Source of the DNA: Sulfurovum lithotrophicum
Lineage (GTDB): Bacteria > Campylobacterota > Campylobacteria > Campylobacterales > Sulfurovaceae
Direction of reading: 5' to 3'
DNA length: 64,000 nucleotides
Assembly: GCF_000987835.1 (NCBI RefSeq)
Contig: NZ_CP011308.1
Location: forward strand, 2,046,001 to 2,110,000
Numbering within the stretch: position 1 is the stretch's first letter; each line of letters begins with the position of its first letter. The position numbers and the translations under genes are program-made. Shown in pieces: positions 1 through 64,000 of the stretch. The notes under the pieces were generated by a model. It worked only from the letters and a program-made list of their open reading frames with translations. It did no database searches and was not told the origin of the DNA.

Positions 1-1217
1 TTTCCATTCATCCAAACGGTGGAGAGAAGAGTGACAAAGAGTATATCACGATCGAATATACAGGACAGGGCAAAGAGGGACAGACCGAAGAAATTACTTA
101 TGATTACCTCATCAATGCTACAGGTCCAAAACTGAACTTCGGTGCAACACCTGGTTTGGATGAAGGTCACACTGTTTCTGTCTGTACTGCCGACCATGCG
201 GTACATGCGAACCTTGAGCTCAAGAAGGTCTTCGAAAAGGCAAAAACAGAGAAGCAGAAAATTCTTGTCGGTACCGGTCACGGTATGTGTACCTGTCAGG
301 GTGCCGCGTTCGAATATATCTTCAACATCGAGCACGAAGCGAACAAAGCAGGCGTCAGAGACAACCTTGAGATCAAGTGGATCTCCAACGAATCATTCCT
401 CGGTGACTTCGGTATCGGTGGTCTACACATGAAACGTGGGGGTTATGCTGCCTCTTCAAGACTTTTCGCCGAATCACTCTACTCTGAGAGAGGGATCCCT
501 TGGATCATTGGAGCACATGTCTCTAAAGTTGAAGCAGGAAAGGCACACTACGAACTTCTTGATGGTTCGACCGGAGAAGAAGAGTTCGATTTTGCAATGC
601 TCATTCCGCCATTTGCAGGTGTGGGGCTCAAAGCATACGATAAAGACGGTTCAGACATCACTGACACGATCTTCGCACCGAACGGCTTCATGAAAGTTGA
701 TGCAAAGTATGATGCCGGTGCCTACGAGAACTGGAAAGCGTCTGACTGGCCAAGAACGTATCAGAATCCGACATATTCAAATATGTTCGCATGCGGTATT
801 GCATTCGCACCTCCGCACCTGATCTCCAAGCCGATGTCATCAGTGAACGGTACACCGATCAACCCGACACCGCCAAGAACAGGTATGCCTTCAGGTATCA
901 TCGGTAAAAATGTAGCACACTCCGTATGTGACCTGATCAAAAAAGGTCCTGACGCACACCTTCATGAAGCCTCCATGGCGGAAATGGGTGCAGCGTGTGT
1001 TGCATCTGCAGGTAAAGGTCTTACAGACGGTACGGCTGCAGCATTGACCGTTTATCCTGTCGTTCCTGACTTCGAGAAATATCCGGGACTTGGACGTGAC
1101 CTTGACTATACCTTTGGTGAGATCGGACTTGCAGGGCACTGGATCAAGCATATCCTGCATCACCTGTTCATCTATAAAGCAAAACTCAAGCCAGGCTGGA
1201 CTCTCATCCCAGAGTAA
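1..1217 (+). CDS. sqr: Sulfide:quinone oxidoreductase-like flavoprotein, 5' end outside window
   Basis: The reading frame is open from base 3 with no start in the window; 404 residues are visible. The motif YDYLINATGPKL, followed by GTGHGMCTCQGAAFEY and a GGLHMKRGGYAASSRLFAESL stretch, matches the disulfide-reductase flavoproteins that oxidise sulfide and reduce quinone at the membrane. The paired Cys in CTCQG and a Cys near ACGIAFAPP are candidate redox residues. The C-terminal GHWIKHILHHLFIYKAK looks like the amphipathic membrane anchor of SQR. The FAD-binding GxGxxG end lies upstream of the window. It fits the Sox and cbb3 genes elsewhere in the window. SQR type cannot be fixed from a partial sequence. 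Confidence 0.8.
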   Translation, partial: SIHPNGGEKSDKEYITIEYTGQGKEGQTEEITYDYLINATGPKLNFGATPGLDEGHTVSVCTADHAVHANLELKKVFEKAKTEKQKILVGTGHGMCTCQGAAFEYIFNIEHEANKAGVRDNLEIKWISNESFLGDFGIGGLHMKRGGYAASSRLFAESLYSERGIPWIIGAHVSKVEAGKAHYELLDGSTGEEEFDFAMLIPPFAGVGLKAYDKDGSDITDTIFAPNGFMKVDAKYDAGAYENWKASDWPRTYQNPTYSNMFACGIAFAPPHLISKPMSSVNGTPINPTPPRTGMPSGIIGKNVAHSVCDLIKKGPDAHLHEASMAEMGAACVASAGKGLTDGTAAALTVYPVVPDFEKYPGLGRDLDYTFGEIGLAGHWIKHILHHLFIYKAKLKPGWTLIPE

Positions 1218-1247
1218 AAAAGGCTTAAAGCTTTATACGAGAAAAAT

Positions 1248-1272
1248 GGTGTCCTGACAATGTTTGGATACC
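1248..1272 (+). other. Stem-loop between sqr and the 54-residue gene
   Basis: GGTGTCC (1248-1254) can pair with GGATACC (1266-1272) around an 11-nt loop, with one G-U pair. It lies in the 83-bp spacer after the sqr stop and has no T-run, so it is more likely an mRNA processing or stability element than a terminator. Short stem, so weak. Confidence 0.3.
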
Positions 1273-1300
1273 AAAAGATAAATTAATAAAAAGGAAAGAC

Positions 1301-1465
1301 ATGCAAAGAATTGAAGAAACAGTTAAACCTTATGACCAGAACTTTACAACTATGGTACCAACAGGTTTTGTAAAATTTATGAGAACATGCCTTATCTGGC
1401 AATTTCTCAGATTTATCGCGATCAATATCAAAATGATCATCGTTGTTAGAAAAAGCCACGGCTAA
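1301..1465 (+). CDS. Small 54-residue protein downstream of sqr
   Basis: ATG at 1301 follows a good ribosome binding site (AAGGA, 7 nt upstream) and runs 55 codons to TAA. The product starts MQRIEETVKPYDQNFTTM, has a hydrophobic amphipathic centre (LIWQFLRFIAINIKMIIVV) and ends RKSHG. It is probably a small membrane-associated protein, co-transcribed with sqr 83 bp upstream and followed by a hairpin at 1475. I do not recognise the family. The RBS, the position and the clean end make it a believable gene that length cut-offs would miss. Confidence 0.6.
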   Translation: MQRIEETVKPYDQNFTTMVPTGFVKFMRTCLIWQFLRFIAINIKMIIVVRKSHG

Positions 1466-1474
1466 TCTTCTATT

Positions 1475-1500
1475 CGCACTCCTCTTTTTTAGGGAGTGCG
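1475..1500 (+). terminator. Hairpin after the sqr / small-protein pair
   Basis: CGCACTCC (1475-1482) pairs perfectly with GGAGTGCG (1493-1500) around a 10-nt T-rich loop. It begins 10 bp after the stop codon at 1465. The following bases are not a clean T-run, so the terminator role rests on stem strength and position. Confidence 0.55.
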
Positions 1501-1576
1501 GATATCTAGACTTTCCTTATTTTAAAATAGAATTTCAATTTCCATTCTGTTTCACAATAAAGAAAAAGAAGACACT

Positions 1577-2398
1577 ATGGTACAAAAACTGGTTATCTAC
1601 CCCGACGACAGGATGAACTGCACCTCAACGGATGTACGTTCTTTCAACCAAACGCTCTGGGACGTATTGGAAGATATGCGCGATACAATGCTGGCACATG
1701 ACATCAAAGCTATGGCTGCTATGCAGATTGCCTATCCCTACAACATTATTCTTATCAAAGAGGGTGAGGAGTATCACGAATATATCAATCCGCGTATCAT
1801 CAAGAATGAAGACCTTTTCGACTCTGAAGAGAGCAGCATCCATTACCCGGATGTAACGGTCACCATCCCTCGTTACGGGAAGATAAAACTGGTGTATGAA
1901 GACCGAAACGGAAAGGTACATTACGAAGACATCGAAGACAGAGAACTTGCTGCGATACTGCAGAGAAAGATAGATATTACCTTTGGTGGAAACATACTCG
2001 ACAAGGTAGACAAAAACACCAGAGAGAAGATACTCGATGCTCTGGCAGGGAAAGGGCTCATGCCTCAGACTGACGATGTCTGTCCTACTTTCTCAAGAAA
2101 AGACTATTTTGTCAGCTTTACAGACAAGCTGCTCTTCTTTATGGGACTCTCTCTCCTCACGCCACTTTTCAAATTTTCAAAAGAGACCGTAGAGAACATC
2201 TATACCTTTGACAAGATCGTATTCCCACTCATCATTGTGTTGATGATAGGCTTTTTCTTCTATGCGCAGTACGAAGCCAAAAAATACAAACAATGCAGCT
2301 CCTGTCAGATAGGGAATAACATAGGCGTGATAATCAAACGCAGTGTTGCAGCCCTCGCTTTTGCCATAGGCGCTTACTTCCTGGTTAATCCTTACTAG
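1577..2398 (+). CDS. Catalytically degenerate peptide deformylase homologue with C-terminal membrane segments
   Basis: Residues 1-150 follow the polypeptide deformylase fold: a GxGxAAxQ-like stretch (HDIKAMAAMQ, 41-50), the YINPRI strand, the EGCLS region and the final helix. The metal-binding residues are gone: the EGCLS Cys position reads Ser (EESSI, 84-88), and the HExDH motif reads RKIDI (130-134), so both His and the catalytic Glu are lost. Deformylation of fMet is therefore unlikely. Residues about 190-273 hold two or three hydrophobic segments and a CSSC pair, which suggests a membrane anchor. It may bind formyl-peptides or ribosomes without cleaving; that is inference. It stands alone and converges on the next gene with a 4-bp overlap. 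Confidence 0.7.
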   Translation: MVQKLVIYPDDRMNCTSTDVRSFNQTLWDVLEDMRDTMLAHDIKAMAAMQIAYPYNIILIKEGEEYHEYINPRIIKNEDLFDSEESSIHYPDVTVTIPRYGKIKLVYEDRNGKVHYEDIEDRELAAILQRKIDITFGGNILDKVDKNTREKILDALAGKGLMPQTDDVCPTFSRKDYFVSFTDKLLFFMGLSLLTPLFKFSKETVENIYTFDKIVFPLIIVLMIGFFFYAQYEAKKYKQCSSCQIGNNIGVIIKRSVAALAFAIGAYFLVNPY

Positions 2399-2610
2399 GA
2401 TTTCTTCATTACCAATATCGGCAGCATACCGAAATATGCCAGTGTACCATAAGCCTGAACGATATCTATATCAGGCTTGATCTCAAGTATCATCTTCTTG
2501 ATACTTTCTTCATCCAGATCACCCATATATTCACCCTCACCGTGATCCTCTTTGTATATCTTCACCAAACGATGCGTCTCTTTACTCTCTTCATATTTCC
2601 ATATGGTCAT
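2395..2610 (-). CDS. Hypothetical 71-residue protein
   Basis: The product starts MTIWKYEESKETHRLVKIY and is acidic in the middle, with a hydrophobic C-terminal stretch (TLAYFGMLPILVM). The start has AGGAGAG upstream on the minus strand. Its stop overlaps the stop of the deformylase-like gene by 4 bp in convergent arrangement. I do not recognise it. Confidence 0.55.
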   Translation of the reverse strand: MTIWKYEESKETHRLVKIYKEDHGEGEYMGDLDEESIKKMILEIKPDIDIVQAYGTLAYFGMLPILVMKKS

Positions 2611-2720
2611 ATTCTCTCCTCATAAAATACATACTGCATAACAACTTTGTCACTGAGCACTGGGCATGCCGATACAAAAGTGTGCATATTGCGTAGCAAC
2701 ACGCTGAAAGCATCGAAGTG

Positions 2721-2747
2721 CACTTGCGAAGTGACGCTTTTTTGTTT
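2721..2747 (+). terminator. Hairpin with T-run in the 2611-2885 intergenic region
   Basis: CACTT (2721-2725), loop GCG, AAGTG (2729-2733), then ACGC and a T-rich tract reading in the plus direction. No plus-strand gene ends near it; the closest ended at 2398. The adjoining 2640-2720 segment is richer in GC than the AT-rich flanks. It could end a small plus-strand RNA or serve rpsI in the other direction. Confidence 0.35.
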
Positions 2748-2885
2748 ATTTTTTTCTAAAAAAAGTAAACAGAAGTTCGTATACTAACATAATTTAAGAT
2801 GAAATTTAAATGGGTAGGGAATAGATAGAAGGAGTTTCTGCCAAACCCGAAGGGCCTGAACAGAAGAGATAACGGAAAGTACCGA

Positions 2886-3275
2886 TTATCTTTTTGAGAA
2901 CTGTGGAGATCTTCTCGCTTTTTTCTTACCTGGTTTCTTACGCTCAACGACTCTTGAGTCACGAGTAAGAAGACCCATAGGCTTCAAGATCGTTCTGAAA
3001 GACGGCTCGAATTCAACCAATGCTTTGGTGATACCGTGCTTCAATGCATCTGCCTGTGCAGAGTAACCACCACCGAGTGTAGTTGCTTTTACATTCATAG
3101 ACTCAAGCTGCTTAGTCGCTTCAAGAGGAAGTCTTACTTTCATTTTAAGTGTTTCGTGTCCACCCAACCATTGGTCAAGTGTCTTACCGTTAATTAGCAT
3201 TTCACCGTTACCTGGTGTCAACCAAACTTTAGCGATAGCCGCTTTTCTTTTTCCTGTTGCATAAATAGTCGCCAT
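2886..3275 (-). CDS. rpsI: 30S ribosomal protein S9
   Basis: The 129-residue product has the S9 pattern: [15 protein letters not shown] at the N-terminus, [15 protein letters not shown] in the middle, and the basic tail [18 protein letters not shown] that reaches the P-site tRNA in the 30S subunit. Length is normal. The gene starts 2 bp after the rplM stop, the usual rplM-rpsI pair in bacteria. Confidence 0.97.
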
Positions 3276-3277
3276 GA

Positions 3278-3703
3278 TTACGCTTCCTTGTTGATTTGTG
3301 CAGTATGTGGGTGCTCGGCACCGGCATATACTTTCAGTTTTTTAAGCATTTGTCTACCAAGAGTCGTCTTTGGCAGCATACCTCTTACAGCAAGCTTGTA
3401 AAGTTTCTCTGTGTGGTTCTCAAGCATATCGCCCAGTTTTTTACTTTTGGTTGAACCAAAGTAGCCTGAGTGAGTGAAATACTCTTTATCCTCAAGTTTG
3501 ACACCTGTAAATTTCGCTTTTTCCGCATTGATGATCACTACGTAATCACCACAGTCTACATTCGGTGTAAATGATGGCTTGTGTTTACCTCTGAGAAGAG
3601 TTGCTACTTCAGTCAGGATACGACCGAAAGTTTTACCTTCAGCATCGATCAAAACCCAGTCACGTGTTACTTCAGCAGGTTTTAGTACCTTTGTCATTTT
3701 CAT
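3278..3703 (-). CDS. rplM: 50S ribosomal protein L13
   Basis: The 141-residue product carries [19 protein letters not shown] and [18 protein letters not shown], both diagnostic of L13, an early-assembly protein of the 50S subunit. The frame is open further upstream, but AAGGACAACC sits just before the ATG at 3703 (MKMTKV), giving the normal family length. A second ATG six bases later is possible. First gene of the rplM-rpsI operon. Confidence 0.96.
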
Positions 3704-3797
3704 GATGGTTGTCCTTGTTTTAGATAAAAATCTGCAAAGCAAATCTTTTTGTGGACGGATTGTACCCACTTAATCTTAAAATTTATTTAAATTAAGA

Positions 3798-6533
3798 TTA
3801 TTTTAAGTTTACTATCTCGATTTTATCTTCCAAAAGATAAATGATCATTCCCTCAGTCGGTTTTTCTGCAATTTTTTCGATCGCTCTTTTATAGTAATTG
3901 ACCTGAGTCTGATGCTTTATGGTATACTTCTTCGAACTCTTGTAATCGATCACCAGCATATGGTCGTCATATTCCAGAAGCAGGTCGATCTGTTTCAGTT
4001 CCCCTTCAAAAGAGAGCGACTGCTCTTTCATGATCCGGGCATCCTTCAAAAAGTCCTGAAATGCTTCATTTTCTATCAGTGCTTTGACCCGTTTTTCGAT
4101 CTGGGCCAAACCTTCATGGCCCAAAAGCTGTCCGTAACGGTTCCTTACAGAGACTAGGGCGAATTTCAGGCTTTGCTCATCAAACTCTCCCATGATCTCC
4201 AGCGTGTAGTGCAGTGCCGTACCAAAAAGGATCGCTTCGTAATCTTTCTCTTCCTCATCCTCTTTCGTACCAATTTCCTGTGTACCGTAATCAGAAATAG
4301 TCACCGATACTACTTCGTTCTCCCTGCTCTTCTCTTCCTGGACACCCAATGTTGAACACTTAACGATTATCTCTCCGATCTTTATCGGAGAGATATTGAT
4401 CTCATCGAAAATGGACCCTTCCGGCTTCTTGATAACGATCAATCCCTCCACCGCACGGGTCAATGCCACATAGAGCACATTTTTTCTATCCTTGAGAGAA
4501 GAAGCCCTTCTCTCCTCCATAATCCTTGCATAGTTGTCATCGAAGTGTTCCCTGTTCTGTGTTCTGTAGAGTATCTGGTCAATATGGAGATCATCATTGT
4601 AATGGAAGATAAGCGGGGCTTTATCACTGTTGGGACGCGTCAGCTTGTCCAGCACGATCACATATTCAAACTCCAGCCCTTTTGAACCATGGATCGTCAT
4701 GATATTCGCACCATGAATGGAGTGGGCCGCCACAGAGATACTCGAGGTTCTGAACTCATCCAAAAATGTAGGGATATCCGAAAACGATGAGGCGAACTCC
4801 AATAGTTTGAGCATATTGCGGTCATTGTCGAAGTAGCCGAATTCCCGTATCAGCCTGTCCACGATCTGCAACGGGCTCATAAAAACAGAGAACCAGGAAA
4901 GATCGACCTCATCGAAGCTTTTGCCTACCTTCAGGAGCATCGCTTCCGCATCGATCTTCTCCCCGCCGAAGAGGTAGGAGACCATAGCGACCAGCGCAGC
5001 GACCTTCGGTACATTCTTCAAAGAGGAGGAAGTTTTCAGCAGTGTATGAATACCCTCTTTTTCACAGGCTTCCTGCAGATTCTGCCCATCCTTGTTGGTA
5101 CTGACCAGGAATGCTATGTCATCTACGTCGATCCCAAGTTCCAGAAGACGCTGTGCCTGCGCAACTGCATCGTCAATGATCTCTTCGGACTCAAAGACTT
5201 CTACATACCCCTCACTTGCATCCGTTTTGCTTTTTTGGGGCACGTAGCCCTCCATCGTATCTTTGAACCAGAGGTTTACCTGTTCCACTACATACCTGCT
5301 GCTTCGGTAGTTGGTGTCCATCTGTTCGATCTGCACACCATATCTCTGGGCGATCTTGTCAAAGAGCTCTTCCTCCCCACCACGAAAACGGTACAATGAC
5401 TGCTTGGTATCTCCCACATAGAAGAAGGACTTGAAATCACTCTGCCCCTGTCCGGAAAAAATCTCGTCGATAAGCGGTTTGAGCAGCAGGAACTGCAGTG
5501 TAGAGGTATCCTGAAATTCATCGAGAAGAATATGTCTGAACTTTGCATCGATCTTGAAGTACAGGAACTCACTCGAAGGCATTTCCTGCAAAAGCCGGTA
5601 GGTAAAATAGCTCAGGTCATCAAAGGTAAGCACCCCCGAATTCCTTGCATTCGTGATCGTTGCATTTTTGTAATAATCATAGATCCTGAAGAGATGATGC
5701 AGTACAACCATTTCTTTGGCTTTTGCCCAGTGCAGCAGCCTCTGTTTGAGTGCGGCATAAACAGCTTCGATCTCCCCATTAGCTATTTTTTTGTACCAGG
5801 AATGCTCACCCAGCGTCTCCTTCTCAAACAGCTTTTTGCTGAACAGCTCTTTAGTGTTTTTGGTATCGAACTGCTTCAGACAACGATCAGGCGCACCGGC
5901 ATTTTCGAGTGCCTTGAGCATTTCCAGACGCAGTATTTCACAGGCCTCTTCCTCTTTGCTTATGGAGAGTGTCACTTCCGACTGGGCAGGAAGCAGCGGA
6001 TCGACCTTGTAGAAGTTCTGCATCAGGTCAAATATCTTCTTGAAGCGTTTATCTTCAATGTCCATGGCCAGTTTCACCAGATCGGAAAGCATACCATTTG
6101 CATCTACTTCATCCAGAAAATGTTTCTCCAGCTCTTCCTTGGGCTGTTCCTTGGTCACAAAATCGGGTTCAAGTCCAAGTTCCAGAGAGGCGGAACGCAG
6201 GATCTTCGAGAAAAAACTGTCCAGTGTCACAATATGGGATGTAGAGGAAAGAAATCGTTTCAAGACTTCCGGCTGTTTCTGGAACAGTACGTCCCTGCTC
6301 ATCCCTGTCTCTATCGCAATGGCATCGAGGAACGCCTTGTTCTCCCCAAGGTGACGCAGTGAATCCACCACACGCTGCCGCATCTCCGCTGCCGCCTTGT
6401 TCGTAAAGGTCGCTGCCAGTATGCTTCCTGCAGGCTCTCCCATAAAAAGCAGAGAGATGTAGCGTACAGAGAGCGCAAAGGTCTTACCGCTTCCCGCGGA
6501 TGCCGAATAGGCCAAAAAAGGTTTAAAACTCAT
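3798..6533 (-). CDS. addA: AddA-type (RecB-like) helicase-nuclease subunit
   Basis: 911 residues. The N-terminus has a UvrD/Rep Walker A (YSASAGSGKT, 9-18) and motif Ia (TFTNKAAAEMRQR). Later come the DEFQDTS Walker B, the GDTKQSLYRFRGG motif III, and TIHGSKGLEF and YVALTRA motifs V-VI. The C-terminus carries a RecB-family nuclease core (LLLEYDDHMLVIDYKSSK). It would unwind and degrade double-strand ends to load RecA, in complex with AddB. The ATG overlaps the addB stop by 4 bp, so the two are translationally coupled. recA lies at 35.9 kb. Confidence 0.9.
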   Translation of the reverse strand: MSFKPFLAYSASAGSGKTFALSVRYISLLFMGEPAGSILAATFTNKAAAEMRQRVVDSLRHLGENKAFLDAIAIETGMSRDVLFQKQPEVLKRFLSSTSHIVTLDSFFSKILRSASLELGLEPDFVTKEQPKEELEKHFLDEVDANGMLSDLVKLAMDIEDKRFKKIFDLMQNFYKVDPLLPAQSEVTLSISKEEEACEILRLEMLKALENAGAPDRCLKQFDTKNTKELFSKKLFEKETLGEHSWYKKIANGEIEAVYAALKQRLLHWAKAKEMVVLHHLFRIYDYYKNATITNARNSGVLTFDDLSYFTYRLLQEMPSSEFLYFKIDAKFRHILLDEFQDTSTLQFLLLKPLIDEIFSGQGQSDFKSFFYVGDTKQSLYRFRGGEEELFDKIAQRYGVQIEQMDTNYRSSRYVVEQVNLWFKDTMEGYVPQKSKTDASEGYVEVFESEEIIDDAVAQAQRLLELGIDVDDIAFLVSTNKDGQNLQEACEKEGIHTLLKTSSSLKNVPKVAALVAMVSYLFGGEKIDAEAMLLKVGKSFDEVDLSWFSVFMSPLQIVDRLIREFGYFDNDRNMLKLLEFASSFSDIPTFLDEFRTSSISVAAHSIHGANIMTIHGSKGLEFEYVIVLDKLTRPNSDKAPLIFHYNDDLHIDQILYRTQNREHFDDNYARIMEERRASSLKDRKNVLYVALTRAVEGLIVIKKPEGSIFDEINISPIKIGEIIVKCSTLGVQEEKSRENEVVSVTISDYGTQEIGTKEDEEEKDYEAILFGTALHYTLEIMGEFDEQSLKFALVSVRNRYGQLLGHEGLAQIEKRVKALIENEAFQDFLKDARIMKEQSLSFEGELKQIDLLLEYDDHMLVIDYKSSKKYTIKHQTQVNYYKRAIEKIAEKPTEGMIIYLLEDKIEIVNLK

Positions 6534-8860
6534 AGATACTCCCCCCTTTCACACATTAGGGCGAATTCACAGTAGGTACATTTCTGCAGGTCATCACATT
6601 TTTCTGCCACAAAACTTTTTGTCTGCTTTAAGTCGATGATATGTTCTGCTAAAAGGGCGTTTCTCTCTTCGAGCAGAGTGACCTGTTGTTTCTCTCCTTT
6701 TTCCAGTATCTTGACGAAAGCCAGAGAGATATTCTGATATCTGTTTTGGAGCAGTTGGCGGTAGATACTCATCTGAAAATCACTGATCTTTTCAGGATTG
6801 AGTTTTTTGGGCTCTTTTTCCACCCTTCCACTTTTATAGTCGAGCACCAGTGTATCGGTTGCATTCTGGTCAATACGGTCAATACGTCCTTTGAACTTCA
6901 AGCCGCCGATCTCGCCAAGGACTTCAAGCTCTCTCTCCACTACACGCCATTCTGCCTTGAAATGATCTATTTCTTTTTGTGCGAAACCTTTGAGCTTTTC
7001 TCTCCAGAGCAGTTTTCTGTAACGGTTCTTTGCATCCTCCTCCGGCAGCAACTCATCCATTAGCGCATGGAGTCTCTTTGTCAGCTCCTTTTCACTTGCA
7101 TAACAGCCCTGTTCTTTGTAAAGCTGCTCCAACAGGGTATGAAGAAAAGCACCTTCATTAAGCTCATCCTCTTCTTTGGCCTTGATGTTTTTGATATAGC
7201 GGTAGTAGTATTTACGCTTGCATTCCAGCCAGGCCTTCAGTCTCGAAGCCGACCAGGTCTGGGCAGTCGCATCGAATGCTTCAACGACGGGGGCTTCCTC
7301 TGCTTTGAGTTGCGAAGGATGGCCGTAAAGGAGGCTAAGTGGTACCTTGGGCCGTTCGGCCTTGCCTAAACCCAACTCGTAGAGAAACTTTGAAGGCAGA
7401 TTGCTCTCGGAACTGCTGTAAATGATGGCAGCACTCTCTGCCTGTTGCAGCAGACGGTTGTAATACTGTTTCTGAAGTGCTTCCCTGTCCTGTCGCGTCG
7501 GCAGCCCGGCAAAGGTCCGTACCGTCGAATTGAGGAACATGTCTTTACTTGATGATGCCGGTACCGTACCTTCATTGAAATCCACGATCACCACACCTTT
7601 GAATGAGACACCCCTTGTCTCCAGCACTCCCAGGACTGTCACCTTCCCTCCGCGTACATCATCCAGAGTGATCTTCGAGAGTGTTTTGAGCCAGAGAAAA
7701 AGCCATTCTTTATAGGTGAGTGTTGCATCCCGGAAAAGCGTAAGAAAATGCCGATACTTCTCCTCTACCCGTTCCTGTTTTTCTGCATCCAGCAGATCAA
7801 TTTCCTCCAGGAATCCAAAAAAGTTTTCCACACCTGTCTGTGCTGTCTTACTGACACTGTCGATCTTCTCTTTCAGAAGACCATAACGTTCTATCAGACT
7901 GACACTTTCCCTGTCATGCCGCTGCCAGTAGCGATACAGTGCATCCAGCGACCGGTAGATACGTCCGTTTGCATAATCGTACCCCATAGCAAAGTTCAGA
8001 TTGTTATGTGTATCAAAGAGCATAAAGTGTTTTTTGAATTCTTCATCGGGCAGGATCAGGACGATCTCTTCCGGGGAAATACCCGACTGTACCATCTCTT
8101 CGATCTTCATAAAGGCCAGAGCAACCTGTTCATCACGCTCCTCAACACTGTAGACAGAAGCTTCTATGGACAGCGTATCGGGATGGTCGCTCAAAATACG
8201 TCTGCTTCCAAGATCGAAAGTCACTTCCCTGTTGGGCTGCAGTTCAATATCAAAGGCTTCAAAACGCTCCAACATCTTCTGGTTGAAAGTGCTGGTTGTA
8301 TAATGGATGATCAGCTGTGTATGTTTCGCCATCTTCTCCAACAGTTCAAGTTCAAAACGGCTCAGATATCCTTCAAGAAATATCTCTATCCTCTCATATC
8401 CTTTGACAAAGCCTTCATTTAGAGTGTAACACTGTGGAATGAACATCCGATCTGTCAGGCCCTTTGCCTCAAGCAGCTCTTTGTAGCGCCTTTGCAACTG
8501 TTCCAATGTTTCAAGGTGTTTGTCAAATTCCGCATAGGCATCTGCCTGGACCAAAGTATCATAATCCACATGCTCGGCAGAAAGTTCCTCAAAGAACTTG
8601 AAAAGTGCGTCACTTTTACTGAAAAAACGTACCAGGTCACGATTGACCTTCAATGTTTTAAAACTGTCGAAGCGTGAAGCTTCTTTAAGAAAAAGTATAC
8701 GTTGAAGGGGATCGGCCTGTGTTCTTTCTTCCACAAGTACTGCCCGTTTTTCAAACTCATCCATCCGCATCAGTGTCGGGAGGAATCCATCACAGTTTTT
8801 CAATGACTGGCTTACGGTTCTCAAAGCTCTGGAAGTAGGGTAGATATGTAATTGGTTCAT
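6530..8860 (-). CDS. addB: AddB-type nuclease subunit with iron-sulfur staple
   Basis: 776 residues. The C-terminal third is a PD-(D/E)XK nuclease: GRIDRID (658-664) and LDYKSG (about 673-678). Four cysteines bracket it: C547 (WLECKRKYY) before, and C761, C764, C770 (CTYCEFALMC) after. This is the spacing of the 4Fe-4S cluster that pins the AddB nuclease domain. The N-terminal part is a degenerate helicase fold, as expected for AddB. It partners with AddA for double-strand break processing and overlaps addA by 4 bp. Confidence 0.88.
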   Translation of the reverse strand: MNQLHIYPTSRALRTVSQSLKNCDGFLPTLMRMDEFEKRAVLVEERTQADPLQRILFLKEASRFDSFKTLKVNRDLVRFFSKSDALFKFFEELSAEHVDYDTLVQADAYAEFDKHLETLEQLQRRYKELLEAKGLTDRMFIPQCYTLNEGFVKGYERIEIFLEGYLSRFELELLEKMAKHTQLIIHYTTSTFNQKMLERFEAFDIELQPNREVTFDLGSRRILSDHPDTLSIEASVYSVEERDEQVALAFMKIEEMVQSGISPEEIVLILPDEEFKKHFMLFDTHNNLNFAMGYDYANGRIYRSLDALYRYWQRHDRESVSLIERYGLLKEKIDSVSKTAQTGVENFFGFLEEIDLLDAEKQERVEEKYRHFLTLFRDATLTYKEWLFLWLKTLSKITLDDVRGGKVTVLGVLETRGVSFKGVVIVDFNEGTVPASSSKDMFLNSTVRTFAGLPTRQDREALQKQYYNRLLQQAESAAIIYSSSESNLPSKFLYELGLGKAERPKVPLSLLYGHPSQLKAEEAPVVEAFDATAQTWSASRLKAWLECKRKYYYRYIKNIKAKEEDELNEGAFLHTLLEQLYKEQGCYASEKELTKRLHALMDELLPEEDAKNRYRKLLWREKLKGFAQKEIDHFKAEWRVVERELEVLGEIGGLKFKGRIDRIDQNATDTLVLDYKSGRVEKEPKKLNPEKISDFQMSIYRQLLQNRYQNISLAFVKILEKGEKQQVTLLEERNALLAEHIIDLKQTKSFVAEKCDDLQKCTYCEFALMCERGEYL

Positions 8861-8935
8861 GGGGAAAAGTATATCACAGAGTGACTATAAAAGCTGAAAA
8901 TATGTCAAATTGTCAGAGAAAACCTGTATCTTTGT

Positions 8936-8957
8936 ATGGCAGGCAAGTGCCTGCCAT
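8936..8957. terminator. Strong hairpin between the FixH-like gene and addB
   Basis: ATGGCAGGC (8936-8944), loop AAGT, GCCTGCCAT (8949-8957): a perfect 9-bp stem. It lies 10 bp beyond the stop of the minus-strand gene at 8967, so it probably ends the cco operon transcript. The six-T run is on the plus-strand side, so the minus-direction terminator lacks a classical U-tract. Confidence 0.6.
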
Positions 8958-8966
8958 TTTTTGACA

Positions 8967-9515
8967 TTAGGGCTTGAGATAAGCCGGTGTATCGGAATAG
9001 CCGACAGCATCACCGATCCTGGCTCTAATGCGGAGCACGTAGCGTCCCGGTTTTTCAACAGAAACCGTTACTCTGTACTTTCCGTCTGAAAAAGGAACTG
9101 TCTCTATCATAATATCATCCACTTTGGTATGCGGACGCGTCAGAAGAAAGCTCACATTGGCATCGGGTACATCTGCATTTTTTACATTAACTACTTCATA
9201 GGAAAAAGTGTTTTCACCTTTGGCAAGTTTTACCTGTGACTTCTGCTTTCTATGAAGCACCTCGTTTTTCTTCACTGGAAGCATTTCAACATCTGAGATA
9301 ATGATCTTGTACTTTTTATCGAAGGCTTTCTGTTTTTCAAGAATTTCATTGATATTCATATCGGCCTTCTGGTATTTGAGCATATACTCGTTCTCTTCCT
9401 GTACAGGAAGCGAGGTGGCATGCTTCACTGTCCAATATCCAAGGGTGATCCCTATGAGTAGAAAGCCTACTATCATATGAGGCCAGTAAGTCTTCTCTTT
9501 ATTCTCTTTTACCAT
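8967..9515 (-). CDS. FixH-like membrane protein of the cbb3 oxidase operon
   Basis: 182 residues: a short cytoplasmic N-terminus, one transmembrane segment (about 12-28, MIVGFLLIGITLGYWTVKHA), then a periplasmic domain rich in beta-strand ending SDTPAYLKP. The layout and position at the end of the ccoNOQP operon fit FixH-type proteins, which help copper delivery to or assembly of cbb3 oxidase. No CxxxC copper motif is visible, so the copper role is open. It overlaps the preceding gene by 17 bp. Confidence 0.6.
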   Translation of the reverse strand: MVKENKEKTYWPHMIVGFLLIGITLGYWTVKHATSLPVQEENEYMLKYQKADMNINEILEKQKAFDKKYKIIISDVEMLPVKKNEVLHRKQKSQVKLAKGENTFSYEVVNVKNADVPDANVSFLLTRPHTKVDDIMIETVPFSDGKYRVTVSVEKPGRYVLRIRARIGDAVGYSDTPAYLKP

Positions 9516-10131
9516 TTTTTATCCTCATCCATATCGGTCTAAACAGGAACATCCAGAAAACAAGTATAGCGCCGATACTGACCAGTACCTGCAATACCCT
9601 GATAATATATCGTGTTTCATTTGGCATAGTACTTTTCATTTCTACATGCTTACTATCCGCAATCTGGTCAGCAAGCTCAGAAAATCCCTGTACTATTCCA
9701 ATATTATATTTGTCTTTATTGCTGTTTTTATCTTTGGTTGCAACGATATCTATCGTAGCATCTATGACATCATTCTTGTCATAGAGGTCAGCTATCGTTT
9801 TATCAGACGGTATCAATGCTACACGCCCTGTCTCTTCTGACTTTTGTGTGATCTTCGCCTTGGGAGCGAATATTAACATTACATAGGGCTTGCTCATATT
9901 AGCTTCATACTTCTTACTGTATGCAACAAGATTGAATCTTTCGGGAAAGTGTTCGTTCGTTGCGACCACATAACCATTTATCCCTGTTTTTTGCAGCAGT
10001 TCACCTGCCATATCTTCAACCAGTTTTGAAGCTTTAGGATTTAGAATGTCATCTTTTAGAATATGTGTTGCATTAAGAAGAAGAGGAAGTAACAAAGCAA
10101 GCAAGGAGAACCTTACTTGAACTTTGAACAT
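9499..10131 (-). CDS. Membrane-anchored periplasmic protein, possibly TPM-like
   Basis: 210 residues with a signal peptide (FSLLALLLPLLLNATHI), a soluble domain and one C-terminal transmembrane helix (VLVSIGAILVFWMFLFRPIWM) followed by a basic tail. The soluble part (LVEDMAGELLQKTGINGYVVAT ... YVMLIFAPKAK) loosely recalls the TPM fold of membrane-protein assembly factors; this match is weak. Its place between the cco structural genes and the FixH-like gene suggests a role in oxidase assembly. The ATG lies 3 bp after the stop of the 33-residue gene. Confidence 0.5.
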   Translation of the reverse strand: MFKVQVRFSLLALLLPLLLNATHILKDDILNPKASKLVEDMAGELLQKTGINGYVVATNEHFPERFNLVAYSKKYEANMSKPYVMLIFAPKAKITQKSEETGRVALIPSDKTIADLYDKNDVIDATIDIVATKDKNSNKDKYNIGIVQGFSELADQIADSKHVEMKSTMPNETRYIIRVLQVLVSIGAILVFWMFLFRPIWMRIKNGKRE

Positions 10132-10134
10132 ATA

Positions 10135-10236
10135 TTAACCTACATACAGGTGGTTTGGTGTAAGTACTGCCCAAGCAGTATAAATAGCTGTAATAACCAT
10201 ACCCCAACCGAGAACTTTATCCATAATTGTAATCAT
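10135..10236 (-). CDS. 33-residue membrane peptide in the cbb3 oxidase operon
   Basis: ATG at 10236 with AAGGAT 6-11 nt upstream, ending at TAA 10137-10135. The product, MITIMDKVLGWGMVITAIYT and on to HLYVG, is one transmembrane helix. It sits in the gap between the DUF4006 gene (stop 10255) and the next operon member (start 10131), leaving almost no untranslated space. That tight fit and the RBS argue for a real gene. It resembles CcoQ/CcoM-type single-helix subunits in size only. Confidence 0.6.
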   Translation of the reverse strand: MITIMDKVLGWGMVITAIYTAWAVLTPNHLYVG

Positions 10237-10254
10237 TTTTTATCCTTTTATGAA

Positions 10255-10485
10255 TTACTTAGCATCTTTGAATGCAAATTGCGCATTGTCTTTACTGATC
10301 TCTTTGATATTGTCTAAATTACTTGTGATCGGTGTAGGATCATAAGGATTAGTCGCGGAGTGCTGCTGTACCCCTATACCCCAGGTTGTAAGAAAAGCAA
10401 GGATACCCAAAAGGAGTACCGTTGCGATCAACATCCCTGTCACACCACTAAGGCCGAATACGGATCTATTTGTATTTTCTGTCAT
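10255..10485 (-). CDS. DUF4006 family small membrane protein
   Basis: 76 residues from the ATG at 10485, which has AAAGGAG 7 nt upstream; an open frame further upstream runs into ccoP and is not used. NTNRSVFGLSGVTGMLIATVLLLGILAFLTTWGIGVQQ is a short N-terminus plus one transmembrane helix, followed by a charged tail. This family is found after ccoP in Campylobacterota. The function is unknown; an oxidase subunit or assembly role is inferred from position. It starts 1 bp after the ccoP stop. Confidence 0.75.
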   Translation of the reverse strand: MTENTNRSVFGLSGVTGMLIATVLLLGILAFLTTWGIGVQQHSATNPYDPTPITSNLDNIKEISKDNAQFAFKDAK

Positions 10486-10486
10486 C

Positions 10487-11377
10487 TTATTCTCCTTTGA
10501 TCGATCGGATGTATGTAGCAAGTGCTTTCACCTGTACCGGCGTCATTCTGTCATGGAATGCAGGCATTTTACCAAGTGCACCTTTTTTACCATTCTTGAC
10601 GACATGTTCTACGATCGTGTTGTCATATTCTGCAAGGTTCGGTGCCATACCGTTCATACCTTTACCATCCGGTCCATGACAGGATGCACATGCTGCAAAT
10701 GCTGCAGGCTGTTTCCCCTTCATGCCGCCGGATATCCATACTGCGATCTCTTCAGCATCTTTCCCCTGTGCCATCATAGGTGGCATCGCACCCATCTGGT
10801 AGCCAAGCTGGTTTGAACCATTCTTGATCGTATAGAGAATCTGCTCTTTGCTCATTCTGCTTCCGAAATCCTGTGCTTTACCTGAAAGTCCGTCACCGGT
10901 TGTTCCGTGGCACGGCGCACACTGTACGAGGAAGATGGATTCACCCATTTGCTGAAGCGTTGCCGCATCTGCATTTTTATGCACTTCTTCAAATTTCTTG
11001 TTATAAGCCTTTACCTCTGCATTCCACATACCGATCTGACTGAAGGCATTGACTGGATAACCCATTGTCCAGTACCACATTGCCCAGATCAATGTACCCA
11101 GAAATGAATATGCCCAACCGGAAGGAAGTTCGTTTTTATACTCACCGATACCGTCCCAGTTCTCTTCAGCAAGTTCACCACTTGCTGTATCTGTTTTCAT
11201 CTGTGCAATATATTTTGCAGCTACCCCGAAAGATAGTGTTGCAATCAAAATTGCTCCTATCATGGTGATCGCATTGATCGGATCACTCAAATCGATATTC
11301 ATCTGCTTTACAACGACCAATGTAGCTACAATCAGTATCGCTGCAAAAGCCAATGCTTTTATCACTAACCCATTCAT
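10487..11377 (-). CDS. ccoP: cbb3-type cytochrome c oxidase, diheme subunit III
   Basis: 296 residues: two N-terminal transmembrane segments (5-23 and about 36-55), a FixP-type linker (NWDGIGEYKNELPSGWAY, typical of CcoP), then two c-type heme domains with CAPCH (153-157) and CASCH (230-234). Met ligands are likely in GAMPPMM and GKMPAF. It takes electrons from soluble cytochrome c in the periplasm and passes them to CcoO. Start is directly after ccoQ. Confidence 0.95.
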   Translation of the reverse strand: MNGLVIKALAFAAILIVATLVVVKQMNIDLSDPINAITMIGAILIATLSFGVAAKYIAQMKTDTASGELAEENWDGIGEYKNELPSGWAYSFLGTLIWAMWYWTMGYPVNAFSQIGMWNAEVKAYNKKFEEVHKNADAATLQQMGESIFLVQCAPCHGTTGDGLSGKAQDFGSRMSKEQILYTIKNGSNQLGYQMGAMPPMMAQGKDAEEIAVWISGGMKGKQPAAFAACASCHGPDGKGMNGMAPNLAEYDNTIVEHVVKNGKKGALGKMPAFHDRMTPVQVKALATYIRSIKGE

Positions 11378-11593
11378 TTATTTCGCTCCTTTTTTTTCGT
11401 CAGGAGAAGGATTACTTGAATTGACCGGGGTACTATCGATCTCGTCATCGAGAGCGATATTCCCTAATTTTTCATAATCCTTCTCACCTTTCTTTTCACT
11501 TCTATAGAGGTAAACAATATACCCGTACAATGCCACGACCAGGAAAATGGTCATAAAGAAACTGGCATAGCCCTGAAGTTCTCTAATGTCCAT
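11378..11593 (-). CDS. ccoQ: cbb3-type oxidase small subunit CcoQ
   Basis: 71 residues with one transmembrane helix (ASFFMTIFLVVALYGYIVYLY) followed by a charged cytoplasmic tail. Position between ccoO and ccoP, size and topology match CcoQ, which stabilises the cbb3 complex. Sequence conservation in this family is low, so position carries most of the weight. Confidence 0.85.
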   Translation of the reverse strand: MDIRELQGYASFFMTIFLVVALYGYIVYLYRSEKKGEKDYEKLGNIALDDEIDSTPVNSSNPSPDEKKGAK

Positions 11594-11598
11594 TCAGT

Positions 11599-12288
11599 TT
11601 ACTTTTTCGCCTCATAACGGCTTGTTCCCAAACTGTTAAGATATGCTATCAGCGCAACGACTTCAGGTACTTTTCCTGCAGCAACTGCATCTTTAACATC
11701 TTTGTTCTTCATATTGTCAGCGATCTTCTGCGCTTCAGCCAATATTTTTGGTTTATAGGCTTCAAATGCTGCTTTACCAGGCTGTATATCATCACCATAT
11801 GGTGTATTAAATACATTTTTTACCGTAACAGCTTCAGCATAGGCTGTTGCAATATCAGCTGCATTTGTAAACTGATGTTTATATGCCGGCATAATCGAAC
11901 CAGGTACTACCGATGTCGGTTCCCACATATGGTTTTCATGCCAATCTGTCGTTCTATAGTTACCTACACGGTGAAGGTCCGGACCAGTTCTCTTCGAGCC
12001 CCAAAGGAACGGTCTATCATAGGCATACTCACCAGAGAGTGAATACTGACCATATCTGTCTGTTTCCGCTTTGAACGGACGAATCAACTGTGAATGACAA
12101 GCAATACAGTTGTCTTTTTTATAGACCTCTTTACCTGCAAGCTCAAGTACCGTATAGGGACGGAGTCCATCTACCGGTCTTGCAGCCTCTGCAAAGTTTG
12201 GCAGGATCTCGATGAGTCCTGCAAATGCGATAACCAAAAATACTCCTACTGCGAAGAAGAACGGATTTTTCTCTAACCAATGAAACAT
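11599..12288 (-). CDS. ccoO: cbb3-type cytochrome c oxidase, monoheme subunit II
   Basis: 229 residues: an N-terminal transmembrane anchor (about 10-30), then YTVLELAGKEVYKKDNCIACHSQ with the heme c site CIACH at 61-65, and GPDLHRVG and WEPTSVVPGSIMPAYKHQF with the Met ligand. These are the standard CcoO motifs. It relays electrons from CcoP to the CcoN core. Start is 11 bp after the ccoN stop; the operon order N-O-Q-P is complete. Confidence 0.96.
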   Translation of the reverse strand: MFHWLEKNPFFFAVGVFLVIAFAGLIEILPNFAEAARPVDGLRPYTVLELAGKEVYKKDNCIACHSQLIRPFKAETDRYGQYSLSGEYAYDRPFLWGSKRTGPDLHRVGNYRTTDWHENHMWEPTSVVPGSIMPAYKHQFTNAADIATAYAEAVTVKNVFNTPYGDDIQPGKAAFEAYKPKILAEAQKIADNMKNKDVKDAVAAGKVPEVVALIAYLNSLGTSRYEAKK

Positions 12289-12299
12289 AACCTACCTCC

Positions 12300-13763
12300 T
12301 TATGCCATAGGTGATCTGAACTGTGGTTCTTCAGAAAGCTCTCTTGAAGAAGTCATAGTTTTAATCATATTGTAAGCGAACATTACGAAACCAGTTACAT
12401 AAAGTACACCGGCCAACGCTCTAATCGCATAGTAAGGGTGAAGTACAGTTACCGTATCGATGAATGAATACATCAGGTTACCATATTCATCAACCGCTCT
12501 CCACATCATACCCTGTGTGATACCTGCGATCCACATGGATGTAAAGTAAAGAACAACGGCTGTCGTCTGGATCCAGAATTGTGCTTCAATAAGTTTTTTA
12601 GAATATATCTCTCTTTTGAACATTCTTGGAGCCATGTGGAAGAGTGCAGCCATGATCATGAATGCAACCCAACCAAGGACACCATCGTGAACGTGTCCAG
12701 GGATCCAGTCAGTGAAGTGCGCAATCGCGTTAACTGATTTGACCGCCTGGATAGGTCCTTCGAGTGTTGACAACATATAGAATGTAGATGCCAATACCAT
12801 GAACTTGATCAGTGGGTTTTCAGTCAACTGATTCCACTCACCTTTCATGGTGAGGAGCATGTTGATCGCTGAACCCCAAGATGGGAGAATAAGTACTACT
12901 GAGAATACTGATCCCATTGTCTGCATCCAGTCTGGAACTGTTGACCATAGAAGGTGGTGTGAACCGGCCCAAAGGTAAACGAACATAAGACCCCAGAAAG
13001 AAAGAAGAGAAAGTTTATAGGAATAAACTGCCTGACCAGACTCTTTTGGAAGGAAGTAGTAGATCATCGCAACGATAGGCACAGTAAATACAAATGCAAC
13101 CGCATTGTGTCCCCACCACCATTGAACCAATGCATCATTCGTTCCTGCATACATAGAAACTGAATGCATTGCACTACCTACACCGGCTACAAAATAAGTC
13201 GGTACAGCCATGTTGTTGAAAAGATAAAGCATTGCCACACCGAGGAAACATGCGATGAAATACCACATAGAAATATAGAGTGCTTTTTCTCTTCTGATTC
13301 CGATCAGACCGAACATTGCGATACCCCATAATACCCAGATAACAACGATCACCAAGTCAATTGGCCACTCATACTGTGCATACTCTTTGTTTTGCGTAAT
13401 TCCCAAAAGCAATGAGATGGTCGCGACTAAAGCACCTACCAGATAAATCCAAAATTGAAGTTTTGCTATAAACATGATGAATTTGGATTCAGCCATAGAA
13501 ACTTTCAATACTCTCTGTGCCGAATAGTAGAATGTAGCGAAAACACCACTTACCGTAAAGCCATAGATAACCACTGTTGTGTGTACTGGTCTCAATCTTG
13601 AGAATGTACCATATTCACCCAATAAGTAGTTAAGTTCCGGGAATGCGAGTTGGGCCGCGATAAGCGTACCAATTAACATACCTAAAAATCCAAACAAAAT
13701 TGCTGTATAAGTAAACAATTTCGCTACGGAATAATCGTATTCCAATGCTGCGTTTGATTGCAT
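12300..13763 (-). CDS. ccoN: cbb3-type cytochrome c oxidase catalytic subunit I
   Basis: 487 residues, about 12 transmembrane helices. Heme and copper ligands are visible: RPVHTTVVIYG (low-spin heme His), WWWGHNAVAF (CuB His), AGSHHLLWS (CuB His pair) and HVHDGVLGW. This subunit reduces oxygen to water and pumps protons; cbb3 enzymes have high oxygen affinity. The frame is open further upstream, but AAGGGGG lies 5 nt before the ATG at 13763 (MQSNAALEY), which gives normal length. First gene of the operon. Confidence 0.97.
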   Translation of the reverse strand: MQSNAALEYDYSVAKLFTYTAILFGFLGMLIGTLIAAQLAFPELNYLLGEYGTFSRLRPVHTTVVIYGFTVSGVFATFYYSAQRVLKVSMAESKFIMFIAKLQFWIYLVGALVATISLLLGITQNKEYAQYEWPIDLVIVVIWVLWGIAMFGLIGIRREKALYISMWYFIACFLGVAMLYLFNNMAVPTYFVAGVGSAMHSVSMYAGTNDALVQWWWGHNAVAFVFTVPIVAMIYYFLPKESGQAVYSYKLSLLSFWGLMFVYLWAGSHHLLWSTVPDWMQTMGSVFSVVLILPSWGSAINMLLTMKGEWNQLTENPLIKFMVLASTFYMLSTLEGPIQAVKSVNAIAHFTDWIPGHVHDGVLGWVAFMIMAALFHMAPRMFKREIYSKKLIEAQFWIQTTAVVLYFTSMWIAGITQGMMWRAVDEYGNLMYSFIDTVTVLHPYYAIRALAGVLYVTGFVMFAYNMIKTMTSSRELSEEPQFRSPMA

Positions 13764-13987
13764 GCATACCCCCTTGTAAAAATTTATGTTGCAGTAAAAT
13801 GCCAACATTCGCATTAATTATAGGTTTTTTTTTCACATAAAATGCTTAATTTTTGGGTTGTAAAGGAAGAATTGTTAACTTATGTTTAACAAAATGTAGA
13901 AAATCGTAGCAACTGCCACATTTTAGGGGAGAAAAAGGGTTTCAAATAGGAGTTTTTAAGTCCTATTTAATACTATTTTTTAACGAT
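13764..13987 (-). promoter_or_regulatory. Upstream region of the ccoNOQP operon
   Basis: This 224-bp gap must hold the ccoN promoter (minus strand) and the ddl 3' end. The stretch is AT-rich, with TTGTTAACTTATGTTTAACA giving a GTTAAC palindrome near 13873-13890. I could not fix a -10 box with confidence. Confidence 0.35.
13944..13968 (-). terminator. Hairpin downstream of ddl
   Basis: AAATAGGA (13944-13951) and TCCTATTT (13961-13968) form a perfect 8-bp stem around a 9-nt loop, 20 bp beyond the ddl stop. On the minus strand a T-run follows after GAAACCC. It separates ddl from the ccoN upstream region. Confidence 0.55.
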
Positions 13988-15028
13988 TTAAGCCTTTCCT
14001 TTTGCACTCTGAATCGAATGGATATAAGTATAATCTATACTTATATTTTTCTCTTTCGGCAAAGCTTTTGAAAGGCGCCAGACCATCCCTTCAAAATCCG
14101 GGAAAAGATAGTTCGCCATCGAGCCTGGAATAGGGTTTATCTCGTTCAAAAGTATCTCATCATTTACGACAAAAAAGTCACATCTGATGATGCTTCCCCT
14201 GAACAGGGGATCGTAGATCTTTTTGAATGTCACCTGGATATTGTTCTTCAATTCTTCTGAGATATCGGCAGAAAGTACCTGCGAATCGCGGGAAAAATCC
14301 ATATATTTCTTCTCGAAATCAAGGAATTCCTCCTTTTGCGGTTCTTCCACGATGGAAAGTTCCCAATCACCGGTATGACATCCGGCCTGATTGAACTCTT
14401 TGACACCGTCAATGAAGGGTTCAACGATCACATCATTGTCGAATTCGAATGCCACATCCAGCGCATAGTCAAGTTCCGTTTCACTTTTGACAATACTCAC
14501 ACCGATACTGCTGCCAAGTCGTACTGGCTTGATGATGACCGGATATTCCATTGATATTTTACGATCCCCATTCTTGGACAAATACTCATAAGGAACGGTT
14601 TTGACCCCAAGGCTTTCTGCCAGGAATTTGGTATAGAGTTTGTTGTAGCTCATTGCGGAAGCTTCAAAGCGTGGTGAGATGTACGGGATATTGAAAAATT
14701 CCATCATCGATGCGACCTTTCCGTCCTCCCCATCCCTTCCATGAATCAGGTTCAACAGTACATCAAAAGCTACCTGTTTGCTTCCAAACATCCCTTCAGT
14801 AAAAAATCCACCGTTTTTCAGGGTGAGCTGCTTGCCTTTTTTATATTCACCAGAAGAGAAGAGTTTGGAATTGATCTTGTCCGTATCGACAAGATAAAAT
14901 TCTCTGTCTGCAGAGACAAAAATGTAGGTCAGGGTACTCTTTTTAAGTACTTTTTTCATGGTAATGGCTGAAACAATGCTGATCTCGTGTTCAAAGCTTG
15001 ATCCGCCGAATAGAATTGCTATGTTCAT
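13988..15028 (-). CDS. ddl: D-alanine--D-alanine ligase
   Basis: 346 residues, ATP-grasp fold. Visible: NIAILFGGSSFEHEISIVSA at the N-terminus, HGRDGEDG substrate loop, KPVRLGSSIGVS ATP-binding strand, and the Mg2+/ATP motif LLNEINPIPGSM near the end. It makes the D-Ala-D-Ala dipeptide for peptidoglycan. The start at 15028 has AAAAGGATACCCA before it; the frame is open upstream but that extension is not Ddl-like. murB and lspA are also in the window but not linked. Confidence 0.95.
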   Translation of the reverse strand: MNIAILFGGSSFEHEISIVSAITMKKVLKKSTLTYIFVSADREFYLVDTDKINSKLFSSGEYKKGKQLTLKNGGFFTEGMFGSKQVAFDVLLNLIHGRDGEDGKVASMMEFFNIPYISPRFEASAMSYNKLYTKFLAESLGVKTVPYEYLSKNGDRKISMEYPVIIKPVRLGSSIGVSIVKSETELDYALDVAFEFDNDVIVEPFIDGVKEFNQAGCHTGDWELSIVEEPQKEEFLDFEKKYMDFSRDSQVLSADISEELKNNIQVTFKKIYDPLFRGSIIRCDFFVVNDEILLNEINPIPGSMANYLFPDFEGMVWRLSKALPKEKNISIDYTYIHSIQSAKGKA

Positions 15029-15152
15029 TGGGTATCCTTTTGATATTCTAAATGCCCTGTTATTCACATCGTGGCTCTCGATGTACCCCTGCAGGAACGA
15101 AGACAATTGCTTCGCTTTCAAGGGTGTTCACCACGACATTATTTAATATTTT

Positions 15153-16271
15153 TTACAACATTTTGGTGAACTCACCAAAAATATACGCTGATTCGTGCGG
15201 TCCGGGGCTTGCTTCGGGGTGATGCTGTACGGACATGGTCGGTGAATCATTGTATCTGAGCCCTTCGATCGTATTGTCAAAAAGGTTTACGTGGGTGATC
15301 TCTGCCACTTCCGTAATGTTGTCAGGCACATTGTAGTTGTGGTTCTGTGCCGTGATCTCGACTGCACCTGTCCTCTCGTTTTTGACAGGATGATTTCCGC
15401 CGTGATGCCCAAACTTCAGCTTGTAAGTATCGTAACCGTGTGAGATAGAGAGAAGCTGATGTCCCAGACAGATACCAAATAACGGTATTTTTCTGGCGAT
15501 CAGTTTTTTGATCTTCTCCTGCTCCTCTTTGAGGATAAGCGGATCTCCCGGCCCATTGGAGAGAAAGACACCGTCGATCTCTTTGCTCTCATATTTACCG
15601 ATAATCTCTTCTGCCGACATGGAGTTGGGAACTACTGTCACTTCCATGCCTGCATGGGTGAGCTCATTGAGGATATTGCGTTTGATCCCGAAGTCCAAAG
15701 CAATGATCTTCTTGCTTGTCTGTGGTGCTTCATACTCAAATGTCTGGGCATTGTAACGTGCTTCATGATGCACATATGGCTCTTTCGTACTCACCTGCTC
15801 TATGTAGTTCACCTCTTCGATACGCGGAGAGGACTCAAGCATTTTCTTCAACTCTGCTTCTTCGTGGATCACTGTAGAGGCAACCATCATCATCGCACCT
15901 TCATCCCGAAGCATCTTTGTCAAAAAACGTGTGTCGATCTCCGTGATACCCAGCACATTCTCTCTTTTAAGTAATGTATCAAGACTTTCTTCAGAGCGAA
16001 AATTGGACGGACGGGACTGGTAGGTACGCACGATGATCCCTTTGCAGTATGCGCCCTTGCTCTCCATATCCTGCGCATTGCATCCCACATTGCCAATCTC
16101 CGGCATGGTGAAGGTTACAAACTGTCCGGCATAGGAAGGATCAGTTACGATCTCCTGATAGCCTGTCAGAGAGGTGTTGAAGACGATCTCTCCGACTGAC
16201 GTTCCCTCTGCTCCGAAACTTTTCGCTTCCAAAAACAGACCATTTTCAAAATATAGACTTACTTTTTGCAT
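15153..16271 (-). CDS. carA: Carbamoyl-phosphate synthase small (glutaminase) subunit
   Basis: 372 residues. The N-terminal CarA domain (GTSVGEIVFNTSLTGYQE, QSRPSNFRS) precedes a class I glutamine amidotransferase with the nucleophile Cys in FGICLGHQLLS and the His/Glu pair in VQHHPEASPGPHES. It supplies ammonia for carbamoyl phosphate in arginine and pyrimidine synthesis. AAGGAGAG precedes the ATG at 16271. Two copies of a palindromic element lie just upstream, so its expression may be controlled there. carB is not in the window. Confidence 0.96.
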   Translation of the reverse strand: MQKVSLYFENGLFLEAKSFGAEGTSVGEIVFNTSLTGYQEIVTDPSYAGQFVTFTMPEIGNVGCNAQDMESKGAYCKGIIVRTYQSRPSNFRSEESLDTLLKRENVLGITEIDTRFLTKMLRDEGAMMMVASTVIHEEAELKKMLESSPRIEEVNYIEQVSTKEPYVHHEARYNAQTFEYEAPQTSKKIIALDFGIKRNILNELTHAGMEVTVVPNSMSAEEIIGKYESKEIDGVFLSNGPGDPLILKEEQEKIKKLIARKIPLFGICLGHQLLSISHGYDTYKLKFGHHGGNHPVKNERTGAVEITAQNHNYNVPDNITEVAEITHVNLFDNTIEGLRYNDSPTMSVQHHPEASPGPHESAYIFGEFTKML

Positions 16272-16284
16272 TTTACTCTCCTTG

Positions 16285-16300
16285 GTGCACAATTACGCAC
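16285..16300 (-). promoter_or_regulatory. Imperfect palindrome, copy 1, upstream of carA
   Basis: On the minus strand GTGCGTAATTGTGCAC, 14 bp before the carA ATG and directly 5' of its RBS. It matches the copy at 16326-16341 in 13 of 16 positions. Centre-to-centre distance is 41 bp, near four helical turns, which fits a pair of operator sites. Confidence 0.45.
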
Positions 16301-16325
16301 ATTTCGTTCTTTTTCATTGTGTTTA

Positions 16326-16341
16326 GTGCGTGATTACGCAC
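16326..16341 (-). promoter_or_regulatory. Perfect palindrome, copy 2, upstream of carA
   Basis: On the minus strand GTGCGTAATCACGCAC: GTGCGT and ACGCAC arms around AATC. It lies just after the DUF507 stop at 16350, so a terminator or attenuator is an alternative, but the second copy nearer carA favours an operator pair. Confidence 0.45.
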
Positions 16342-16349
16342 CCTGCATC

Positions 16350-16901
16350 TTAGAGCATTCCTCTCTTCGCCAACTCTTCCTGATAGAGTCTTTCATAGAG
16401 CAGTTCATAGTCCTGCGATCCGGGGATCACCTCTTTTTCCATATTCCTGATCTTGTTGTACACAATATCGTCAATTTCGTCAAAGGCATCGGCAAAAGCT
16501 TTGAAAGATTTGAAGATGACATTCTTCACCTGGTTTTCATTGACCGTATATTCTGCCAGATAGTTCTCATAGAGCTCGTCAAGAATAAGGTGGGCAAGAT
16601 CGTTAAAACGGTCATCATAATTCATAATGACCCCATATTCGGGCGCCATCTTCTTCTTAATCATGAAGAAAAGCTGTCTCTCGTCAGCATGCTGGAATTC
16701 GATCTCATCATAATTCTCATCGAGGATATGTTTGACCTTCTCATCAAGCGCACGCTCTTTGGCAAGGTTCTCATCAATGATCTTTTTGGCAGCTTCTACT
16801 ACCGCCTCCCTACCCTTGGGTAAAGTAATAAAAGGAGCATTGGCCAGATCGATCCCGATCTTGGTCGCTACATATCCTGTCTGTTGTGGTTTTAGTCTCA
16901 T
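16350..16901 (-). CDS. DUF507 family protein
   Basis: 183 residues, mostly alpha-helical, starting MRLKPQQTGYVATKIGIDLAN and containing ALDEKVKHILDENYDEIE. This family is common in Campylobacterota and sits beside carA in Campylobacter. No catalytic motif is visible and the role is unknown. It starts 12 bp after the purA stop and precedes carA. Confidence 0.8.
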   Translation of the reverse strand: MRLKPQQTGYVATKIGIDLANAPFITLPKGREAVVEAAKKIIDENLAKERALDEKVKHILDENYDEIEFQHADERQLFFMIKKKMAPEYGVIMNYDDRFNDLAHLILDELYENYLAEYTVNENQVKNVIFKSFKAFADAFDEIDDIVYNKIRNMEKEVIPGSQDYELLYERLYQEELAKRGML

Positions 16902-16913
16902 TACTACCCCTTT

Positions 16914-18164
16914 TTATCTAGTTATTGTATCTTCACGTTCCGGACTGGTCGAGATAATTCCCATCTTCGTACCGACCATCTCTTCCAGTGCCAAAATATA
17001 TGACTTTGCCGTTTCAGGCAATGCATCGAATTCTCTCGCACCTTCTGTTTTCTTCCATCCCGGGAAACTTTTATAGATTGGTTTGACATCTTCAAGATCG
17101 TACGGCACATAGTCTATCTCTCTGCCTTCAAATTCATAGGCGACACAAACTTTGATCTCATCGAAACCATCCAGTACATCCAGTTTCATCAAGGCAATCT
17201 GGTCTACACCATTCACACGTACGGCATGGCGCATCGCTACGGCATCAAACCAGCCGCAGCGTCTCGGACGGCCTGTGGTCGTACCGAATTCATGTCCGTT
17301 CTCTCTAAGTCTGTCACCCTCTTTACCCATATCTTCACTTGGGAAAGGACCATTCCCCACTCTCGTACAGTAGGCTTTGGCGATCCCTGTGACCTTACCG
17401 ATATCCTTGGGGTTCAGCCCCAGGCCGGAACAAGCTCCCGCAGAGACCGTAGTTGAGGAAGTCACATAAGGGTAAGTACCATGATCGATATCAAGCATCG
17501 TTCCCTGCGCACCTTCAAGCAGGATTTTTTTGTCCTCGTCGATGATCTTCCACATCAGCTGTGTCGTATCGCAGATATACGGTGCCAAGACTTTTCTGTA
17601 GCCCTCAAGCTCTTCAAGAAGTGCCACTCTTTCCGGTATTTGAACTCCCATAGCGTCAAAGACAGGCTTATTCATCTCAAAAAATGCTACGATCTTGGAA
17701 GCGAGTTTTTCAGGGTGAAGCAACTCCCCCAATCTGTGGCCTACACGCGCTACTTTGTCACCATAGGCCGGCCCGATACCTTTCCCGGTAGTACCGATGG
17801 CTTTGTCACCCTTCATACGCTCTCTTGCCTGATCGATCTCGGCATGGTAGGGAAGCAAAATATGTGCTTTGTCCGAGAGGAACAGTCTGCCTTCGAGGTT
17901 GTCAAACTGCTCCATCTCCTTGATGAAGTCCCTGGGAGAGAGGACCACACCGTTCCCTACGACATTCTTTGCTTTGGGGTTCAATACACCCGAAGGGATC
18001 AGGTGCAGCGCATATGTTTTGTCACCAATGACAATGGTATGCCCCGCATTGTGCCCTCCGGCAAAACGGCAGACATAGTCATGTGTCTGTGCCATATGGT
18101 CAACGATCTTTCCTTTGCCTTCATCTCCCCACTGGAGTCCTACGATCAAATCTGCTTTACTCAT
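16914..18164 (-). CDS. purA: Adenylosuccinate synthetase
   Basis: 416 residues with the signature [17 protein letters not shown] at the N-terminus (Asp/Lys catalysis of IMP activation), [22 protein letters not shown] and [16 protein letters not shown]. It joins IMP and aspartate using GTP on the way to AMP. Length is normal. It lies between the hisZ-like gene (7 bp upstream) and the DUF507 gene in one minus-strand operon. Confidence 0.97.
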
Positions 18165-18171
18165 AAACTGC

Positions 18172-19017
18172 CTACCCTCTATTCATTTTATTTACAATAC
18201 ACTCATCTGTATAGAGTGCAAATCCTGCCGCTTCCACGCCGTCTATGCTGTAGATACCGCCCATTGCCAGAAGACTGTTGCCTTCGAACATTCTGAATGT
18301 CAAAGAGTCGTAATAGCGCATCTTCGCATAAAAGAGTGGTGAGATCACCATCTTTTCATACGCCACATGCTGTGTAGCCTCCTTGATCTTTTCAAGTTCT
18401 TCCCTGATATCGGCAGGGAACATTTCAAGCTCTTCGAGGTCCGAAACGGTATTGATGCGCACAAGATGCTCTATCCACGGCAATTCTGTTTTCATGATCT
18501 GCTCGACATGCATTGACTTGAGCACGTCAAGGGAGACACCGTACTTTTCATTGAGCAGGTGCGGTATACGGATATTGGCGATCTGCATGACAGGCTCGAT
18601 ATCGATCTCTTTGAGAAGTATCGTGGCGGACCTTACCACTTCTTCAAAACTTCCGTCAATGATCTCCGCGCCGATCTGGTACTGTTCTCTGGTCGGGAAA
18701 GTGACCGTAGGCTGGATGTAGAACCACTTTTTGGACTCTGTACTTCTTCCCAGCCTTTTGGTCACGATACGCACCACATCCGCGGTAGAGTCCGCACGTA
18801 ACGTCACTTCATGGTTGGACTCGTCATTGAGTCTAACCAACGGCTTTTTGTCATTGAAACACTCATGCTGATGGTAGGAGAAGATCGGTGTGACGATTTC
18901 TTCAAAGCCAAGGTTGTCCAGCATCTCTGCCGAGACGAATTCGATCTCGCGCTTCACTCTGGCACTCTCACCGAAATAAAGGCGGCTTCCGCTTGGAATC
19001 TCGTGTTCAAATATCAT
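18172..19017 (-). CDS. hisZ: ATP phosphoribosyltransferase regulatory subunit (HisZ-like)
   Basis: 281 residues related to the histidyl-tRNA synthetase catalytic core: [33 protein letters not shown] and QIGAEIIDG correspond to class II aminoacyl-tRNA synthetase motifs. It is far shorter than HisRS and has no anticodon-binding domain. HisZ pairs with short-form HisG for the first step of histidine synthesis; hisG is not in the window. It overlaps the aminotransferase stop by 1 bp (TAATG). Confidence 0.75.
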
Positions 19018-20144
19018 TATTTCTCTTCTTTTTTCAGCGTGGATTTGAAAAACTCTTCGTTGAAAACACGGCTTGCCGTGCCGTCAAAGTCCCTGCGTCC
19101 GAGTTTTGCCAGCGCCAGTTCAACGGCATTGACCACCCATACCATCTCATACGGCTCGATGAGTCCCATCTGGTTGATGCGGAAGATCTTCCCCTTGAGA
19201 TGGTCCTGTCCGCCCGCCACGTTCACGCCAAAATCCGTTTTCAACAGATTTCTGATCTCAGAAGCGTTCTCATCGTAGATGGTCGTCATCGAACGTGCCG
19301 GTGTTTTGGGGTAGGAGTGCAGCCCCAGCGCTTCGAGCGCGAAACGTGTCGCTTTGGCACGTCGTGCCGTATCGCAGTAAAGTTTCCCGATACCGCCATC
19401 GGCTTCAATCTGCTTCAGTATTGCACCAAGACCGATGATCAAAGTCGTCGCTGCCGTATAGGCCGTGGTATTCTGCTGCTGTTTTTTGATCTCCGAAGCC
19501 AGGTTGAAGTAATACCCTTTCCCCGCTCCGATCTTCTCAATGGCTGCTTTGCTCAAACCGAGAATGGCAAGTCCAGGAGGCAGCATCAATGCTTTCTGGC
19601 TTCCTGCGATCAGACAGTCGATGTTGCTTACGTCGATACGCTCGACGCCCACCGCCGTAATACCGTCTGCGATCACCATAATATTCGGATTGACCTCTTT
19701 GACCGCTGCTGCGATCTCTTCGACCGGATGACGAAGCCCGCCTGCCGATTCGGAGACCTGGATAGCGATGGTATCGATAGAGGCATTGGCCGTGACCGCT
19801 TCAAGTACCTCATCGACTGAAGCAGGAGTATCCCACTCATGCTTGATCTCGACATTCTTCAGTCCGTGCGCCTGTGCGATCTTTCCAAAACGCTCACCGA
19901 ATTTACCTGAGTTGATATTGAGCAGCGTATCGTGACAGAGATTGGTCACGGCAGCCTCCATTGCACCGGTCCCGGTACTGGCAAGCATGACGACCTCATC
20001 GGTAGCAAAAAGGTCGAAAAGCAGTTCGCGTGTCTCTTTGAAAATCGCTTCGAATTCCGGTGTTCTGTGGTGTAGTGTCGGTTCGGCCATTGCCAAACGT
20101 ACGGATTCCGGTACGGGTGTAGGTCCTGGGGTAAAAAGTAGCAT
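19017..20144 (-). CDS. Class V aminotransferase (alanine-glyoxylate / serine-pyruvate type)
   Basis: 375 residues, PLP-dependent fold type I. FTPGPTPVPESV at the start, STGTGAMEAAVTNL for cofactor phosphate binding, and the PLP lysine K184 in AGSQKALMLPPGLA identify the alanine-glyoxylate aminotransferase family. Substrate cannot be fixed: serine, alanine or phosphoserine-like donors are possible. The start at 20144 has GAGGA 6 nt upstream. It heads the operon aminotransferase-hisZ-purA-DUF507. Confidence 0.82.
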   Translation of the reverse strand: MLLFTPGPTPVPESVRLAMAEPTLHHRTPEFEAIFKETRELLFDLFATDEVVMLASTGTGAMEAAVTNLCHDTLLNINSGKFGERFGKIAQAHGLKNVEIKHEWDTPASVDEVLEAVTANASIDTIAIQVSESAGGLRHPVEEIAAAVKEVNPNIMVIADGITAVGVERIDVSNIDCLIAGSQKALMLPPGLAILGLSKAAIEKIGAGKGYYFNLASEIKKQQQNTTAYTAATTLIIGLGAILKQIEADGGIGKLYCDTARRAKATRFALEALGLHSYPKTPARSMTTIYDENASEIRNLLKTDFGVNVAGGQDHLKGKIFRINQMGLIEPYEMVWVVNAVELALAKLGRRDFDGTASRVFNEEFFKSTLKKEEK

Positions 20145-20452
20145 AAGTATCCTCGCAATCGCCATCATGACGACGGCGTAATTGGTAGGATTATATCGAA
20201 AAGTTTGTTAGGTTTTCGTGAAGGTTGGAATTTTTTCTTTCTCATGATAGTTTTTTGTCTACATATTTTGAGTAAGTATGCATACTAAAATGTAATTCTT
20301 TCTGGGAATATTAATAACAAAAATCTCTGAAATTGAAAGCCCTGTTTTATCAAGAAAAACAAGGATTCTATTCAACTATTATCCTTGTCTAAGGAAATAA
20401 TTATTATAATAATTTTGAATTTATTCAAAATCAAAACAAAAGGATATAGAAA
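20145..20452 (+). promoter_or_regulatory. Divergent intergenic region with TATAAT box and perfect inverted repeat
   Basis: 308 bp between the aminotransferase start (minus) and the 74-residue gene (plus). TATAAT at 20405-20410 is a likely plus-strand -10 box. Overlapping the expected start site is a perfect inverted repeat ATTTTGAAT-TT-ATTCAAAAT (20412-20431), a candidate operator. No separate gene is seen. Confidence 0.5.
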
Positions 20453-20677
20453 ATGGCTAACATTTCCCAACAAGATATTCAAGATATTAGAGCGCTTGCG
20501 CAAGCGGATAGAGCATTTGCCCAGACAGTAAAAAAAGAGCGAGAATTGACAAAAAAAATCAATGATGCGGAGAGCGGTCTTAGCAACCTTGATGCAGATA
20601 CGGTCGAAGCACTTATAGAAGAGAGAAAAGAAATGAGACGTGAGATCCGTACCAAACTGCAAGAAAGCCGTGCATAA
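20453..20677 (+). CDS. Small helical protein, 74 residues
   Basis: The start has AAAGGA 10 nt upstream and a convincing -10 box further up. The product is almost all charged helix (AQTVKKERELTKKINDAES, EERKEMRREIRTKLQESRA), probably a short coiled coil. No family recognised. It is a single-gene unit closed by a strong terminator at 20694-20720, so it is expressed on its own; abundance and regulation could be notable. Confidence 0.65.
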   Translation: MANISQQDIQDIRALAQADRAFAQTVKKERELTKKINDAESGLSNLDADTVEALIEERKEMRREIRTKLQESRA

Positions 20678-20693
20678 TTTTCATTAATGTAAA

Positions 20694-20720
20694 TCTGATT
20701 AAAGATTTTCTTTAATCAGA
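20694..20720. terminator. Strong bidirectional-type terminator
   Basis: TCTGATTAAAG (20694-20704) and CTTTAATCAGA (20710-20720) form a perfect 11-bp stem with a 5-nt loop. It lies 17 bp after the 74-residue gene and 51 bp beyond the stop of the converging sulfotransferase gene, so it can serve both. Confidence 0.75.
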
Positions 20721-20771
20721 CGACTTTCTCCTCCTTTATTTCATCAATTTTCAATCACCTATAAAAAGTTT

Positions 20772-23108
20772 TTATATTTTTGCGCTTTTGACTATTTCAT
20801 TATGCATGTCAAAGTCATAATGCTCTTCTATAATCTTCCGGTTCTCATCAGACAGAATTCTTTGTTTCTTTTCCAGGCTTTTGCTCTTTTCCAAAAAAGT
20901 CTCGACTTTACTCTCCAGCGCTGCAGTCCAGTCGACATCCAAGTATGCGAACAGTTTTTTAAAGTTATCTATGGACTTATATATTGTCTCATATTCCACG
21001 ACATAGATGGAGTCTTTGAATCTTGGGTCTTTCAGTGCCTCCAGTGTACGCATATTTGCTACATTTGCCTCCTGGCATGCAGCCAATGTCCCACGATTCC
21101 CAAGCCAGCCTTTATCCAGCCCGTCCCGTGCCCATTTTGCTCTCTGCTCATAGGAATATGCCACATCGTAGATATTACGTGATATATGTACAACCCTGAT
21201 ATCATCCGGCTCATAATTCTGTACAGTGATCGGCCAACTTACAAAAAAACGGGGTCGTTTATCTCCAATATACTTTGAACGGCCTACTTTCTTTCTGAGT
21301 GCTTTATTTTGCTGATTCAATTCCTTACTCGTAAATACCGGTGAAAAGAGATACTCCTCCTGAAACATATTGGGATGATATCCCAAAGCATAATTGTATC
21401 GTTCCAGGAATAATCCTATATCATCTGAAAGGTTAAGAAGATCTCCCAGTGCCGTAGTTCCGGAGCGGGGATTTCCGCTTACGATCAGGGTTTTCTGTGA
21501 TATTTCCTTTTGATCGCCCAGGAAATATACGCCTGCAACATCTATACTGTTTAATTTATCAGGATTTGATTCCTTCAACTGTACATATTTTGAACGCATC
21601 AATTTTTCAATCTCTTTTCTGTCATAATCTATCCAGGATGTATAGACCATCAGACGTTCCAGGTCAAGGAATGAACTCGCATACATTTTTACGACCAGTG
21701 CATCCATCACCCGTTTAAATAACGATATGTTTTCCAACAGTTCTGCGTAAATAAAAAATCTTGAAATATCTCCCAATTGTTTACTGTTCCGTTCTATTTG
21801 GTTTAGCAGGGCAAGCTCTTCCCCTTTGGGGACAGTTGCGAACAGAGACTGAAGATAGTAGTGCCTGATAAGAAAATTACTTCCGTAGATATCCAGTTTA
21901 TTCTGAATAAGATCAATGCATTCCAAATATCGTTCATTAAGATATAAAGTCTCAACTTTCCCGATCATCTCTGCCGTTTCAGCATCCACTTCATCAATTG
22001 TTTCTGAAGTATCACCTCCCATACGCTGCTCGATTACCAGAAGCAGAACATTAAATGCCCGAAGTGCCTGCTTTACGACAGGATTGCTGCTCTTTTTTGC
22101 TTTGTCAAGTTTTTCTATATAAAATGACTCCAACCCCTTTTCCGGAGAGTTTCTCAATACATATTCTGTCAATTTCAAAATTCTTTCCGGTGTCAGAGGT
22201 TCATAAACAGCTTGCTTGTCTTCAGATGTTTCACGGGGAAACATAAAACCATCCGGACGATGCAATATCTCTTGTGCAATAGCATGATTCTTTTCCCAGT
22301 AAAGTGCATTTATTTTGTGTATCAACTCTTTAGAAGCAAGTGGATAGACCGGTCCACCCTGGGCATAATATTCTTTTGAATACTGGATCAATCCCTGATC
22401 GATTGCCAGGTTTGTTTCGGGCTCCACATCTCCGTCACAAAGTTGATTTACCAAGAGTTTATATTCTACCGCATCTCTGCAATAAGGGATATAAGAGAAA
22501 GTCTCCGGCATATCAAACTCTGAGGAATTTACGATGCCTATCTGAGAAAGAAAGTCAGAATAGACTTTATTTTCCAAAAATAGATCTTGCCATACCGGCT
22601 GAAGAATCATTTTGTCTCCAGAATAAAGTGAAAACCATTTTTCCAATAATCTGTATAAATAAAAATGTGTACTTTTATTTTTATAGAACTTCTCCACTTC
22701 TATGGAAAAAGTCTCTTTATAATCTGAGAATCTGATCTTGTGGATATAATTCAACATCAGACGTTCGAATTGGGGTCCCAAGCAAACAATGATTGTAGCT
22801 TCTGGAAAAAGCTGATGTGTTTCGTCCGGAAAACGAAAAAAGTCATCACTGGAAAGAAGCAAAGTATCTTCACTGTTTCCACTATAAAGTTCTTCAACAG
22901 CCTCTACTGCCGCCTTTTTTCCCTTCTGAACATAGAGTGCCATCAGTCCATTTTCATTGCCCGATGCCAGGATTTGTGTTGCATCTGTCCCATGTGCAGG
23001 ATATTTATATCCCCGTGCTTTCAATACTGTTCTGTTGGCAAGCAAAAAATGCTGTATATCCCCTGTCCCCGTCATAGGAATACCTATATGTAAAAATACC
23101 CTTTTCAA
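20772..23108 (-). CDS. Large two-lobed sulfotransferase-family protein
   Basis: 778 residues. The N-terminal 250 residues resemble the other island sulfotransferases (FLHIGIPMTGTGDIQHFL), but the P-loop Lys of HIGxxKTGT is replaced by Met. The middle (about 300-500) is helical and TPR-like. The C-terminus (from about 530) is a second, intact sulfotransferase: VSGNPRSGTTALGDLL binds the 5'-phosphosulfate of PAPS, and VVHISRNIYDVAYSYEQRAK fits the 3'-phosphate site. It probably sulfates a glycan in the cytoplasm. Start is TTG at 23108 with GAGGTG upstream. First gene of the sulfotransferase island, convergent with the 74-residue gene. Confidence 0.75.
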   Translation of the reverse strand: MKRVFLHIGIPMTGTGDIQHFLLANRTVLKARGYKYPAHGTDATQILASGNENGLMALYVQKGKKAAVEAVEELYSGNSEDTLLLSSDDFFRFPDETHQLFPEATIIVCLGPQFERLMLNYIHKIRFSDYKETFSIEVEKFYKNKSTHFYLYRLLEKWFSLYSGDKMILQPVWQDLFLENKVYSDFLSQIGIVNSSEFDMPETFSYIPYCRDAVEYKLLVNQLCDGDVEPETNLAIDQGLIQYSKEYYAQGGPVYPLASKELIHKINALYWEKNHAIAQEILHRPDGFMFPRETSEDKQAVYEPLTPERILKLTEYVLRNSPEKGLESFYIEKLDKAKKSSNPVVKQALRAFNVLLLVIEQRMGGDTSETIDEVDAETAEMIGKVETLYLNERYLECIDLIQNKLDIYGSNFLIRHYYLQSLFATVPKGEELALLNQIERNSKQLGDISRFFIYAELLENISLFKRVMDALVVKMYASSFLDLERLMVYTSWIDYDRKEIEKLMRSKYVQLKESNPDKLNSIDVAGVYFLGDQKEISQKTLIVSGNPRSGTTALGDLLNLSDDIGLFLERYNYALGYHPNMFQEEYLFSPVFTSKELNQQNKALRKKVGRSKYIGDKRPRFFVSWPITVQNYEPDDIRVVHISRNIYDVAYSYEQRAKWARDGLDKGWLGNRGTLAACQEANVANMRTLEALKDPRFKDSIYVVEYETIYKSIDNFKKLFAYLDVDWTAALESKVETFLEKSKSLEKKQRILSDENRKIIEEHYDFDMHNEIVKSAKI

Positions 23109-23405
23109 TCTTCACCTCTTTAGCAGATTCACTACCCAGTCTTTAGGCAGTAAAAATATATAAATCTCTTTGAAATGCATGCTATCATAGATATCATTTT
23201 TTTTTACTTACATGTATGGGATCATTGCGCAGGGAGAAAGCACACTTTAAATTCGGGTAATATTCAACCTAATATGACTCACAGAGCCTGTTGCAGTACC
23301 TTTAGTTTTTTTAGGATATACTCTTATAAATATAATTACTTTAGAATATCTTTTCTAAAACAACATAACACTAATTCATTTATAGAGAGATTCAGGAGAA
23401 CGGTT
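23109..23405. promoter_or_regulatory. Divergent promoter region of the sulfotransferase island
   Basis: 297 bp between two TTG-initiated genes pointing apart. TATAAT at 23331-23336 is a plausible -10 box for the plus-strand gene, 70 bp before its start. The frame is open through much of it, but the encoded residues are not family-like, so I see no further gene here. Confidence 0.4.
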
Positions 23406-24656
23406 TTGTCCAAAAAACATCTTTTTTTACATATAGGAACAGAAAAAACAGGTACTACCAGTATCCAATCAACATTGCGTCATAATGAAATTATACTGAA
23501 AGCCCACAGTATTCTTTTCCCAAGTTCACCTCTGTTAGGTGGCAACTATAGCGGCTTTGTATACTCTTTTTTAGAACCGGAAGAGATGATCACAGTGCTG
23601 AAACAGGCAGGTGCCGGAGAATATGAAGGGGTTTTCAGGGACAACCCCCATTTCATTTTAGACACTTTAAGCAAACAGATCAGATCATCAGAATGCCAGA
23701 CTGTTATTATTTCTTCTGAACTGCTTCATAGTCGCATTACCACCGATGAAGAAATTAAAAAAATTAAAGCATGGGCAGAAAAGGAATTTGACGAGATCAC
23801 GGTTGTCTGTTACCTGCGAAGACAGGTAGATATGATGATCAGTGCTTTTTCAACACGGCTAAAAGAAGGCGGGGATGTAAATGCCATGATCCCCGAACTC
23901 TTTGAAAATTTCATCGATCATTTGACAAAGGAAGAAGAACTTCCACACTATATTGACTACAGGAAAATGCTTGATCAATGGTCACGCTATTTTCCTGATA
24001 TGGTATGCCGTGAATTTTCGCGTGATACAATGCTGGATGGAGATGTCGTCAAAGATTTTCTCTCGTTGGTAGCACCTCAATTGCAGATGGAGCAGATTGA
24101 AATACCTCAGGAAAAGAATCAGACACTGGATGGAAAGGTCCTTGAACTATTGGCAAAGACAAATCAATATATTCCAAAATTCATCAATAATACTGTCAAT
24201 GCCAAGCAGAGCCTGCTGGTAGATTTCTTTGAGCAAATACCGGCTGAAACAAAAATGCTTCCCAGTCTTGAAATGGCAACAAGCTTTCAAAACTTTTTCA
24301 AAGAAGACAATCAGTACCTTTCGGAAAAATATTTTAACAACCAGGCCATATTTAAGGGGCCAATGAAGTTCGGTGAAGGATATAAAAGCGGTTTGACCCC
24401 TGAAGAGATTGCAGATATATTTGTTGCATTATGGCAAAAAGTAAAAATACATCTTAATCGGCTCAATGCAGAGAACAAGTTCCTCAAAGCTGAGATCGCT
24501 TTTTCCCAGCAGGATTACAAAAAGGCCCTGACACTGCTCAATCAGTCCATGGCAAACGGTATCAGGCTTCCCGAAGCAATTGCAAAACGCAAAGAGATCT
24601 TTGCTATCAACAAACAAAAACAGGCGCATATGAATAAAAAGCCTGTAGCTAATTGA
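23406..24656 (+). CDS. Sulfotransferase-like protein with C-terminal helical extension
   Basis: 416 residues from TTG 23406, which has AGGAG 7 nt upstream. The frame is open further upstream, but this start aligns with the paralogue at 24670 (both begin SKKHLFLHIGTEKTGTTSIQ). That string is the PAPS-binding P-loop. A second shared block, TVIISSELLHSRI, and ITVVCYLRRQVDMMISAFST, matches the 3'-phosphate region. Beyond the paralogue's end it has a TPR-like tail (NKFLKAEIAFSQQDYKKAL). Substrate unknown; a surface glycan is likely from context. 13 bp separate it from the next gene. Confidence 0.75.
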   Translation: MSKKHLFLHIGTEKTGTTSIQSTLRHNEIILKAHSILFPSSPLLGGNYSGFVYSFLEPEEMITVLKQAGAGEYEGVFRDNPHFILDTLSKQIRSSECQTVIISSELLHSRITTDEEIKKIKAWAEKEFDEITVVCYLRRQVDMMISAFSTRLKEGGDVNAMIPELFENFIDHLTKEEELPHYIDYRKMLDQWSRYFPDMVCREFSRDTMLDGDVVKDFLSLVAPQLQMEQIEIPQEKNQTLDGKVLELLAKTNQYIPKFINNTVNAKQSLLVDFFEQIPAETKMLPSLEMATSFQNFFKEDNQYLSEKYFNNQAIFKGPMKFGEGYKSGLTPEEIADIFVALWQKVKIHLNRLNAENKFLKAEIAFSQQDYKKALTLLNQSMANGIRLPEAIAKRKEIFAINKQKQAHMNKKPVAN

Positions 24657-24669
24657 GAGGGAGCGATAC

Positions 24670-25782
24670 ATGTCAAAAAAACATCTTTTTCTTCATATAG
24701 GAACAGAGAAAACGGGGACTACCAGTATACAGGCAGCACTCAGACAAAATACCCAGAAATTAAAAGAGTATGATATTTTTTATCCCCGTATGCCATTATT
24801 GACCAGTAATCATACAGGTTTCACCTTCTCTTTTTTGGGACAACAGGCCATGTCTATGCTTTTACGCCGTGCGGGGTACGATCATCTCTTAGGCAAAGCA
24901 AAGAAAAACTCTCATTTCATACTGGATATCCTTGATGAAAAATTCAAGGAATCCGGCTGCAACACCATGATCATCTCTTCAGAGCTGTTACACAGCCGTA
25001 TTTCCAATGCAGACGTTATCCTCGATATCAAAAAGTGGGCAGACGAGCGATTTGATGAAGTAACGGTTATTTGTTATCTGAGAAAACAGGAAGATCTGAT
25101 GGTAAGCAGTTTTTCCACAATGGTAAAGACCGGCTCCAACTGGCATGAAACACTTGTAGAACAATTTGCGGAGTTCCTGGCACCACGACAGGGAAAACTC
25201 AAGCATTTTTATGATTATAAGGGCATACTGGATATGTGGTCAAATGCCTTCCCTGGACTGATATGCAGAGAGTTCGCCCGTAACAAGATGCTTGGCGGCG
25301 ATGTCGTAAAGGATTTTTTCTCCTTGATAGATCCTTCCATCAAGACAGAAGAGTTGAACAAGACCACAGAAAAAAACACCTCTTTGGATGCCAAAGCAAT
25401 GGAATTTCTCATACTTCTCAACCGCCGTGTACCTTCAGTAATAGATGGCAGAATCAATCCTCTTCGAAAGAATATGGTACATTTTTTTGATGCAGTTCCT
25501 ACAAAATCAAAAATGAAATTTACAGAGGAACAGGTTCTTAAGATCAGAGAATATTTTAAAGAGGACAATGCCTATATTCAGGAAAAGTATTTCAAAGGGG
25601 AACCTATTTTTGAATATAAAGAGTCATCCGGAGAAAAATATCATCCCGGTCTGACTACAGATGAAGCCGTCCAAGTCTTTACCGAAGTCTGGGATCAAAT
25701 CTCTACATCAATCCAGGAAACTGAAGAGGAAAATAGAAAATTGAGATTACAGAAGAATACACTGAAATCAAACAATAAGTAG
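24670..25782 (+). CDS. Sulfotransferase-like protein, paralogue of the preceding gene
   Basis: 370 residues. P-loop HLFLHIGTEKTGTTSIQAAL at residues 5-24, MIISSELLHSRIS, EVTVICYLRKQEDLMVSSFS, CREFARNKMLGGDVVKDFF: every block has a close counterpart in the gene upstream, so the pair arose by tandem duplication. It ends in a short coiled coil instead of a TPR-like tail. The ATG has GGGAGCG upstream. Same operon as the genes on either side (9 bp to the next). Confidence 0.75.
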   Translation: MSKKHLFLHIGTEKTGTTSIQAALRQNTQKLKEYDIFYPRMPLLTSNHTGFTFSFLGQQAMSMLLRRAGYDHLLGKAKKNSHFILDILDEKFKESGCNTMIISSELLHSRISNADVILDIKKWADERFDEVTVICYLRKQEDLMVSSFSTMVKTGSNWHETLVEQFAEFLAPRQGKLKHFYDYKGILDMWSNAFPGLICREFARNKMLGGDVVKDFFSLIDPSIKTEELNKTTEKNTSLDAKAMEFLILLNRRVPSVIDGRINPLRKNMVHFFDAVPTKSKMKFTEEQVLKIREYFKEDNAYIQEKYFKGEPIFEYKESSGEKYHPGLTTDEAVQVFTEVWDQISTSIQETEEENRKLRLQKNTLKSNNK

Positions 25783-25790
25783 GATGTGAA

Positions 25791-27299
25791 ATGTTTTTTA
25801 AAAGTACAAAAAGACTTAACCGTAAAAAGATCTCGGAATACTTTGACCCGGAATATTACCTACAGTCGAACAAAGATGTAAGGGAGCATGGCGCCAATCC
25901 GCTTGAACATTATTTCGTTGCAGGCCAAAAAGAGGACCGGGCACCGAACAGATGGTTCTTTCCAGAGTTTTACAGAAGTTCAAACCCCGACCTGGAGAAG
26001 GAAGATGACCTTTTTCTGCATTACCTGCTTCACGGATGGAAAGAGAAACGTCTGCCGAATCCCTTTGCCACCCCTTCACTCTATGATGAAGTGACAGACC
26101 TCGACGGCATAAAAGCATATTTTACCGAAGAAAAAATGGCTTCACTCAAAAAAGAACAACAAAAAAGAGCTGAGCACGAAAAACGCAAAACGGAAAAAGA
26201 GGCTAAACGTCTTAAACAGAAAGAGAAAGAGGCCGGTATCATACAGAAATATTTTGATCCTGAATATTATCTTGAGGTCAACAAGGATGTGAAGGAAAAA
26301 GGTATGGATCCCCTTCATCACTATTTGAATAGTGGCGGCAAAGAGGAGTACCGCATACCCAACAGATGGTTTGCTCCTGCCTTTTACCTTAACAACAATC
26401 CAGGATTGAAAAAAGCCGGAGTCGATCCTTTTCTGCATTACCTGCTTCACGGATGGAAAGAGAAACGTCTGCCGAATCCCTTTGCCACCCCTTCACTCTA
26501 TGATGAAGTGACAGACCTCGACGGCATAAAAGCATATTTTACCGAAGAAAAAATGGCTTCACTCAAAAAAGAACAACAAAAAAGAGCTGAGCACGAAAAA
26601 CGCAAAACGGAAAAAGAGGCTAAACGTCTTAAACAGAAAGAGAAAGAGGCCGGTATCATACAGAAATATTTTGATCCTGAATATTATCTTGAGGTCAACA
26701 AGGATGTGAAGGAAAAAGGTATGGATCCCCTTCATCACTATTTGAATAGTGGCGGCAAAGAGGAGCACCGCATACCCAACAGATGGTTTGCTCCTGCCTT
26801 TTACCTTAACAACAATCCAGGATTGAAAAAAGCCGGAATCGATCCTTTTCTGCATTACCTGCTTCACGGATGGAAAGAGAAACGTCTGCCGAACCCTCTT
26901 GTCGATATCTCTCTCTATGAAAGGGCCTCTACACTCGATGAGATCGATGCGTATCTAACAGAAGAAAGACTGGATGCCTTAAGAGAGAGAAAAGAGAATG
27001 AAATGGGGTATGTCAGTTCTATTTACGACCTTAACGGAGAGACCTGTATTGAAGGGTGGGCAATTACAGGGTCTGAGGAAAAAGCGACTGTAGATATTTT
27101 TGTTAATGGGACACTCTATCAGACAGTAGTTGCTGAAACCTTTCAGGATATCCTGAAAGAACATGCAGTTGGCAATGGTGAATATGGCTTCACCGTCAAA
27201 CTACCGAAATCACTTCTGAAAAAACAGCATAACAGCATACAGGTAAAATCGAAATTCACGGGAAAAGATCTTATTAACAGTCCGCAGATATACCCATAG
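25791..27299 (+). CDS. Repeat protein of glycosyltransferase-associated modules, no catalytic domain
   Basis: 502 residues. It holds three copies of a two-part module: FDPEYYLxxNKDV ... PLHHYLNSGGKE, then IPNRWFAPAFYLNNNPGL ... FLHYLLHGWKEKRLPNP. Such YYLxxNPDV / HYLxxG repeats are known from the ends of glycosyltransferases and sulfotransferases. Charged coiled-coil linkers (KKEQQKRAEHEKRKTEKEAK) separate them. The last 100 residues (CIEGWAITGS ... GEYGFTVKLP) match the beta-sandwich that often follows such modules. No signal peptide or enzyme motif is seen, so a cytoplasmic scaffold is likely. AGGATG precedes the ATG. Confidence 0.75.
   Translation: MFFKSTKRLNRKKISEYFDPEYYLQSNKDVREHGANPLEHYFVAGQKEDRAPNRWFFPEFYRSSNPDLEKEDDLFLHYLLHGWKEKRLPNPFATPSLYDEVTDLDGIKAYFTEEKMASLKKEQQKRAEHEKRKTEKEAKRLKQKEKEAGIIQKYFDPEYYLEVNKDVKEKGMDPLHHYLNSGGKEEYRIPNRWFAPAFYLNNNPGLKKAGVDPFLHYLLHGWKEKRLPNPFATPSLYDEVTDLDGIKAYFTEEKMASLKKEQQKRAEHEKRKTEKEAKRLKQKEKEAGIIQKYFDPEYYLEVNKDVKEKGMDPLHHYLNSGGKEEHRIPNRWFAPAFYLNNNPGLKKAGIDPFLHYLLHGWKEKRLPNPLVDISLYERASTLDEIDAYLTEERLDALRERKENEMGYVSSIYDLNGETCIEGWAITGSEEKATVDIFVNGTLYQTVVAETFQDILKEHAVGNGEYGFTVKLPKSLLKKQHNSIQVKSKFTGKDLINSPQIYP
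26012..26845 (+). repeat. 417-bp in-frame tandem duplication (two units plus a partial third)
   Basis: Unit 1 is 26012-26428 and unit 2 is 26429-26845. They differ at two bases only (TAC/CAC giving Tyr/His, and GTC/ATC giving Val/Ile). A partial third copy runs to about 26892. 417 is 139 codons, so gain or loss of a unit keeps the frame. The near-identity points to a very recent duplication or ongoing homogenisation. Confidence 0.95.
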
Positions 27300-27324
27300 T
27301 AGAATAGGATCATCAAATAATACC

Positions 27325-29271
27325 CTATGAAGATCCCAGGCGCGCAAGAGCATTGAAGGTCTCTTCAAGCTCTTGGGGGGTCCACACCTTCGACCATTTT
27401 TCATAGATCTTCCATTTGAATTGATTCAGTACCACATTGCTTAAGGCATTCGCACCCGCGCCTCCTGTACCTGATGTACCGAAAATATGATAGGTTGCAC
27501 TGATCTTGTTCAGATAATAGAAGTCAGTATGCTGAGAGACCTGTAACCAAAAATCCCAATCCTCATAGATTTCCAAAGATTCATCAAAACGGCACCCCAT
27601 TTTGATCAACTTCGTGGAAAACAGTACGGCATGGAACGGTATGTAGTTCCCCCGTCTCAGAAGAGCCGCACTATAGGGGTGGTTGTAGTATCGGTTGACA
27701 TCCAATCCGTCACCAATACGTACAGCACTGTAAACAGCAAGAAGTCCTTCATTCCTAAGTATCACTTTTAAAAGATTATCAATATGACTATGATCGAACG
27801 TATCATCATCATCAAGAAAGATTGCATATTGTCCATTGACCATTTTCAGAAGCTCATTTGCCGCACCAGCCCTTCCCTTCGATTCAGTATTGTTCTTTAT
27901 AAAACACCGTTCAAAATCGAATCTCTCGACAATGTAATCGATCTTTTCTCCACCATCATTGACAATATTAACTTCAATATTCTGATAATCTTGCATCTGA
28001 ACCGATACCAAAGCTTTTTCAAGAAGCTCAGGTCTGTTTTTGGTACGAATCAATACAGAGACAAGTGGGAGCTTTTGTGCATATAACCTATTGTGGTATT
28101 TGTGAAAATGCGCATAGTAATAACTCATGAGATGAGAATCAATATCTTCAAAATGATAAAATGCTTCGGCATACTGAATATGTCCAGGCAACGTAAAGGC
28201 ACGCAGCTTATTCATAGAGGTGATCGTACCTATATAATCAAGCTGTCCCTGTTGAGATGTATATTGTCTCATTACTTCTGTTTTCAGGTCCATATATGCA
28301 GTTATATCTATCAATGTATTGGCTGGAGACTGGTTTGCGATCTCATAAGAAAAGACATTTCCCCGATAGGCCATAGCCTGCAGAGCACTCCATACCAACC
28401 ATGCAGTTGTCCTGTGATCGGGGTGATACTCCAAAGGAGATGGAAAAAAAACATTGATAGGTTTGTATTGCTGAATCAGCTGAATGATTCTGTAGATATT
28501 GACACTGTTCAGGACCAACCCCTGATCGGGTGCACCGAAGAAGTGGATATCATCTATCCCAAGCATCTCTGCAGCTTGCCGCAGTTCTTCCTTGCGTATC
28601 TTTTCATCTCCTCCTATCGCACCATCTGTCATCATCACAAGATTGACCACGGTACCGCTTTCTTTAATCTTTAAAATGGATCCCCCCATACTGAAGGTCT
28701 CATCATCCGGATGCGGCGCGAATATCAAGGTAGCACCACTAGGAAGGGGTGAGATTTCAAATGGTATAAATGCATATGTATCATCCTGTGCAACATATGG
28801 CTTCCCTGCTGCTATTGCACCCTTTTCACTCCCTTGCCTCATGATATTGTGATCATCGATATCTTCAATATCCTCGGGTGACTTTATCTCTTTCTCCCAG
28901 AGCACAATCTCGGTACCTTCCCTGACATACCTCCCCGGTTCCTTCTTCGCTGCCTCTGTTTTTTCCGTTGCACTGTTCCAATAGCGGTTGCCATTCAGGA
29001 TTTCCGCATATCCAAACTGACAAAAGTGATCGAAACCGGAAGTGAATATTCCTTTTAGCACAGCTTCCTGTACTTCGGGGAATTTCTCTAAATATTCCCC
29101 TTCATCAAATGCTTTATACGCATAGTGGAAAAGGCTGCGTCCACTTTTTATTCTCTCCAGTCCAAACTGTTCTAAATAAGTTTCTACATTAGGAAAGTCT
29201 CTATTCTCTATGGCCTTTTTAACATCCGGATTCGCATCCAGGTAAGCTCTTTCATCAAAAAATACGATCAT
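27325..29271 (-). CDS. PIG-L/LmbE deacetylase fused to GT2 glycosyltransferase
   Basis: 648 residues. Residues 1-95 hold two copies of the same YLxxNPDV-type module as the gene opposite (FFDERAYLDANPDV and AFDEGEYLEKFPEV). A PIG-L domain follows: FAPHPDDETFSMGGSIL (zinc site) and PLEYHPDHR. From about 400 it is a GT-A family 2 domain: VSVLIRTKNRPELLEKAL, NDGG, and the DDDD nucleotide-sugar metal site in YAIFLDDDDTFD. One protein could thus deacetylate an N-acetylated sugar and transfer a sugar. Start is ATG 29271, just after an in-frame TTG. It converges on the repeat protein gene with 25 bp between. Confidence 0.85.
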   Translation of the reverse strand: MIVFFDERAYLDANPDVKKAIENRDFPNVETYLEQFGLERIKSGRSLFHYAYKAFDEGEYLEKFPEVQEAVLKGIFTSGFDHFCQFGYAEILNGNRYWNSATEKTEAAKKEPGRYVREGTEIVLWEKEIKSPEDIEDIDDHNIMRQGSEKGAIAAGKPYVAQDDTYAFIPFEISPLPSGATLIFAPHPDDETFSMGGSILKIKESGTVVNLVMMTDGAIGGDEKIRKEELRQAAEMLGIDDIHFFGAPDQGLVLNSVNIYRIIQLIQQYKPINVFFPSPLEYHPDHRTTAWLVWSALQAMAYRGNVFSYEIANQSPANTLIDITAYMDLKTEVMRQYTSQQGQLDYIGTITSMNKLRAFTLPGHIQYAEAFYHFEDIDSHLMSYYYAHFHKYHNRLYAQKLPLVSVLIRTKNRPELLEKALVSVQMQDYQNIEVNIVNDGGEKIDYIVERFDFERCFIKNNTESKGRAGAANELLKMVNGQYAIFLDDDDTFDHSHIDNLLKVILRNEGLLAVYSAVRIGDGLDVNRYYNHPYSAALLRRGNYIPFHAVLFSTKLIKMGCRFDESLEIYEDWDFWLQVSQHTDFYYLNKISATYHIFGTSGTGGAGANALSNVVLNQFKWKIYEKWSKVWTPQELEETFNALARLGSS

Positions 29272-29473
29272 CAATTCATCTTTCCGTTCATTTTAACTAT
29301 AAAAAAATTATTATAACCATAAGTTAATATGTTAAAACTTACGAAAATATTTACGATTGCAAGTCGTTGATATTGGAATCATTAAGATAATTGGCTACAA
29401 TAATACTTTGCAAAAGACACTACAAAACAAAACTTCAATAGTGGCATGGAAAGATCTGTCAAAGGACTATAAA

Positions 29474-30739
29474 ATGAAAAGAAAGTGTATTATTCATATC
29501 GGTATGCATAAGACAGGTTCATCCTCCATACAGCAGAGTCTCTTTCATAATTTGAAGGATGACACTTTCAGCTATTTGGATATGGGCATTCCCAATCATA
29601 GTATTTCCATGTCAATGCTCTTCAGAAATTCCTCCAGAAAGAATCCAGAAACTGTCAATTTAAAAAATAAATTAATTAAAAGTATTAAAAACAGTCATTC
29701 AATTATGATTATTTCTGCTGAAGCTATTTCCATGTTCAGCAAAGAGGATTTAAAATATTTGAGAGATTTTTTACTAGATTATTTTAAAGAAATTCAGATC
29801 GTAGGGTATATACGTTCTCCAAAGTCTTATATGGAAAGTTTTTTTCAGCAGCGTGTCAAAGGGGGGCTGGTTTCTTTTGACCTGGAAAAATATATCTACC
29901 CAAACTACAGAAAAAGATTTGAAAAGTTTGATGATGTTTTTGGGCATCAAAATGTCCAGTTCTGGAAATTTGACCCAAAACATTTCTATAAAGGAAATGT
30001 TGTTCTGGATTTCTGCAGAAAAATTGGAATAGATTTTCAAGAGGATCAGACAATCAGAATAAATGAATCCTTATCTCGTGAAGAAGTCGCAATATTATAC
30101 ACATATGGAAAACAGAAGACAAGGCATATCCAAAGCCCTGCCGTTATGCAAAAAAATATGAAAATAATAAAGAAGATCAAAAAGCTCAAAGAACATAAGT
30201 TTAGATTTTCTCCCACACTTATCACCCCCATTCTTGAGAAAAACAGTCGTGACATTCAGTGGATGGAAGAGCGCCTGGGTATATCTTTGAAAGAAAAAAC
30301 CACAAAAAGCGAAGCCGATGTCAAAAGCGAGGTGGATCTTTTAAAAATCGATAAAAAGACTCTTCAAAAACTAAGAATACTCACGGGTGAATTATCCCCA
30401 AAAGAAGATACATATGATGACTCACAAGAGGAAATCATCACCTTGATCAATATATTGCAAAAAGCGAATAAACCAAAAAAGATGGGCAGTACACCTTTAT
30501 CATTGGCAAAAAAGCTTAAACAAAAACACAAAAATGTGCTAAAAGAGATCAATGAAGACCAAATAGCTACGGTGATTGAAAAAACATTTTCACATGTGGA
30601 ACATCAACTTAGAAATACCGATGGGTACAGAATCAATATTCCTCAGCTTGGCAGTTTTGATATTCAAATACTGAAAAAACAAAATACCCGAGGTACCATC
30701 TCCTTCAGCCAAGATAAAATAACAAAAGGTGGCGCATGA
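29474..30739 (+). CDS. Sulfotransferase-like protein with HU-like C-terminal domain
   Basis: 421 residues from ATG 29474 (AAAGGAC 7 nt upstream). The P-loop is CIIHIGMHKTGSSSIQQSLF, with IMIISAEAISMFS and IVGYIRSPKSYMESFFQ as the later sulfotransferase blocks. After about residue 270 a charged linker leads to a C-terminal stretch (DQIATVIEKTFSHVEHQL, then GYRINIPQLGSFDIQILKK) whose helix-strand pattern and PxLGSF turn recall the HU/IHF fold. The latter match is by eye and tentative. Base composition is very AT-rich. Divergent from the PIG-L/GT2 gene. Confidence 0.7.
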   Translation: MKRKCIIHIGMHKTGSSSIQQSLFHNLKDDTFSYLDMGIPNHSISMSMLFRNSSRKNPETVNLKNKLIKSIKNSHSIMIISAEAISMFSKEDLKYLRDFLLDYFKEIQIVGYIRSPKSYMESFFQQRVKGGLVSFDLEKYIYPNYRKRFEKFDDVFGHQNVQFWKFDPKHFYKGNVVLDFCRKIGIDFQEDQTIRINESLSREEVAILYTYGKQKTRHIQSPAVMQKNMKIIKKIKKLKEHKFRFSPTLITPILEKNSRDIQWMEERLGISLKEKTTKSEADVKSEVDLLKIDKKTLQKLRILTGELSPKEDTYDDSQEEIITLINILQKANKPKKMGSTPLSLAKKLKQKHKNVLKEINEDQIATVIEKTFSHVEHQLRNTDGYRINIPQLGSFDIQILKKQNTRGTISFSQDKITKGGA

Positions 30740-30821
30740 AAAAATTTTGTTATAATAATTTTTTACATAAAAGTTTTCATTTCTAATCACAAATACTCAT
30801 ACCAGGGAAAGGGTAAACAAA

Positions 30822-31490
30822 TTGCAAAAAAAAATTTTATTTTTCCATGTTCCAAAAACTGCCGGGAGTAGTTTTCGCTATGCCTTGGAAAAAATTATTC
30901 CAAAAGAAAAAATTTTTTATGACTATGGGATCTTGAATGACCTGACCAAACCTGTTATAAAACAGTGGTGTAAAGGTGAAATTAAAACAACCCATTTTGA
31001 AAAAGTGATTGAAAAAAGAGATATTATGCTGTATGGCGGGCATATAACCCATATGAGATATCAGAATTTTCTACCCGCCTTTAAACGTGTTACATTTATT
31101 CGGGATCCACTTCAAAGAGCCTACTCAGAGTATAACCACCGCAAAGGACGGGGCGATTTCGAGATAAGCTTCGAGGAGTTCATAGAAAGGCCTCAGTTCA
31201 TCAATACTTTGCACAAAGTTTTTGGAAGTGCAGAGAATCTTAAAGACCTGGATTTTATCGGATTCACCGAATATTACCAGGAATCCATAGAGCTTTTTAA
31301 TAAACAGTTTGGATATGATATAAAGGTCATTGTAGCCAATGTACGCAGAAACTCCCTTGACGATCAGCATCATGTCTCCCAGGCTACTATTGAACGTTTC
31401 CAAACTTTAAACAAAGATGATATTGACCTCTATAACTCTTTATTGGAAGTGTTCAAAAAGAGGATCACTACAAACCAAAATATAGATTAA
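30822..31490 (+). CDS. Sulfotransferase family 2-type protein
   Basis: 222 residues. KILFFHVPKTAGSSFRYAL is the HVPKTAG P-loop of the heparan/chondroitin-type sulfotransferase family, and VTFIRDPLQRAYSEYNHRKG is its RDPxxRxxSxY 3'-phosphate motif. This is a different subfamily from the HIGxxKTG proteins next to it. It is a complete short form. Start is TTG with GGGAAAGGG upstream. The acceptor is probably a polysaccharide; that is inferred from the family and neighbours. Confidence 0.8.
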   Translation: MQKKILFFHVPKTAGSSFRYALEKIIPKEKIFYDYGILNDLTKPVIKQWCKGEIKTTHFEKVIEKRDIMLYGGHITHMRYQNFLPAFKRVTFIRDPLQRAYSEYNHRKGRGDFEISFEEFIERPQFINTLHKVFGSAENLKDLDFIGFTEYYQESIELFNKQFGYDIKVIVANVRRNSLDDQHHVSQATIERFQTLNKDDIDLYNSLLEVFKKRITTNQNID

Positions 31491-31529
31491 TCATATATTT
31501 TTTTAAATATCTCTAATAAAGGATTCAAA

Positions 31530-32501
31530 ATAAAAATAAAATTACTGCTTCTCTTGATCTTTACAACTTTTCTCTTCGCAGGAAAATGTGAAATGTGGTA
31601 TGAGGACAATAACCTGGGACAAGCGGGTTATTTCCCCCCGGATGCCAAAGAAAAATTTATCGATCCACAAACATGGAAAGCATCAAGAAAAAAAATGGAT
31701 GTCTACCTGGTTCGTGCAAATGCACTTTATATCAGAAAAAACGGTTTGACAGACTATTTCCTTAAAAACAAAATGTTAAAAGTACTGAAAGACTCCAAGA
31801 TAAAGCTGGCACTGAATGTACGGGGGGCAACACTTACACAAACAAGTAGGAAACGAGAGAAAATCCGTACCAAAGAGATAAAACTCATTGAAAAACTTGA
31901 AAGCATGGGTATACATATTGACTCCATCAATTTTCAGAGTGCCTTGAGCAAATCCGTCAAATTCACATCGCACAAAGATAAAGTATATGCATATCCCATG
32001 AAGCAAAGGATCAAAGATATTGTATCCTATATAAAAACAGTCCATCAAAAATATCCACATATAAAATTCGGTCTGATCGATGCACTACCTGCAAAAGGTT
32101 ATCCTTATCGAAAAGCGTATAAATATCTTGTTGAAAGCATGCAAAAAGCACATTTGACACTACACCACATCATACTGGACCTGCCAAATGACTTCATAGA
32201 AAAACATCATAAAGGTGTCACATGGAAGCAGGTAATCGATGTGGAAAAATATGTTCATAACGATCTCCATCTCAAATATGGAAAAATATTTCATGATGCC
32301 AAAGCAGGAAAGACGTCAGACCGGTTGTTTTTCACCAAAGTAATGCAGATGGCAACCCGCTATAAGAAAGAGGGAGGGGACCCGGACTATTGTCTGTTGA
32401 TGAGCTGGTACCCTCACCCTTCACGTACCATTCCAGAGACGGAAAAGTATACGCAGATGTATCTGTTTTTAAAATTGTCTGAACGTATGCAGAATCATTG
32501 A
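31530..32501 (+). CDS. Secreted protein of unknown function, possible AUA start
   Basis: The first conventional start is TTG 31554, which leaves half a signal peptide and no RBS. Reading back in frame to ATA 31530 gives MKIKLLLLLIFTTFLFAGKC, a textbook signal peptide, with AAAGGA 7 nt upstream. So either AUA is used or an ATG has mutated. The mature part alternates strands and helices (KIKLALNVRG, HIDSINFQSAL, IKFGLIDALPAKG, LHHIILDLP, CLLMSWYPHPSRTIPETE), which suggests a TIM-barrel such as a glycoside hydrolase, without a motif I can name. It lies 39 bp after the sulfotransferase gene. Confidence 0.6.
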   Translation: MKIKLLLLLIFTTFLFAGKCEMWYEDNNLGQAGYFPPDAKEKFIDPQTWKASRKKMDVYLVRANALYIRKNGLTDYFLKNKMLKVLKDSKIKLALNVRGATLTQTSRKREKIRTKEIKLIEKLESMGIHIDSINFQSALSKSVKFTSHKDKVYAYPMKQRIKDIVSYIKTVHQKYPHIKFGLIDALPAKGYPYRKAYKYLVESMQKAHLTLHHIILDLPNDFIEKHHKGVTWKQVIDVEKYVHNDLHLKYGKIFHDAKAGKTSDRLFFTKVMQMATRYKKEGGDPDYCLLMSWYPHPSRTIPETEKYTQMYLFLKLSERMQNH

Positions 32502-32617
32502 TATTTTTTTTGGCTCTAAACAAAAAGAACTTTTTACATCTTGAGTTCACCTGAAAGCAGTCACTGCCCCTTTCTTTTATACTCTCTTTATACTATAATA
32601 AAGAAAAGGATCATATT

Positions 32618-33052
32618 ATGCTAAAAAATATATTTTTTAGTTTGCTGAATATCATTATCCTGACAGGATGCGTAGAGCTTTCAGGAGGATCAGGAGACTT
32701 TCCCTCGGCAATAGAAGGTCATAAGTGGAAACTGGTCAGTTTTGGAGACAATAGGGTAGTCGCTACAGACAGAATAACACTCTCTTTAAAGAGTGGACAC
32801 TACTCAGGATGGAGCGGATGCAACAGTATGAGCGGAACATACCTGTTGGATGGAGACAAACTTGTCTTTGATACTGACACTCCTTTTCATTCCGGGGTTT
32901 CAACAATGATGGCCTGCTCAAACATGGGATTGGAAACAAAATTTCATGAAGCTATACAAAAGGTTAATCACTACAGGATTGAAGGAAAGTATTTGATCTT
33001 CCTTGACAAAAATCATGAAATATTGGTATTTGTCAGAACAACAGGATCATAG
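32618..33052 (+). CDS. META-domain (HslJ-like) lipoprotein
   Basis: 144 residues. The N-terminus is a lipoprotein signal with lipobox LTGC at residues 15-18. The rest is one META domain: GHKWKLVSFGDNRVV, WSGCNSMSGTYLLDGDKL, and STMMACSNMGLETKFHEAI. The family (HslJ) is tied to envelope stress or outer-membrane function; the precise role is unknown. AAAGGAT precedes the ATG. Last plus-strand gene of the island. Confidence 0.82.
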   Translation: MLKNIFFSLLNIIILTGCVELSGGSGDFPSAIEGHKWKLVSFGDNRVVATDRITLSLKSGHYSGWSGCNSMSGTYLLDGDKLVFDTDTPFHSGVSTMMACSNMGLETKFHEAIQKVNHYRIEGKYLIFLDKNHEILVFVRTTGS

Positions 33053-33095
33053 CACTGCAGACTATACCTTCTCACCCCCTTGTCTTTTGTTATTC

Positions 33096-34220
33096 TTATT
33101 TTTCCTGTGATGGCAGACATACTTGTTTTTTATTGGGGAATGGTACTTTTCTGTTCCCTTTTTTTATTATTTTTTTTAATTGCATGTTTTCAATATAAAG
33201 TTTCTCGATGCCTTTTATTGCAGCCAGTAACAATTTATCCAACTCTTCATAAGCTAAACACTTCTCTTTACAGCATGCCGGTGATATTGTTTTCTTTTCA
33301 AAAGCAGTTTTACTCCACCACCTTTCATCTCCCATATTCATTTTTCTAGAATCAGGATCTATAAATTCCATTAATTTTATATTGCTCTCTTTAGTCTTTT
33401 TTAAGATCCTATCTACCTGTTCTTCACTTAAGACCCATGGTGCTTTTGAAAAAGTACTATCAAGTTTCAAATAGCGTGATAAAATAAAGTCCAATTGATT
33501 TTCATGTTCTGATTTGCGAAGCTCTCTATGTTGTTGATAAAATCGAAGAATCTCTTTTGGTAAACTACTATTAGCTCTATTATCTTGATCTGAAGTCAGT
33601 TCAACACCTATCATATTATAGAAATCCTCTACAATATCATTAGGTAAAATTTTCACTTTTAAGTTTTCAGGACCTACTATATTTCTCCATTCTTCTAATT
33701 CATTAGACCATTTTGAAACACGCTTATCTACCATTCTATCAATATAACTATCTAAGTTTTGATTTGACCAGGCACCCCATTGCCACCAGGCAGAATTTAT
33801 CCATTCAACAGGATTCCGTGCATAACAGATGACTTGTGCCCGCATATTCAGTTTTTCCAATATAGCATTTTCTCTAAAAATATCTGCTCTTTTTACCCAT
33901 GATTCACATGACAAAACAAGTAAAGAATTATTGTTATTGGATAATTTAGATAGTTTTACACGAAGCGCATTAAGTATTTCATCAGAGAATCCCTTAAAAT
34001 AAGTCAGGCTTGCCGTAGAAAGAGAACGAGAAGCAGTAAAAAGCAATCGTTCCCGTAAATTATTTCCTGAATAAAGCTGACCGTTTTTATCAATAGTAAT
34101 ATATTTTATATTTTTATATTTTTTCCTATTTGCTTTCAAAATCGGAGTGTTTGATAATGAATATTGAAGAGCTGTACTCCCACATTTTCCAAAACCTATG
34201 TGTATTATTGTTTCTACCAT
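33096..34220 (-). CDS. Sulfotransferase-like protein
   Basis: 374 residues. ETIIHIGFGKCGSTALQYSL is a variant HIGxxKxGST P-loop, LLVLSCESWVKRAD fits the ISSE block of its relatives, and AQVICYARNPVEWINSAWWQW fits the 3'-phosphate binding region (YxRNP). So it belongs to the same superfamily as the other five, though divergent. The C-terminus is charged and low complexity. Base composition is AT-rich, lower GC than core genes nearby, which supports transfer. Right-hand end of the island. Confidence 0.7.
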   Translation of the reverse strand: MVETIIHIGFGKCGSTALQYSLSNTPILKANRKKYKNIKYITIDKNGQLYSGNNLRERLLFTASRSLSTASLTYFKGFSDEILNALRVKLSKLSNNNNSLLVLSCESWVKRADIFRENAILEKLNMRAQVICYARNPVEWINSAWWQWGAWSNQNLDSYIDRMVDKRVSKWSNELEEWRNIVGPENLKVKILPNDIVEDFYNMIGVELTSDQDNRANSSLPKEILRFYQQHRELRKSEHENQLDFILSRYLKLDSTFSKAPWVLSEEQVDRILKKTKESNIKLMEFIDPDSRKMNMGDERWWSKTAFEKKTISPACCKEKCLAYEELDKLLLAAIKGIEKLYIENMQLKKIIKKGNRKVPFPNKKQVCLPSQEK

Positions 34221-34573
34221 TTTAATCTTTTTTCTTATTAATAAAACCAGAGCATTACAGTATTTAAGTGAATTTCTCTAATGCAAGCAACGAAATATTT
34301 GATCTTTATAGCTTACAAGCCAAATCGTAATTAATCCGTATGCACCTTTTGATATGTTTTTCTATCTACGAATAAAATAAATTATTGGAATTATACCATA
34401 AGTGAATGATTCGGTTACACCTATGCTATGAATGTTTGGATTAGAGTACATTTGTATGTTTCCCCAAGTGGGCTTGGGGAAAAGAAAAAGTATTGGCTTT
34501 TATCTGGCCAACATCATAGAATTTCACATAATACCCCCTCCCACTTCGGTCAGGGAAAGATTCGGATGTTTTC
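34221..34573. other. Long AT-rich intergenic region
   Basis: 353 bp between the sulfotransferase start and the protease stop. It contains the hairpin at 34459-34482 and presumably the minus-strand promoter of the sulfotransferase gene. The short open frame crossing 34441-34656 overlaps the protease gene in another frame and has no RBS, so I see no gene here. Confidence 0.5.
34459..34482 (-). terminator. Perfect 10-bp hairpin downstream of the protease gene
   Basis: TTTCCCCAAG (34459-34468), loop TGGG, CTTGGGGAAA (34473-34482). It is about 90 bp after the protease stop on the minus strand. The stem is strong, but there is no U-tract in either direction, so it may be an RNA-stabilising 3' end instead of a classical terminator. 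Confidence 0.5.
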
Positions 34574-35746
34574 TTACAATCCGCAATTAGTTGGATAATT
34601 AGTACATACAGTATCAAGAAGCGGTACGATATTGCCATCAGTAAACGGTGTTGCACCCTGCTCTTTTGGATCAGAACTTGTCCACCCCCAACTGGTTACG
34701 GCCACAACAACATCATTAGTTGGATATGTACCGGCTGTCGTACCGCTCAAAGAAGCAATCTCTCCATAATTAACTAACCATGGTCCACCGCTGCTTCCTC
34801 CGGTTTCTCTCGATCCGATCATAATAGCCATTGCCCCAAACTGTGTTGTTTTTTCACCCTGTGAATCATTCGCCTGCATTTGCCAGCCGTTATCATGGGA
34901 TACAGGATATCCCAACTGATGTATTAATGTCAAGGAACCATCGTTCAACCCGTCTGTATATCCCCATCCATTGTAGCCGTAGCCATACCATCCGGTTCGT
35001 TCACCCGGGAACATATCTGTCCCGGTATTGGGATTGGTCCTTTTTTTCATGACGATCACACCGACATCGTAGTTGTTGACAACATTGTCGCCTTCCGGCG
35101 GATTAATATAACCGTCCATCACATATGCAGTCTTGTAGCCATACCTTCCGAATGGCGCCTTCTCACCGACAGTGCTGTCCTTGTAATATGCCGGTATGAA
35201 TTCCCAACCGGAATAATATACATCATTTTCATTGTCATATATACAATGTGCAGCAGTCACCACCACTCCCGGTTTAATGGAAGAAGCAGAACATACATAC
35301 GTCGCACTGCCTATTTTGAAAAAGAGTTTCCCTGTTACTCTGTTCGGATATTTACGGGAAAGTCTCTGGTCGTACATATCGACCCTGCTCGTGGCAAACG
35401 GACGATTACTTGTACCGAATTCTGCCGGCTGTACATCAGTCTGCCCCTTTACGGCCTTCACTGGTTTTCCGAGACTTTCATGCAGCATTTCACCCGTACC
35501 CCTATTCCCAGATACAACCCCCGGTTCTCCTATCTCGACAGAAGGAACCTCTGAAGTGCTTTTCCTCTCCATACTATTGAAATCCACTCTTTTATCCATC
35601 GGGATAGCATTGGCATAATCCAATGTACCGAATGTGTCAGCTGTTTGTGCAGGTGCTTCTATCACACCTTCTACCGCAACTGCCTGTGACACCATCAATG
35701 CGGCACCGACAGTCAAACCTGCCATTAAATTTTTTATGTCTCTCAT
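34574..35746 (-). CDS. Secreted trypsin-like serine protease
   Basis: 390 residues with a signal peptide (LMAGLTVGAALMVSQAVAVE). After a pro-region of about 130 residues, the S1 domain carries the full triad: H167 (VTAAHC), D227 (NNYDVGV), S319 (GGSSGGPW). C152 and C168 can form the usual His-loop disulfide. It is probably exported to the periplasm or surface. Start at 35746 has AAGGAAAAAG upstream; the longer open frame before it is not signal-like. Its place at the island edge is suggestive but not proof of a shared role. Confidence 0.85.
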   Translation of the reverse strand: MRDIKNLMAGLTVGAALMVSQAVAVEGVIEAPAQTADTFGTLDYANAIPMDKRVDFNSMERKSTSEVPSVEIGEPGVVSGNRGTGEMLHESLGKPVKAVKGQTDVQPAEFGTSNRPFATSRVDMYDQRLSRKYPNRVTGKLFFKIGSATYVCSASSIKPGVVVTAAHCIYDNENDVYYSGWEFIPAYYKDSTVGEKAPFGRYGYKTAYVMDGYINPPEGDNVVNNYDVGVIVMKKRTNPNTGTDMFPGERTGWYGYGYNGWGYTDGLNDGSLTLIHQLGYPVSHDNGWQMQANDSQGEKTTQFGAMAIMIGSRETGGSSGGPWLVNYGEIASLSGTTAGTYPTNDVVVAVTSWGWTSSDPKEQGATPFTDGNIVPLLDTVCTNYPTNCGL

Positions 35747-35937
35747 ATCTTTTTCCTTTTTTAAAAACTTGACAGAAACCTGCCCTTCATTTATTGTACC
35801 ACAAAAAGCAGTATTGTTGCAAGGTAAAGACAACTGAACGCACTACTATAGTAAAAACTTATCTTTAAAAAGAAGAGAAAAAAAGATGCTGCATAAAAAA
35901 GTCATCTGGAGAATAAAAATATTTTTGAAGGAGTCAA

Positions 35938-35958
35938 GGGAGCGCCCAAAGCACTCCC
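35938..35958 (-). terminator. recA terminator hairpin
   Basis: On the minus strand GGGAGTGC, loop TTTGG, GCGCTCCC: 8-bp stem with one G-U pair, starting 19 bp after the recA stop. A T-rich stretch (ATATTTTT) follows some 20 bp later. Confidence 0.6.
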
Positions 35959-35976
35959 TGTATGAATACACTGTAT

Positions 35977-37026
35977 CTACCGGTCAGCAGAGGATATCTC
36001 ATCCTGATCCATTGCAAGCTTTTCACCAAAACCAAGAGCCTCTTTCACCTTTGCTTCTATCTCGACTCTGAGCTCAGGATTCTCTTTGAGTGTCAGCTTG
36101 GCATTCTCTTTCCCCTGACCGAGCTTCTCAGCACCGTAACTGAACCAGGCACCTGACTTATCGACGATATCCATCTTGATACCATAATCGATCAACTCAC
36201 CGATATAGGAGATCCCCTCACCGAACATGATATCGAATTCCGCCTGCCTGAAGGGCGGCGCTACTTTGTTCTTCACCACTTTGGCTTTCACCCGGTTCCC
36301 GATCTGCGATTCTCCCTGTTTCAATGTCGCAATACGTCGGACATCAATACGTACCGAACAGTAGAATTTCAGTGCATTTCCGCCTGTGGTCGTTTCGGGT
36401 GAACCGTAACCCATTGTACCTATCTTCATACGGATCTGGTTGATAAAGATCACGGTAGTATTCGTTTTATGCAAAATGGCCGTAAGTTTACGAAGCGCCT
36501 GTGACATTAGACGGGCCTGCAGCCCTACATGCGTATCTCCCATATCCCCTTCTATCTCGGATTTGGGAGTTAGTGCCGCCACGGAATCCACGATGATCAG
36601 ATCGACGGCACCCGAACGCGTCAGTGTTTCAAGCACATCCAGTGCCTGCTCTCCGAAATCGGGCTGGGAGACCAGAAGATTGTCCGTATCGACACCCAGA
36701 TTCTTTGCGTAGACCACATCCAGTGCATGTTCCGCATCGATGAAAGCACAGACCATACCCTCTTTCTGTGCCGAAGCGATCGTCTGTAGGGCCAGTGTCG
36801 TCTTTCCCGAAGACTCAGGCCCGTAGACTTCGACGATACGTCCCTGGGGAATGCCTCCGATCCCCAATGCCATATCTAGTCCCAGCGAGCCTGTGGAGAT
36901 TGCCGCGATCGGCTCGAACTCTTTGTCTCCGAGTCGCATCAAGGTTCCCTTTCCAAAAGTCTTGTCTATCTGCTTGATCGCCATATCCAGTGCTTTTTGC
37001 TTATTCGCATCCATTGCCATTGTCAT
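35977..37026 (-). CDS. recA: Recombinase RecA
   Basis: 349 residues. Walker [15 protein letters not shown], Walker [12 protein letters not shown]1/L2 loops ([37 protein letters not shown]) are all intact. It performs strand exchange in homologous recombination and acts with the AddAB complex encoded at 3.8-8.9 kb. Two ATGs six bases apart follow AAGGAAAAGGAT; 37026 is chosen, 37020 is equally possible. Divergent from the mqnD-like gene. Confidence 0.97.
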
Positions 37027-37118
37027 ATCCTTTTCCTTTATCTGTTGAATTTTATCTAAAATATTTAGATATTCTTTAGTCATATTCACAGTTTAATGGA
37101 AATTTGGGCTAAGGGGTA

Positions 37119-37154
37119 AAAATATGTCATATTGTCATATTTTTAATGTCATTT
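37119..37154. promoter_or_regulatory. TGTCAT repeats between recA and the mqnD-like gene
   Basis: Three TGTCAT copies (from 37125, 37134 and 37147) lie in the divergent promoter region. The first two are also inside an inverted repeat AAAATATG (37119-37126) / CATATTTT (37136-37143). They are well placed to control recA; a binding protein cannot be named. Confidence 0.35.
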
Positions 37155-37209
37155 CTTTTTGGGGGTGCTTATGATAAAATACATTTACCTTAAATAAAAG
37201 CGAGCCTTT

Positions 37210-38076
37210 ATGTCCAGAACCATTCAGTTAGCCCATTCCCCCGATGCGGATGATATTTTTATGTACTATGCCATCAAATTCGGATGGGTCGACACAAAAG
37301 AGTATTTTTTCGAGAATATCGGCCTGGATATCGAAACACTGAATGTCGAAGCACTCAAAGGTACCTATGATGTCTCTGCCATCTCTTTTGGGATGTACCC
37401 TCTCATCAAAGAAGAGTATGCACTTCTGCGTACCGCTGTGAGTTTTGGAGAAGGGTACGGTCCAAAACTGATCAGACGAAAAGAGAAGAAACTCAAACGT
37501 AACTTCAAAGTGGCACTCTCGGGAAAATATACGACCAATGCCATGCTTTTCCGTATCTTTTACCCTGAAGCACGGCCTGTCTATATGGATTTTCTTGAAA
37601 TTGAAAAGGCGGTAGTGGACGGTGAAGTTGATGCCGGCGTACTCATACACGAATCGATCCTTGATTTTGACGAAAGCCTAGAAGTAGAAAAGGAGATCTG
37701 GGATATCTGGGTGGAACTTGCCGGGGAGGGACTGCCTCTTCCGCTGGGTGGAATGGCCATCCGAAGAAGCCTCCCTCTGAACGTTGCCATTGACATAGAG
37801 AACATTCTCGTAGAAGGGGTTAAGGTCGCCAATGACAAAAAAGAGGAACTCTGTGCCAAACTGGAAAAAGACAATCTGGTCAGGATCTCAGACAAGATGC
37901 TCAAAAAATATCTTGATATGTATGCCTCAGATGAATCCGTAGAACTCTCTGAATTACAACTCAAAGCACTCGATACACTCTACGATATCGGTTTCAAACA
38001 CGGACTCTGGGAGTGTCCCATAAAAACAGAAGATTACCTCATCCCCAAAGAGTACTGTGAACTACGGACACAATAA
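37210..38076 (+). CDS. mqnD: MqnD-like menaquinone biosynthesis protein
   Basis: 288 residues, periplasmic-binding-protein-like fold of the MqnA/MqnD family: IQLAHSPDADDIFMYYAIK at the start corresponds to the SPCPND region of 1,4-dihydroxy-6-naphthoate synthase, and LPLPLGGMAIRRSL is the usual later block. MqnD acts in the futalosine route to menaquinone, used by Campylobacterota. The relative MqnA is the main alternative. GCGAGC precedes the ATG. TGATAAAAT about 30 bp upstream is a possible -10 box. murB follows after 36 bp. Confidence 0.75.
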   Translation: MSRTIQLAHSPDADDIFMYYAIKFGWVDTKEYFFENIGLDIETLNVEALKGTYDVSAISFGMYPLIKEEYALLRTAVSFGEGYGPKLIRRKEKKLKRNFKVALSGKYTTNAMLFRIFYPEARPVYMDFLEIEKAVVDGEVDAGVLIHESILDFDESLEVEKEIWDIWVELAGEGLPLPLGGMAIRRSLPLNVAIDIENILVEGVKVANDKKEELCAKLEKDNLVRISDKMLKKYLDMYASDESVELSELQLKALDTLYDIGFKHGLWECPIKTEDYLIPKEYCELRTQ

Positions 38077-38112
38077 TGAATATCAGGCACCGCCAAAAAC
38101 AAGGAGTACTTC

Positions 38113-38889
38113 TTGTTTTATAAGACCATTGATTTCTCCAAATATTCCAGTATAAAGATAGGACAGCCCACCGAAGTGCTGATGATCGAAAAAGGAGATA
38201 CGATCCCCCCTGGCCGCTTCCTTGTAGGCGGGGCCAACAATCTTCTTGTTTCACCAAATCCACCGCCACTAATGATGCTAAGTAAAGACTTTGCTTTTAT
38301 TGAAGAGGATAAGGATATGCTTGTTATCGGTGCTGCCATGCCTACAGGGCGTATTGTCTCTTATTGCAAAAGAAATGATATTGGCAATTTTGAATTCTGC
38401 GCCAAGCTGCCAGGAACGCTGGGCGGGATGCTTGCAATGAATGCAGGGGTCAAATCTTACGAAATTTTCAATATCCTCCATAGCATAGAGATAGACGGGA
38501 AATGGATATTAAAAGAGGATATTCCTCATGGATACCGTTATGCCCGGCTTGGTGGCACGGCAACTGCTGCAAAATTTCCACTTCACAAAGGTTTCAGTCA
38601 GCATCTTCTTGACGAACTTCTTGCACTTAGAAACAACCAGCCCCATGAACCCAGTGCCGGCTCCGCTTTTAAAAATCCGCCCAATGACTATGCCGGAAGG
38701 TTGATCGAAGCGGTCGGGTTAAAAGGTTTAAGAAAAGGAGGGATGCAGTGGAGTGAAATCCATGCGAATTTTCTGGTCAACACAGGAAATGCTACCTATG
38801 AAGATGCTATATATCTTTTGGATCTGGCAAAAGAGAGAGTTAATGCGCAATTTGGCATTACGCTTCAAGAGGAGATCAAACTCCTCTAA
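38113..38889 (+). CDS. murB: UDP-N-acetylenolpyruvoylglucosamine reductase
   Basis: 258 residues, the short form seen in Helicobacter. FLVGGANNLLVS binds FAD, FCAKLPGTLGGMLAMNAGVKS is the substrate/FAD core, YRYARLG carries the Tyr and Arg of the active site, and PSAGSAFKNPP holds the catalytic Ser. It reduces UDP-GlcNAc-enolpyruvate to UDP-MurNAc. Start is TTG 38113 with AAGGAG 6 nt upstream, which is convincing. It converges on the next gene with 4 bp between. Confidence 0.93.
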   Translation: MFYKTIDFSKYSSIKIGQPTEVLMIEKGDTIPPGRFLVGGANNLLVSPNPPPLMMLSKDFAFIEEDKDMLVIGAAMPTGRIVSYCKRNDIGNFEFCAKLPGTLGGMLAMNAGVKSYEIFNILHSIEIDGKWILKEDIPHGYRYARLGGTATAAKFPLHKGFSQHLLDELLALRNNQPHEPSAGSAFKNPPNDYAGRLIEAVGLKGLRKGGMQWSEIHANFLVNTGNATYEDAIYLLDLAKERVNAQFGITLQEEIKLL

Positions 38890-38893
38890 ATGA

Positions 38894-39391
38894 TTACTTC
38901 TCTACATCTGATGCTGTACAACGTACGCATCTTATATAGTTTGATCTTTTTGTTTTATGCTCGTAACGATATGCATCTGCCGGGTAAATGACATAGTATT
39001 TTCCAACCGATGCCGGAGTTGAAGTCCAGAAATCCCGTCCTCTGTAATACTTAAATACCTGTCCCTCTATTCTATGTACATGCTGTAATTCATCAGCAGT
39101 AGGTAATCTCCAGTCCGTATATCCCGCATAGTCAAGTTTTCTACAGTAGTTCGCGGCATGCTTCCAGCTTCCGGCCTTACCATAAGAACGATTTCTCTTG
39201 TATGCACCATCCTCTTTATCCATATACTTTTGGTCCTGCCACATCAGCTGTACATCCGGTTCGATATAAACATCATCAGGATAACAGTTCGCTCCCGATT
39301 CCGAAATCGGTGCTACCGGTGAAACATTTCCCCCTGCAAACAGCAGTCCAAATGACATAATCATACCCACTGCAATCAATACGTTCTTCAT
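38894..39391 (-). CDS. Exported DUF1566 (Lcl-like) domain protein
   Basis: 165 residues with a signal peptide (LIAVGMIMSFGLLFAGG). The domain pattern DVQLMWQD, SWKHAANYCRKLDYAGYTDWRLPTADEL and DFWTST matches DUF1566 / Lcl C-terminal domains, which occur in surface and collagen-binding proteins. Two Cys at the end (RCVRC) may pair. Function unknown. AAAGGAG precedes the ATG. Confidence 0.8.
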   Translation of the reverse strand: MKNVLIAVGMIMSFGLLFAGGNVSPVAPISESGANCYPDDVYIEPDVQLMWQDQKYMDKEDGAYKRNRSYGKAGSWKHAANYCRKLDYAGYTDWRLPTADELQHVHRIEGQVFKYYRGRDFWTSTPASVGKYYVIYPADAYRYEHKTKRSNYIRCVRCTASDVEK

Positions 39392-39477
39392 ATTTTTCTC
39401 CTTTAATATCCAATATTATTCAATATCATATTATAAGATTTATCAAATTTAGCTAAAAGTCCCAAGATTAGTTGAAA

Positions 39478-40068
39478 TTATGGATGAATATCTATTTTGA
39501 CACCGTTTTTTACCGATCGCCAAAGTGTATCGATGGCTTTGTTCGGTACGGCCATACATCCCTCTGTCCAATCGTGTGCCAATGTGTAGCGGTCAGCATG
39601 CCCGTCTGCATTCCATTTAGGCTGTCCATGAATAGTGATATAACCTCCTGGTTTGGCTCCGTGTGCTCTCGCTCTTGCCTTGTCCTCTTCATTCGGGTAG
39701 GATATCATCAGAGATTTATAGAGTCTCGGGTCACATTTTTTGCGAACAATATAATAACTGCCTTCCGGTGTACGGTAATCACCTGCCTGGATCTTGTTCC
39801 CTTTGTCCCCATTCTTTCCCAGGGATATCTTACAAGCATAGAGCAATTTCCCCTTACGGTACATAGAAAGTTCTCGTTTCTTTTTATAGACAACAATCTT
39901 GTCTGCAAGTTTATCAGCTTCCACATCCGTACCATGTGCAAGTTCCTGTCTACACTCACTTATGGCATAAGGCGTATTGTCTACTTTCCCATAAGCCTGA
40001 GGCTCACCACATCCGCTTATAAAAACTACTATTCCCATAATTGAAAGTACTGTTATCTGTTTTATCAT
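39478..40068 (-). CDS. L,D-transpeptidase lipoprotein (YkuD fold), copy 1
   Basis: 196 residues: lipobox ISGC, then a YkuD domain. KIVVYKKKRELSMYRKGKLLY, GDYRTPEGSYYI, HGQPKWNADGH and the nucleophile Cys in DWTEGCMAVPN are all present. It would cross-link peptidoglycan or tether envelope proteins in the periplasm. The start at 40068 lies 1 bp after the preceding stop. It is a close paralogue of the gene at 40481 (same RTPEG, KARARAHG and QPKWNADG blocks). Confidence 0.85.
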   Translation of the reverse strand: MIKQITVLSIMGIVVFISGCGEPQAYGKVDNTPYAISECRQELAHGTDVEADKLADKIVVYKKKRELSMYRKGKLLYACKISLGKNGDKGNKIQAGDYRTPEGSYYIVRKKCDPRLYKSLMISYPNEEDKARARAHGAKPGGYITIHGQPKWNADGHADRYTLAHDWTEGCMAVPNKAIDTLWRSVKNGVKIDIHP

Positions 40069-40069
40069 T

Positions 40070-40456
40070 CTATCCCCAATCTTCATTTTTATGTTTTGAT
40101 CTATGTTTCTCTTTTTTATAAGAACTACCGTTTTTCAGTTTTTGCAGACGGTTGAGATTGCTCATTTCCGCCTCTCGTATGTCACTGAATATCTTATCGT
40201 CAAAAGCTTCATTATCACATGTTTGTCCAAAAAGTCTCCCTATATAATCCTTCAACTGCCGATGATACTCCGAATCAAGCTGTATTTCACTTTTTGCATC
40301 GAATTTCTTTTTTAACAGAGTGAATTTGGCCTGAAACTCCTCTGCATCCACTTTCTCGTCACGGAACATACGAAACAGGTTTTTACTGATCTTTTCAAGT
40401 TCGGTAATATATTTCTGCCGGTTGAATTTGTCTATCTGCTTCTGTGTAAATGCCAA
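40070..40456 (-). CDS. Hypothetical basic helical protein between two L,D-transpeptidases
   Basis: 128 residues, no signal peptide, all helical, with a strongly basic tail (SYKKEKHRSKHKNEDWG). Begins MAFTQKQIDKFNRQKY. It is tightly coupled to the transpeptidase gene that follows (1 bp). I do not recognise the family; the linkage suggests a cytoplasmic partner or an unrelated hitch-hiker. Confidence 0.6.
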   Translation of the reverse strand: MAFTQKQIDKFNRQKYITELEKISKNLFRMFRDEKVDAEEFQAKFTLLKKKFDAKSEIQLDSEYHRQLKDYIGRLFGQTCDNEAFDDKIFSDIREAEMSNLNRLQKLKNGSSYKKEKHRSKHKNEDWG

Positions 40457-40480
40457 TATGCTCTTTCCTTTTCGATTCCG

Positions 40481-41050
40481 CTACTTGATCATGACCGGAA
40501 CGCCCTCTCGCACCGCGTACCAGAGTTTTTTCATGGAGCTGTTCGTTACTGCAACGCACCCCTGTGTCCAGTTTCTGTTCAGTGTATATTGGTCACCCTT
40601 GCCGTCTGCATTCCATTTAGGCTGTGCATGGATCGTAATATTACCTCCTGGGTTCACGCCTCTTGCCCTGGCCCGTGCTTTGTCTTCCGGCCGAGGGTAG
40701 GAGATGCATAAAGAGCGGTAGTATTTGGGAGAACAGAGTTTTCTGTGAATGAAAAACTCACCCTCAGGCGTACGGTAATCTCCCTTTTGCTGCTTATCGC
40801 CTACAGGATTCTTTCCCAGAGATACGGGGAATACGCCTTTGACCTTACCGTCTTTGTAAAGGTACATTTTGCGCTCTTTTTTAACCACAACGATCCTGTC
40901 AATGGCATCTGCTTCAGAGTAGTCTTCCGCTGTCAACAACTCTTTTTTACATTCAGCCAGATTATATCTGTCTTTGGGTCCATTGAGTTGACATCCCGAT
41001 AAAAAAAGTGCCAAGACCATTAAGAGTAAAAAGTTTGTTTTAGTATTCAT
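40481..41050 (-). CDS. L,D-transpeptidase lipoprotein (YkuD fold), copy 2
   Basis: 189 residues: lipobox LSGC, RIVVVKKERKMYLYKDGK, GDYRTPEGEFFIHRK, HAQPKWNADGKGD, and the active-site Cys in WTQGCVAV. Duplicate of the gene at 39478. The ATG at 41050 has no Shine-Dalgarno; instead TACAAT (minus strand, 41062-41057) sits 6 bp before it, so the mRNA may be leaderless. The upstream in-frame extension is not signal-like. Confidence 0.85.
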   Translation of the reverse strand: MNTKTNFLLLMVLALFLSGCQLNGPKDRYNLAECKKELLTAEDYSEADAIDRIVVVKKERKMYLYKDGKVKGVFPVSLGKNPVGDKQQKGDYRTPEGEFFIHRKLCSPKYYRSLCISYPRPEDKARARARGVNPGGNITIHAQPKWNADGKGDQYTLNRNWTQGCVAVTNSSMKKLWYAVREGVPVMIK

Positions 41051-41056
41051 GAAAGG

Positions 41057-41062
41057 ATTGTA
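41057..41062 (-). promoter_or_regulatory. Candidate -10 box 6 bp before the L,D-transpeptidase start
   Basis: TACAAT on the minus strand. Transcription from it would begin at or next to the ATG at 41050, giving a leaderless message; this agrees with the missing RBS. Confidence 0.4.
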
Positions 41063-41120
41063 ACGAAAATTTGAAAAAATATAAAGAGGTAGAAAGGGTA
41101 AATATAAAAAGACGTGAGAA

Positions 41121-41145
41121 TTCAAAGCCCGGAAAGGACTTTGAA
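41121..41145 (-). terminator. tpx terminator
   Basis: TTCAAAGCCC (41121-41130) and GGACTTTGAA (41136-41145) form a 10-bp stem with one G-U pair and a 5-nt loop, 8 bp beyond the tpx stop. On the minus strand a T-run (CTTTTTATA) follows about 11 bp later. Confidence 0.65.
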
Positions 41146-41152
41146 TGAGGGA

Positions 41153-41674
41153 TTACGCGTTAGCAGCAGCTTTAGCAGCTTCAAGCGCTTCTTCGTAGTT
41201 AGGTTCTTCTGTAATTTCAGGAACAGTCTGCTTGTAAGTCACTTTCCCGTCTTTACCGATCACGAAGATCACCCTTGCAAGAACACCGGCCAAAGGACCG
41301 TCTGCCAAAAGTACACCGTAAGCGTTACCGAAATCTTTGTTTCTAAAGTCTGAACAGACTTTGATGTTTTCGATTCCAGCTGCGCCACACCATCTTGCCG
41401 CTGCAAATGGAAGATCCATAGATACTGTGATCACTTCTACACCGTCAAGGCCAGCTGCTTCAGCGTTGAATCTTCTTGTTTCTGCATCACATACACCTGT
41501 ATCAAGTGAAGGAACCGCTACTACAAGTTGCACTTTACCTTCTCCGCCTACCTGCTCGTCCTGAAGCATTGGGTTACAGTTTACTACTGTTACTACCGGT
41601 GCCGTGTCACCTACATTGATCTCATTACCTGCGAGGTTACATACGATGTCGTTTTTAAATGTTACTGTTGCCAT
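41153..41674 (-). CDS. tpx: Thiol peroxidase
   Basis: 173 residues, atypical 2-Cys peroxiredoxin. The peroxidatic Cys lies in VPSLDTGVCDAETRRFN and the resolving Cys in AARWCGAAGIENIKVCSD. It reduces hydrogen and alkyl peroxides using thioredoxin in the periplasm or cytoplasm. The alanine-rich tail is slightly long. AAAGGAT lies upstream of the ATG. Confidence 0.93.
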   Translation of the reverse strand: MATVTFKNDIVCNLAGNEINVGDTAPVVTVVNCNPMLQDEQVGGEGKVQLVVAVPSLDTGVCDAETRRFNAEAAGLDGVEVITVSMDLPFAAARWCGAAGIENIKVCSDFRNKDFGNAYGVLLADGPLAGVLARVIFVIGKDGKVTYKQTVPEITEEPNYEEALEAAKAAANA

Positions 41675-41842
41675 TTAATATCCTTTAATTAAGTTTGATA
41701 AATGTATTATGACTTAATTAGGATAAATTTAGTCTTAATTAAAAAATTAAATGATTTTTTGTCCTTTTTCAATCTATTTAAAAAAGAGGAACCACCCTGT
41801 TTAACGATATATAAAAGGGTATATGTATCTTATGGTAACACT

Positions 41843-42241
41843 TTAATGTTTTGTGTTCACAATATCCTTAACCCACTTTTCCATAGCTCCATTGGCATCA
41901 GGATTCGGTGCTTCCAAAAAGCTTATAACAAAGCTGTCTGTCATTTCTGCAACACCAATAGATCTTGGTCTCACTGCCAAAACTTCAGGCTTAGGCAATA
42001 CTTTGCCAAAACAGCAGATGATATTTTTGGCAGCCTTGATCTCTTCATTGATCTTGCCTTCTTCCAGCGAAGAAGTATGTGCATAATGATCAAACTCCCC
42101 AATATAGGTCGCGATAGGATGTGCTTCGATCTGTGATCTCAAAAAAGCAAAGATTTCATCTATACTTGTGTAACTTGTCTCACCTTTATTCACTTCCAAA
42201 GTAAATACCGGATATTTTTCCAAAACTGTTATTTGTTTCAT
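41843..42241 (-). CDS. Conserved hypothetical protein, 132 residues
   Basis: Begins MKQITVLEKYPVFTLEVNKGE; a compact alpha/beta protein with a CC pair (NIICCFGKVLP) and EFDHYAHTSSL. No signal peptide. It lies 56 bp after the start of the SQR-like gene, in the same direction, with AAGGAAAAG upstream, so it is probably co-transcribed. I do not recognise a named family; a ligand- or metal-binding role is possible. Confidence 0.6.
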   Translation of the reverse strand: MKQITVLEKYPVFTLEVNKGETSYTSIDEIFAFLRSQIEAHPIATYIGEFDHYAHTSSLEEGKINEEIKAAKNIICCFGKVLPKPEVLAVRPRSIGVAEMTDSFVISFLEAPNPDANGAMEKWVKDIVNTKH

Positions 42242-42297
42242 ATTAATTCTTTTCCTTGTTATTGATTATTTAGCAGAAATGTAATTTGCTTTTCAAA

Positions 42298-43470
42298 TTA
42301 CATTCCCGGCAATCTTGGGATCTTTCCGAGTTTGGAGTTTCGGCAGTACCAGCCCCACCCTTTCTTCATCCAGTGCCCTACGATCGGCATAGGGATCATT
42401 TTGCCCCCTTTGTTGTCACGATAAACAAAGGCGGCACCATTCCCGGTATCCATCACACACAGAATATTGAGATGTTCCATGTAACTATGTTTGGAGTCTA
42501 TGCGCTGCATATGCTGGAAAATGTTATAGGCGACGTTTCGGGCCATCACTTCTGCAACATGCCCCTGCTTGGCTCTCCATTCCGGTCCCATCAGGGAAGC
42601 GGTATCTCCAATGGCATAGATACCTTCAAAGCCTTCAATCTCATTGTATTCGTTGGTCACGACAAATCCTGCATCACTCAAAGGCAAGCCGGATTCCGCG
42701 ATGATACTGTGCCCCACCCCGGCAGAAATGAACATAGTAAGATCCGATTCCAGTTTTGTACCATCTTCAAAAAGAATACCGTCTTCCTCAAAAGCCGTGA
42801 TCTTCACCCCTATTTTTTTATTAATATGGGTCATCTTGAACATCTTATCCATCATCACCAAAGCCTTATCACCCATCTTCTGACCCGGTTTCTCCATCGG
42901 CGCGAAGAATGTCAACTCAAAATTGTCACGGATCCCCTTGCCCTTCAAATAGGTATCGACATTGAAAAGTACCTCGAAAGCAGGCCCTCCCCGCACAGCG
43001 GAAGTATCTTTTGGATTGCCACCAAATCCCATGGCAATCTTTCCATGCCCTTTCTGTACCAGTGCATCCAATTTTTCATGGAGGGCAGTCGCTTCCTCAG
43101 GTTTTCCACATATAGAAAGAGAATGTGCTTCCATTCCTTCGAGTTTGATCTTCTCCTGCCCCATGGCTACGACAATATACTCATATTCATCCAATACCCG
43201 TCCGCTCTGAAGCGTGACTTTTTTGGCTTTTGCATCCAGGGCTGTTACCGGATCGACGATGAGCTGAAAACCGTGGGCAAAGGCAAGTTCATCCAGAGGT
43301 ACAGAAACATCCTCCATTGTGGCTTCACCTGTAGGTATCCAGATCGATGTCGGATAGATATAAAAAAAGTCCCTGTCACTTACCAAAGTCACTTCAAGCT
43401 CCTGCTTTCTCAAATAGATAGCAGCCTCAACACCGGCAAATCCGCCGCCTAATACCAGTACTTTCTTCAT
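42298..43470 (-). CDS. SQR-like FAD-dependent oxidoreductase, atypical cysteine set
   Basis: 390 residues. FAD site VLVLGGGFAGVEAA (5-18), second dinucleotide site near 250, and GIYAIGDTASL (284-294). The overall layout is that of sulfide:quinone oxidoreductases. C121 (SICGKPEE) and C338 (NILCVMD) sit where SQR has two of its three redox Cys; the third, which precedes GPAFE, is Gly (VRGGPAFE, 160-166). So it may not carry a persulfide bridge in the standard way. The C-terminus (GWGWYCRNSKLGKIPRLPG) is membrane-associated in relatives. 10 bp downstream of ccoG. Confidence 0.75.
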   Translation of the reverse strand: MKKVLVLGGGFAGVEAAIYLRKQELEVTLVSDRDFFYIYPTSIWIPTGEATMEDVSVPLDELAFAHGFQLIVDPVTALDAKAKKVTLQSGRVLDEYEYIVVAMGQEKIKLEGMEAHSLSICGKPEEATALHEKLDALVQKGHGKIAMGFGGNPKDTSAVRGGPAFEVLFNVDTYLKGKGIRDNFELTFFAPMEKPGQKMGDKALVMMDKMFKMTHINKKIGVKITAFEEDGILFEDGTKLESDLTMFISAGVGHSIIAESGLPLSDAGFVVTNEYNEIEGFEGIYAIGDTASLMGPEWRAKQGHVAEVMARNVAYNIFQHMQRIDSKHSYMEHLNILCVMDTGNGAAFVYRDNKGGKMIPMPIVGHWMKKGWGWYCRNSKLGKIPRLPGM

Positions 43471-43480
43471 TTACATCTCC

Positions 43481-44947
43481 TTATTTTTTTATGAGGTCCG
43501 CACGAGGATAGACAAATACTGTATGTCTCTCTACCACGATCTTCTCTTTGTCATCCGTCGCAAACGCTTTGATCGTTACAGGGATCGGTACGTCTTTTCG
43601 TGTATCATTCGCCAGTTTCTCATTGGTTCTGAGCACAACCACTTTTTTACGCTTCTGACCCGCAGCAATACTGAACGGCTCTTTTGGTCTGACGATCTCA
43701 ATTTTATTTTTAAGATCTCCCTCGATCTCAAAGTAATAGGTATGCTTCTTGCTATCCGTATTGGCAAACAGGAAGATATAATCGTTCTCAACCCCGCCAT
43801 GATCCAGTATTTTATACAGTCTTGTCGTTTTGTTCACGTTAAGCAGCATATGCTCTTTTTTGCTTCCCATCGTGAAAAGCGCGACCAGAACCAGTACCAG
43901 TACGGTAAAGTATGCAATAACCTTCGGTCTGAAGTAATTCGTTTTCCCTTTCTGGTAAATCACTTCATTCTCACTGGACCATCTGACAAGTGAAGGTTTT
44001 CCAAGTGCGCCCATAACGGTCGTACAGGCGTCCACACACTCAAGACAGTTGATACACTCAAGCTGCAGACCTTTACGGATATCGATATGTGTAGGACAAA
44101 CTGTCACACAACTCTCACAGGTTGTACACTCTGCGTACGGTTCATCTGCCACAAGATCTTTTGTTTTGGTATATTTCTTATGTCGGTCATTACCATGTCC
44201 TTCATAGATATCCCCTCCACGATGCGGGTCGTATATCGCCATGATCGTATCATCGTCATAAAGTACGGACTGCACACGGCTGTAGGGGCAGATATAAATA
44301 CAAAAATCTTCTTTAATGAACACCACATCGGCAATGATAAAGAGTGCTATACCAATCAGCATACCCATCAATATCGTATGGTCTGCCGGATGCTGGATAT
44401 ACTGGAAAAAATCTTCAGGCGGTACGAAATACCAGAGAAAATCCGCGGCGGCGATGAGTGCCAGAACGGACCATATCAGTATGGCTACCACTTTCTTTAC
44501 CTGATTTTCCGGCTTGCTCATATCGGGATCTTTCTGCTTGTTCTTTATACGTTTTCTAAGGCCAAGCAGTTTCGTTTCAATGAAGTCCCTGTAAATAACA
44601 CGGAAGACTGTCTGAGGACAGGCCCACCCACACCAGGCTCTACCACCAACCGCTGTGACAGCAAAAATCCCCAGGAATAAAAGCATCAGAAGGAACGGCA
44701 TCAAGTAGAGCTCCTGCATATCGAATGCTACCCCTGCAAGGTGCAGTTTCTTATGGTCAAAGCTCAAGAGGAACAAGTGGTTCCCGTTGATCGTGATCCA
44801 CGGCATGACTAAAGCAACAATGGTTACGACTGCATAGACCCAATACCGTTTGATACGGTACGGTACCCACCCTTTCAAATATTCTTTTGCCTGGTTTTTC
44901 TTCGGCTTTTTTACCACTTCTTCGCTGTTTTGTGCTACTGCTTCCAT
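43481..44947 (-). CDS. ccoG: cbb3 oxidase accessory protein CcoG (FixG)
   Basis: 488 residues: several transmembrane helices, GRAWCGWACPQTVFR, two 4Fe-4S ferredoxin-type clusters (CTTCESCVTVCP and CINCLECVDAC), a CPYSR motif, and a C-terminal immunoglobulin-like periplasmic domain. CcoG reduces Cu2+ for insertion into the cbb3 active site. It is far from ccoNOQP here. Its ATG overlaps the upstream stop by 1 bp (TAATG). Confidence 0.93.
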   Translation of the reverse strand: MEAVAQNSEEVVKKPKKNQAKEYLKGWVPYRIKRYWVYAVVTIVALVMPWITINGNHLFLLSFDHKKLHLAGVAFDMQELYLMPFLLMLLFLGIFAVTAVGGRAWCGWACPQTVFRVIYRDFIETKLLGLRKRIKNKQKDPDMSKPENQVKKVVAILIWSVLALIAAADFLWYFVPPEDFFQYIQHPADHTILMGMLIGIALFIIADVVFIKEDFCIYICPYSRVQSVLYDDDTIMAIYDPHRGGDIYEGHGNDRHKKYTKTKDLVADEPYAECTTCESCVTVCPTHIDIRKGLQLECINCLECVDACTTVMGALGKPSLVRWSSENEVIYQKGKTNYFRPKVIAYFTVLVLVLVALFTMGSKKEHMLLNVNKTTRLYKILDHGGVENDYIFLFANTDSKKHTYYFEIEGDLKNKIEIVRPKEPFSIAAGQKRKKVVVLRTNEKLANDTRKDVPIPVTIKAFATDDKEKIVVERHTVFVYPRADLIKK

Positions 44948-45633
44948 TATGATATCCTTTCTTTCTGTTGTGATGTTTGTTTTTGGTTTTCTTGATCGAA
45001 CGGGCAGATTAATATGGTATTGTCTACACCCGGAACCTGCTTAAGGGTGTTGATTTCCATCCATGACCCCTCTACCAACTCTCTGATTCCTCTTGACTCA
45101 ATATAATCTTTCAAAGAACTGCGGCTTACCCCCAACTCTCTGGCGATCGCACTCACATTCATTCCCTCTCTCAGCAGAGAGATGATCTGTGCCTGATAGA
45201 CATCGAATTTTGAAGAAGAACGGCTCCCTTTGGGGCGTCCTATCTGGTTCGACCTGGCTTGTTGTGCTTCACGTAGATCGTTCAGTAAAGGAAATATTTT
45301 GACGATGGGTGTCTCTTTGGTGACATGCAGCTGCAGACTGGCCACATAGAGGTCGATGTCACGGCTCAACATACAATTGAATACCTTGATCATCTCTTCA
45401 GCTTTGTCACTCAGTACCGAAAGGGTATCTACTACCAATGTATCCCCATCTTCTACAGAGTGAAGGAACTCCTCAAACTGTTTCCGCTCTTCTATAGGAT
45501 GGTTTTTGGTAGAATACTCTATCACCTCTTTGTCTATTTCCATACCCTGAGTCAATGAAAACGAGAGAATGTTACGCTGTTGATCTGACAAATTTGCATT
45601 GTCAGGCATCTGTCTTAAATATGCATACGTCAT
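44947..45633 (-). CDS. Inactive serine-recombinase homologue, likely DNA-binding regulator
   Basis: 228 residues. The N-terminal 120 residues have the resolvase fold, and residues about 145-190 a Hin-type helix-turn-helix (GMNVSAIARELGVSRSSLKDYI) after GRPKGSRS. The catalytic residues are missing: YARVS reads YAYLR, so the Ser nucleophile and first Arg are gone, and DRLxR reads LSVLS. It cannot recombine DNA by the known mechanism. Coupling to ccoG and the repeats in its own upstream region suggest a transcription factor. A C-terminal tail ends in a polar stretch. Confidence 0.75.
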   Translation of the reverse strand: MTYAYLRQMPDNANLSDQQRNILSFSLTQGMEIDKEVIEYSTKNHPIEERKQFEEFLHSVEDGDTLVVDTLSVLSDKAEEMIKVFNCMLSRDIDLYVASLQLHVTKETPIVKIFPLLNDLREAQQARSNQIGRPKGSRSSSKFDVYQAQIISLLREGMNVSAIARELGVSRSSLKDYIESRGIRELVEGSWMEINTLKQVPGVDNTILICPFDQENQKQTSQQKERIS

Positions 45634-45701
45634 ACTGCTCCTTTATCATTTGATGTATTCTATCTTTATTTGATGATAAAAGTCAAGCTTTTTCACTATA
45701 T

Positions 45702-45750
45702 TTACGTCATTTTATTATTTTTTTCGTCAGATCAACCTTATTTTCGTCAA
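45702..45750. promoter_or_regulatory. Three TTTWCGTCA direct repeats at 20-bp spacing
   Basis: CGTCA begins at 45705, 45725 and 45745, each preceded by TTTA or TTTT. The 20-bp step puts all three on nearly the same helix face. They lie between the divergent starts of the recombinase-like gene (45633) and moaC (45824), so they are a candidate operator array. Confidence 0.55.
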
Positions 45751-45823
45751 TAAGGTGACTCTCTTCTGCTTTACATAGAAGTGCTGCTATGCTAAAATAT
45801 ACAAAAACTTGAAGGAAAAACTT

Positions 45824-46297
45824 TTGAACCTCACGCATCTCGACGAACAGAACAAACCCAAAATGGTCGATGTCTCCGACAAAAACAACACGACCCGCAT
45901 TGCTACGGCCAGCGGCATCATCGAAGTGGGAAAGGAAGCCTTCGATGCAGTCGTTGCCAACACGGCAAAAAAAGGGCCGGTACTCCAGACCGCCGTCATT
46001 GCCGCCATTCAGGGAACCAAGCAGACCAGTACACTGATCCCTATGTGCCACCCACTGATGCTCACTTCGGTTAAAACAGATATTGAAGAACTCCCTGATC
46101 TACCGGGCTTCAAACTGACGGTCACAGCCAAGCTGAACGGGCAGACCGGTGTGGAGATGGAGGCATTGACCGGTGTAAGCGTGGGTCTGCTCACCATTTA
46201 CGATATGCTCAAAGCTATTGACAAAGGCATGGTCATCAGGAATGTGCAGCTCGAACACAAAAGTGGCGGTAAATCAGGAGACTTCAATAGAGCATAA
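45824..46297 (+). CDS. moaC: Cyclic pyranopterin monophosphate synthase
   Basis: 157 residues. [18 protein letters not shown], the core IPMCHPL and the end [12 protein letters not shown] are diagnostic of MoaC, second step of molybdenum cofactor synthesis. The cofactor is needed by SoxC at the end of the window. The start is TTG 45824 with AAGGA 7 nt upstream; an earlier in-frame TTG would put the RBS inside the gene. Confidence 0.95.
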
Positions 46298-46366
46298 TGA
46301 TACTTAAGTCGCATTCCGTTTTACAAAAACAGAGTATATTAGCCCAAAGCCACTAAAGGAGTCAAC

Positions 46367-46636
46367 ATGATTTTAGATAACAACACACAGGAAAAACCAC
46401 AGATAGAGTATCCGACGAACTGGGGATTTAAGATCATCGGAAGGGATGAAGAGAAGCTCAAAGCCTGCATCAAAGAGGTCATGGGAGAGAAGGAACACCT
46501 CTGCTCTCTGGGAAACCGTTCAAGAACGGGAAAGTTCACCACATACAACGCATCATGCCAGGTAGAGAGTCAGGAAGAAAGAGACAAGCTCTTCAAATGT
46601 TTCCAGGACCATGCCGATGTAAATATGGTCATCTAA
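46367..46636 (+). CDS. DUF493 (YbeD-like) protein
   Basis: 89 residues, ferredoxin-like alpha/beta fold: YPTNWGFKIIGRDEEKL, SRTGKFTTYNASCQVESQEE. The family (HP0495 in Helicobacter, YbeD in E. coli) is thought to be a small ligand-binding regulator. AAAGGAG precedes the ATG. The last 8 bp overlap the end of the convergent pqiA-like gene. Confidence 0.85.
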   Translation: MILDNNTQEKPQIEYPTNWGFKIIGRDEEKLKACIKEVMGEKEHLCSLGNRSRTGKFTTYNASCQVESQEERDKLFKCFQDHADVNMVI

Positions 46637-47450
46637 CGCTGTTTTGCCTGTGCAGCATCTTGTCTGCACTCAGGCTGACCAGCATTGAGACTATCACGTA
46701 AGCTAAAAAGAAATAGAGCCCCACCTCAACCTCAGCTCGACTGACATCCCCTTTGTTCACGGTCAGGTAGACCAAAAAGGTCGCCACGACAAAAACATCG
46801 ACCATCGACCATTTCCCTATCATTTTGAAGAACTTGACAATGCCATGCACAAACGGGGTATCCATAAAAACCGATACAACCATCATGGAAAAGGTCTTGA
46901 GCAGGGGAATGAGTACGGAAAAAAGCAGTATGACCAGTGCAACTACCGTATCACCATTCTCGAAAAGTTTGGAAATGGAGCCTATTACCCCTTTGGATTC
47001 GAACGAGAGCACTACATCCCCAAGATACTCCACTTCTTTATGTATGGTCACCATCATAACGGGCACGATCAATCCGAAAGCAAGCATTATCAATGCCCCG
47101 ACGGCACCGAAAAAAGTAAAAGCACGTAAAGAGATGAAAAAATAGCTTGCCAGCACACCCAAAAATGGTAACAATGCATACATTGCATATTTCTGACTCT
47201 GCTCTTTATGCATTTGCTGTGTTTTCTTCAGCGTCTCCAGAAGTCCCTTCTTCCTGTTTTTATAAAATCCAAGAGAAACAGTTTCCGCCAGCTCTTTAAG
47301 CTGGAACTTTGCCAGCTTTTCAGCACTCATCTCATCAATAAGGGAAAGTGTCGTTGTCTCATAGGCTTTTGCTTCACTGTATGCCTTGCTACCAAAGAAG
47401 ACCATCACTGATAACAGAACCGTTATGATCATGTACACTATATACTTCAT
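46629..47450 (-). CDS. Paraquat-inducible protein A (PqiA) family membrane protein
   Basis: 273 residues: an N-terminal signal anchor, a helical periplasmic segment (AKFQLKELAETVSLGFYKN), then four transmembrane helices. KMIGKWSMVDVFVVATFLVYLTV is the PqiA family signature. PqiA partners with MCE-type lipid transport proteins; no mce gene is nearby, so the function here is open. It overlaps the next gene upstream by 4 bp. Confidence 0.8.
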   Translation of the reverse strand: MKYIVYMIITVLLSVMVFFGSKAYSEAKAYETTTLSLIDEMSAEKLAKFQLKELAETVSLGFYKNRKKGLLETLKKTQQMHKEQSQKYAMYALLPFLGVLASYFFISLRAFTFFGAVGALIMLAFGLIVPVMMVTIHKEVEYLGDVVLSFESKGVIGSISKLFENGDTVVALVILLFSVLIPLLKTFSMMVVSVFMDTPFVHGIVKFFKMIGKWSMVDVFVVATFLVYLTVNKGDVSRAEVEVGLYFFLAYVIVSMLVSLSADKMLHRQNSVR

Positions 47451-48397
47451 TTCTCTTTCACCTTAAAATAGATCAGAAGCGTTTTCTGAAAAAAATTGTC
47501 ATTGTCATCGCTGATCATTACATAGCGGTGCTTCCCCACTTTTGCCAAACCTTCAAAATTGTCCACATCCCAGCCTTTGTGGCTGTTCATCTTTGCAAGG
47601 ACCTTCGCGGGGCACATTCCTTTCTTGCATCGGTCTATGTAAACCTTTTTCAGTGTCACCACGAAAGGATTCATGTACCCCGTAAAAGAACGCTCGAGTA
47701 CAAGGATGTTCCCATCGTCCATCACCTCTATTGCCGAGATGGCGCTGTTCATTTCGGGTTCGGCTTTGAAATGCCACTCTTTTCCGCTCAAAGCGTAGAT
47801 GCTCTGGCGTTTTTTATCTACCCCTTTGGGCGGATATTCCAGCGCGGTCAGGATGCCGTACCTCGGGTGCCAGGCCAGTGCCTCCATCCCTTTGTTTTTG
47901 CTGCGAAATCGTTTCATGCTGCGCAGCTTTTTTGGCAGTTTGTATTTTTTGATCAGGCGGCCGTATTTGTCCGAATTTTTATGGAACCAACCTATCTTCG
48001 GTTTCTCCTCAAAAGAGATCAGCAGCCGGCCTTTTCCATCCAGTGTCATCCCTTCACTGTCACGACGCCATTTCTTGAATTTTTTCCCGTTCTTTTTGAG
48101 CAATCTCCCTGCCCTCTGCGGTTTAAGCCTTTTGATTTTATCTGCAAAAACAGCTTTGAACTCAAAGAGTTTCCCCTCATCGCTGACCATAAAAAGGGAT
48201 TTGACCTTTTTATCGTATGCCAGATCGGATATCTCGGAGAATTTCACATCATCTATTTCCAGGAAAGAGAGTTCTTTCTGGTCAAGTATGCGGATCCACA
48301 GTTTCTCCTTATCTATCTTCTGTGGAACAATATTGGCACCAAACACACCGGCTGCCAGCATTTGTCCCAAAATCAGAACAACAAAGAGTATCTTCAT
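47447..48397 (-). CDS. Exported phytase-like esterase domain protein
   Basis: 316 residues with a signal peptide (ILFVVLILGQMLAAGVFG). The beta-propeller has RRDSEGMTLDGKGRLLISFE, KNKGMEALAWHP and DNFEGLAKVGKHRYVMISDDNDN, the pattern of the 'esterase-like activity of phytase' family. True substrate unknown. It overlaps lspA upstream by 4 bp and the PqiA-like gene downstream by 4 bp, so glmM-lspA-this-pqiA form one operon. Confidence 0.8.
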   Translation of the reverse strand: MKILFVVLILGQMLAAGVFGANIVPQKIDKEKLWIRILDQKELSFLEIDDVKFSEISDLAYDKKVKSLFMVSDEGKLFEFKAVFADKIKRLKPQRAGRLLKKNGKKFKKWRRDSEGMTLDGKGRLLISFEEKPKIGWFHKNSDKYGRLIKKYKLPKKLRSMKRFRSKNKGMEALAWHPRYGILTALEYPPKGVDKKRQSIYALSGKEWHFKAEPEMNSAISAIEVMDDGNILVLERSFTGYMNPFVVTLKKVYIDRCKKGMCPAKVLAKMNSHKGWDVDNFEGLAKVGKHRYVMISDDNDNFFQKTLLIYFKVKEK

Positions 48398-48843
48398 ACT
48401 GTCTTATGCTTTGGAGGAAAGAAGTAAACCATGATAAAAATCCATACCACCGCAAGATCGATCGCCACATCCGCAAAATTGAACACGGCAAAGTTGAAGC
48501 CGCAATGCCATGCCACATAGTCCACCACTCCATCATGCACAAAACGGTCATACAGATTTCCCAGTGCACCGCCTATCAACAGGCCTGCCGGGAAAGCATA
48601 GCGGTTAAGATATCCCTTTGAGAGCACATAGTAGAGTATCCCGCCTATCAAAAGTGCCTGCACCCATTTCAGGTACGGCCCTATGAACGCGAACATCGAG
48701 AAAGCCACGCCCTTGTTAAAATGCAGAGAGAGGTCTATACAGCTTCCTCCCCGATAATACCCTTCAAGAAAAAGGGTTTTGATGTTCTGATCTATAATGA
48801 ATATCCCAATGGCCACAAGCAGAAAAATAGCGAAAGATCGCAT
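48394..48843 (-). CDS. lspA: Lipoprotein signal peptidase
   Basis: 149 residues, four transmembrane helices. HFNKGVAFSMF, GGALGNLYDRFVHDGVVDYV and FAVFNFADVAID contain the two catalytic Asp. It cleaves the signal peptide of lipoproteins such as the META and L,D-transpeptidase proteins here. Start overlaps the glmM stop (TGATG). Confidence 0.95.
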   Translation of the reverse strand: MRSFAIFLLVAIGIFIIDQNIKTLFLEGYYRGGSCIDLSLHFNKGVAFSMFAFIGPYLKWVQALLIGGILYYVLSKGYLNRYAFPAGLLIGGALGNLYDRFVHDGVVDYVAWHCGFNFAVFNFADVAIDLAVVWIFIMVYFFPPKHKTV

Positions 48844-50180
48844 CAGACAAGTGTTCTTTTAAAGAAATCCATACATTCATCCATCATCGTCTCAAGTGCT
48901 TTTTCATTCTTCCCTTCAAGCAGAAGACGGATCTTGTTCTCCGTACCGGAATATCGGAAAAGATGACGCATTCCCTCTGCTTCCACATGCTCCATCAATT
49001 GCTCAAGTCCTTCAATACTCTCAAGGGGCTTTTTCTCTTCGATCGGAAGGTTAACCAGCATTTGAGGATAAGATTCATAAGGATTGAACGCCTCACTGGC
49101 CTTTTTGCCCGTACTGACAAGATAGGCCAGTGCCTGCAGAGCAGACGAGATACCGTCACCCGTCTTCGCATAATCGGAGAAGATGATATGCCCGCTCTGC
49201 TCTCCACCGAAATTCACACCTTTCTCCTGCATCATTTCAACGACATTTTTGTCACCCACAGCAGAACGGTACACGGTAATACCATGCTCAAGAAGATATT
49301 CCTCCAGTCCCTGATTACTCATGACCGTAGCGACCATTCCGTCACCCCTGAGTTCACCTGTATTTTTGAGATGTACGGCCAGTACAGCCATAAGCTTGTC
49401 TCCATCTACCGTCTCGCCTTTTTCATCAACTACGACCAGTCTGTCTGCATCTCCATCCAGTGCCAGTCCTATATCCGCACGTTTATCGAGTACCACTTTG
49501 GCAAGGTTTTCAGGATGCATCGCTCCACACCCTTCATTGATGTTAAAGCCATCAGGTTCATCACCTACAACAACCACTTCAGCACCAAGCTCCTGCAGTA
49601 CCGTAGGCCCGACAATATAACCCGCACCGTTCGCACAGTCTATCACTACACGCTTTCCAGCAAGGCTCAAATGTTTGGGAAAAGAGTTCTTTATATGTAC
49701 GATATACCGCCCAATGACATCGTCGATCCTTTTGGATTTTCCGATAAGCTTGCCTGTCACCTGGGCCTCCCCCAAAGCCTCATCATCTGTAAAAATTTCT
49801 TCTATCATTTCCTCCTCGCCACGATTGAGCTTGTTCCCTTCGCTGTCAAAAAACTTGATACCATTGTCATAATAGGGGTTGTGGCTCGCTGAGATCATAA
49901 TCCCCGCATCACAGCGCATATTTTCCGTCAGAAAAGCAATAGCCGGGGTAGGCATGGGCCCTATCTGGATCACATCGAATCCTACAGCAGTCAAGCCTGA
50001 CACCAATGCATTCTCTATCATATAACCGCTTCGCCGTGTATCTTTGCCTACCAGTATCTTGTTGGTTTTGGCGAATTGTTTAAAGTAGATCCCCGTAGCC
50101 ATAGCCAAACGCATTGTATTGACTGCAGAAACTTTCTTGCCTGCTTCTCCTCTTACGCCATCCGTTCCAAAAAGTGTCAT
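48843..50180 (-). CDS. glmM: Phosphoglucosamine mutase
   Basis: 445 residues. [12 protein letters not shown] at the N-terminus, the phosphoserine loop [19 protein letters not shown], the metal site LDGDADR, and FSGTENKIR-like [10 protein letters not shown] near the end. It makes glucosamine-1-phosphate for UDP-GlcNAc, the precursor for peptidoglycan and amino-sugar glycans. The ATG at 50180 has AAGGATTGGG upstream; an upstream extension is open but not family-like. Confidence 0.95.
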
Positions 50181-50405
50181 AATCCCAATCCTTCTATGCA
50201 TTCTATAATTAGTGCTAATTTTACTTAAAATAGATTAATCTAACTCAACCTGCATCATCTAAACAGTTCATATGCAACCTATTTTAATAAAACTTTAATA
50301 TTTTTTTGGATATCATTCGCGCACTAATTTCACCCAAAAGTCTTCTATGGTTACCTCTTTTTGGTCACCGGCAGCAAGGGTATTACATTTTAAAAGGAAC
50401 ATTTG

Positions 50406-50675
50406 ATGGCACACCACAAATCGGCAAAAAAGAGAATTTTGCAGACAGCAAAAAGAACAGAAAGAAACAGATACTACAGAACAAGAATCAAGAACATTAC
50501 CAAAGCAGTACATGAGGCGGTAGAAGCAGCTGATATGACAGCTGCACAGGAAGCACTCAAAGTAGCAAACAAGCAGATACACTCACTTGTCAGCAAAGGT
50601 TTCATCAAGAAAGCCACTGCTGCAAGAAAAGTTAGCCGCCTTCATAAAATGGTTAACAAAATCGAAGCTGCATAG
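50406..50675 (+). CDS. rpsT: 30S ribosomal protein S20
   Basis: 89 residues, basic and helical: [21 protein letters not shown] and [22 protein letters not shown]. It binds 16S rRNA early in assembly. The start at 50406 follows AAAGGAACATTTG; a TTG directly before is not needed. prfA follows after 77 bp. Confidence 0.96.
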
Positions 50676-50752
50676 TCAGTTTCAGCCTAACGGGTCAGCC
50701 TTCCGGCTCGGCCTATCTCACCAATCCTTACAATCCAATATAAAGAACGACA

Positions 50753-51820
50753 ATGTTCAAAGAAAAACTTCAACCATTCATAGACAGATATAATGAGATC
50801 AGCGAACTTTTGAGCTCTCCGGATATCGCCAGCGATATCAACCGTATGACAGAACTCAGCAAAGAGCAGTCAGGACTTGCCCCCCTTGTAGAAAAAGCGA
50901 ACCTCTACATAGAGACAGCCGATGCCATTGCAGAGAACAAAGAACTGCTGGGAGACGAAGAGCTGGGAGATCTTGCAAAGGAAGAACTTTCCGAACTCGA
51001 ACCGATGCTGCCACAACTCGAAGAGGAGATCAAAATACTCATGATCCCCAAAGACAAGAACGATGATAAGAACATCTTCCTGGAACTTCGTGCCGGTGCC
51101 GGCGGTGACGAGAGTGCACTTTTCGTTGCGGATGTTTTCAGAATGTACTCGCGCTATGCCGAGCAGATGGGCTGGAAAGTGGAGATCGTCAGTACCAATG
51201 ATGGTACGGCAGGCGGGTACAAGGAACTTATTGCTGAGATCAAGGGACAGGGAGTCTACTCACAGCTCAAGTATGAGGCGGGGACACACCGTGTACAGAG
51301 AGTACCCGACACAGAAACACAGGGACGCGTCCATACTTCCGCCATTACGGTAGCCGTGATCCCGGAAGTAGATGATGTCGAAGTGGATATCAAGCCCAAC
51401 GAAGTGAAAATGGATGTCTACCGTTCAAGCGGCTGCGGGGGACAGTCTGTCAACACTACTGACTCCGCCGTACGTCTAACGCATATTCCCACTGGTATCG
51501 TCGTAGCGATACAGGATGAGAAGTCACAGCACAAGAACAGGGACAAAGCAATGAAAGTTCTCAAAGCCCGTGTCTATGAATCTGAACTGCAAAAGCAGCT
51601 TGACGAAACAGCGGGACAGAGAAAACTACAAGTTGGATCAGGCGACCGTTCCGAGAAGATCAGAACCTACAACTACCCACAGAACAGACTCACCGACCAC
51701 CGTATCGGGCTGACACTCTATGCCCTGGACGACATTATGAACAACGGTAATCTCAAGCTTGTCATCGATCCCCTGATAGCACATGCCCAAACGGAAGCCA
51801 TTCAGGAAGCAGGCCTATAG
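50753..51820 (+). CDS. prfA: Peptide chain release factor 1
   Basis: 355 residues. The GGQ motif is in [20 protein letters not shown], with [13 protein letters not shown] and [15 protein letters not shown] typical of class I release factors; the sequence order is that of RF1 (UAA/UAG). It hydrolyses the finished peptide from tRNA. rpsT-prfA adjacency is common in Campylobacterota. Confidence 0.96.
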
Positions 51821-51942
51821 AAGCATATTCTTCACAAACAAATGACAAAGAGGTAGCATAACAAAATATTTTACAGGAAAAGTGTCACGATAAAGCTTTC
51901 TCCCTGCCATAATTTATCAGAGAGAAAGAGAGGAGAAAAACC

Positions 51943-52305
51943 TTATTTTAAACTGCTGATATACTTTGCAAGAGCACCAATTTGCATATCAGAAAGCTTG
52001 ATAGTTTCGAACTTCATCACCTCATTACTTTTGTGCATAGTATATGTTCCGATATCGTTATCCTGATCCCGATATGCCCTTATTCTCAGTGCCAGGATCG
52101 TCGCATCTCTTCCGGCCAGCGGTGCAATCCCTTTTGCAGGACTTTTTTCACCCTTCTCTCCATGGCATATTGCGCACTGTCTTTTGTAGATTGCTGCACC
52201 ATCTATATTTTTTGTCGCAAAAGTACCTGAGTCACTTGTCTTTACCGTATCTGCCGCCATCAAACTGCTGCCGGCAAGCAGCGCAGCAATAACAATTCTC
52301 TTCAT
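51943..52305 (-). CDS. Small periplasmic cytochrome c
   Basis: 120 residues: signal peptide (IVIAALLAGSSLMAAD), one heme c site CAICH (44-48), and a likely Met ligand in YTMHKSNEVMKFE. Class I monoheme cytochrome, an electron carrier for the Sox system, flavocytochrome-type proteins or cbb3 oxidase. The RBS GGAGG lies before the ATG. It is a single-gene unit. Confidence 0.88.
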   Translation of the reverse strand: MKRIVIAALLAGSSLMAADTVKTSDSGTFATKNIDGAAIYKRQCAICHGEKGEKSPAKGIAPLAGRDATILALRIRAYRDQDNDIGTYTMHKSNEVMKFETIKLSDMQIGALAKYISSLK

Positions 52306-52495
52306 TCTAAACCTCCAAATTAATTAAAAATCTTTTTTCATGTTCATTATACACATCCTAAACTTAATCCAGAGGCAATATCCTTCTATCCCCAAACAAA
52401 AGTAGCAAAATATAAAATATTAATATTTTTTGGTTACAATTCTATATCACTCCCCCCATCGCAAGTAATAGCAACCGCTTTTTTCGTTATTATTA

Positions 52496-53476
52496 TCAAA
52501 AAGCTAAAATTCTATCAAATACCCAAAAAGCGGAAAGTCCACCTATTCCATAAACAATGAACATTTCTACTTTCTCCATGAGCTTTGCATCTATTAAATG
52601 CCGGAGCAACAGAGCTACAAATACCACAATAGTCACAAATATCAACTGGCCCAACTCTACCCCGATATTGAAGAAAATAAGTGCCAGTGTAATCGCTTCC
52701 TGGGGCAATCCTATCTCGGCAAGTGCTCCCGCAAATCCAAAGCCGTGCAGTAACCCGAACGTAAAAGCAATAAGCCAGGGGTATCGCGAAGTGATACCTG
52801 GCTTGCCCTGTTCTTCATGCACGATCTCCATAGCCAGAAAGAGTATACTCAAGGCTATCATCGCCTCAACCGGTTGCTGCGGCAAATGCACAACACCCAG
52901 TGTTGATGCTGCCATAGTGATACTGTGCGCCAGAGTAAAGGCGGTAATAGTCCATAAGAGCCGCCGCATGTTTTTAACAATGACTAAAAGTAAAAAAACA
53001 AAACAAAGGTGATCAAAGCCCATCAGGATATGGGTAATCCCAAGCCATGTATAGGTTTTCATAACTTGCGCAGAAGGCGTGCGCTCTTTGACTGTATAAG
53101 AATTATGCAAGGGGTCAAGCAGTGCGGATTGGGAAGTGCTGTCCAGAAACTCCAAACGCAAAAGCAGATCTCTTTTTGTATTTTCAAGTCCCTGCACCTC
53201 GATCGTTTTTCCTTTGAGGCCCTGTGCGCATACCAAAGTATATCTATCCGAATAAACACCTTTTTTAGACTCTCTGACGTGTTCCCCCTTCTCTTCACAT
53301 CCCTCTATGGCATTCACTTTCATGGGGGTCTTTGCATCGCCTTTTGCCGGTACCTTTAAAAACAGTGCATAACTGTCCGGGGTTTTTTGGATAACCTCGA
53401 GGTAGACAGGCCGTATGAGGTCTGCCTGTGCAAGAGAAAAAAGAAAGGTAAAAAGAAAAACTATTTTATAAAACAC
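52496..53476 (-). CDS. HupE/UreJ family membrane protein
   Basis: 326 residues. After a signal peptide comes a 130-residue beta-rich exterior domain, then about six transmembrane helices with the family motif WLGITHILMGFDHLCFVFLLLV and GLLHGFGFAGALAEIGLP. HupE/UreJ proteins carry metals such as nickel or cobalt; the long form with an exterior domain is less studied. No hydrogenase or urease gene is in the window. 1 bp downstream of the PpiC-like gene. Confidence 0.8.
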   Translation of the reverse strand: MFYKIVFLFTFLFSLAQADLIRPVYLEVIQKTPDSYALFLKVPAKGDAKTPMKVNAIEGCEEKGEHVRESKKGVYSDRYTLVCAQGLKGKTIEVQGLENTKRDLLLRLEFLDSTSQSALLDPLHNSYTVKERTPSAQVMKTYTWLGITHILMGFDHLCFVFLLLVIVKNMRRLLWTITAFTLAHSITMAASTLGVVHLPQQPVEAMIALSILFLAMEIVHEEQGKPGITSRYPWLIAFTFGLLHGFGFAGALAEIGLPQEAITLALIFFNIGVELGQLIFVTIVVFVALLLRHLIDAKLMEKVEMFIVYGIGGLSAFWVFDRILAF

Positions 53477-53477
53477 T

Positions 53478-54215
53478 TTACTTCTCTTCTATACTGATAG
53501 TGTACTGTGACTTCAGTTTTTCATAAATTGCTTTGTTTTTCTGCTCTCTTTGTGCATTCAGGTAATCGCCTTTAAGCTTTTCCTTCACCGCATCAAAGGT
53601 TTTCGGCTTTGAGGTAGGCCTGTCTATGACACGTACGTCATGCACACCGTATGTAGATTCTATTTTATGTACTTTCCCGTCTGCTTTCAGTGTAAAAAGC
53701 ATATCTGAGAACGCACGTCCGAAGATATTGCTTGCTTCAAATTTTGTGAGCGTATACTCTTTCTCAAACTGCGTTGCATCATCTCCCATCATACTTTGTG
53801 TAAAATGTATCTTCTCTTCTCCTCTGTATTTCTCCGGATGTTCCTGCATATATTTTTTCAACACTTCGTCACTGGGCTCCGGAAGTTCATACGTGTCGTA
53901 AGCGACAAACTCCATTTTTTGCGCAAGGCGTCTTTTGATCTCGTCGTCATTTTTATCCAAGCCTATTTTCAAAGCTTCCTTATATAACACAGTGGTATAG
54001 ATCTCATTCTCTATCATTTTCTGTTTTTCTTTTTTTGTAGGTGTACGAAAAAACTTTTTTTCCCAATCTGAAGTGAGTTGGTCTATTCTCCCTTTGGAAA
54101 TAACGATACTGTTCTCTTCATCTTCACCGTTTTGAACAAAAGAGTAACCAAGAAAGAGTAAACCGCCCAACACCAAAAAGTGCAACAGTGGTTCATGCAA
54201 TAGTTTTTTTAACAA
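53478..54215 (-). CDS. Short PpiC/SurA-like periplasmic protein
   Basis: 245 residues with an N-terminal anchor (LLHFLVLGGLLFLGYSFV). The helical SurA-type region (IDQLTSDWEKKFFRTPTKKEKQKMIENEIY) and LPEPSDEVLKKYMQEHPEKY fit peptidyl-prolyl isomerase family proteins that regularly sit beside HupE/UreJ genes. The PpiC rotamase core is short and poorly preserved, so chaperone function without isomerase activity is likely. First gene of the pair with HupE. Confidence 0.65.
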   Translation of the reverse strand: MLKKLLHEPLLHFLVLGGLLFLGYSFVQNGEDEENSIVISKGRIDQLTSDWEKKFFRTPTKKEKQKMIENEIYTTVLYKEALKIGLDKNDDEIKRRLAQKMEFVAYDTYELPEPSDEVLKKYMQEHPEKYRGEEKIHFTQSMMGDDATQFEKEYTLTKFEASNIFGRAFSDMLFTLKADGKVHKIESTYGVHDVRVIDRPTSKPKTFDAVKEKLKGDYLNAQREQKNKAIYEKLKSQYTISIEEK

Positions 54216-54367
54216 ATTATCTGCCTTTTACGTCATATACTATTTGAAGCGTATTATAGCAAAGCAACGCTAATAAAAAGTAACTCCTTCCGGGTACTCC
54301 CCTGTGGTGACAAAAAAGTATTCAGGATGCTGGGTTATAATACGCTATCGACACATAAAGGGCAACT

Positions 54368-54784
54368 ATGCATAGATTTTCATTCATAGGCAAAGTATTA
54401 CTTTCACTGTTTCTGCTCATCTCTGCCCTTGATGCTATAGAACTTAACTGGGAGCACAACTACCAAAATGCTCTGGCAAAAGCAAAAAAAGAGCATAAGA
54501 TGGTCTACCTTTTTGTAGGTGCAGACAAATGCAGACATTGCGACAGATTTAAAAAACAAACTCTTTCAAACAAAGAGCTCATAGAGACTATGAAAAAAGA
54601 GTATGTATTGCTCTATATGTCAAGAGACCGGCATGAAATTCCTGACAAATTTGAAAAATACGGCGTGCCCATGCACTACTTTTTGACTGCTGACGGCAAG
54701 ATTGTTGCCGTAGTGCAAGGCAGTAGAGAACTGGCAGGCTGGTATGACGTACTCGATGAAGTTGAATTAAAAAAGGAGAAATAA
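54368..54784 (+). CDS. Exported thioredoxin-fold protein (CxxC)
   Basis: 138 residues: signal peptide (VLLSLFLLISALDA), then WEHNYQNALAKAKKEHKMVYLFVGADKCRHCDRFK with redox site CRHC at about 57-60 and the cis-Pro loop GVPMHYFLTADG. A periplasmic thiol reductase or chaperone. It starts a small operon; the next gene begins directly at its stop. Confidence 0.8.
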   Translation: MHRFSFIGKVLLSLFLLISALDAIELNWEHNYQNALAKAKKEHKMVYLFVGADKCRHCDRFKKQTLSNKELIETMKKEYVLLYMSRDRHEIPDKFEKYGVPMHYFLTADGKIVAVVQGSRELAGWYDVLDEVELKKEK

Positions 54785-55252
54785 ATGACAACCTTTAAAA
54801 AAGTGCAGAAGACTGCCGGTATCCGGGAACTGATAAGATCAACCTTTGACGTGGACCTTCCACTAACAGGAAACTGGGGATACACGGCAGAAGAAGCAAC
54901 TATTGTTGAAGCTCTGCCGGAGGGTATGCCGCTTCTTCAGCTCGAACATGTGTTTGCCTCCATACGAGCACACCTTGAAATGAATATTACCCAGGAGCCT
55001 GAAAACAGGTACGGCGGTATCAATCTGCATGAAAAAGAACGTGAACAGAGCAAAAGCGAAAAAGGCATTTTCGACAAAGTCACTTATGAGATTACTGCCA
55101 TAAAAGAAGACCTTTACAATGCTTTCATCAAGGAATACAAAGAGGGTTACGGTAAAGATGGTTTTGACCTGGACGACCATTTTAAAAGAAGAAAAGAGGC
55201 TACACTTACCCGGGAAGTTATACACTACTTTGAAGTGAGCGCTTTCGGATAA
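54785..55252 (+). CDS. Hypothetical protein, 155 residues
   Basis: No signal peptide. Begins MTTFKKVQKTAGIRELIR; contains GNWGYTAEEATIVEALPEGMPLLQLEHVFASIRAHLEMNI. Its ATG is directly after the thioredoxin stop (TAAATG), with AAAAAGGAG upstream. I do not recognise the family. Context suggests a cytoplasmic partner of the thioredoxin or flavoprotein on either side. Confidence 0.65.
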   Translation: MTTFKKVQKTAGIRELIRSTFDVDLPLTGNWGYTAEEATIVEALPEGMPLLQLEHVFASIRAHLEMNITQEPENRYGGINLHEKEREQSKSEKGIFDKVTYEITAIKEDLYNAFIKEYKEGYGKDGFDLDDHFKRRKEATLTREVIHYFEVSAFG

Positions 55253-55319
55253 GCACTCAATAAGCACTAAAAAGATACTATAATTACTTATATATATTTA
55301 ACATAATGAGGTATTATCT

Positions 55320-56687
55320 ATGGATTCTTCAAAAAGAAAATTTTTAGCACTCTCCGGTCTCACTATCGCCTCTTCCCTCTGCGGAAGTGAAACTGCCGGC
55401 ACTCCAAAAGAAAAAACACTGCCAAAAAGCAACAAAGCGGCTATTCCTGACACCAATAAGCCCAGAGTAGTTGTCTTGGGCGGTGGATGGTCAGGACTCT
55501 CTATTGCAAAAACCGTAAAAGAGTTCTCTCCCCAGGCTGATGTAGTTTTGGTTGAAAGCAGGCATGAGTTTATTTCTTGTCCCATAAGTAATTTATGGCT
55601 GGTCGACAAAGTCAACCTTGAGTACATTACGCATGACTACCTTCAGGCGGCCCGAAACTACAACTACACTTTTTTCAATGCAACAGCCATCAATGTAGAT
55701 AAAAAAAATCGTATTCTGCAAACGACGCAGGGAGATATCGCATTTGATTATCTTGTCCTTTCTCCGGGCATAGACTATGATTACTCCAGATGGACGACGG
55801 ATACGGCACTGGTTGCAAGATTAAGACAGGAGTATCCCGCAGGCTTCATCCCGGGCTCCGAACATATGACGATCAAAAATAAAATACACAATTTTAAAGA
55901 GGGAAACTTTATCCTTACCGTTCCCGGCGGGAACTACAGATGCCTTCCTGCTCCCTATGAGAGAGCCTGTCTGATCGCAGACTACTTTAAACAGAAAAAG
56001 CTCAAAGCAAAAGTCATTATTTTGGATGAGAACAATGCGATCACCATTAAAAAGAAAGGCTTCTCCTCTGCCTTTGACGAACTCTACGCCGACTACATAG
56101 AATATGTTCCAAACAGCACGATTAAAAATATTGACTTGGACAAAAAAGTGGTTACAACCGAGATGGATGAATTCACATTTGCAGATGCTGCTTTCTACCC
56201 TCGTGTCAGAGGTGCAAAGATCATAGAAACCATGGGATTTGCAAAAGATGCCAAAGATATGATGGAGGGGCACATCAATCCCATCACCTATGAAGTCATA
56301 GGTGAACAAAACATATTTATTGCCGGGGATGCAAGGCCAATGGGCTTTTCCAAATCTGGGAATACCTCAAATATTGAAGGAAAATATGTCGGAAAAGTTG
56401 TTGCGCGACGTATCAACAAAGAACAGTCACCTAGGTGGGAATCACCTATAACCCTGTGCTTTTCTGCTATTTCCCTAAAACCTTTTAATGCTATCTATAT
56501 CTATACCAAATATTCTTTTGACAAAAAAGACAAAAATCCAAAAAATATAAAATTTATAGACTGGCAGAAGTTTAGTTTTACGGAGACAATAAGTAACGAA
56601 AACTGGAAAAAAACCGGTAAGGTCGATGCTGACTCTATTCTGTCATGGGCTGATGCTTTATATTTTGATATGTTTGGTGCCAAATAG
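55320..56687 (+). CDS. Flavocytochrome c sulfide dehydrogenase-type flavoprotein (FccB/SoxF-like)
   Basis: 455 residues. After a leader with KRKFLALSGLTIASSL (a Tat-like signal but KR, not RR) comes the FAD site VVVLGGGWSGLSIA (51-64). C87 in HEFISCPISN matches the Cys that covalently binds FAD in FccB/SoxF. C208 (YRCLPAPYER) and C380 (ITLCFSAI) fit the redox disulfide. It would oxidise sulfide or polysulfide in the periplasm and pass electrons to a c-type cytochrome. No cytochrome gene is adjacent on this strand; the small cytochrome at 51943 could be a partner. Confidence 0.82.
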   Translation: MDSSKRKFLALSGLTIASSLCGSETAGTPKEKTLPKSNKAAIPDTNKPRVVVLGGGWSGLSIAKTVKEFSPQADVVLVESRHEFISCPISNLWLVDKVNLEYITHDYLQAARNYNYTFFNATAINVDKKNRILQTTQGDIAFDYLVLSPGIDYDYSRWTTDTALVARLRQEYPAGFIPGSEHMTIKNKIHNFKEGNFILTVPGGNYRCLPAPYERACLIADYFKQKKLKAKVIILDENNAITIKKKGFSSAFDELYADYIEYVPNSTIKNIDLDKKVVTTEMDEFTFADAAFYPRVRGAKIIETMGFAKDAKDMMEGHINPITYEVIGEQNIFIAGDARPMGFSKSGNTSNIEGKYVGKVVARRINKEQSPRWESPITLCFSAISLKPFNAIYIYTKYSFDKKDKNPKNIKFIDWQKFSFTETISNENWKKTGKVDADSILSWADALYFDMFGAK

Positions 56688-56718
56688 CCAATTACTGCAA
56701 ATCAAAAATTTTAGATTG

Positions 56719-56748
56719 TGTCAATTCAAATTTCAATTTGAATTGACA
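56719..56748. other. Perfect 14-bp inverted repeat with 2-bp centre
   Basis: TGTCAATTCAAATT (56719-56732), TC, AATTTGAATTGACA (56735-56748). It begins 31 bp after the flavoprotein stop and may terminate that transcript, but no T-run follows on either side. The near-absent loop is unusual for a terminator and fits a protein-binding palindrome as well. Confidence 0.6.
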
Positions 56749-56899
56749 ACATTATTACTTCCCATACAATAACATCTTCATATGAAACATTACAGATATA
56801 AAGCTAAACCATACCCAGTACAAAATTTTGGTATTTGCACATATGTTTAAATTGTAACTTTATTGAAATGAAGAGATGATTTACGTGGAGGGCCATAAG

Positions 56900-56922
56900 C
56901 TCCTCTATCCTTGGATGAGGAG
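56900..56922 (-). terminator. Hairpin downstream of the DUF302 gene
   Basis: CTCCTC (56900-56905) and GAGGAG (56917-56922), with an inner ATCC/GGAT pairing, 26 bp beyond the minus-strand stop at 56949. Stem strength is good; a U-tract is not obvious. Confidence 0.5.
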
Positions 56923-56948
56923 TTATAGGTTAAGAAGATATGTTTTTA

Positions 56949-57884
56949 TTATTCTTCTGTTGCTTCATTTACAGCTGCATTCATTGCTTTTTGTGCTTTA
57001 AGCAGTACATCTTTTGATGCTTTATCAGTTACATCGATAGAACTGATCCAGTTATAGACAGACGGGTAAGCGAAGTGTACGGTTTTATCACCTTTTTTCT
57101 TATACATAGAGAAAGAACATGGGGCAAAGGCACCTGCTTCAGGGTGAGTCTTGGAGACTTCATAGATCACTGCTACTTTACAGATGGAGTATACATCAAA
57201 AAAGTCATACGTGTCATCTCCCGCTTTTGCCAGATCATCGCCAAGTTTATTGTAACCCGCCAGAACAAAGCCTGCTGTCTCAAGTCCAGCTTCCAGCTCT
57301 TCCTGAAGTCCATCCAGTTCATCCTCTATCTCGTCAGGCTTTACATCCATTTCCATTGTAAATCTTTTGACAAGGTCACCTTCCGGCTTTGCTATCTTAT
57401 AGTGAGTATCTTCAAATTTACCGTTTGGCATAGCCTTTGCGAGAACATCCGCAACGTCTTTCATATAGGCAACAAGATCTGCATTATCCGCAGGAATACC
57501 GGTGATCTTGGCAATACCTGCTGCAGACATAGATGATACGGAAATGTTTTTTTCACCCTTTTTGGTAAAGATAGACATACTCAGTGGGGTAAACAGGGCT
57601 ATATTTGGATACTTCTTCAGCAGTTTGGTCACTGCATCTTTTTTATGGAGCGTCATAAGATTGTATGCATCATGCGCGTGATCCTTGAACTTAGCCTCAA
57701 ACGCTTTATTCATATCATTGTTACCGGTAATGTAGAAACCTGCATCCTTGAATGCTTTCTCGATCGTTTTTGCGTTTACTTTACCGCCTTGATTGTCTGC
57801 CGTATAAATACGGATATCCTGCGCAGCATTTACCGCTACTCCAAATGTTAGCAATAGTGCTACTACCAAACCTTTTAACTTCAT
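56949..57884 (-). CDS. Exported protein with two DUF302 domains
   Basis: 311 residues: signal peptide (LVVALLLTFGVAVNAAQ), then two DUF302-type alpha/beta units: about 40-150 (AFKDAGFYITGNNDMNKAF ... NIALFTPLSMSIFTKKG) and about 175-300 (GLETAGFVLAGYNKLGDDL ... GAFAPCSFSMYKKKGD). Internal duplication is clear from the matching FxPxSxSxxxKKG blocks. DUF302 proteins are frequent in sulfur-oxidising bacteria; function unknown. AAAGGAAACAAC precedes the ATG. Confidence 0.8.
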   Translation of the reverse strand: MKLKGLVVALLLTFGVAVNAAQDIRIYTADNQGGKVNAKTIEKAFKDAGFYITGNNDMNKAFEAKFKDHAHDAYNLMTLHKKDAVTKLLKKYPNIALFTPLSMSIFTKKGEKNISVSSMSAAGIAKITGIPADNADLVAYMKDVADVLAKAMPNGKFEDTHYKIAKPEGDLVKRFTMEMDVKPDEIEDELDGLQEELEAGLETAGFVLAGYNKLGDDLAKAGDDTYDFFDVYSICKVAVIYEVSKTHPEAGAFAPCSFSMYKKKGDKTVHFAYPSVYNWISSIDVTDKASKDVLLKAQKAMNAAVNEATEE

Positions 57885-58020
57885 GTTGTTTCCTTTAATG
57901 TTGATTTTGTATCAATTATCTTATCAGAAAAGCCATAATAAATCACTTTTTTTATTCTTTATGTGGTGTTATAAGCTAATGTAAACCAAATGTGTTACAT
58001 TATGCAATTTAATTCAAAAA

Positions 58021-58776
58021 CTATTGATGATCTTTTTTACTTTTTTTCATCATTTCTTTTTTGACATAATCAATATTGCTTTGTGTTTTTCGCACTATTG
58101 AATGTCCTTCCCCAAATATCTTTTCCCGTATTTCTAAGGTTTTATTCAATTCCTTCAATGCTTTATTATATTCCCCAAGCTTAAAGTAAACCAATCCTAT
58201 ATTGCTATAGGTCAAAGCCGTAGCATAATGCTCCTCACCCAAAGTCTCTTTTCGTATCACCAGCGCCTTTTTATAATACTCCAGTGCCTTACTGTACTTC
58301 CCCTGCTTTCGGTAGACCCCGGCTATGTTGCTGTAGGTAATGGCTGACGCACGATAATTTTCTCCAAAAAGTTTCTTTTGTATTTTAAGAGAGATCAGAT
58401 AATTATCGATCGCCTCTTTGTATTTCCCCTGCTTACTGTAGATACCGCCTATATTATTGTAGGTTGTTGCTTCGGTTCTGTCATCTTCATCCAGGAGTTT
58501 CTTTTGCAGTTCCAGTGCTTTGAGATTGTACTGCAGGGCTTCATCGTACTTTCCCATCTTTTCATAGTAGTATCCTATCTTGGAATAACTGATAATATTC
58601 TCTTTACCATCTACCCCATACGTTTCGATATCCGATTTCAGCTGCCTGAGGGCATATTTCACAGCTTTCTTGTAGTTACCTCTCTTTCTGGCAGCTTCCG
58701 CAAGATTGTAGTCCGCACCATGCGCCCACAGTAATGTAGCGCCCAGAACAGCAACACCAAATAATATTTTTTTCAT
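58021..58776 (-). CDS. Exported TPR repeat protein
   Basis: 251 residues: signal peptide (ILFGVAVLGATLLWAHG), then five kinesin-light-chain-type tetratricopeptide repeats of 42 residues, each with a YNNIGGIYSKQGKYKEAIDNY-like pattern, ending in a lysine-rich tail. A protein-binding scaffold in the periplasm. It lies 88 bp after the MOSC gene on the same strand, so it may belong to the sox transcript. Confidence 0.85.
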   Translation of the reverse strand: MKKILFGVAVLGATLLWAHGADYNLAEAARKRGNYKKAVKYALRQLKSDIETYGVDGKENIISYSKIGYYYEKMGKYDEALQYNLKALELQKKLLDEDDRTEATTYNNIGGIYSKQGKYKEAIDNYLISLKIQKKLFGENYRASAITYSNIAGVYRKQGKYSKALEYYKKALVIRKETLGEEHYATALTYSNIGLVYFKLGEYNKALKELNKTLEIREKIFGEGHSIVRKTQSNIDYVKKEMMKKSKKDHQ

Positions 58777-58864
58777 TTATATTCCTTGCATATCAATCTT
58801 ATATTTTATAGGGAAATGTGTGTCTTTCTCAGCATGAAGCATACTGTTGCATTGTGGCATAGGG

Positions 58865-59311
58865 TCAATCTAAAAGATAGATATCGTCGCCCGTTCTGAT
58901 CTTTCCGGGTTCTGTCACCTTGGCAAAAATGCCTCTGTCATTTTTAAGGAGTTTCGGCAATTTTGCATCTACCTGCGAAAGGCCTTTACATAGTGTACAG
59001 TGCTGGCTGATCTCCAAAACAGCATCGCCGATCTGAAGTCTTGATCCGCCCGGAAGATGGTACGGATTATAATCCATGAGAATATTTTCACCCAATACAC
59101 CATGAGGCAGCTCAATATCGTGCTTTTTCGCAAGTACATAGCTGTACATCGAAGTAAGCAGGACGGACCTCTGTATGTTTTGGTTGTAGTGTTTGTCTTT
59201 CACGATGCCTTTGGTATCCAGGAGCATCTCATCAGCAGCGCTGCGACCATCGACAGAGGAATAAAATAATGAATGAATATTACCGACTTTAGTCATTTTA
59301 TTTACTTTCAT
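58865..59311 (-). CDS. MOSC domain protein
   Basis: 148 residues. HGVLGENILMDYNPYHLPGGSRLQIGDAVLEISQHCTLCKGLSQ is the MOSC pattern, with a CTLC pair as the candidate sulfur-carrier or Mo-ligand Cys. MOSC proteins deliver sulfur to, or act on, molybdenum cofactor. Since SoxC in the same operon is a molybdoenzyme, a role in its cofactor is plausible. The ATG overlaps the stop of the thioredoxin-like gene (TAATG). Confidence 0.82.
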   Translation of the reverse strand: MKVNKMTKVGNIHSLFYSSVDGRSAADEMLLDTKGIVKDKHYNQNIQRSVLLTSMYSYVLAKKHDIELPHGVLGENILMDYNPYHLPGGSRLQIGDAVLEISQHCTLCKGLSQVDAKLPKLLKNDRGIFAKVTEPGKIRTGDDIYLLD

Positions 59312-59751
59312 TACTCTACATCATTATAGGCTTTGGTGCTCACCAAATGTAAAGTATCAAGGAATTTAGCTTCATCCCTGTAGCCTACTTCATCATATAC
59401 AAGTTCTCCATTCTGATCAAAGAATAGACAACTTGGATACATGGGGTATCCTATCTCTTTTGCAAACTTAAGCTTGCTGACTTTTAAACCGTCAAAAGAT
59501 ACAATGCCTTCATCACGAACATTGATATCTACAAAAATAAAATCTTTTTTTATCTCTGCTTCTACCTTTTCATCATCAAAAGTGAACTCTTGCATCTTGA
59601 GGCAGTAGTTACATCCTGTGATGTGCAAAAAAACCAATATATGTTTATTGGTTTTTTTTGCATCATGTACAATCTGATCAAGATCGATGTCATTGGCAAA
59701 CGCTATGCCGATAACAGTCAGGAGCATAAAAACAAGTCGTTTAAACTGCAC
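59311..59751 (-). CDS. Exported thioredoxin-fold protein of the sox operon (SoxW-like)
   Basis: 146 residues: signal peptide (LVFMLLTVIGIAFAND), redox motif ITGCNYCLKM (about 45-54), and the cis-Pro loop YPMYPSCLFFDQNG. It probably keeps the SoxY Cys or a Sox cysteine reduced, as SoxW/SoxS do elsewhere. It lies 5 bp after the MBL hydrolase gene and overlaps the MOSC gene. Confidence 0.82.
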   Translation of the reverse strand: MQFKRLVFMLLTVIGIAFANDIDLDQIVHDAKKTNKHILVFLHITGCNYCLKMQEFTFDDEKVEAEIKKDFIFVDINVRDEGIVSFDGLKVSKLKFAKEIGYPMYPSCLFFDQNGELVYDEVGYRDEAKFLDTLHLVSTKAYNDVE

Positions 59752-59756
59752 TTCTT

Positions 59757-60881
59757 TTACGCTTCCTCGTCTTTCTCTTGATCGTCACCACCGCCATCAC
59801 TCTTTTCAGCACTGTAGTCGATCAGATCATCTTCATCGAACATTTCCAGCTCTTCATAAGATCTAAATACGTTTCCTGGACTAAGTATCCAGTACAGGTC
59901 TTTGTCTTTGAATTCCGGTAAAGTCACCTCTTTGGTAATAAGATCGGCAACGACACCCTCTTCCATTTTTGCAAGGACTCTGTCTTTGAGCAATGCGAAG
60001 TATTGTACGGACTCATCTGCCGCCGATTTGTCAGTGATAAACCCATGTCCCGGAACCAAGTGTTCCCATTCTCTGGCTCTGATCGCATTAATCGCATTGA
60101 TCTGTCCGACAACAATACCGTCTCTATTCGAAGTTACCCTACCGTTCATAACAACATCAGCAGCCAATACTACTTTGTCATCCGGCAAATAGAGGAACCA
60201 GTCATCTTCAGAGTGGGCATAACCGACTCTTACATATTCCATATTCACACCGGAAATAGTGAACTTGCTAGTCTCTTCAAATGTTTTATCCACTTTTGCA
60301 AGCACGGTACCTCTGATTGCATTCTGGTAAAGTGCCTTGATCATTCTGGTTTGCATACCGGGATAATCTTTCCCATCAACATGTCTCGGACCGTAATAGT
60401 CCTCATTGATCAATGGCGTACCATAGATCGTAGCACCGAATACTTCTTTATAGAAGTTGTTACCCAACCAGTGGTCATCATGCTCATGGCTGATAATAAC
60501 TGTTTTCACAGGCATATCAGCGATTTTTTTCATCTCAGCATACGCTTGTTTTGCAAAGATATATGACGGGCCTGAATCCCAAGCGATCCACTGGTCATCA
60601 CCTTTGATATAACAACTGTTTGACATGTATCCGGCATTATCTTTTGTCGGCATTTCGAGCGCACCGAAGAAACACCATACACGTTCACTTACCTGTACCG
60701 GCTTTAAGTTGTAGTTCCAGTCGGGACCGCCACCCGTATGTGGTTTGACCCACTCATGAACAATGAAGTTACCATCAGCATCCAGATGGCTCGGGTGTTC
60801 GACTTTTATACTTTTATTACCAATAAAGGGTATTGCCGCAGCAAATGCCACTATTATTAATATAGCTAATAGACTTTTCAT
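59757..60881 (-). CDS. soxH: Exported metallo-beta-lactamase-fold hydrolase (SoxH-like)
   Basis: 374 residues with a signal peptide. The binuclear metal site is SHEHDDHW (H132, H134, D136, H137), followed by later ligands in VRVGYAHSEDDWFLYLPDDKVVLAADVV and LVPGHGF. This architecture and the place after soxYZ match SoxH, whose reaction is unknown. The acidic, low-complexity tail (EKSDGGGDDQEKDEEA) is unusual. 9 bp after soxZ. Confidence 0.78.
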   Translation of the reverse strand: MKSLLAILIIVAFAAAIPFIGNKSIKVEHPSHLDADGNFIVHEWVKPHTGGGPDWNYNLKPVQVSERVWCFFGALEMPTKDNAGYMSNSCYIKGDDQWIAWDSGPSYIFAKQAYAEMKKIADMPVKTVIISHEHDDHWLGNNFYKEVFGATIYGTPLINEDYYGPRHVDGKDYPGMQTRMIKALYQNAIRGTVLAKVDKTFEETSKFTISGVNMEYVRVGYAHSEDDWFLYLPDDKVVLAADVVMNGRVTSNRDGIVVGQINAINAIRAREWEHLVPGHGFITDKSAADESVQYFALLKDRVLAKMEEGVVADLITKEVTLPEFKDKDLYWILSPGNVFRSYEELEMFDEDDLIDYSAEKSDGGGDDQEKDEEA

Positions 60882-60890
60882 AAGTGTCCC

Positions 60891-61193
60891 TTATTTTATT
60901 TTCTTCTTACCTATCTTTGTTTTACCATTATTATCTGTAACTTCAAATACCAGTTCATCACCTTTTTTCGCTCCCGTAAACGAGAATTTTATCAATGGAT
61001 TCTCCGACATAAATCCACTTGTGTCAGCTTCAAAGACAACTTTACCATTTGCCTTTCCTACAATACGCTTAATATACTGAACGTCAATTTTCTTTTTCTC
61101 AGCCTCTTCTTTGTCAGCCATAAGACTTTTAAACATTGCTTTTACTTGAACAACGCCATTTTTCTCTTTTGCTTTGATTTTCATTTTACCCAT
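60891..61193 (-). CDS. soxZ: Thiosulfate oxidation carrier SoxZ
   Basis: 100 residues, immunoglobulin-like: VQVKAMFKSLMADKEEAEKK, VFEADTSGFMSENPLIKFSFTGAKKGDEL. No signal peptide of its own, as in other SoxZ proteins; it is exported with SoxY through the Tat pathway. With SoxY it carries sulfur intermediates between Sox enzymes. AAGGAT lies before the ATG. Confidence 0.93.
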   Translation of the reverse strand: MGKMKIKAKEKNGVVQVKAMFKSLMADKEEAEKKKIDVQYIKRIVGKANGKVVFEADTSGFMSENPLIKFSFTGAKKGDELVFEVTDNNGKTKIGKKKIK

Positions 61194-61272
61194 TTTGTAT
61201 CCTTTTTTTAAATTTTTATGTATATCTTTTTTTACTCAATTCATTTCTCAGTCTACTGCGATAGAGGTTGAA

Positions 61273-61731
61273 TCAACCACCACATCCACCGATAGATACA
61301 TCGATCTCTTTTCCAGTTGTATAGAGTTTTCCATCTCTTGTTTTTGCTACGATTGTAACCAGTGCAGTTTGTCTCATTTTAATTCTGAATGAGTAATCTA
61401 CTTTTTGACCTTCCGGCACAGAGAATACTACTGATAGAGATCTGGGGTTTGCATCTTGGAAAAGTGCGATCGTTTCAATGTCCAGGTCACTTTTAAGTGT
61501 AATAGGAATCGATCCACCGTTTTCTGCCAGTTTTGGCGCTACAAATTTGATCTTGTCTGTTTTTTCCAGTGGAGCATCCCCAAACAATGCTTTGATTGCA
61601 TCTGTAGATTTCGCTGCTTCCCAGGCTTTTGGTTTAGTCTCTCTAAAGTTTATAGCATGTAGTTTTGCCATTGGTGTTAACATTACTGCTGCTGCTGCAA
61701 GTCCCAAGCCTAAAAATTTTCTTCTTTCCAT
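61273..61731 (-). CDS. soxY: Thiosulfate oxidation carrier SoxY
   Basis: 152 residues. It has a twin-arginine signal (MERRKFLGLGLAAAAVML) and ends in GGCGG, the swinging arm whose Cys binds sulfur intermediates. DAIKALFGDAPLEKTDKIKFVAPKLAENGGSIPI is typical of SoxY. The start at 61731 has AAAGGAAAC upstream; the open frame beyond has no Tat signal. Next to soxZ. Confidence 0.96.
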   Translation of the reverse strand: MERRKFLGLGLAAAAVMLTPMAKLHAINFRETKPKAWEAAKSTDAIKALFGDAPLEKTDKIKFVAPKLAENGGSIPITLKSDLDIETIALFQDANPRSLSVVFSVPEGQKVDYSFRIKMRQTALVTIVAKTRDGKLYTTGKEIDVSIGGCGG

Positions 61732-61824
61732 TGTGTTTCCTTTAATTTGAATTTGGATTGCAGGAGGAGTCACCTCCGCTTGCAATATTTTATTGTTTTA
61801 TTGTGAAGTAAAAGTGAATTTCAC

Positions 61825-62997
61825 TTATTTACTTGCACCCGCCATATACTCAACGATCTCTTTGATGTCTGCATCACTAAGGTCCATATTTCCACCTTTT
61901 GGAGGCATGGCACCTGTACCTTTGATCGCATTTGCAAGTACTTTATCCATACCTTTTTCCATGACTTTCTTCCAGGCATCGGCGTCACCTACCTTAGGTG
62001 CACCCATGGTATCAGTACCGTGGCAAAGCTTACAGGAAGCCTCATACAGTTTCTGACCTTTAGAAGCACCCTGGCCTTTTGGCTCCGGCGGAAGATCTTT
62101 GGCATAAGCGTACGGAGGTACAACGTCTTTCATCTCATACTTGATCTTCATTACCTTCGGAGGAAGTCCTTTTTCACCAGGTCCTGAACTTGGATCTTTA
62201 CAGTCTTTCATACATCTTTTACCCATTCCGATATTTTTGGCACGGTCAGCAAAGAATGCTTTGACATTTGCAGGGCCTTTTGGTCCATCGATATCAGGGT
62301 AGAAACCATCTTTGTTAGGGAGAACGACTTTCATCAGTTTCTCTCTGTTAAGAACATAATCATCATCCAACTCTTCCCCGTCTATCTTTATCTCATTTTG
62401 CGCAAGAATATAGGCAGTGATCGCATATACTTCATCATCAGTCAAAGATTTTGGATGTGCATACGGCATTGCATCTCTGATATATGTGAACAATGTAGTG
62501 GCATATGGCCAGTAGGTACCCACTGTTCTTTTTGGTGCATCCATACCCGGCTTGATTCTCTGGTTTTTAAGCGTTTTGACAATACCGTTTTCATCTTTGT
62601 CCTGATTACCTCCGGTTAATTGAGGGTAACCCTTTCCTCCGCCACCAAACTCACCGTGACACACGGCACACTGTGCTTCGAAAAGTTCATCTCCAAGCTC
62701 AACGGAGCCTTCACCTTCAGGCAAACCTTTACCGTCTGGTCGTGCGTCGACATCCCATGCTTTGATCTCGTTCGCTGTAGGTGTTCGGCCATACCATATA
62801 CCTTTGGTACTCTGTGTGTTGTATCTATATGCTGTGTAAACACCGTTTTTTCTCGGATAGATCACACCACCGTCGATCGCGCCCGGTTTTGATTCATAGA
62901 CACCCGGCATACATTGAGTGGCAGCTGCAACAGCAAATGTTGAGCTCATCATCAATGTCATACCGAGGGTCACTAATTTACGATCTAACTTGAACAT
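61825..62997 (-). CDS. soxD: Diheme cytochrome c subunit SoxD of sulfane dehydrogenase
   Basis: 390 residues: signal peptide, then a first heme domain with CAVCH (110-114) and a second with CKLCH (322-326). Tyr-rich WYGRTPTANEIKAWDVD and MPYAHPKSLTDDEVYAITAYIL are typical. An extra RCMKDC pair (261-266) lies between the hemes. With SoxC it oxidises SoxY-bound sulfane sulfur, taking six electrons. GGAGGTAAGCA precedes the ATG, which overlaps soxC by 20 bp. Confidence 0.9.
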   Translation of the reverse strand: MFKLDRKLVTLGMTLMMSSTFAVAAATQCMPGVYESKPGAIDGGVIYPRKNGVYTAYRYNTQSTKGIWYGRTPTANEIKAWDVDARPDGKGLPEGEGSVELGDELFEAQCAVCHGEFGGGGKGYPQLTGGNQDKDENGIVKTLKNQRIKPGMDAPKRTVGTYWPYATTLFTYIRDAMPYAHPKSLTDDEVYAITAYILAQNEIKIDGEELDDDYVLNREKLMKVVLPNKDGFYPDIDGPKGPANVKAFFADRAKNIGMGKRCMKDCKDPSSGPGEKGLPPKVMKIKYEMKDVVPPYAYAKDLPPEPKGQGASKGQKLYEASCKLCHGTDTMGAPKVGDADAWKKVMEKGMDKVLANAIKGTGAMPPKGGNMDLSDADIKEIVEYMAGASK

Positions 62998-64000
62998 TGC
63001 TTACCTCCCCTTTTTCATTTACTGCCCATGTGATGATTGCGTTCCTGTGGTAAACACATTCGACACCCACTACACCTTTTTCCTGGTTGACTGTCGGCTG
63101 AACATCGCCTGAGTCATCGTAAGAACGGCTTTGCAGTAACAATGGCTTGCCTTCATACTTGTACATATATGAGAATCTGGTCCAACATTTTGGAAGGACC
63201 AAGCCTTTTAACTGTGCTTCAACCCAGTTCTTTCCACCGTCAAAACTGATATCTACACCCTTAATGGTTCCATAACCGCTCCATGCCAAACCTTCGATCT
63301 CGACAAGATCACCTTTTTTAAGGTCTGTCCAGTCTTTTTCAGGAGCAGGAGAAGTAATGATCGAGTTCGTCTCAAGTGCATAGAAATGCTGTATCGCTTT
63401 TCCGCTTGCTGTCAACGCCGTATACTTTGAAGTCTCCTCTTTTGCATGCCATGGCTCATCACCAAACTCAAGTCTCTTCAACCACTTGACACACAGGTTG
63501 GCTTCCCAGCCCGGTGCGAACAGACGCACAGGATAACCCTGCTCATCACGAAGTGCCTCACCGTTTTGTGCGTAAGCGATGATGACATCATCAAGTACTT
63601 TTTCAACCGGCAGTGTTCTACTCATCTCCGAACCGTCGGAACCTTCAGCAAGCATCCACTTCGCTTCAGGCTTGAGTCCGATCTCATCGAGGATCGTTTT
63701 AAGACGTACACCGGTCCATTGTGCACAGGACATCATTCCTTTGACAAACTGGGCCGTACCGAACTGAGGCCCCTTCCACTCGGCGGCGGAGTTTGAAGGA
63801 CACTCGAGGAAATAGATAAAGCTTTCGCTTGGATATCGCTTAAGCTGATCAAGTGTAAGCACAATAGGCTTCTCTACAAGACCGTGTATCATCAGTCTCC
63901 ACTTGTTTGGATCTACATGTGCAACACCATTGTGTGTACGTGTAAAGTGTAGCCCGTTTGGAACAATAATACCTTTCAGTTCTGCGATCGGCGTCATTGA
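62978..64000 (-). CDS. soxC: Molybdenum subunit SoxC of sulfane dehydrogenase, 5' end outside window
   Basis: The frame is open past the window edge; about 340 residues are visible, from LKGIIVPNGLHFTRTHNGV. FLECPSNSAAEWKG holds the Cys that binds molybdenum, PVRLFAPGWEANLCVKWLKRL is the oxidoreductase molybdopterin domain, and GVDISFDGGKNWVEAQL starts the C-terminal Mo-co dimerisation domain. The Tat signal is outside the window. It oxidises the sulfane sulfur on SoxYZ, so thiosulfate goes fully to sulfate. moaC lies at 45.8 kb. Confidence 0.92.
   Translation of the reverse strand, partial: SMTPIAELKGIIVPNGLHFTRTHNGVAHVDPNKWRLMIHGLVEKPIVLTLDQLKRYPSESFIYFLECPSNSAAEWKGPQFGTAQFVKGMMSCAQWTGVRLKTILDEIGLKPEAKWMLAEGSDGSEMSRTLPVEKVLDDVIIAYAQNGEALRDEQGYPVRLFAPGWEANLCVKWLKRLEFGDEPWHAKEETSKYTALTASGKAIQHFYALETNSIITSPAPEKDWTDLKKGDLVEIEGLAWSGYGTIKGVDISFDGGKNWVEAQLKGLVLPKCWTRFSYMYKYEGKPLLLQSRSYDDSGDVQPTVNQEKGVVGVECVYHRNAIITWAVNEKGEVSNVQVRS

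Follow-up and report, generated by a model that had tools for sequence, protein, structure and literature searches.

Does the group of sulfotransferase genes that lies between core genes of Sulfurovum lithotrophicum constitute a glycan sulfation system of its own, or is it a fragment of something larger? The group, here called the island, is located at 20772-34220 of the window, the 64,000-nucleotide stretch that was analyzed (G000:C1:2046001-2110000); its genome, G000, is a single contig of 2.218 Mb. A sequence-only reading had proposed that the island may form a surface-glycan sulfation system. The sulfation genes, the supply of PAPS and the means of export are all present in the genome, but the stand-alone system is not, as the island is one of three dispersed parts. 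The island probably (roughly 0.74) represents a relocated portion of the genes for a sulfated polysaccharide of the cell surface; this polymer would most likely be a capsule that contains rhamnose and leaves the cell by Kps-type ABC export.

The island contains six intact sulfotransferase (ST) genes that carry seven ST domains, one of which is degenerate (Table 1). The starts of ST493 and ST460 were moved to TTG 23406 and ATG 29474, respectively, and a Shine-Dalgarno-like stretch shortly precedes both of these codons. ST493 is 44% identical to its neighbor ST370.

Table 1. Genes of the sulfotransferase island and of the adjoining protease; positions are those of the window.
Feature	Position	Strand	Basis
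ST778, two-domain sulfotransferase	20772..23108	-	Pfam and alignments
ST493, HIGTEKTGTTSIQ-family sulfotransferase, corrected to 416 aa (TTG start)	23406..24656	+	
ST370, HIGTEKTGTTSIQ-family sulfotransferase	24670..25782	+	profile, structure model
Repeat protein, FDPEYYLxxNKDV...HY units and C-terminal beta-rich tail	25791..27299	+	
PIG-L deacetylase and GT2 glycosyltransferase fusion	27325..29274	-	Pfam
ST460, HIG-family sulfotransferase, 421 aa from ATG, C-terminal HU-like extension	29474..30739	+	
ST222, Sulfotransfer_2-family sulfotransferase (PKTAGSS, RDPLQRAYS)	30822..31490	+	Pfam
Conserved protein, function not assigned, probably exported	31554..32501	+	
META-domain lipoprotein-like protein	32618..33052	+	Pfam
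ST374, HIG-family sulfotransferase, loop HIGFGKCGSTALQ	33096..34220	-	alignments
Trypsin-like protease	34574..35833	-	43% identity to the protease encoded beside cysD in G000

The fusion of a PIG-L deacetylase with a GT2 glycosyltransferase was correctly recognized from the sequence alone (Pfam, E=3e-26 and 4e-20), and its PIG-L catalytic motifs, HPDDE and HPDH, are intact. The fusion is 53% identical to a PIG-L/GT2/GNAT protein encoded beside the cysDNC genes, and its N-terminal repeat is that of the island repeat protein. The latter does contain a repeat, including two recent tandem copies of a 417-bp unit that match at 99%; however, the role of scaffold once assigned to it is unsupported, since the same repeat occurs in a rhamnan-synthesis RgpF protein and in a WsaF-like glycosyltransferase. 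The single-sequence model of the conserved protein without assigned function is poor (pLDDT 48), and the impression of a TIM barrel is unproven. The trypsin-like protease probably travels with the sulfation locus.

The island itself has neither a PAPS gene nor an export gene. The genes for PAPS synthesis, for which the sequence-only reading had proposed a search and whose absence would have refuted it, are present in the same genome: cysD, cysN, a DUF2061-fused APS kinase (cysC'), a canonical cysC and cysQ form one operon at 295.1-299.5 kb, adjoined by rmlACDB. A search of the genome with PF01507 found no CysH, returning only CysD and two weak matches that correspond to MnmA and GuaA. PAPS is thus without an evident use except sulfation, to which it looks dedicated. 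The cys locus has no permease, and a Campylobacter-type sulfate permease used as query gave only a weak match in the genome. Sulfur oxidation by the host, which the sequence-only reading took as a source of donor sulfate, may contribute to the supply, but seawater is itself rich in sulfate.

The anticipated glycan export locus was likewise found. A poly-export/SLBB protein, an ABC-2 permease, an ATPase and a KpsE-like protein are encoded at 178.7-182.1 kb; the domains Poly_export/SLBB, ABC2_membrane and ABC_tran were detected in this locus (L116), and the KpsE-like call (L116:6008-7099) was made from position and form only. The export genes are followed by glycosyltransferases, two STs of the HIG family described below, a repeat-bearing RgpF protein and then eno. 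With genes for synthesis of the sulfate donor and a sugar-export machine in the genome, the system looks complete, and its sulfation and capsule content is located at three sites: 178.7-190.8 kb, 286-300 kb and the island.

Around 20 congeners either have eno after recA or show no island downstream of it, and in congener G263 an amidohydrolase gene precedes the aminotransferase gene. In G000, eno is located at 191 kb and the amidohydrolase gene at 285-286 kb, such that the eno-to-amidohydrolase block spans 191-286 kb, with kps and ST genes before it and PIG-L/GT2 and cysDNC genes after it. The island occupies the gap between recA and the aminotransferase gene, which is a rearrangement junction beside recA. 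Insertion of the island into an otherwise conserved site was considered and rejected, because neither the recA|eno nor the amidohydrolase|aminotransferase junction is preserved. The window contains no tRNA gene, and the surroundings of the island showed neither flanking repeats nor IS ends nor any other boundary of a mobile element.

What is split in G000 is joined in relatives. G263 contains rml, cysQCC'ND, STs, a repeat glycosyltransferase and KpsETMD in one stretch of ~29 kb, and a homologue of ST460 (39% identity) sits in this cysDNC-kps locus. In congener G349, kps genes, RgpF, STs and a homologue of the conserved island protein without assigned function (53% identity) lie in one stretch, the homologue among sulfotransferases beside the kps genes. 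The congeneric loci and the island have gene families in common rather than close orthologues, mostly at 25-40% identity. The joined gene content in G263 and G349, together with the split in G000, favors the reading that the island belonged to a locus that was once continuous, over that of a self-contained unit. It is tied to the PAPS and export genes through the loci of congeners and through their presence in the same genome.

The STs may instead act on a glycan of the cell surface other than the capsule, for example O-antigen or the glycan of flagellin or of an S-layer, with export through a second ABC transporter at 494 kb. The surrounding locus (L008, 482-500 kb) has three ST-like genes in addition to glycosyltransferases, gmd/fcl and a Wzm/Wzt-like ABC transporter, so that the genome could make two or more sulfated glycans. 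In addition, degenerate HIG-family members in Campylobacter-like genomes sit among genes that we take to be of the flagellin-modification type. However, the closest locus-mates of the island in congeners are KpsM/T/E and RgpF/WsaF-type glycosyltransferases, not a transporter of the L008 type, which makes another acceptor unlikely for the island enzymes. A rhamnose-containing, Kps-exported capsule is, we infer, the most likely acceptor.

Six ST-like genes of at least two subfamilies had been expected; Pfam, alignments and a profile match to the solved structure 3rnl bear out all six and divide them into three subfamilies. Matches to Sulfotransfer_1/2/3, the profile search suggested at the outset, were obtained for two proteins only. 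At the curated Pfam cut-offs for Sulfotransfer_1/2/3/4, the C-terminal half of ST778 (Sulfotransfer_3, 3.8e-8; Sulfotransfer_1, 1.2e-6) and ST222 (Sulfotransfer_2, 1.2e-8) passed, whereas ST493, ST370, ST460 and ST374 were sub-threshold and also matched none of the NCBIfam models searched. Alignments place these four proteins, along with the degenerate N-terminal domain of ST778, in one "HIGxxKTGTTSIQ" family (HIG family). The family is large and widespread, with 64 aligned relatives drawn from several phyla, yet no Pfam or NCBIfam model covers it, and any one ST model matches at most 8 of the 64 relatives at E<=0.01.

The signature of the HIG family consists of the loop KTGTTSIQ, an SSE motif and R-x7-S. 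Residues H9, I10, G11, K14, Q21, E105, R138 and N236 are invariant across the 64 relatives; S103 is also invariant and S146 nearly so in the alignments with relatives. The 5'-phosphosulfate loop with the catalytic lysine, K-[TCA]-G-[TS]-[TS], is intact in ST493, ST370, ST460 and ST374, and the 3'-phosphate motif R-x7-S, which comes after the third strand, corresponds to R138/S146. In the N-terminal domain of ST778 the loop reads HIGIPMTGTGDIQ, with methionine in place of lysine, and the 3'-phosphate arginine and serine are replaced by glycine and leucine. The C-terminal domain of the same protein is of an intact Sulfotransfer_3/1 type, with motifs NPRSGTT and RNIYDVAYS. Catalytic motifs are thus intact in six ST domains of the island.

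The fold agrees with the motifs. A single-sequence search of the PDB with ST370 gave no match, but the HIG-family profile matches 3rnl (E=3e-7), a sulfotransferase of Alicyclobacillus acidocaldarius that is both the best sequence-profile match and a top structural match of ST370 (Z 14.8, with 15% identity in the structural alignment). The model of ST370 (pLDDT 91.4) best matches the human heparan-sulfate 3-O- and N-sulfotransferases (3-OST and NDST) at Z 14.3-15.5, with 221-238 residues aligned, an rmsd of 3.2-4.1 and an identity of only 11-13%; cytosolic sulfotransferases match at Z ~9. Many of the matched 3-OST and NDST chains were solved with PAP or PAPS. In the model, R138 directly follows strand 130-137 and E105 lies just past the second strand. 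A glutamate is the catalytic base in 3-OST and NDST, and by analogy E105 might act as the base in ST370. The PAPS pocket, without which the proposal would have failed, thus appears to be present: the loop lysine and the 3'-phosphate arginine and serine are there, and the predicted structure is ST-like.

Gene linkage in relatives also points to PAPS. In the 298 genomes of the phylum, with a score over 190 bits taken to define true CysC, 31 genomes contain the HIG family, 47 contain CysC and 18 contain both. CysC is present in 18 of the 31 genomes with the family and in 29 of the 267 without it (Fisher p=7.5e-9, phylogeny ignored). Within the genus the counts are 6 of 7 and 11 of 71 (p=2.9e-4, likewise ignoring phylogeny), and the single HIG-family genome without CysC carries a stop-ridden fragment. 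In six Campylobacter-like genomes the ST gene comes after cysC and starts within 60-75 bp of the cysC domain, and in L096 cysC and the ST gene overlap by 4 bp inside a cysQ-cysD-cysN-permease-cysC-ST operon. All 16 genomes whose best HIG homologue has an intact loop contain CysC, whereas 12 of 13 with a degenerate TTN[TS]GN loop lack it; the latter look like one clade, such that loss of the loop may be a single event.

These results bear on a second alternative, that HIG proteins use another donor, as P-loop transferases or kinases, and resemble sulfotransferases in fold only. Foldseek with the ST370 model returned zeta-toxin and other P-loop kinases at E-values similar to those of STs, and some HIG members have lost the loop, two of which adjoin a Cj1415c-like kinase gene. 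The zeta-toxin-like matches were judged a generic P-loop resemblance, as the top rows of a second aligner were all sulfotransferases, with a wide gap in Z between glycan STs and the rest. Given also that members with an intact loop adjoin cysC and cysQ, and that the profile matches 3rnl, use of another donor is very improbable.

The GC content of the island is 31.7-42%, compared to 49-52% in the flanking recA and aminotransferase genes, and is lowest in ST374 (31.7%, GC3 0.23); the HIG family is found in fewer than 1 in 10 genomes of the genus. Although the low and uneven GC, the rearrangement junction, the one degenerate ST domain and the patchy distribution could suit a decaying, non-functional acquisition, this reading is very improbable, given that all ten island genes are open frames over their full length, that PIG-L and six ST domains have intact catalytic motifs, and that the PAPS operon is kept without other apparent use.

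PAPS-dependent glycan sulfation by the island STs is well supported, and a plausible route can be outlined. CysD and CysN would convert sulfate and ATP to APS, which CysC would phosphorylate to PAPS. The island STs would hold PAPS with their KTGTT loop and R-x7-S motif and transfer its sulfuryl group, in the cytoplasm, to hydroxyls of the glycan as it grows, with CysQ clearing the PAP by-product. The chain would then leave via the ABC transporter and the outer-membrane export protein. The activity of the STs, the acceptor glycan and its rhamnose, and the positions of linkage are the parts of this route that we infer. Alternatively, the acceptors may be amines freed by the PIG-L domain. Unlike NDST, ST370 has no deacetylase domain on its chain, but the PIG-L deacetylase is encoded two genes away. 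The PIG-L/GT2 protein might free N-acetylhexosamine amines for N-sulfation by the heparan-type STs, the deacetylate-then-sulfate logic of heparan sulfate in a bacterial polymer; this is quite improbable, but were it true, deacetylase and sulfotransferase would come from unrelated or split genes.

The sequence-only reading regarded sulfated polysaccharide as rare in bacteria, but it is no longer so exceptional (PMC11641403; PMC11766843; PMC8205485). The combination of PAPS genes and sulfotransferases in a polysaccharide cluster has been described as a hallmark of the synthesis of sulfated polysaccharides (PMC11641403). In G000 these genes and the polysaccharide genes occur together genome-wide, whereas in G263 they form one contiguous locus. 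The capsule of Vibrio sp. KMM 8419, in which sulfated rhamnose was demonstrated by NMR, involves dTDP-rhamnose genes, an RgpF-type glycosyltransferase, Kps ABC export, cysC/N/D and several STs, as in G000 (PMC11641403). However, the Vibrio genes form one 95-kb locus with three STs (PMC11641403), whereas G000 has three dispersed sites, with six island STs and at least four elsewhere. Cobetia marina KMM 1449 also has kpsETMD, cysN/C, cysD, cysQ, rhamnose genes and STs, and has in common with G000 a logic that includes removal of PAP by CysQ; its cluster additionally contains kpsSC, a wcb operon and a sulfate permease, the last being absent from the G000 cys locus (PMC11766843). The synechan xss cluster of Synechocystis 6803 is similar in having several STs of distinct subfamilies and a rhamnose-containing sulfated exopolysaccharide, but its export is of the Wzx/Wzy type rather than ABC, no PAPS genes are mentioned, and its STs belong to Pfam families (PMC8205485). 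Kps-type ABC export with an outer-membrane export protein is present in G000, but the genes of the system as a whole are not gathered in a single cluster of the Vibrio and Cobetia kind. In gene content G000 corresponds to the capsules of Vibrio KMM 8419 and Cobetia marina, a kind known from a few marine bacteria; the novelty lies in the lineage, in an ST family that no model covers and in the scattering of the locus.

Finally, a literature search found no report of sulfated-capsule biosynthesis in sulfur-oxidising Campylobacterota, and the gene content described here would extend it to this lineage. The arrangement of operons, the predicted structure and the natural contrast between members with and without the loop motif tie a large ST family without a model to PAPS. 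The HIG family is now directly testable, and it may provide new candidate enzymes whose predicted fold is near that of the heparan sulfotransferases.

The island of sulfotransferase genes lies on a chromosome rearrangement junction (window 20168-36000). Two linkages present in congeners, recA with eno and the amidohydrolase gene with the aminotransferase gene, are both broken at the island. Sox-type genes for sulfur oxidation occupy the right end of the window (59757-64000). Within the island, a segment of 139 residues in the repeat protein was duplicated in tandem very recently, with the reading frame kept.

Features of the island and of the PAPS synthesis locus (L006)
Feature	Location	Context	Detail
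417-bp unit	window 26012-26897	inside repeat protein	2.1 copies, 99% match
HU/CCDC81-like stretch	window 30430-30739	C-terminus of sulfotransferase 29474-30739	Pfam HU-CCDC81
APS kinase-DUF2061 membrane domain fusion	L006:11427-12149	tandem with canonical cysC	

The C-terminal Pfam match of the sulfotransferase is sub-threshold (E=0.012), and alignment with the homologue from the congener G263 stops at approximately residue 301, before this stretch. The conserved protein at 31554 lacks an ATG at the position matching the signal peptide of its homologue (window 31510-31560); a frame with a signal-like stretch starts near AAAGGA in the same interval, and possibly uses a non-standard start codon.

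Trypsin-like protease paralogues are found at both sulfation loci (window 34574-35833 and L006:7761-8933).

In Campylobacter-like genomes, one clade of sulfotransferase family members has lost the PAPS loop (TTNTGNQEKQ; L023, L026-L031, L033-L038), and cysC is mostly absent where this clade occurs. The tandem of DUF2061-fused APS kinase and canonical cysC is conserved in many Campylobacterota.
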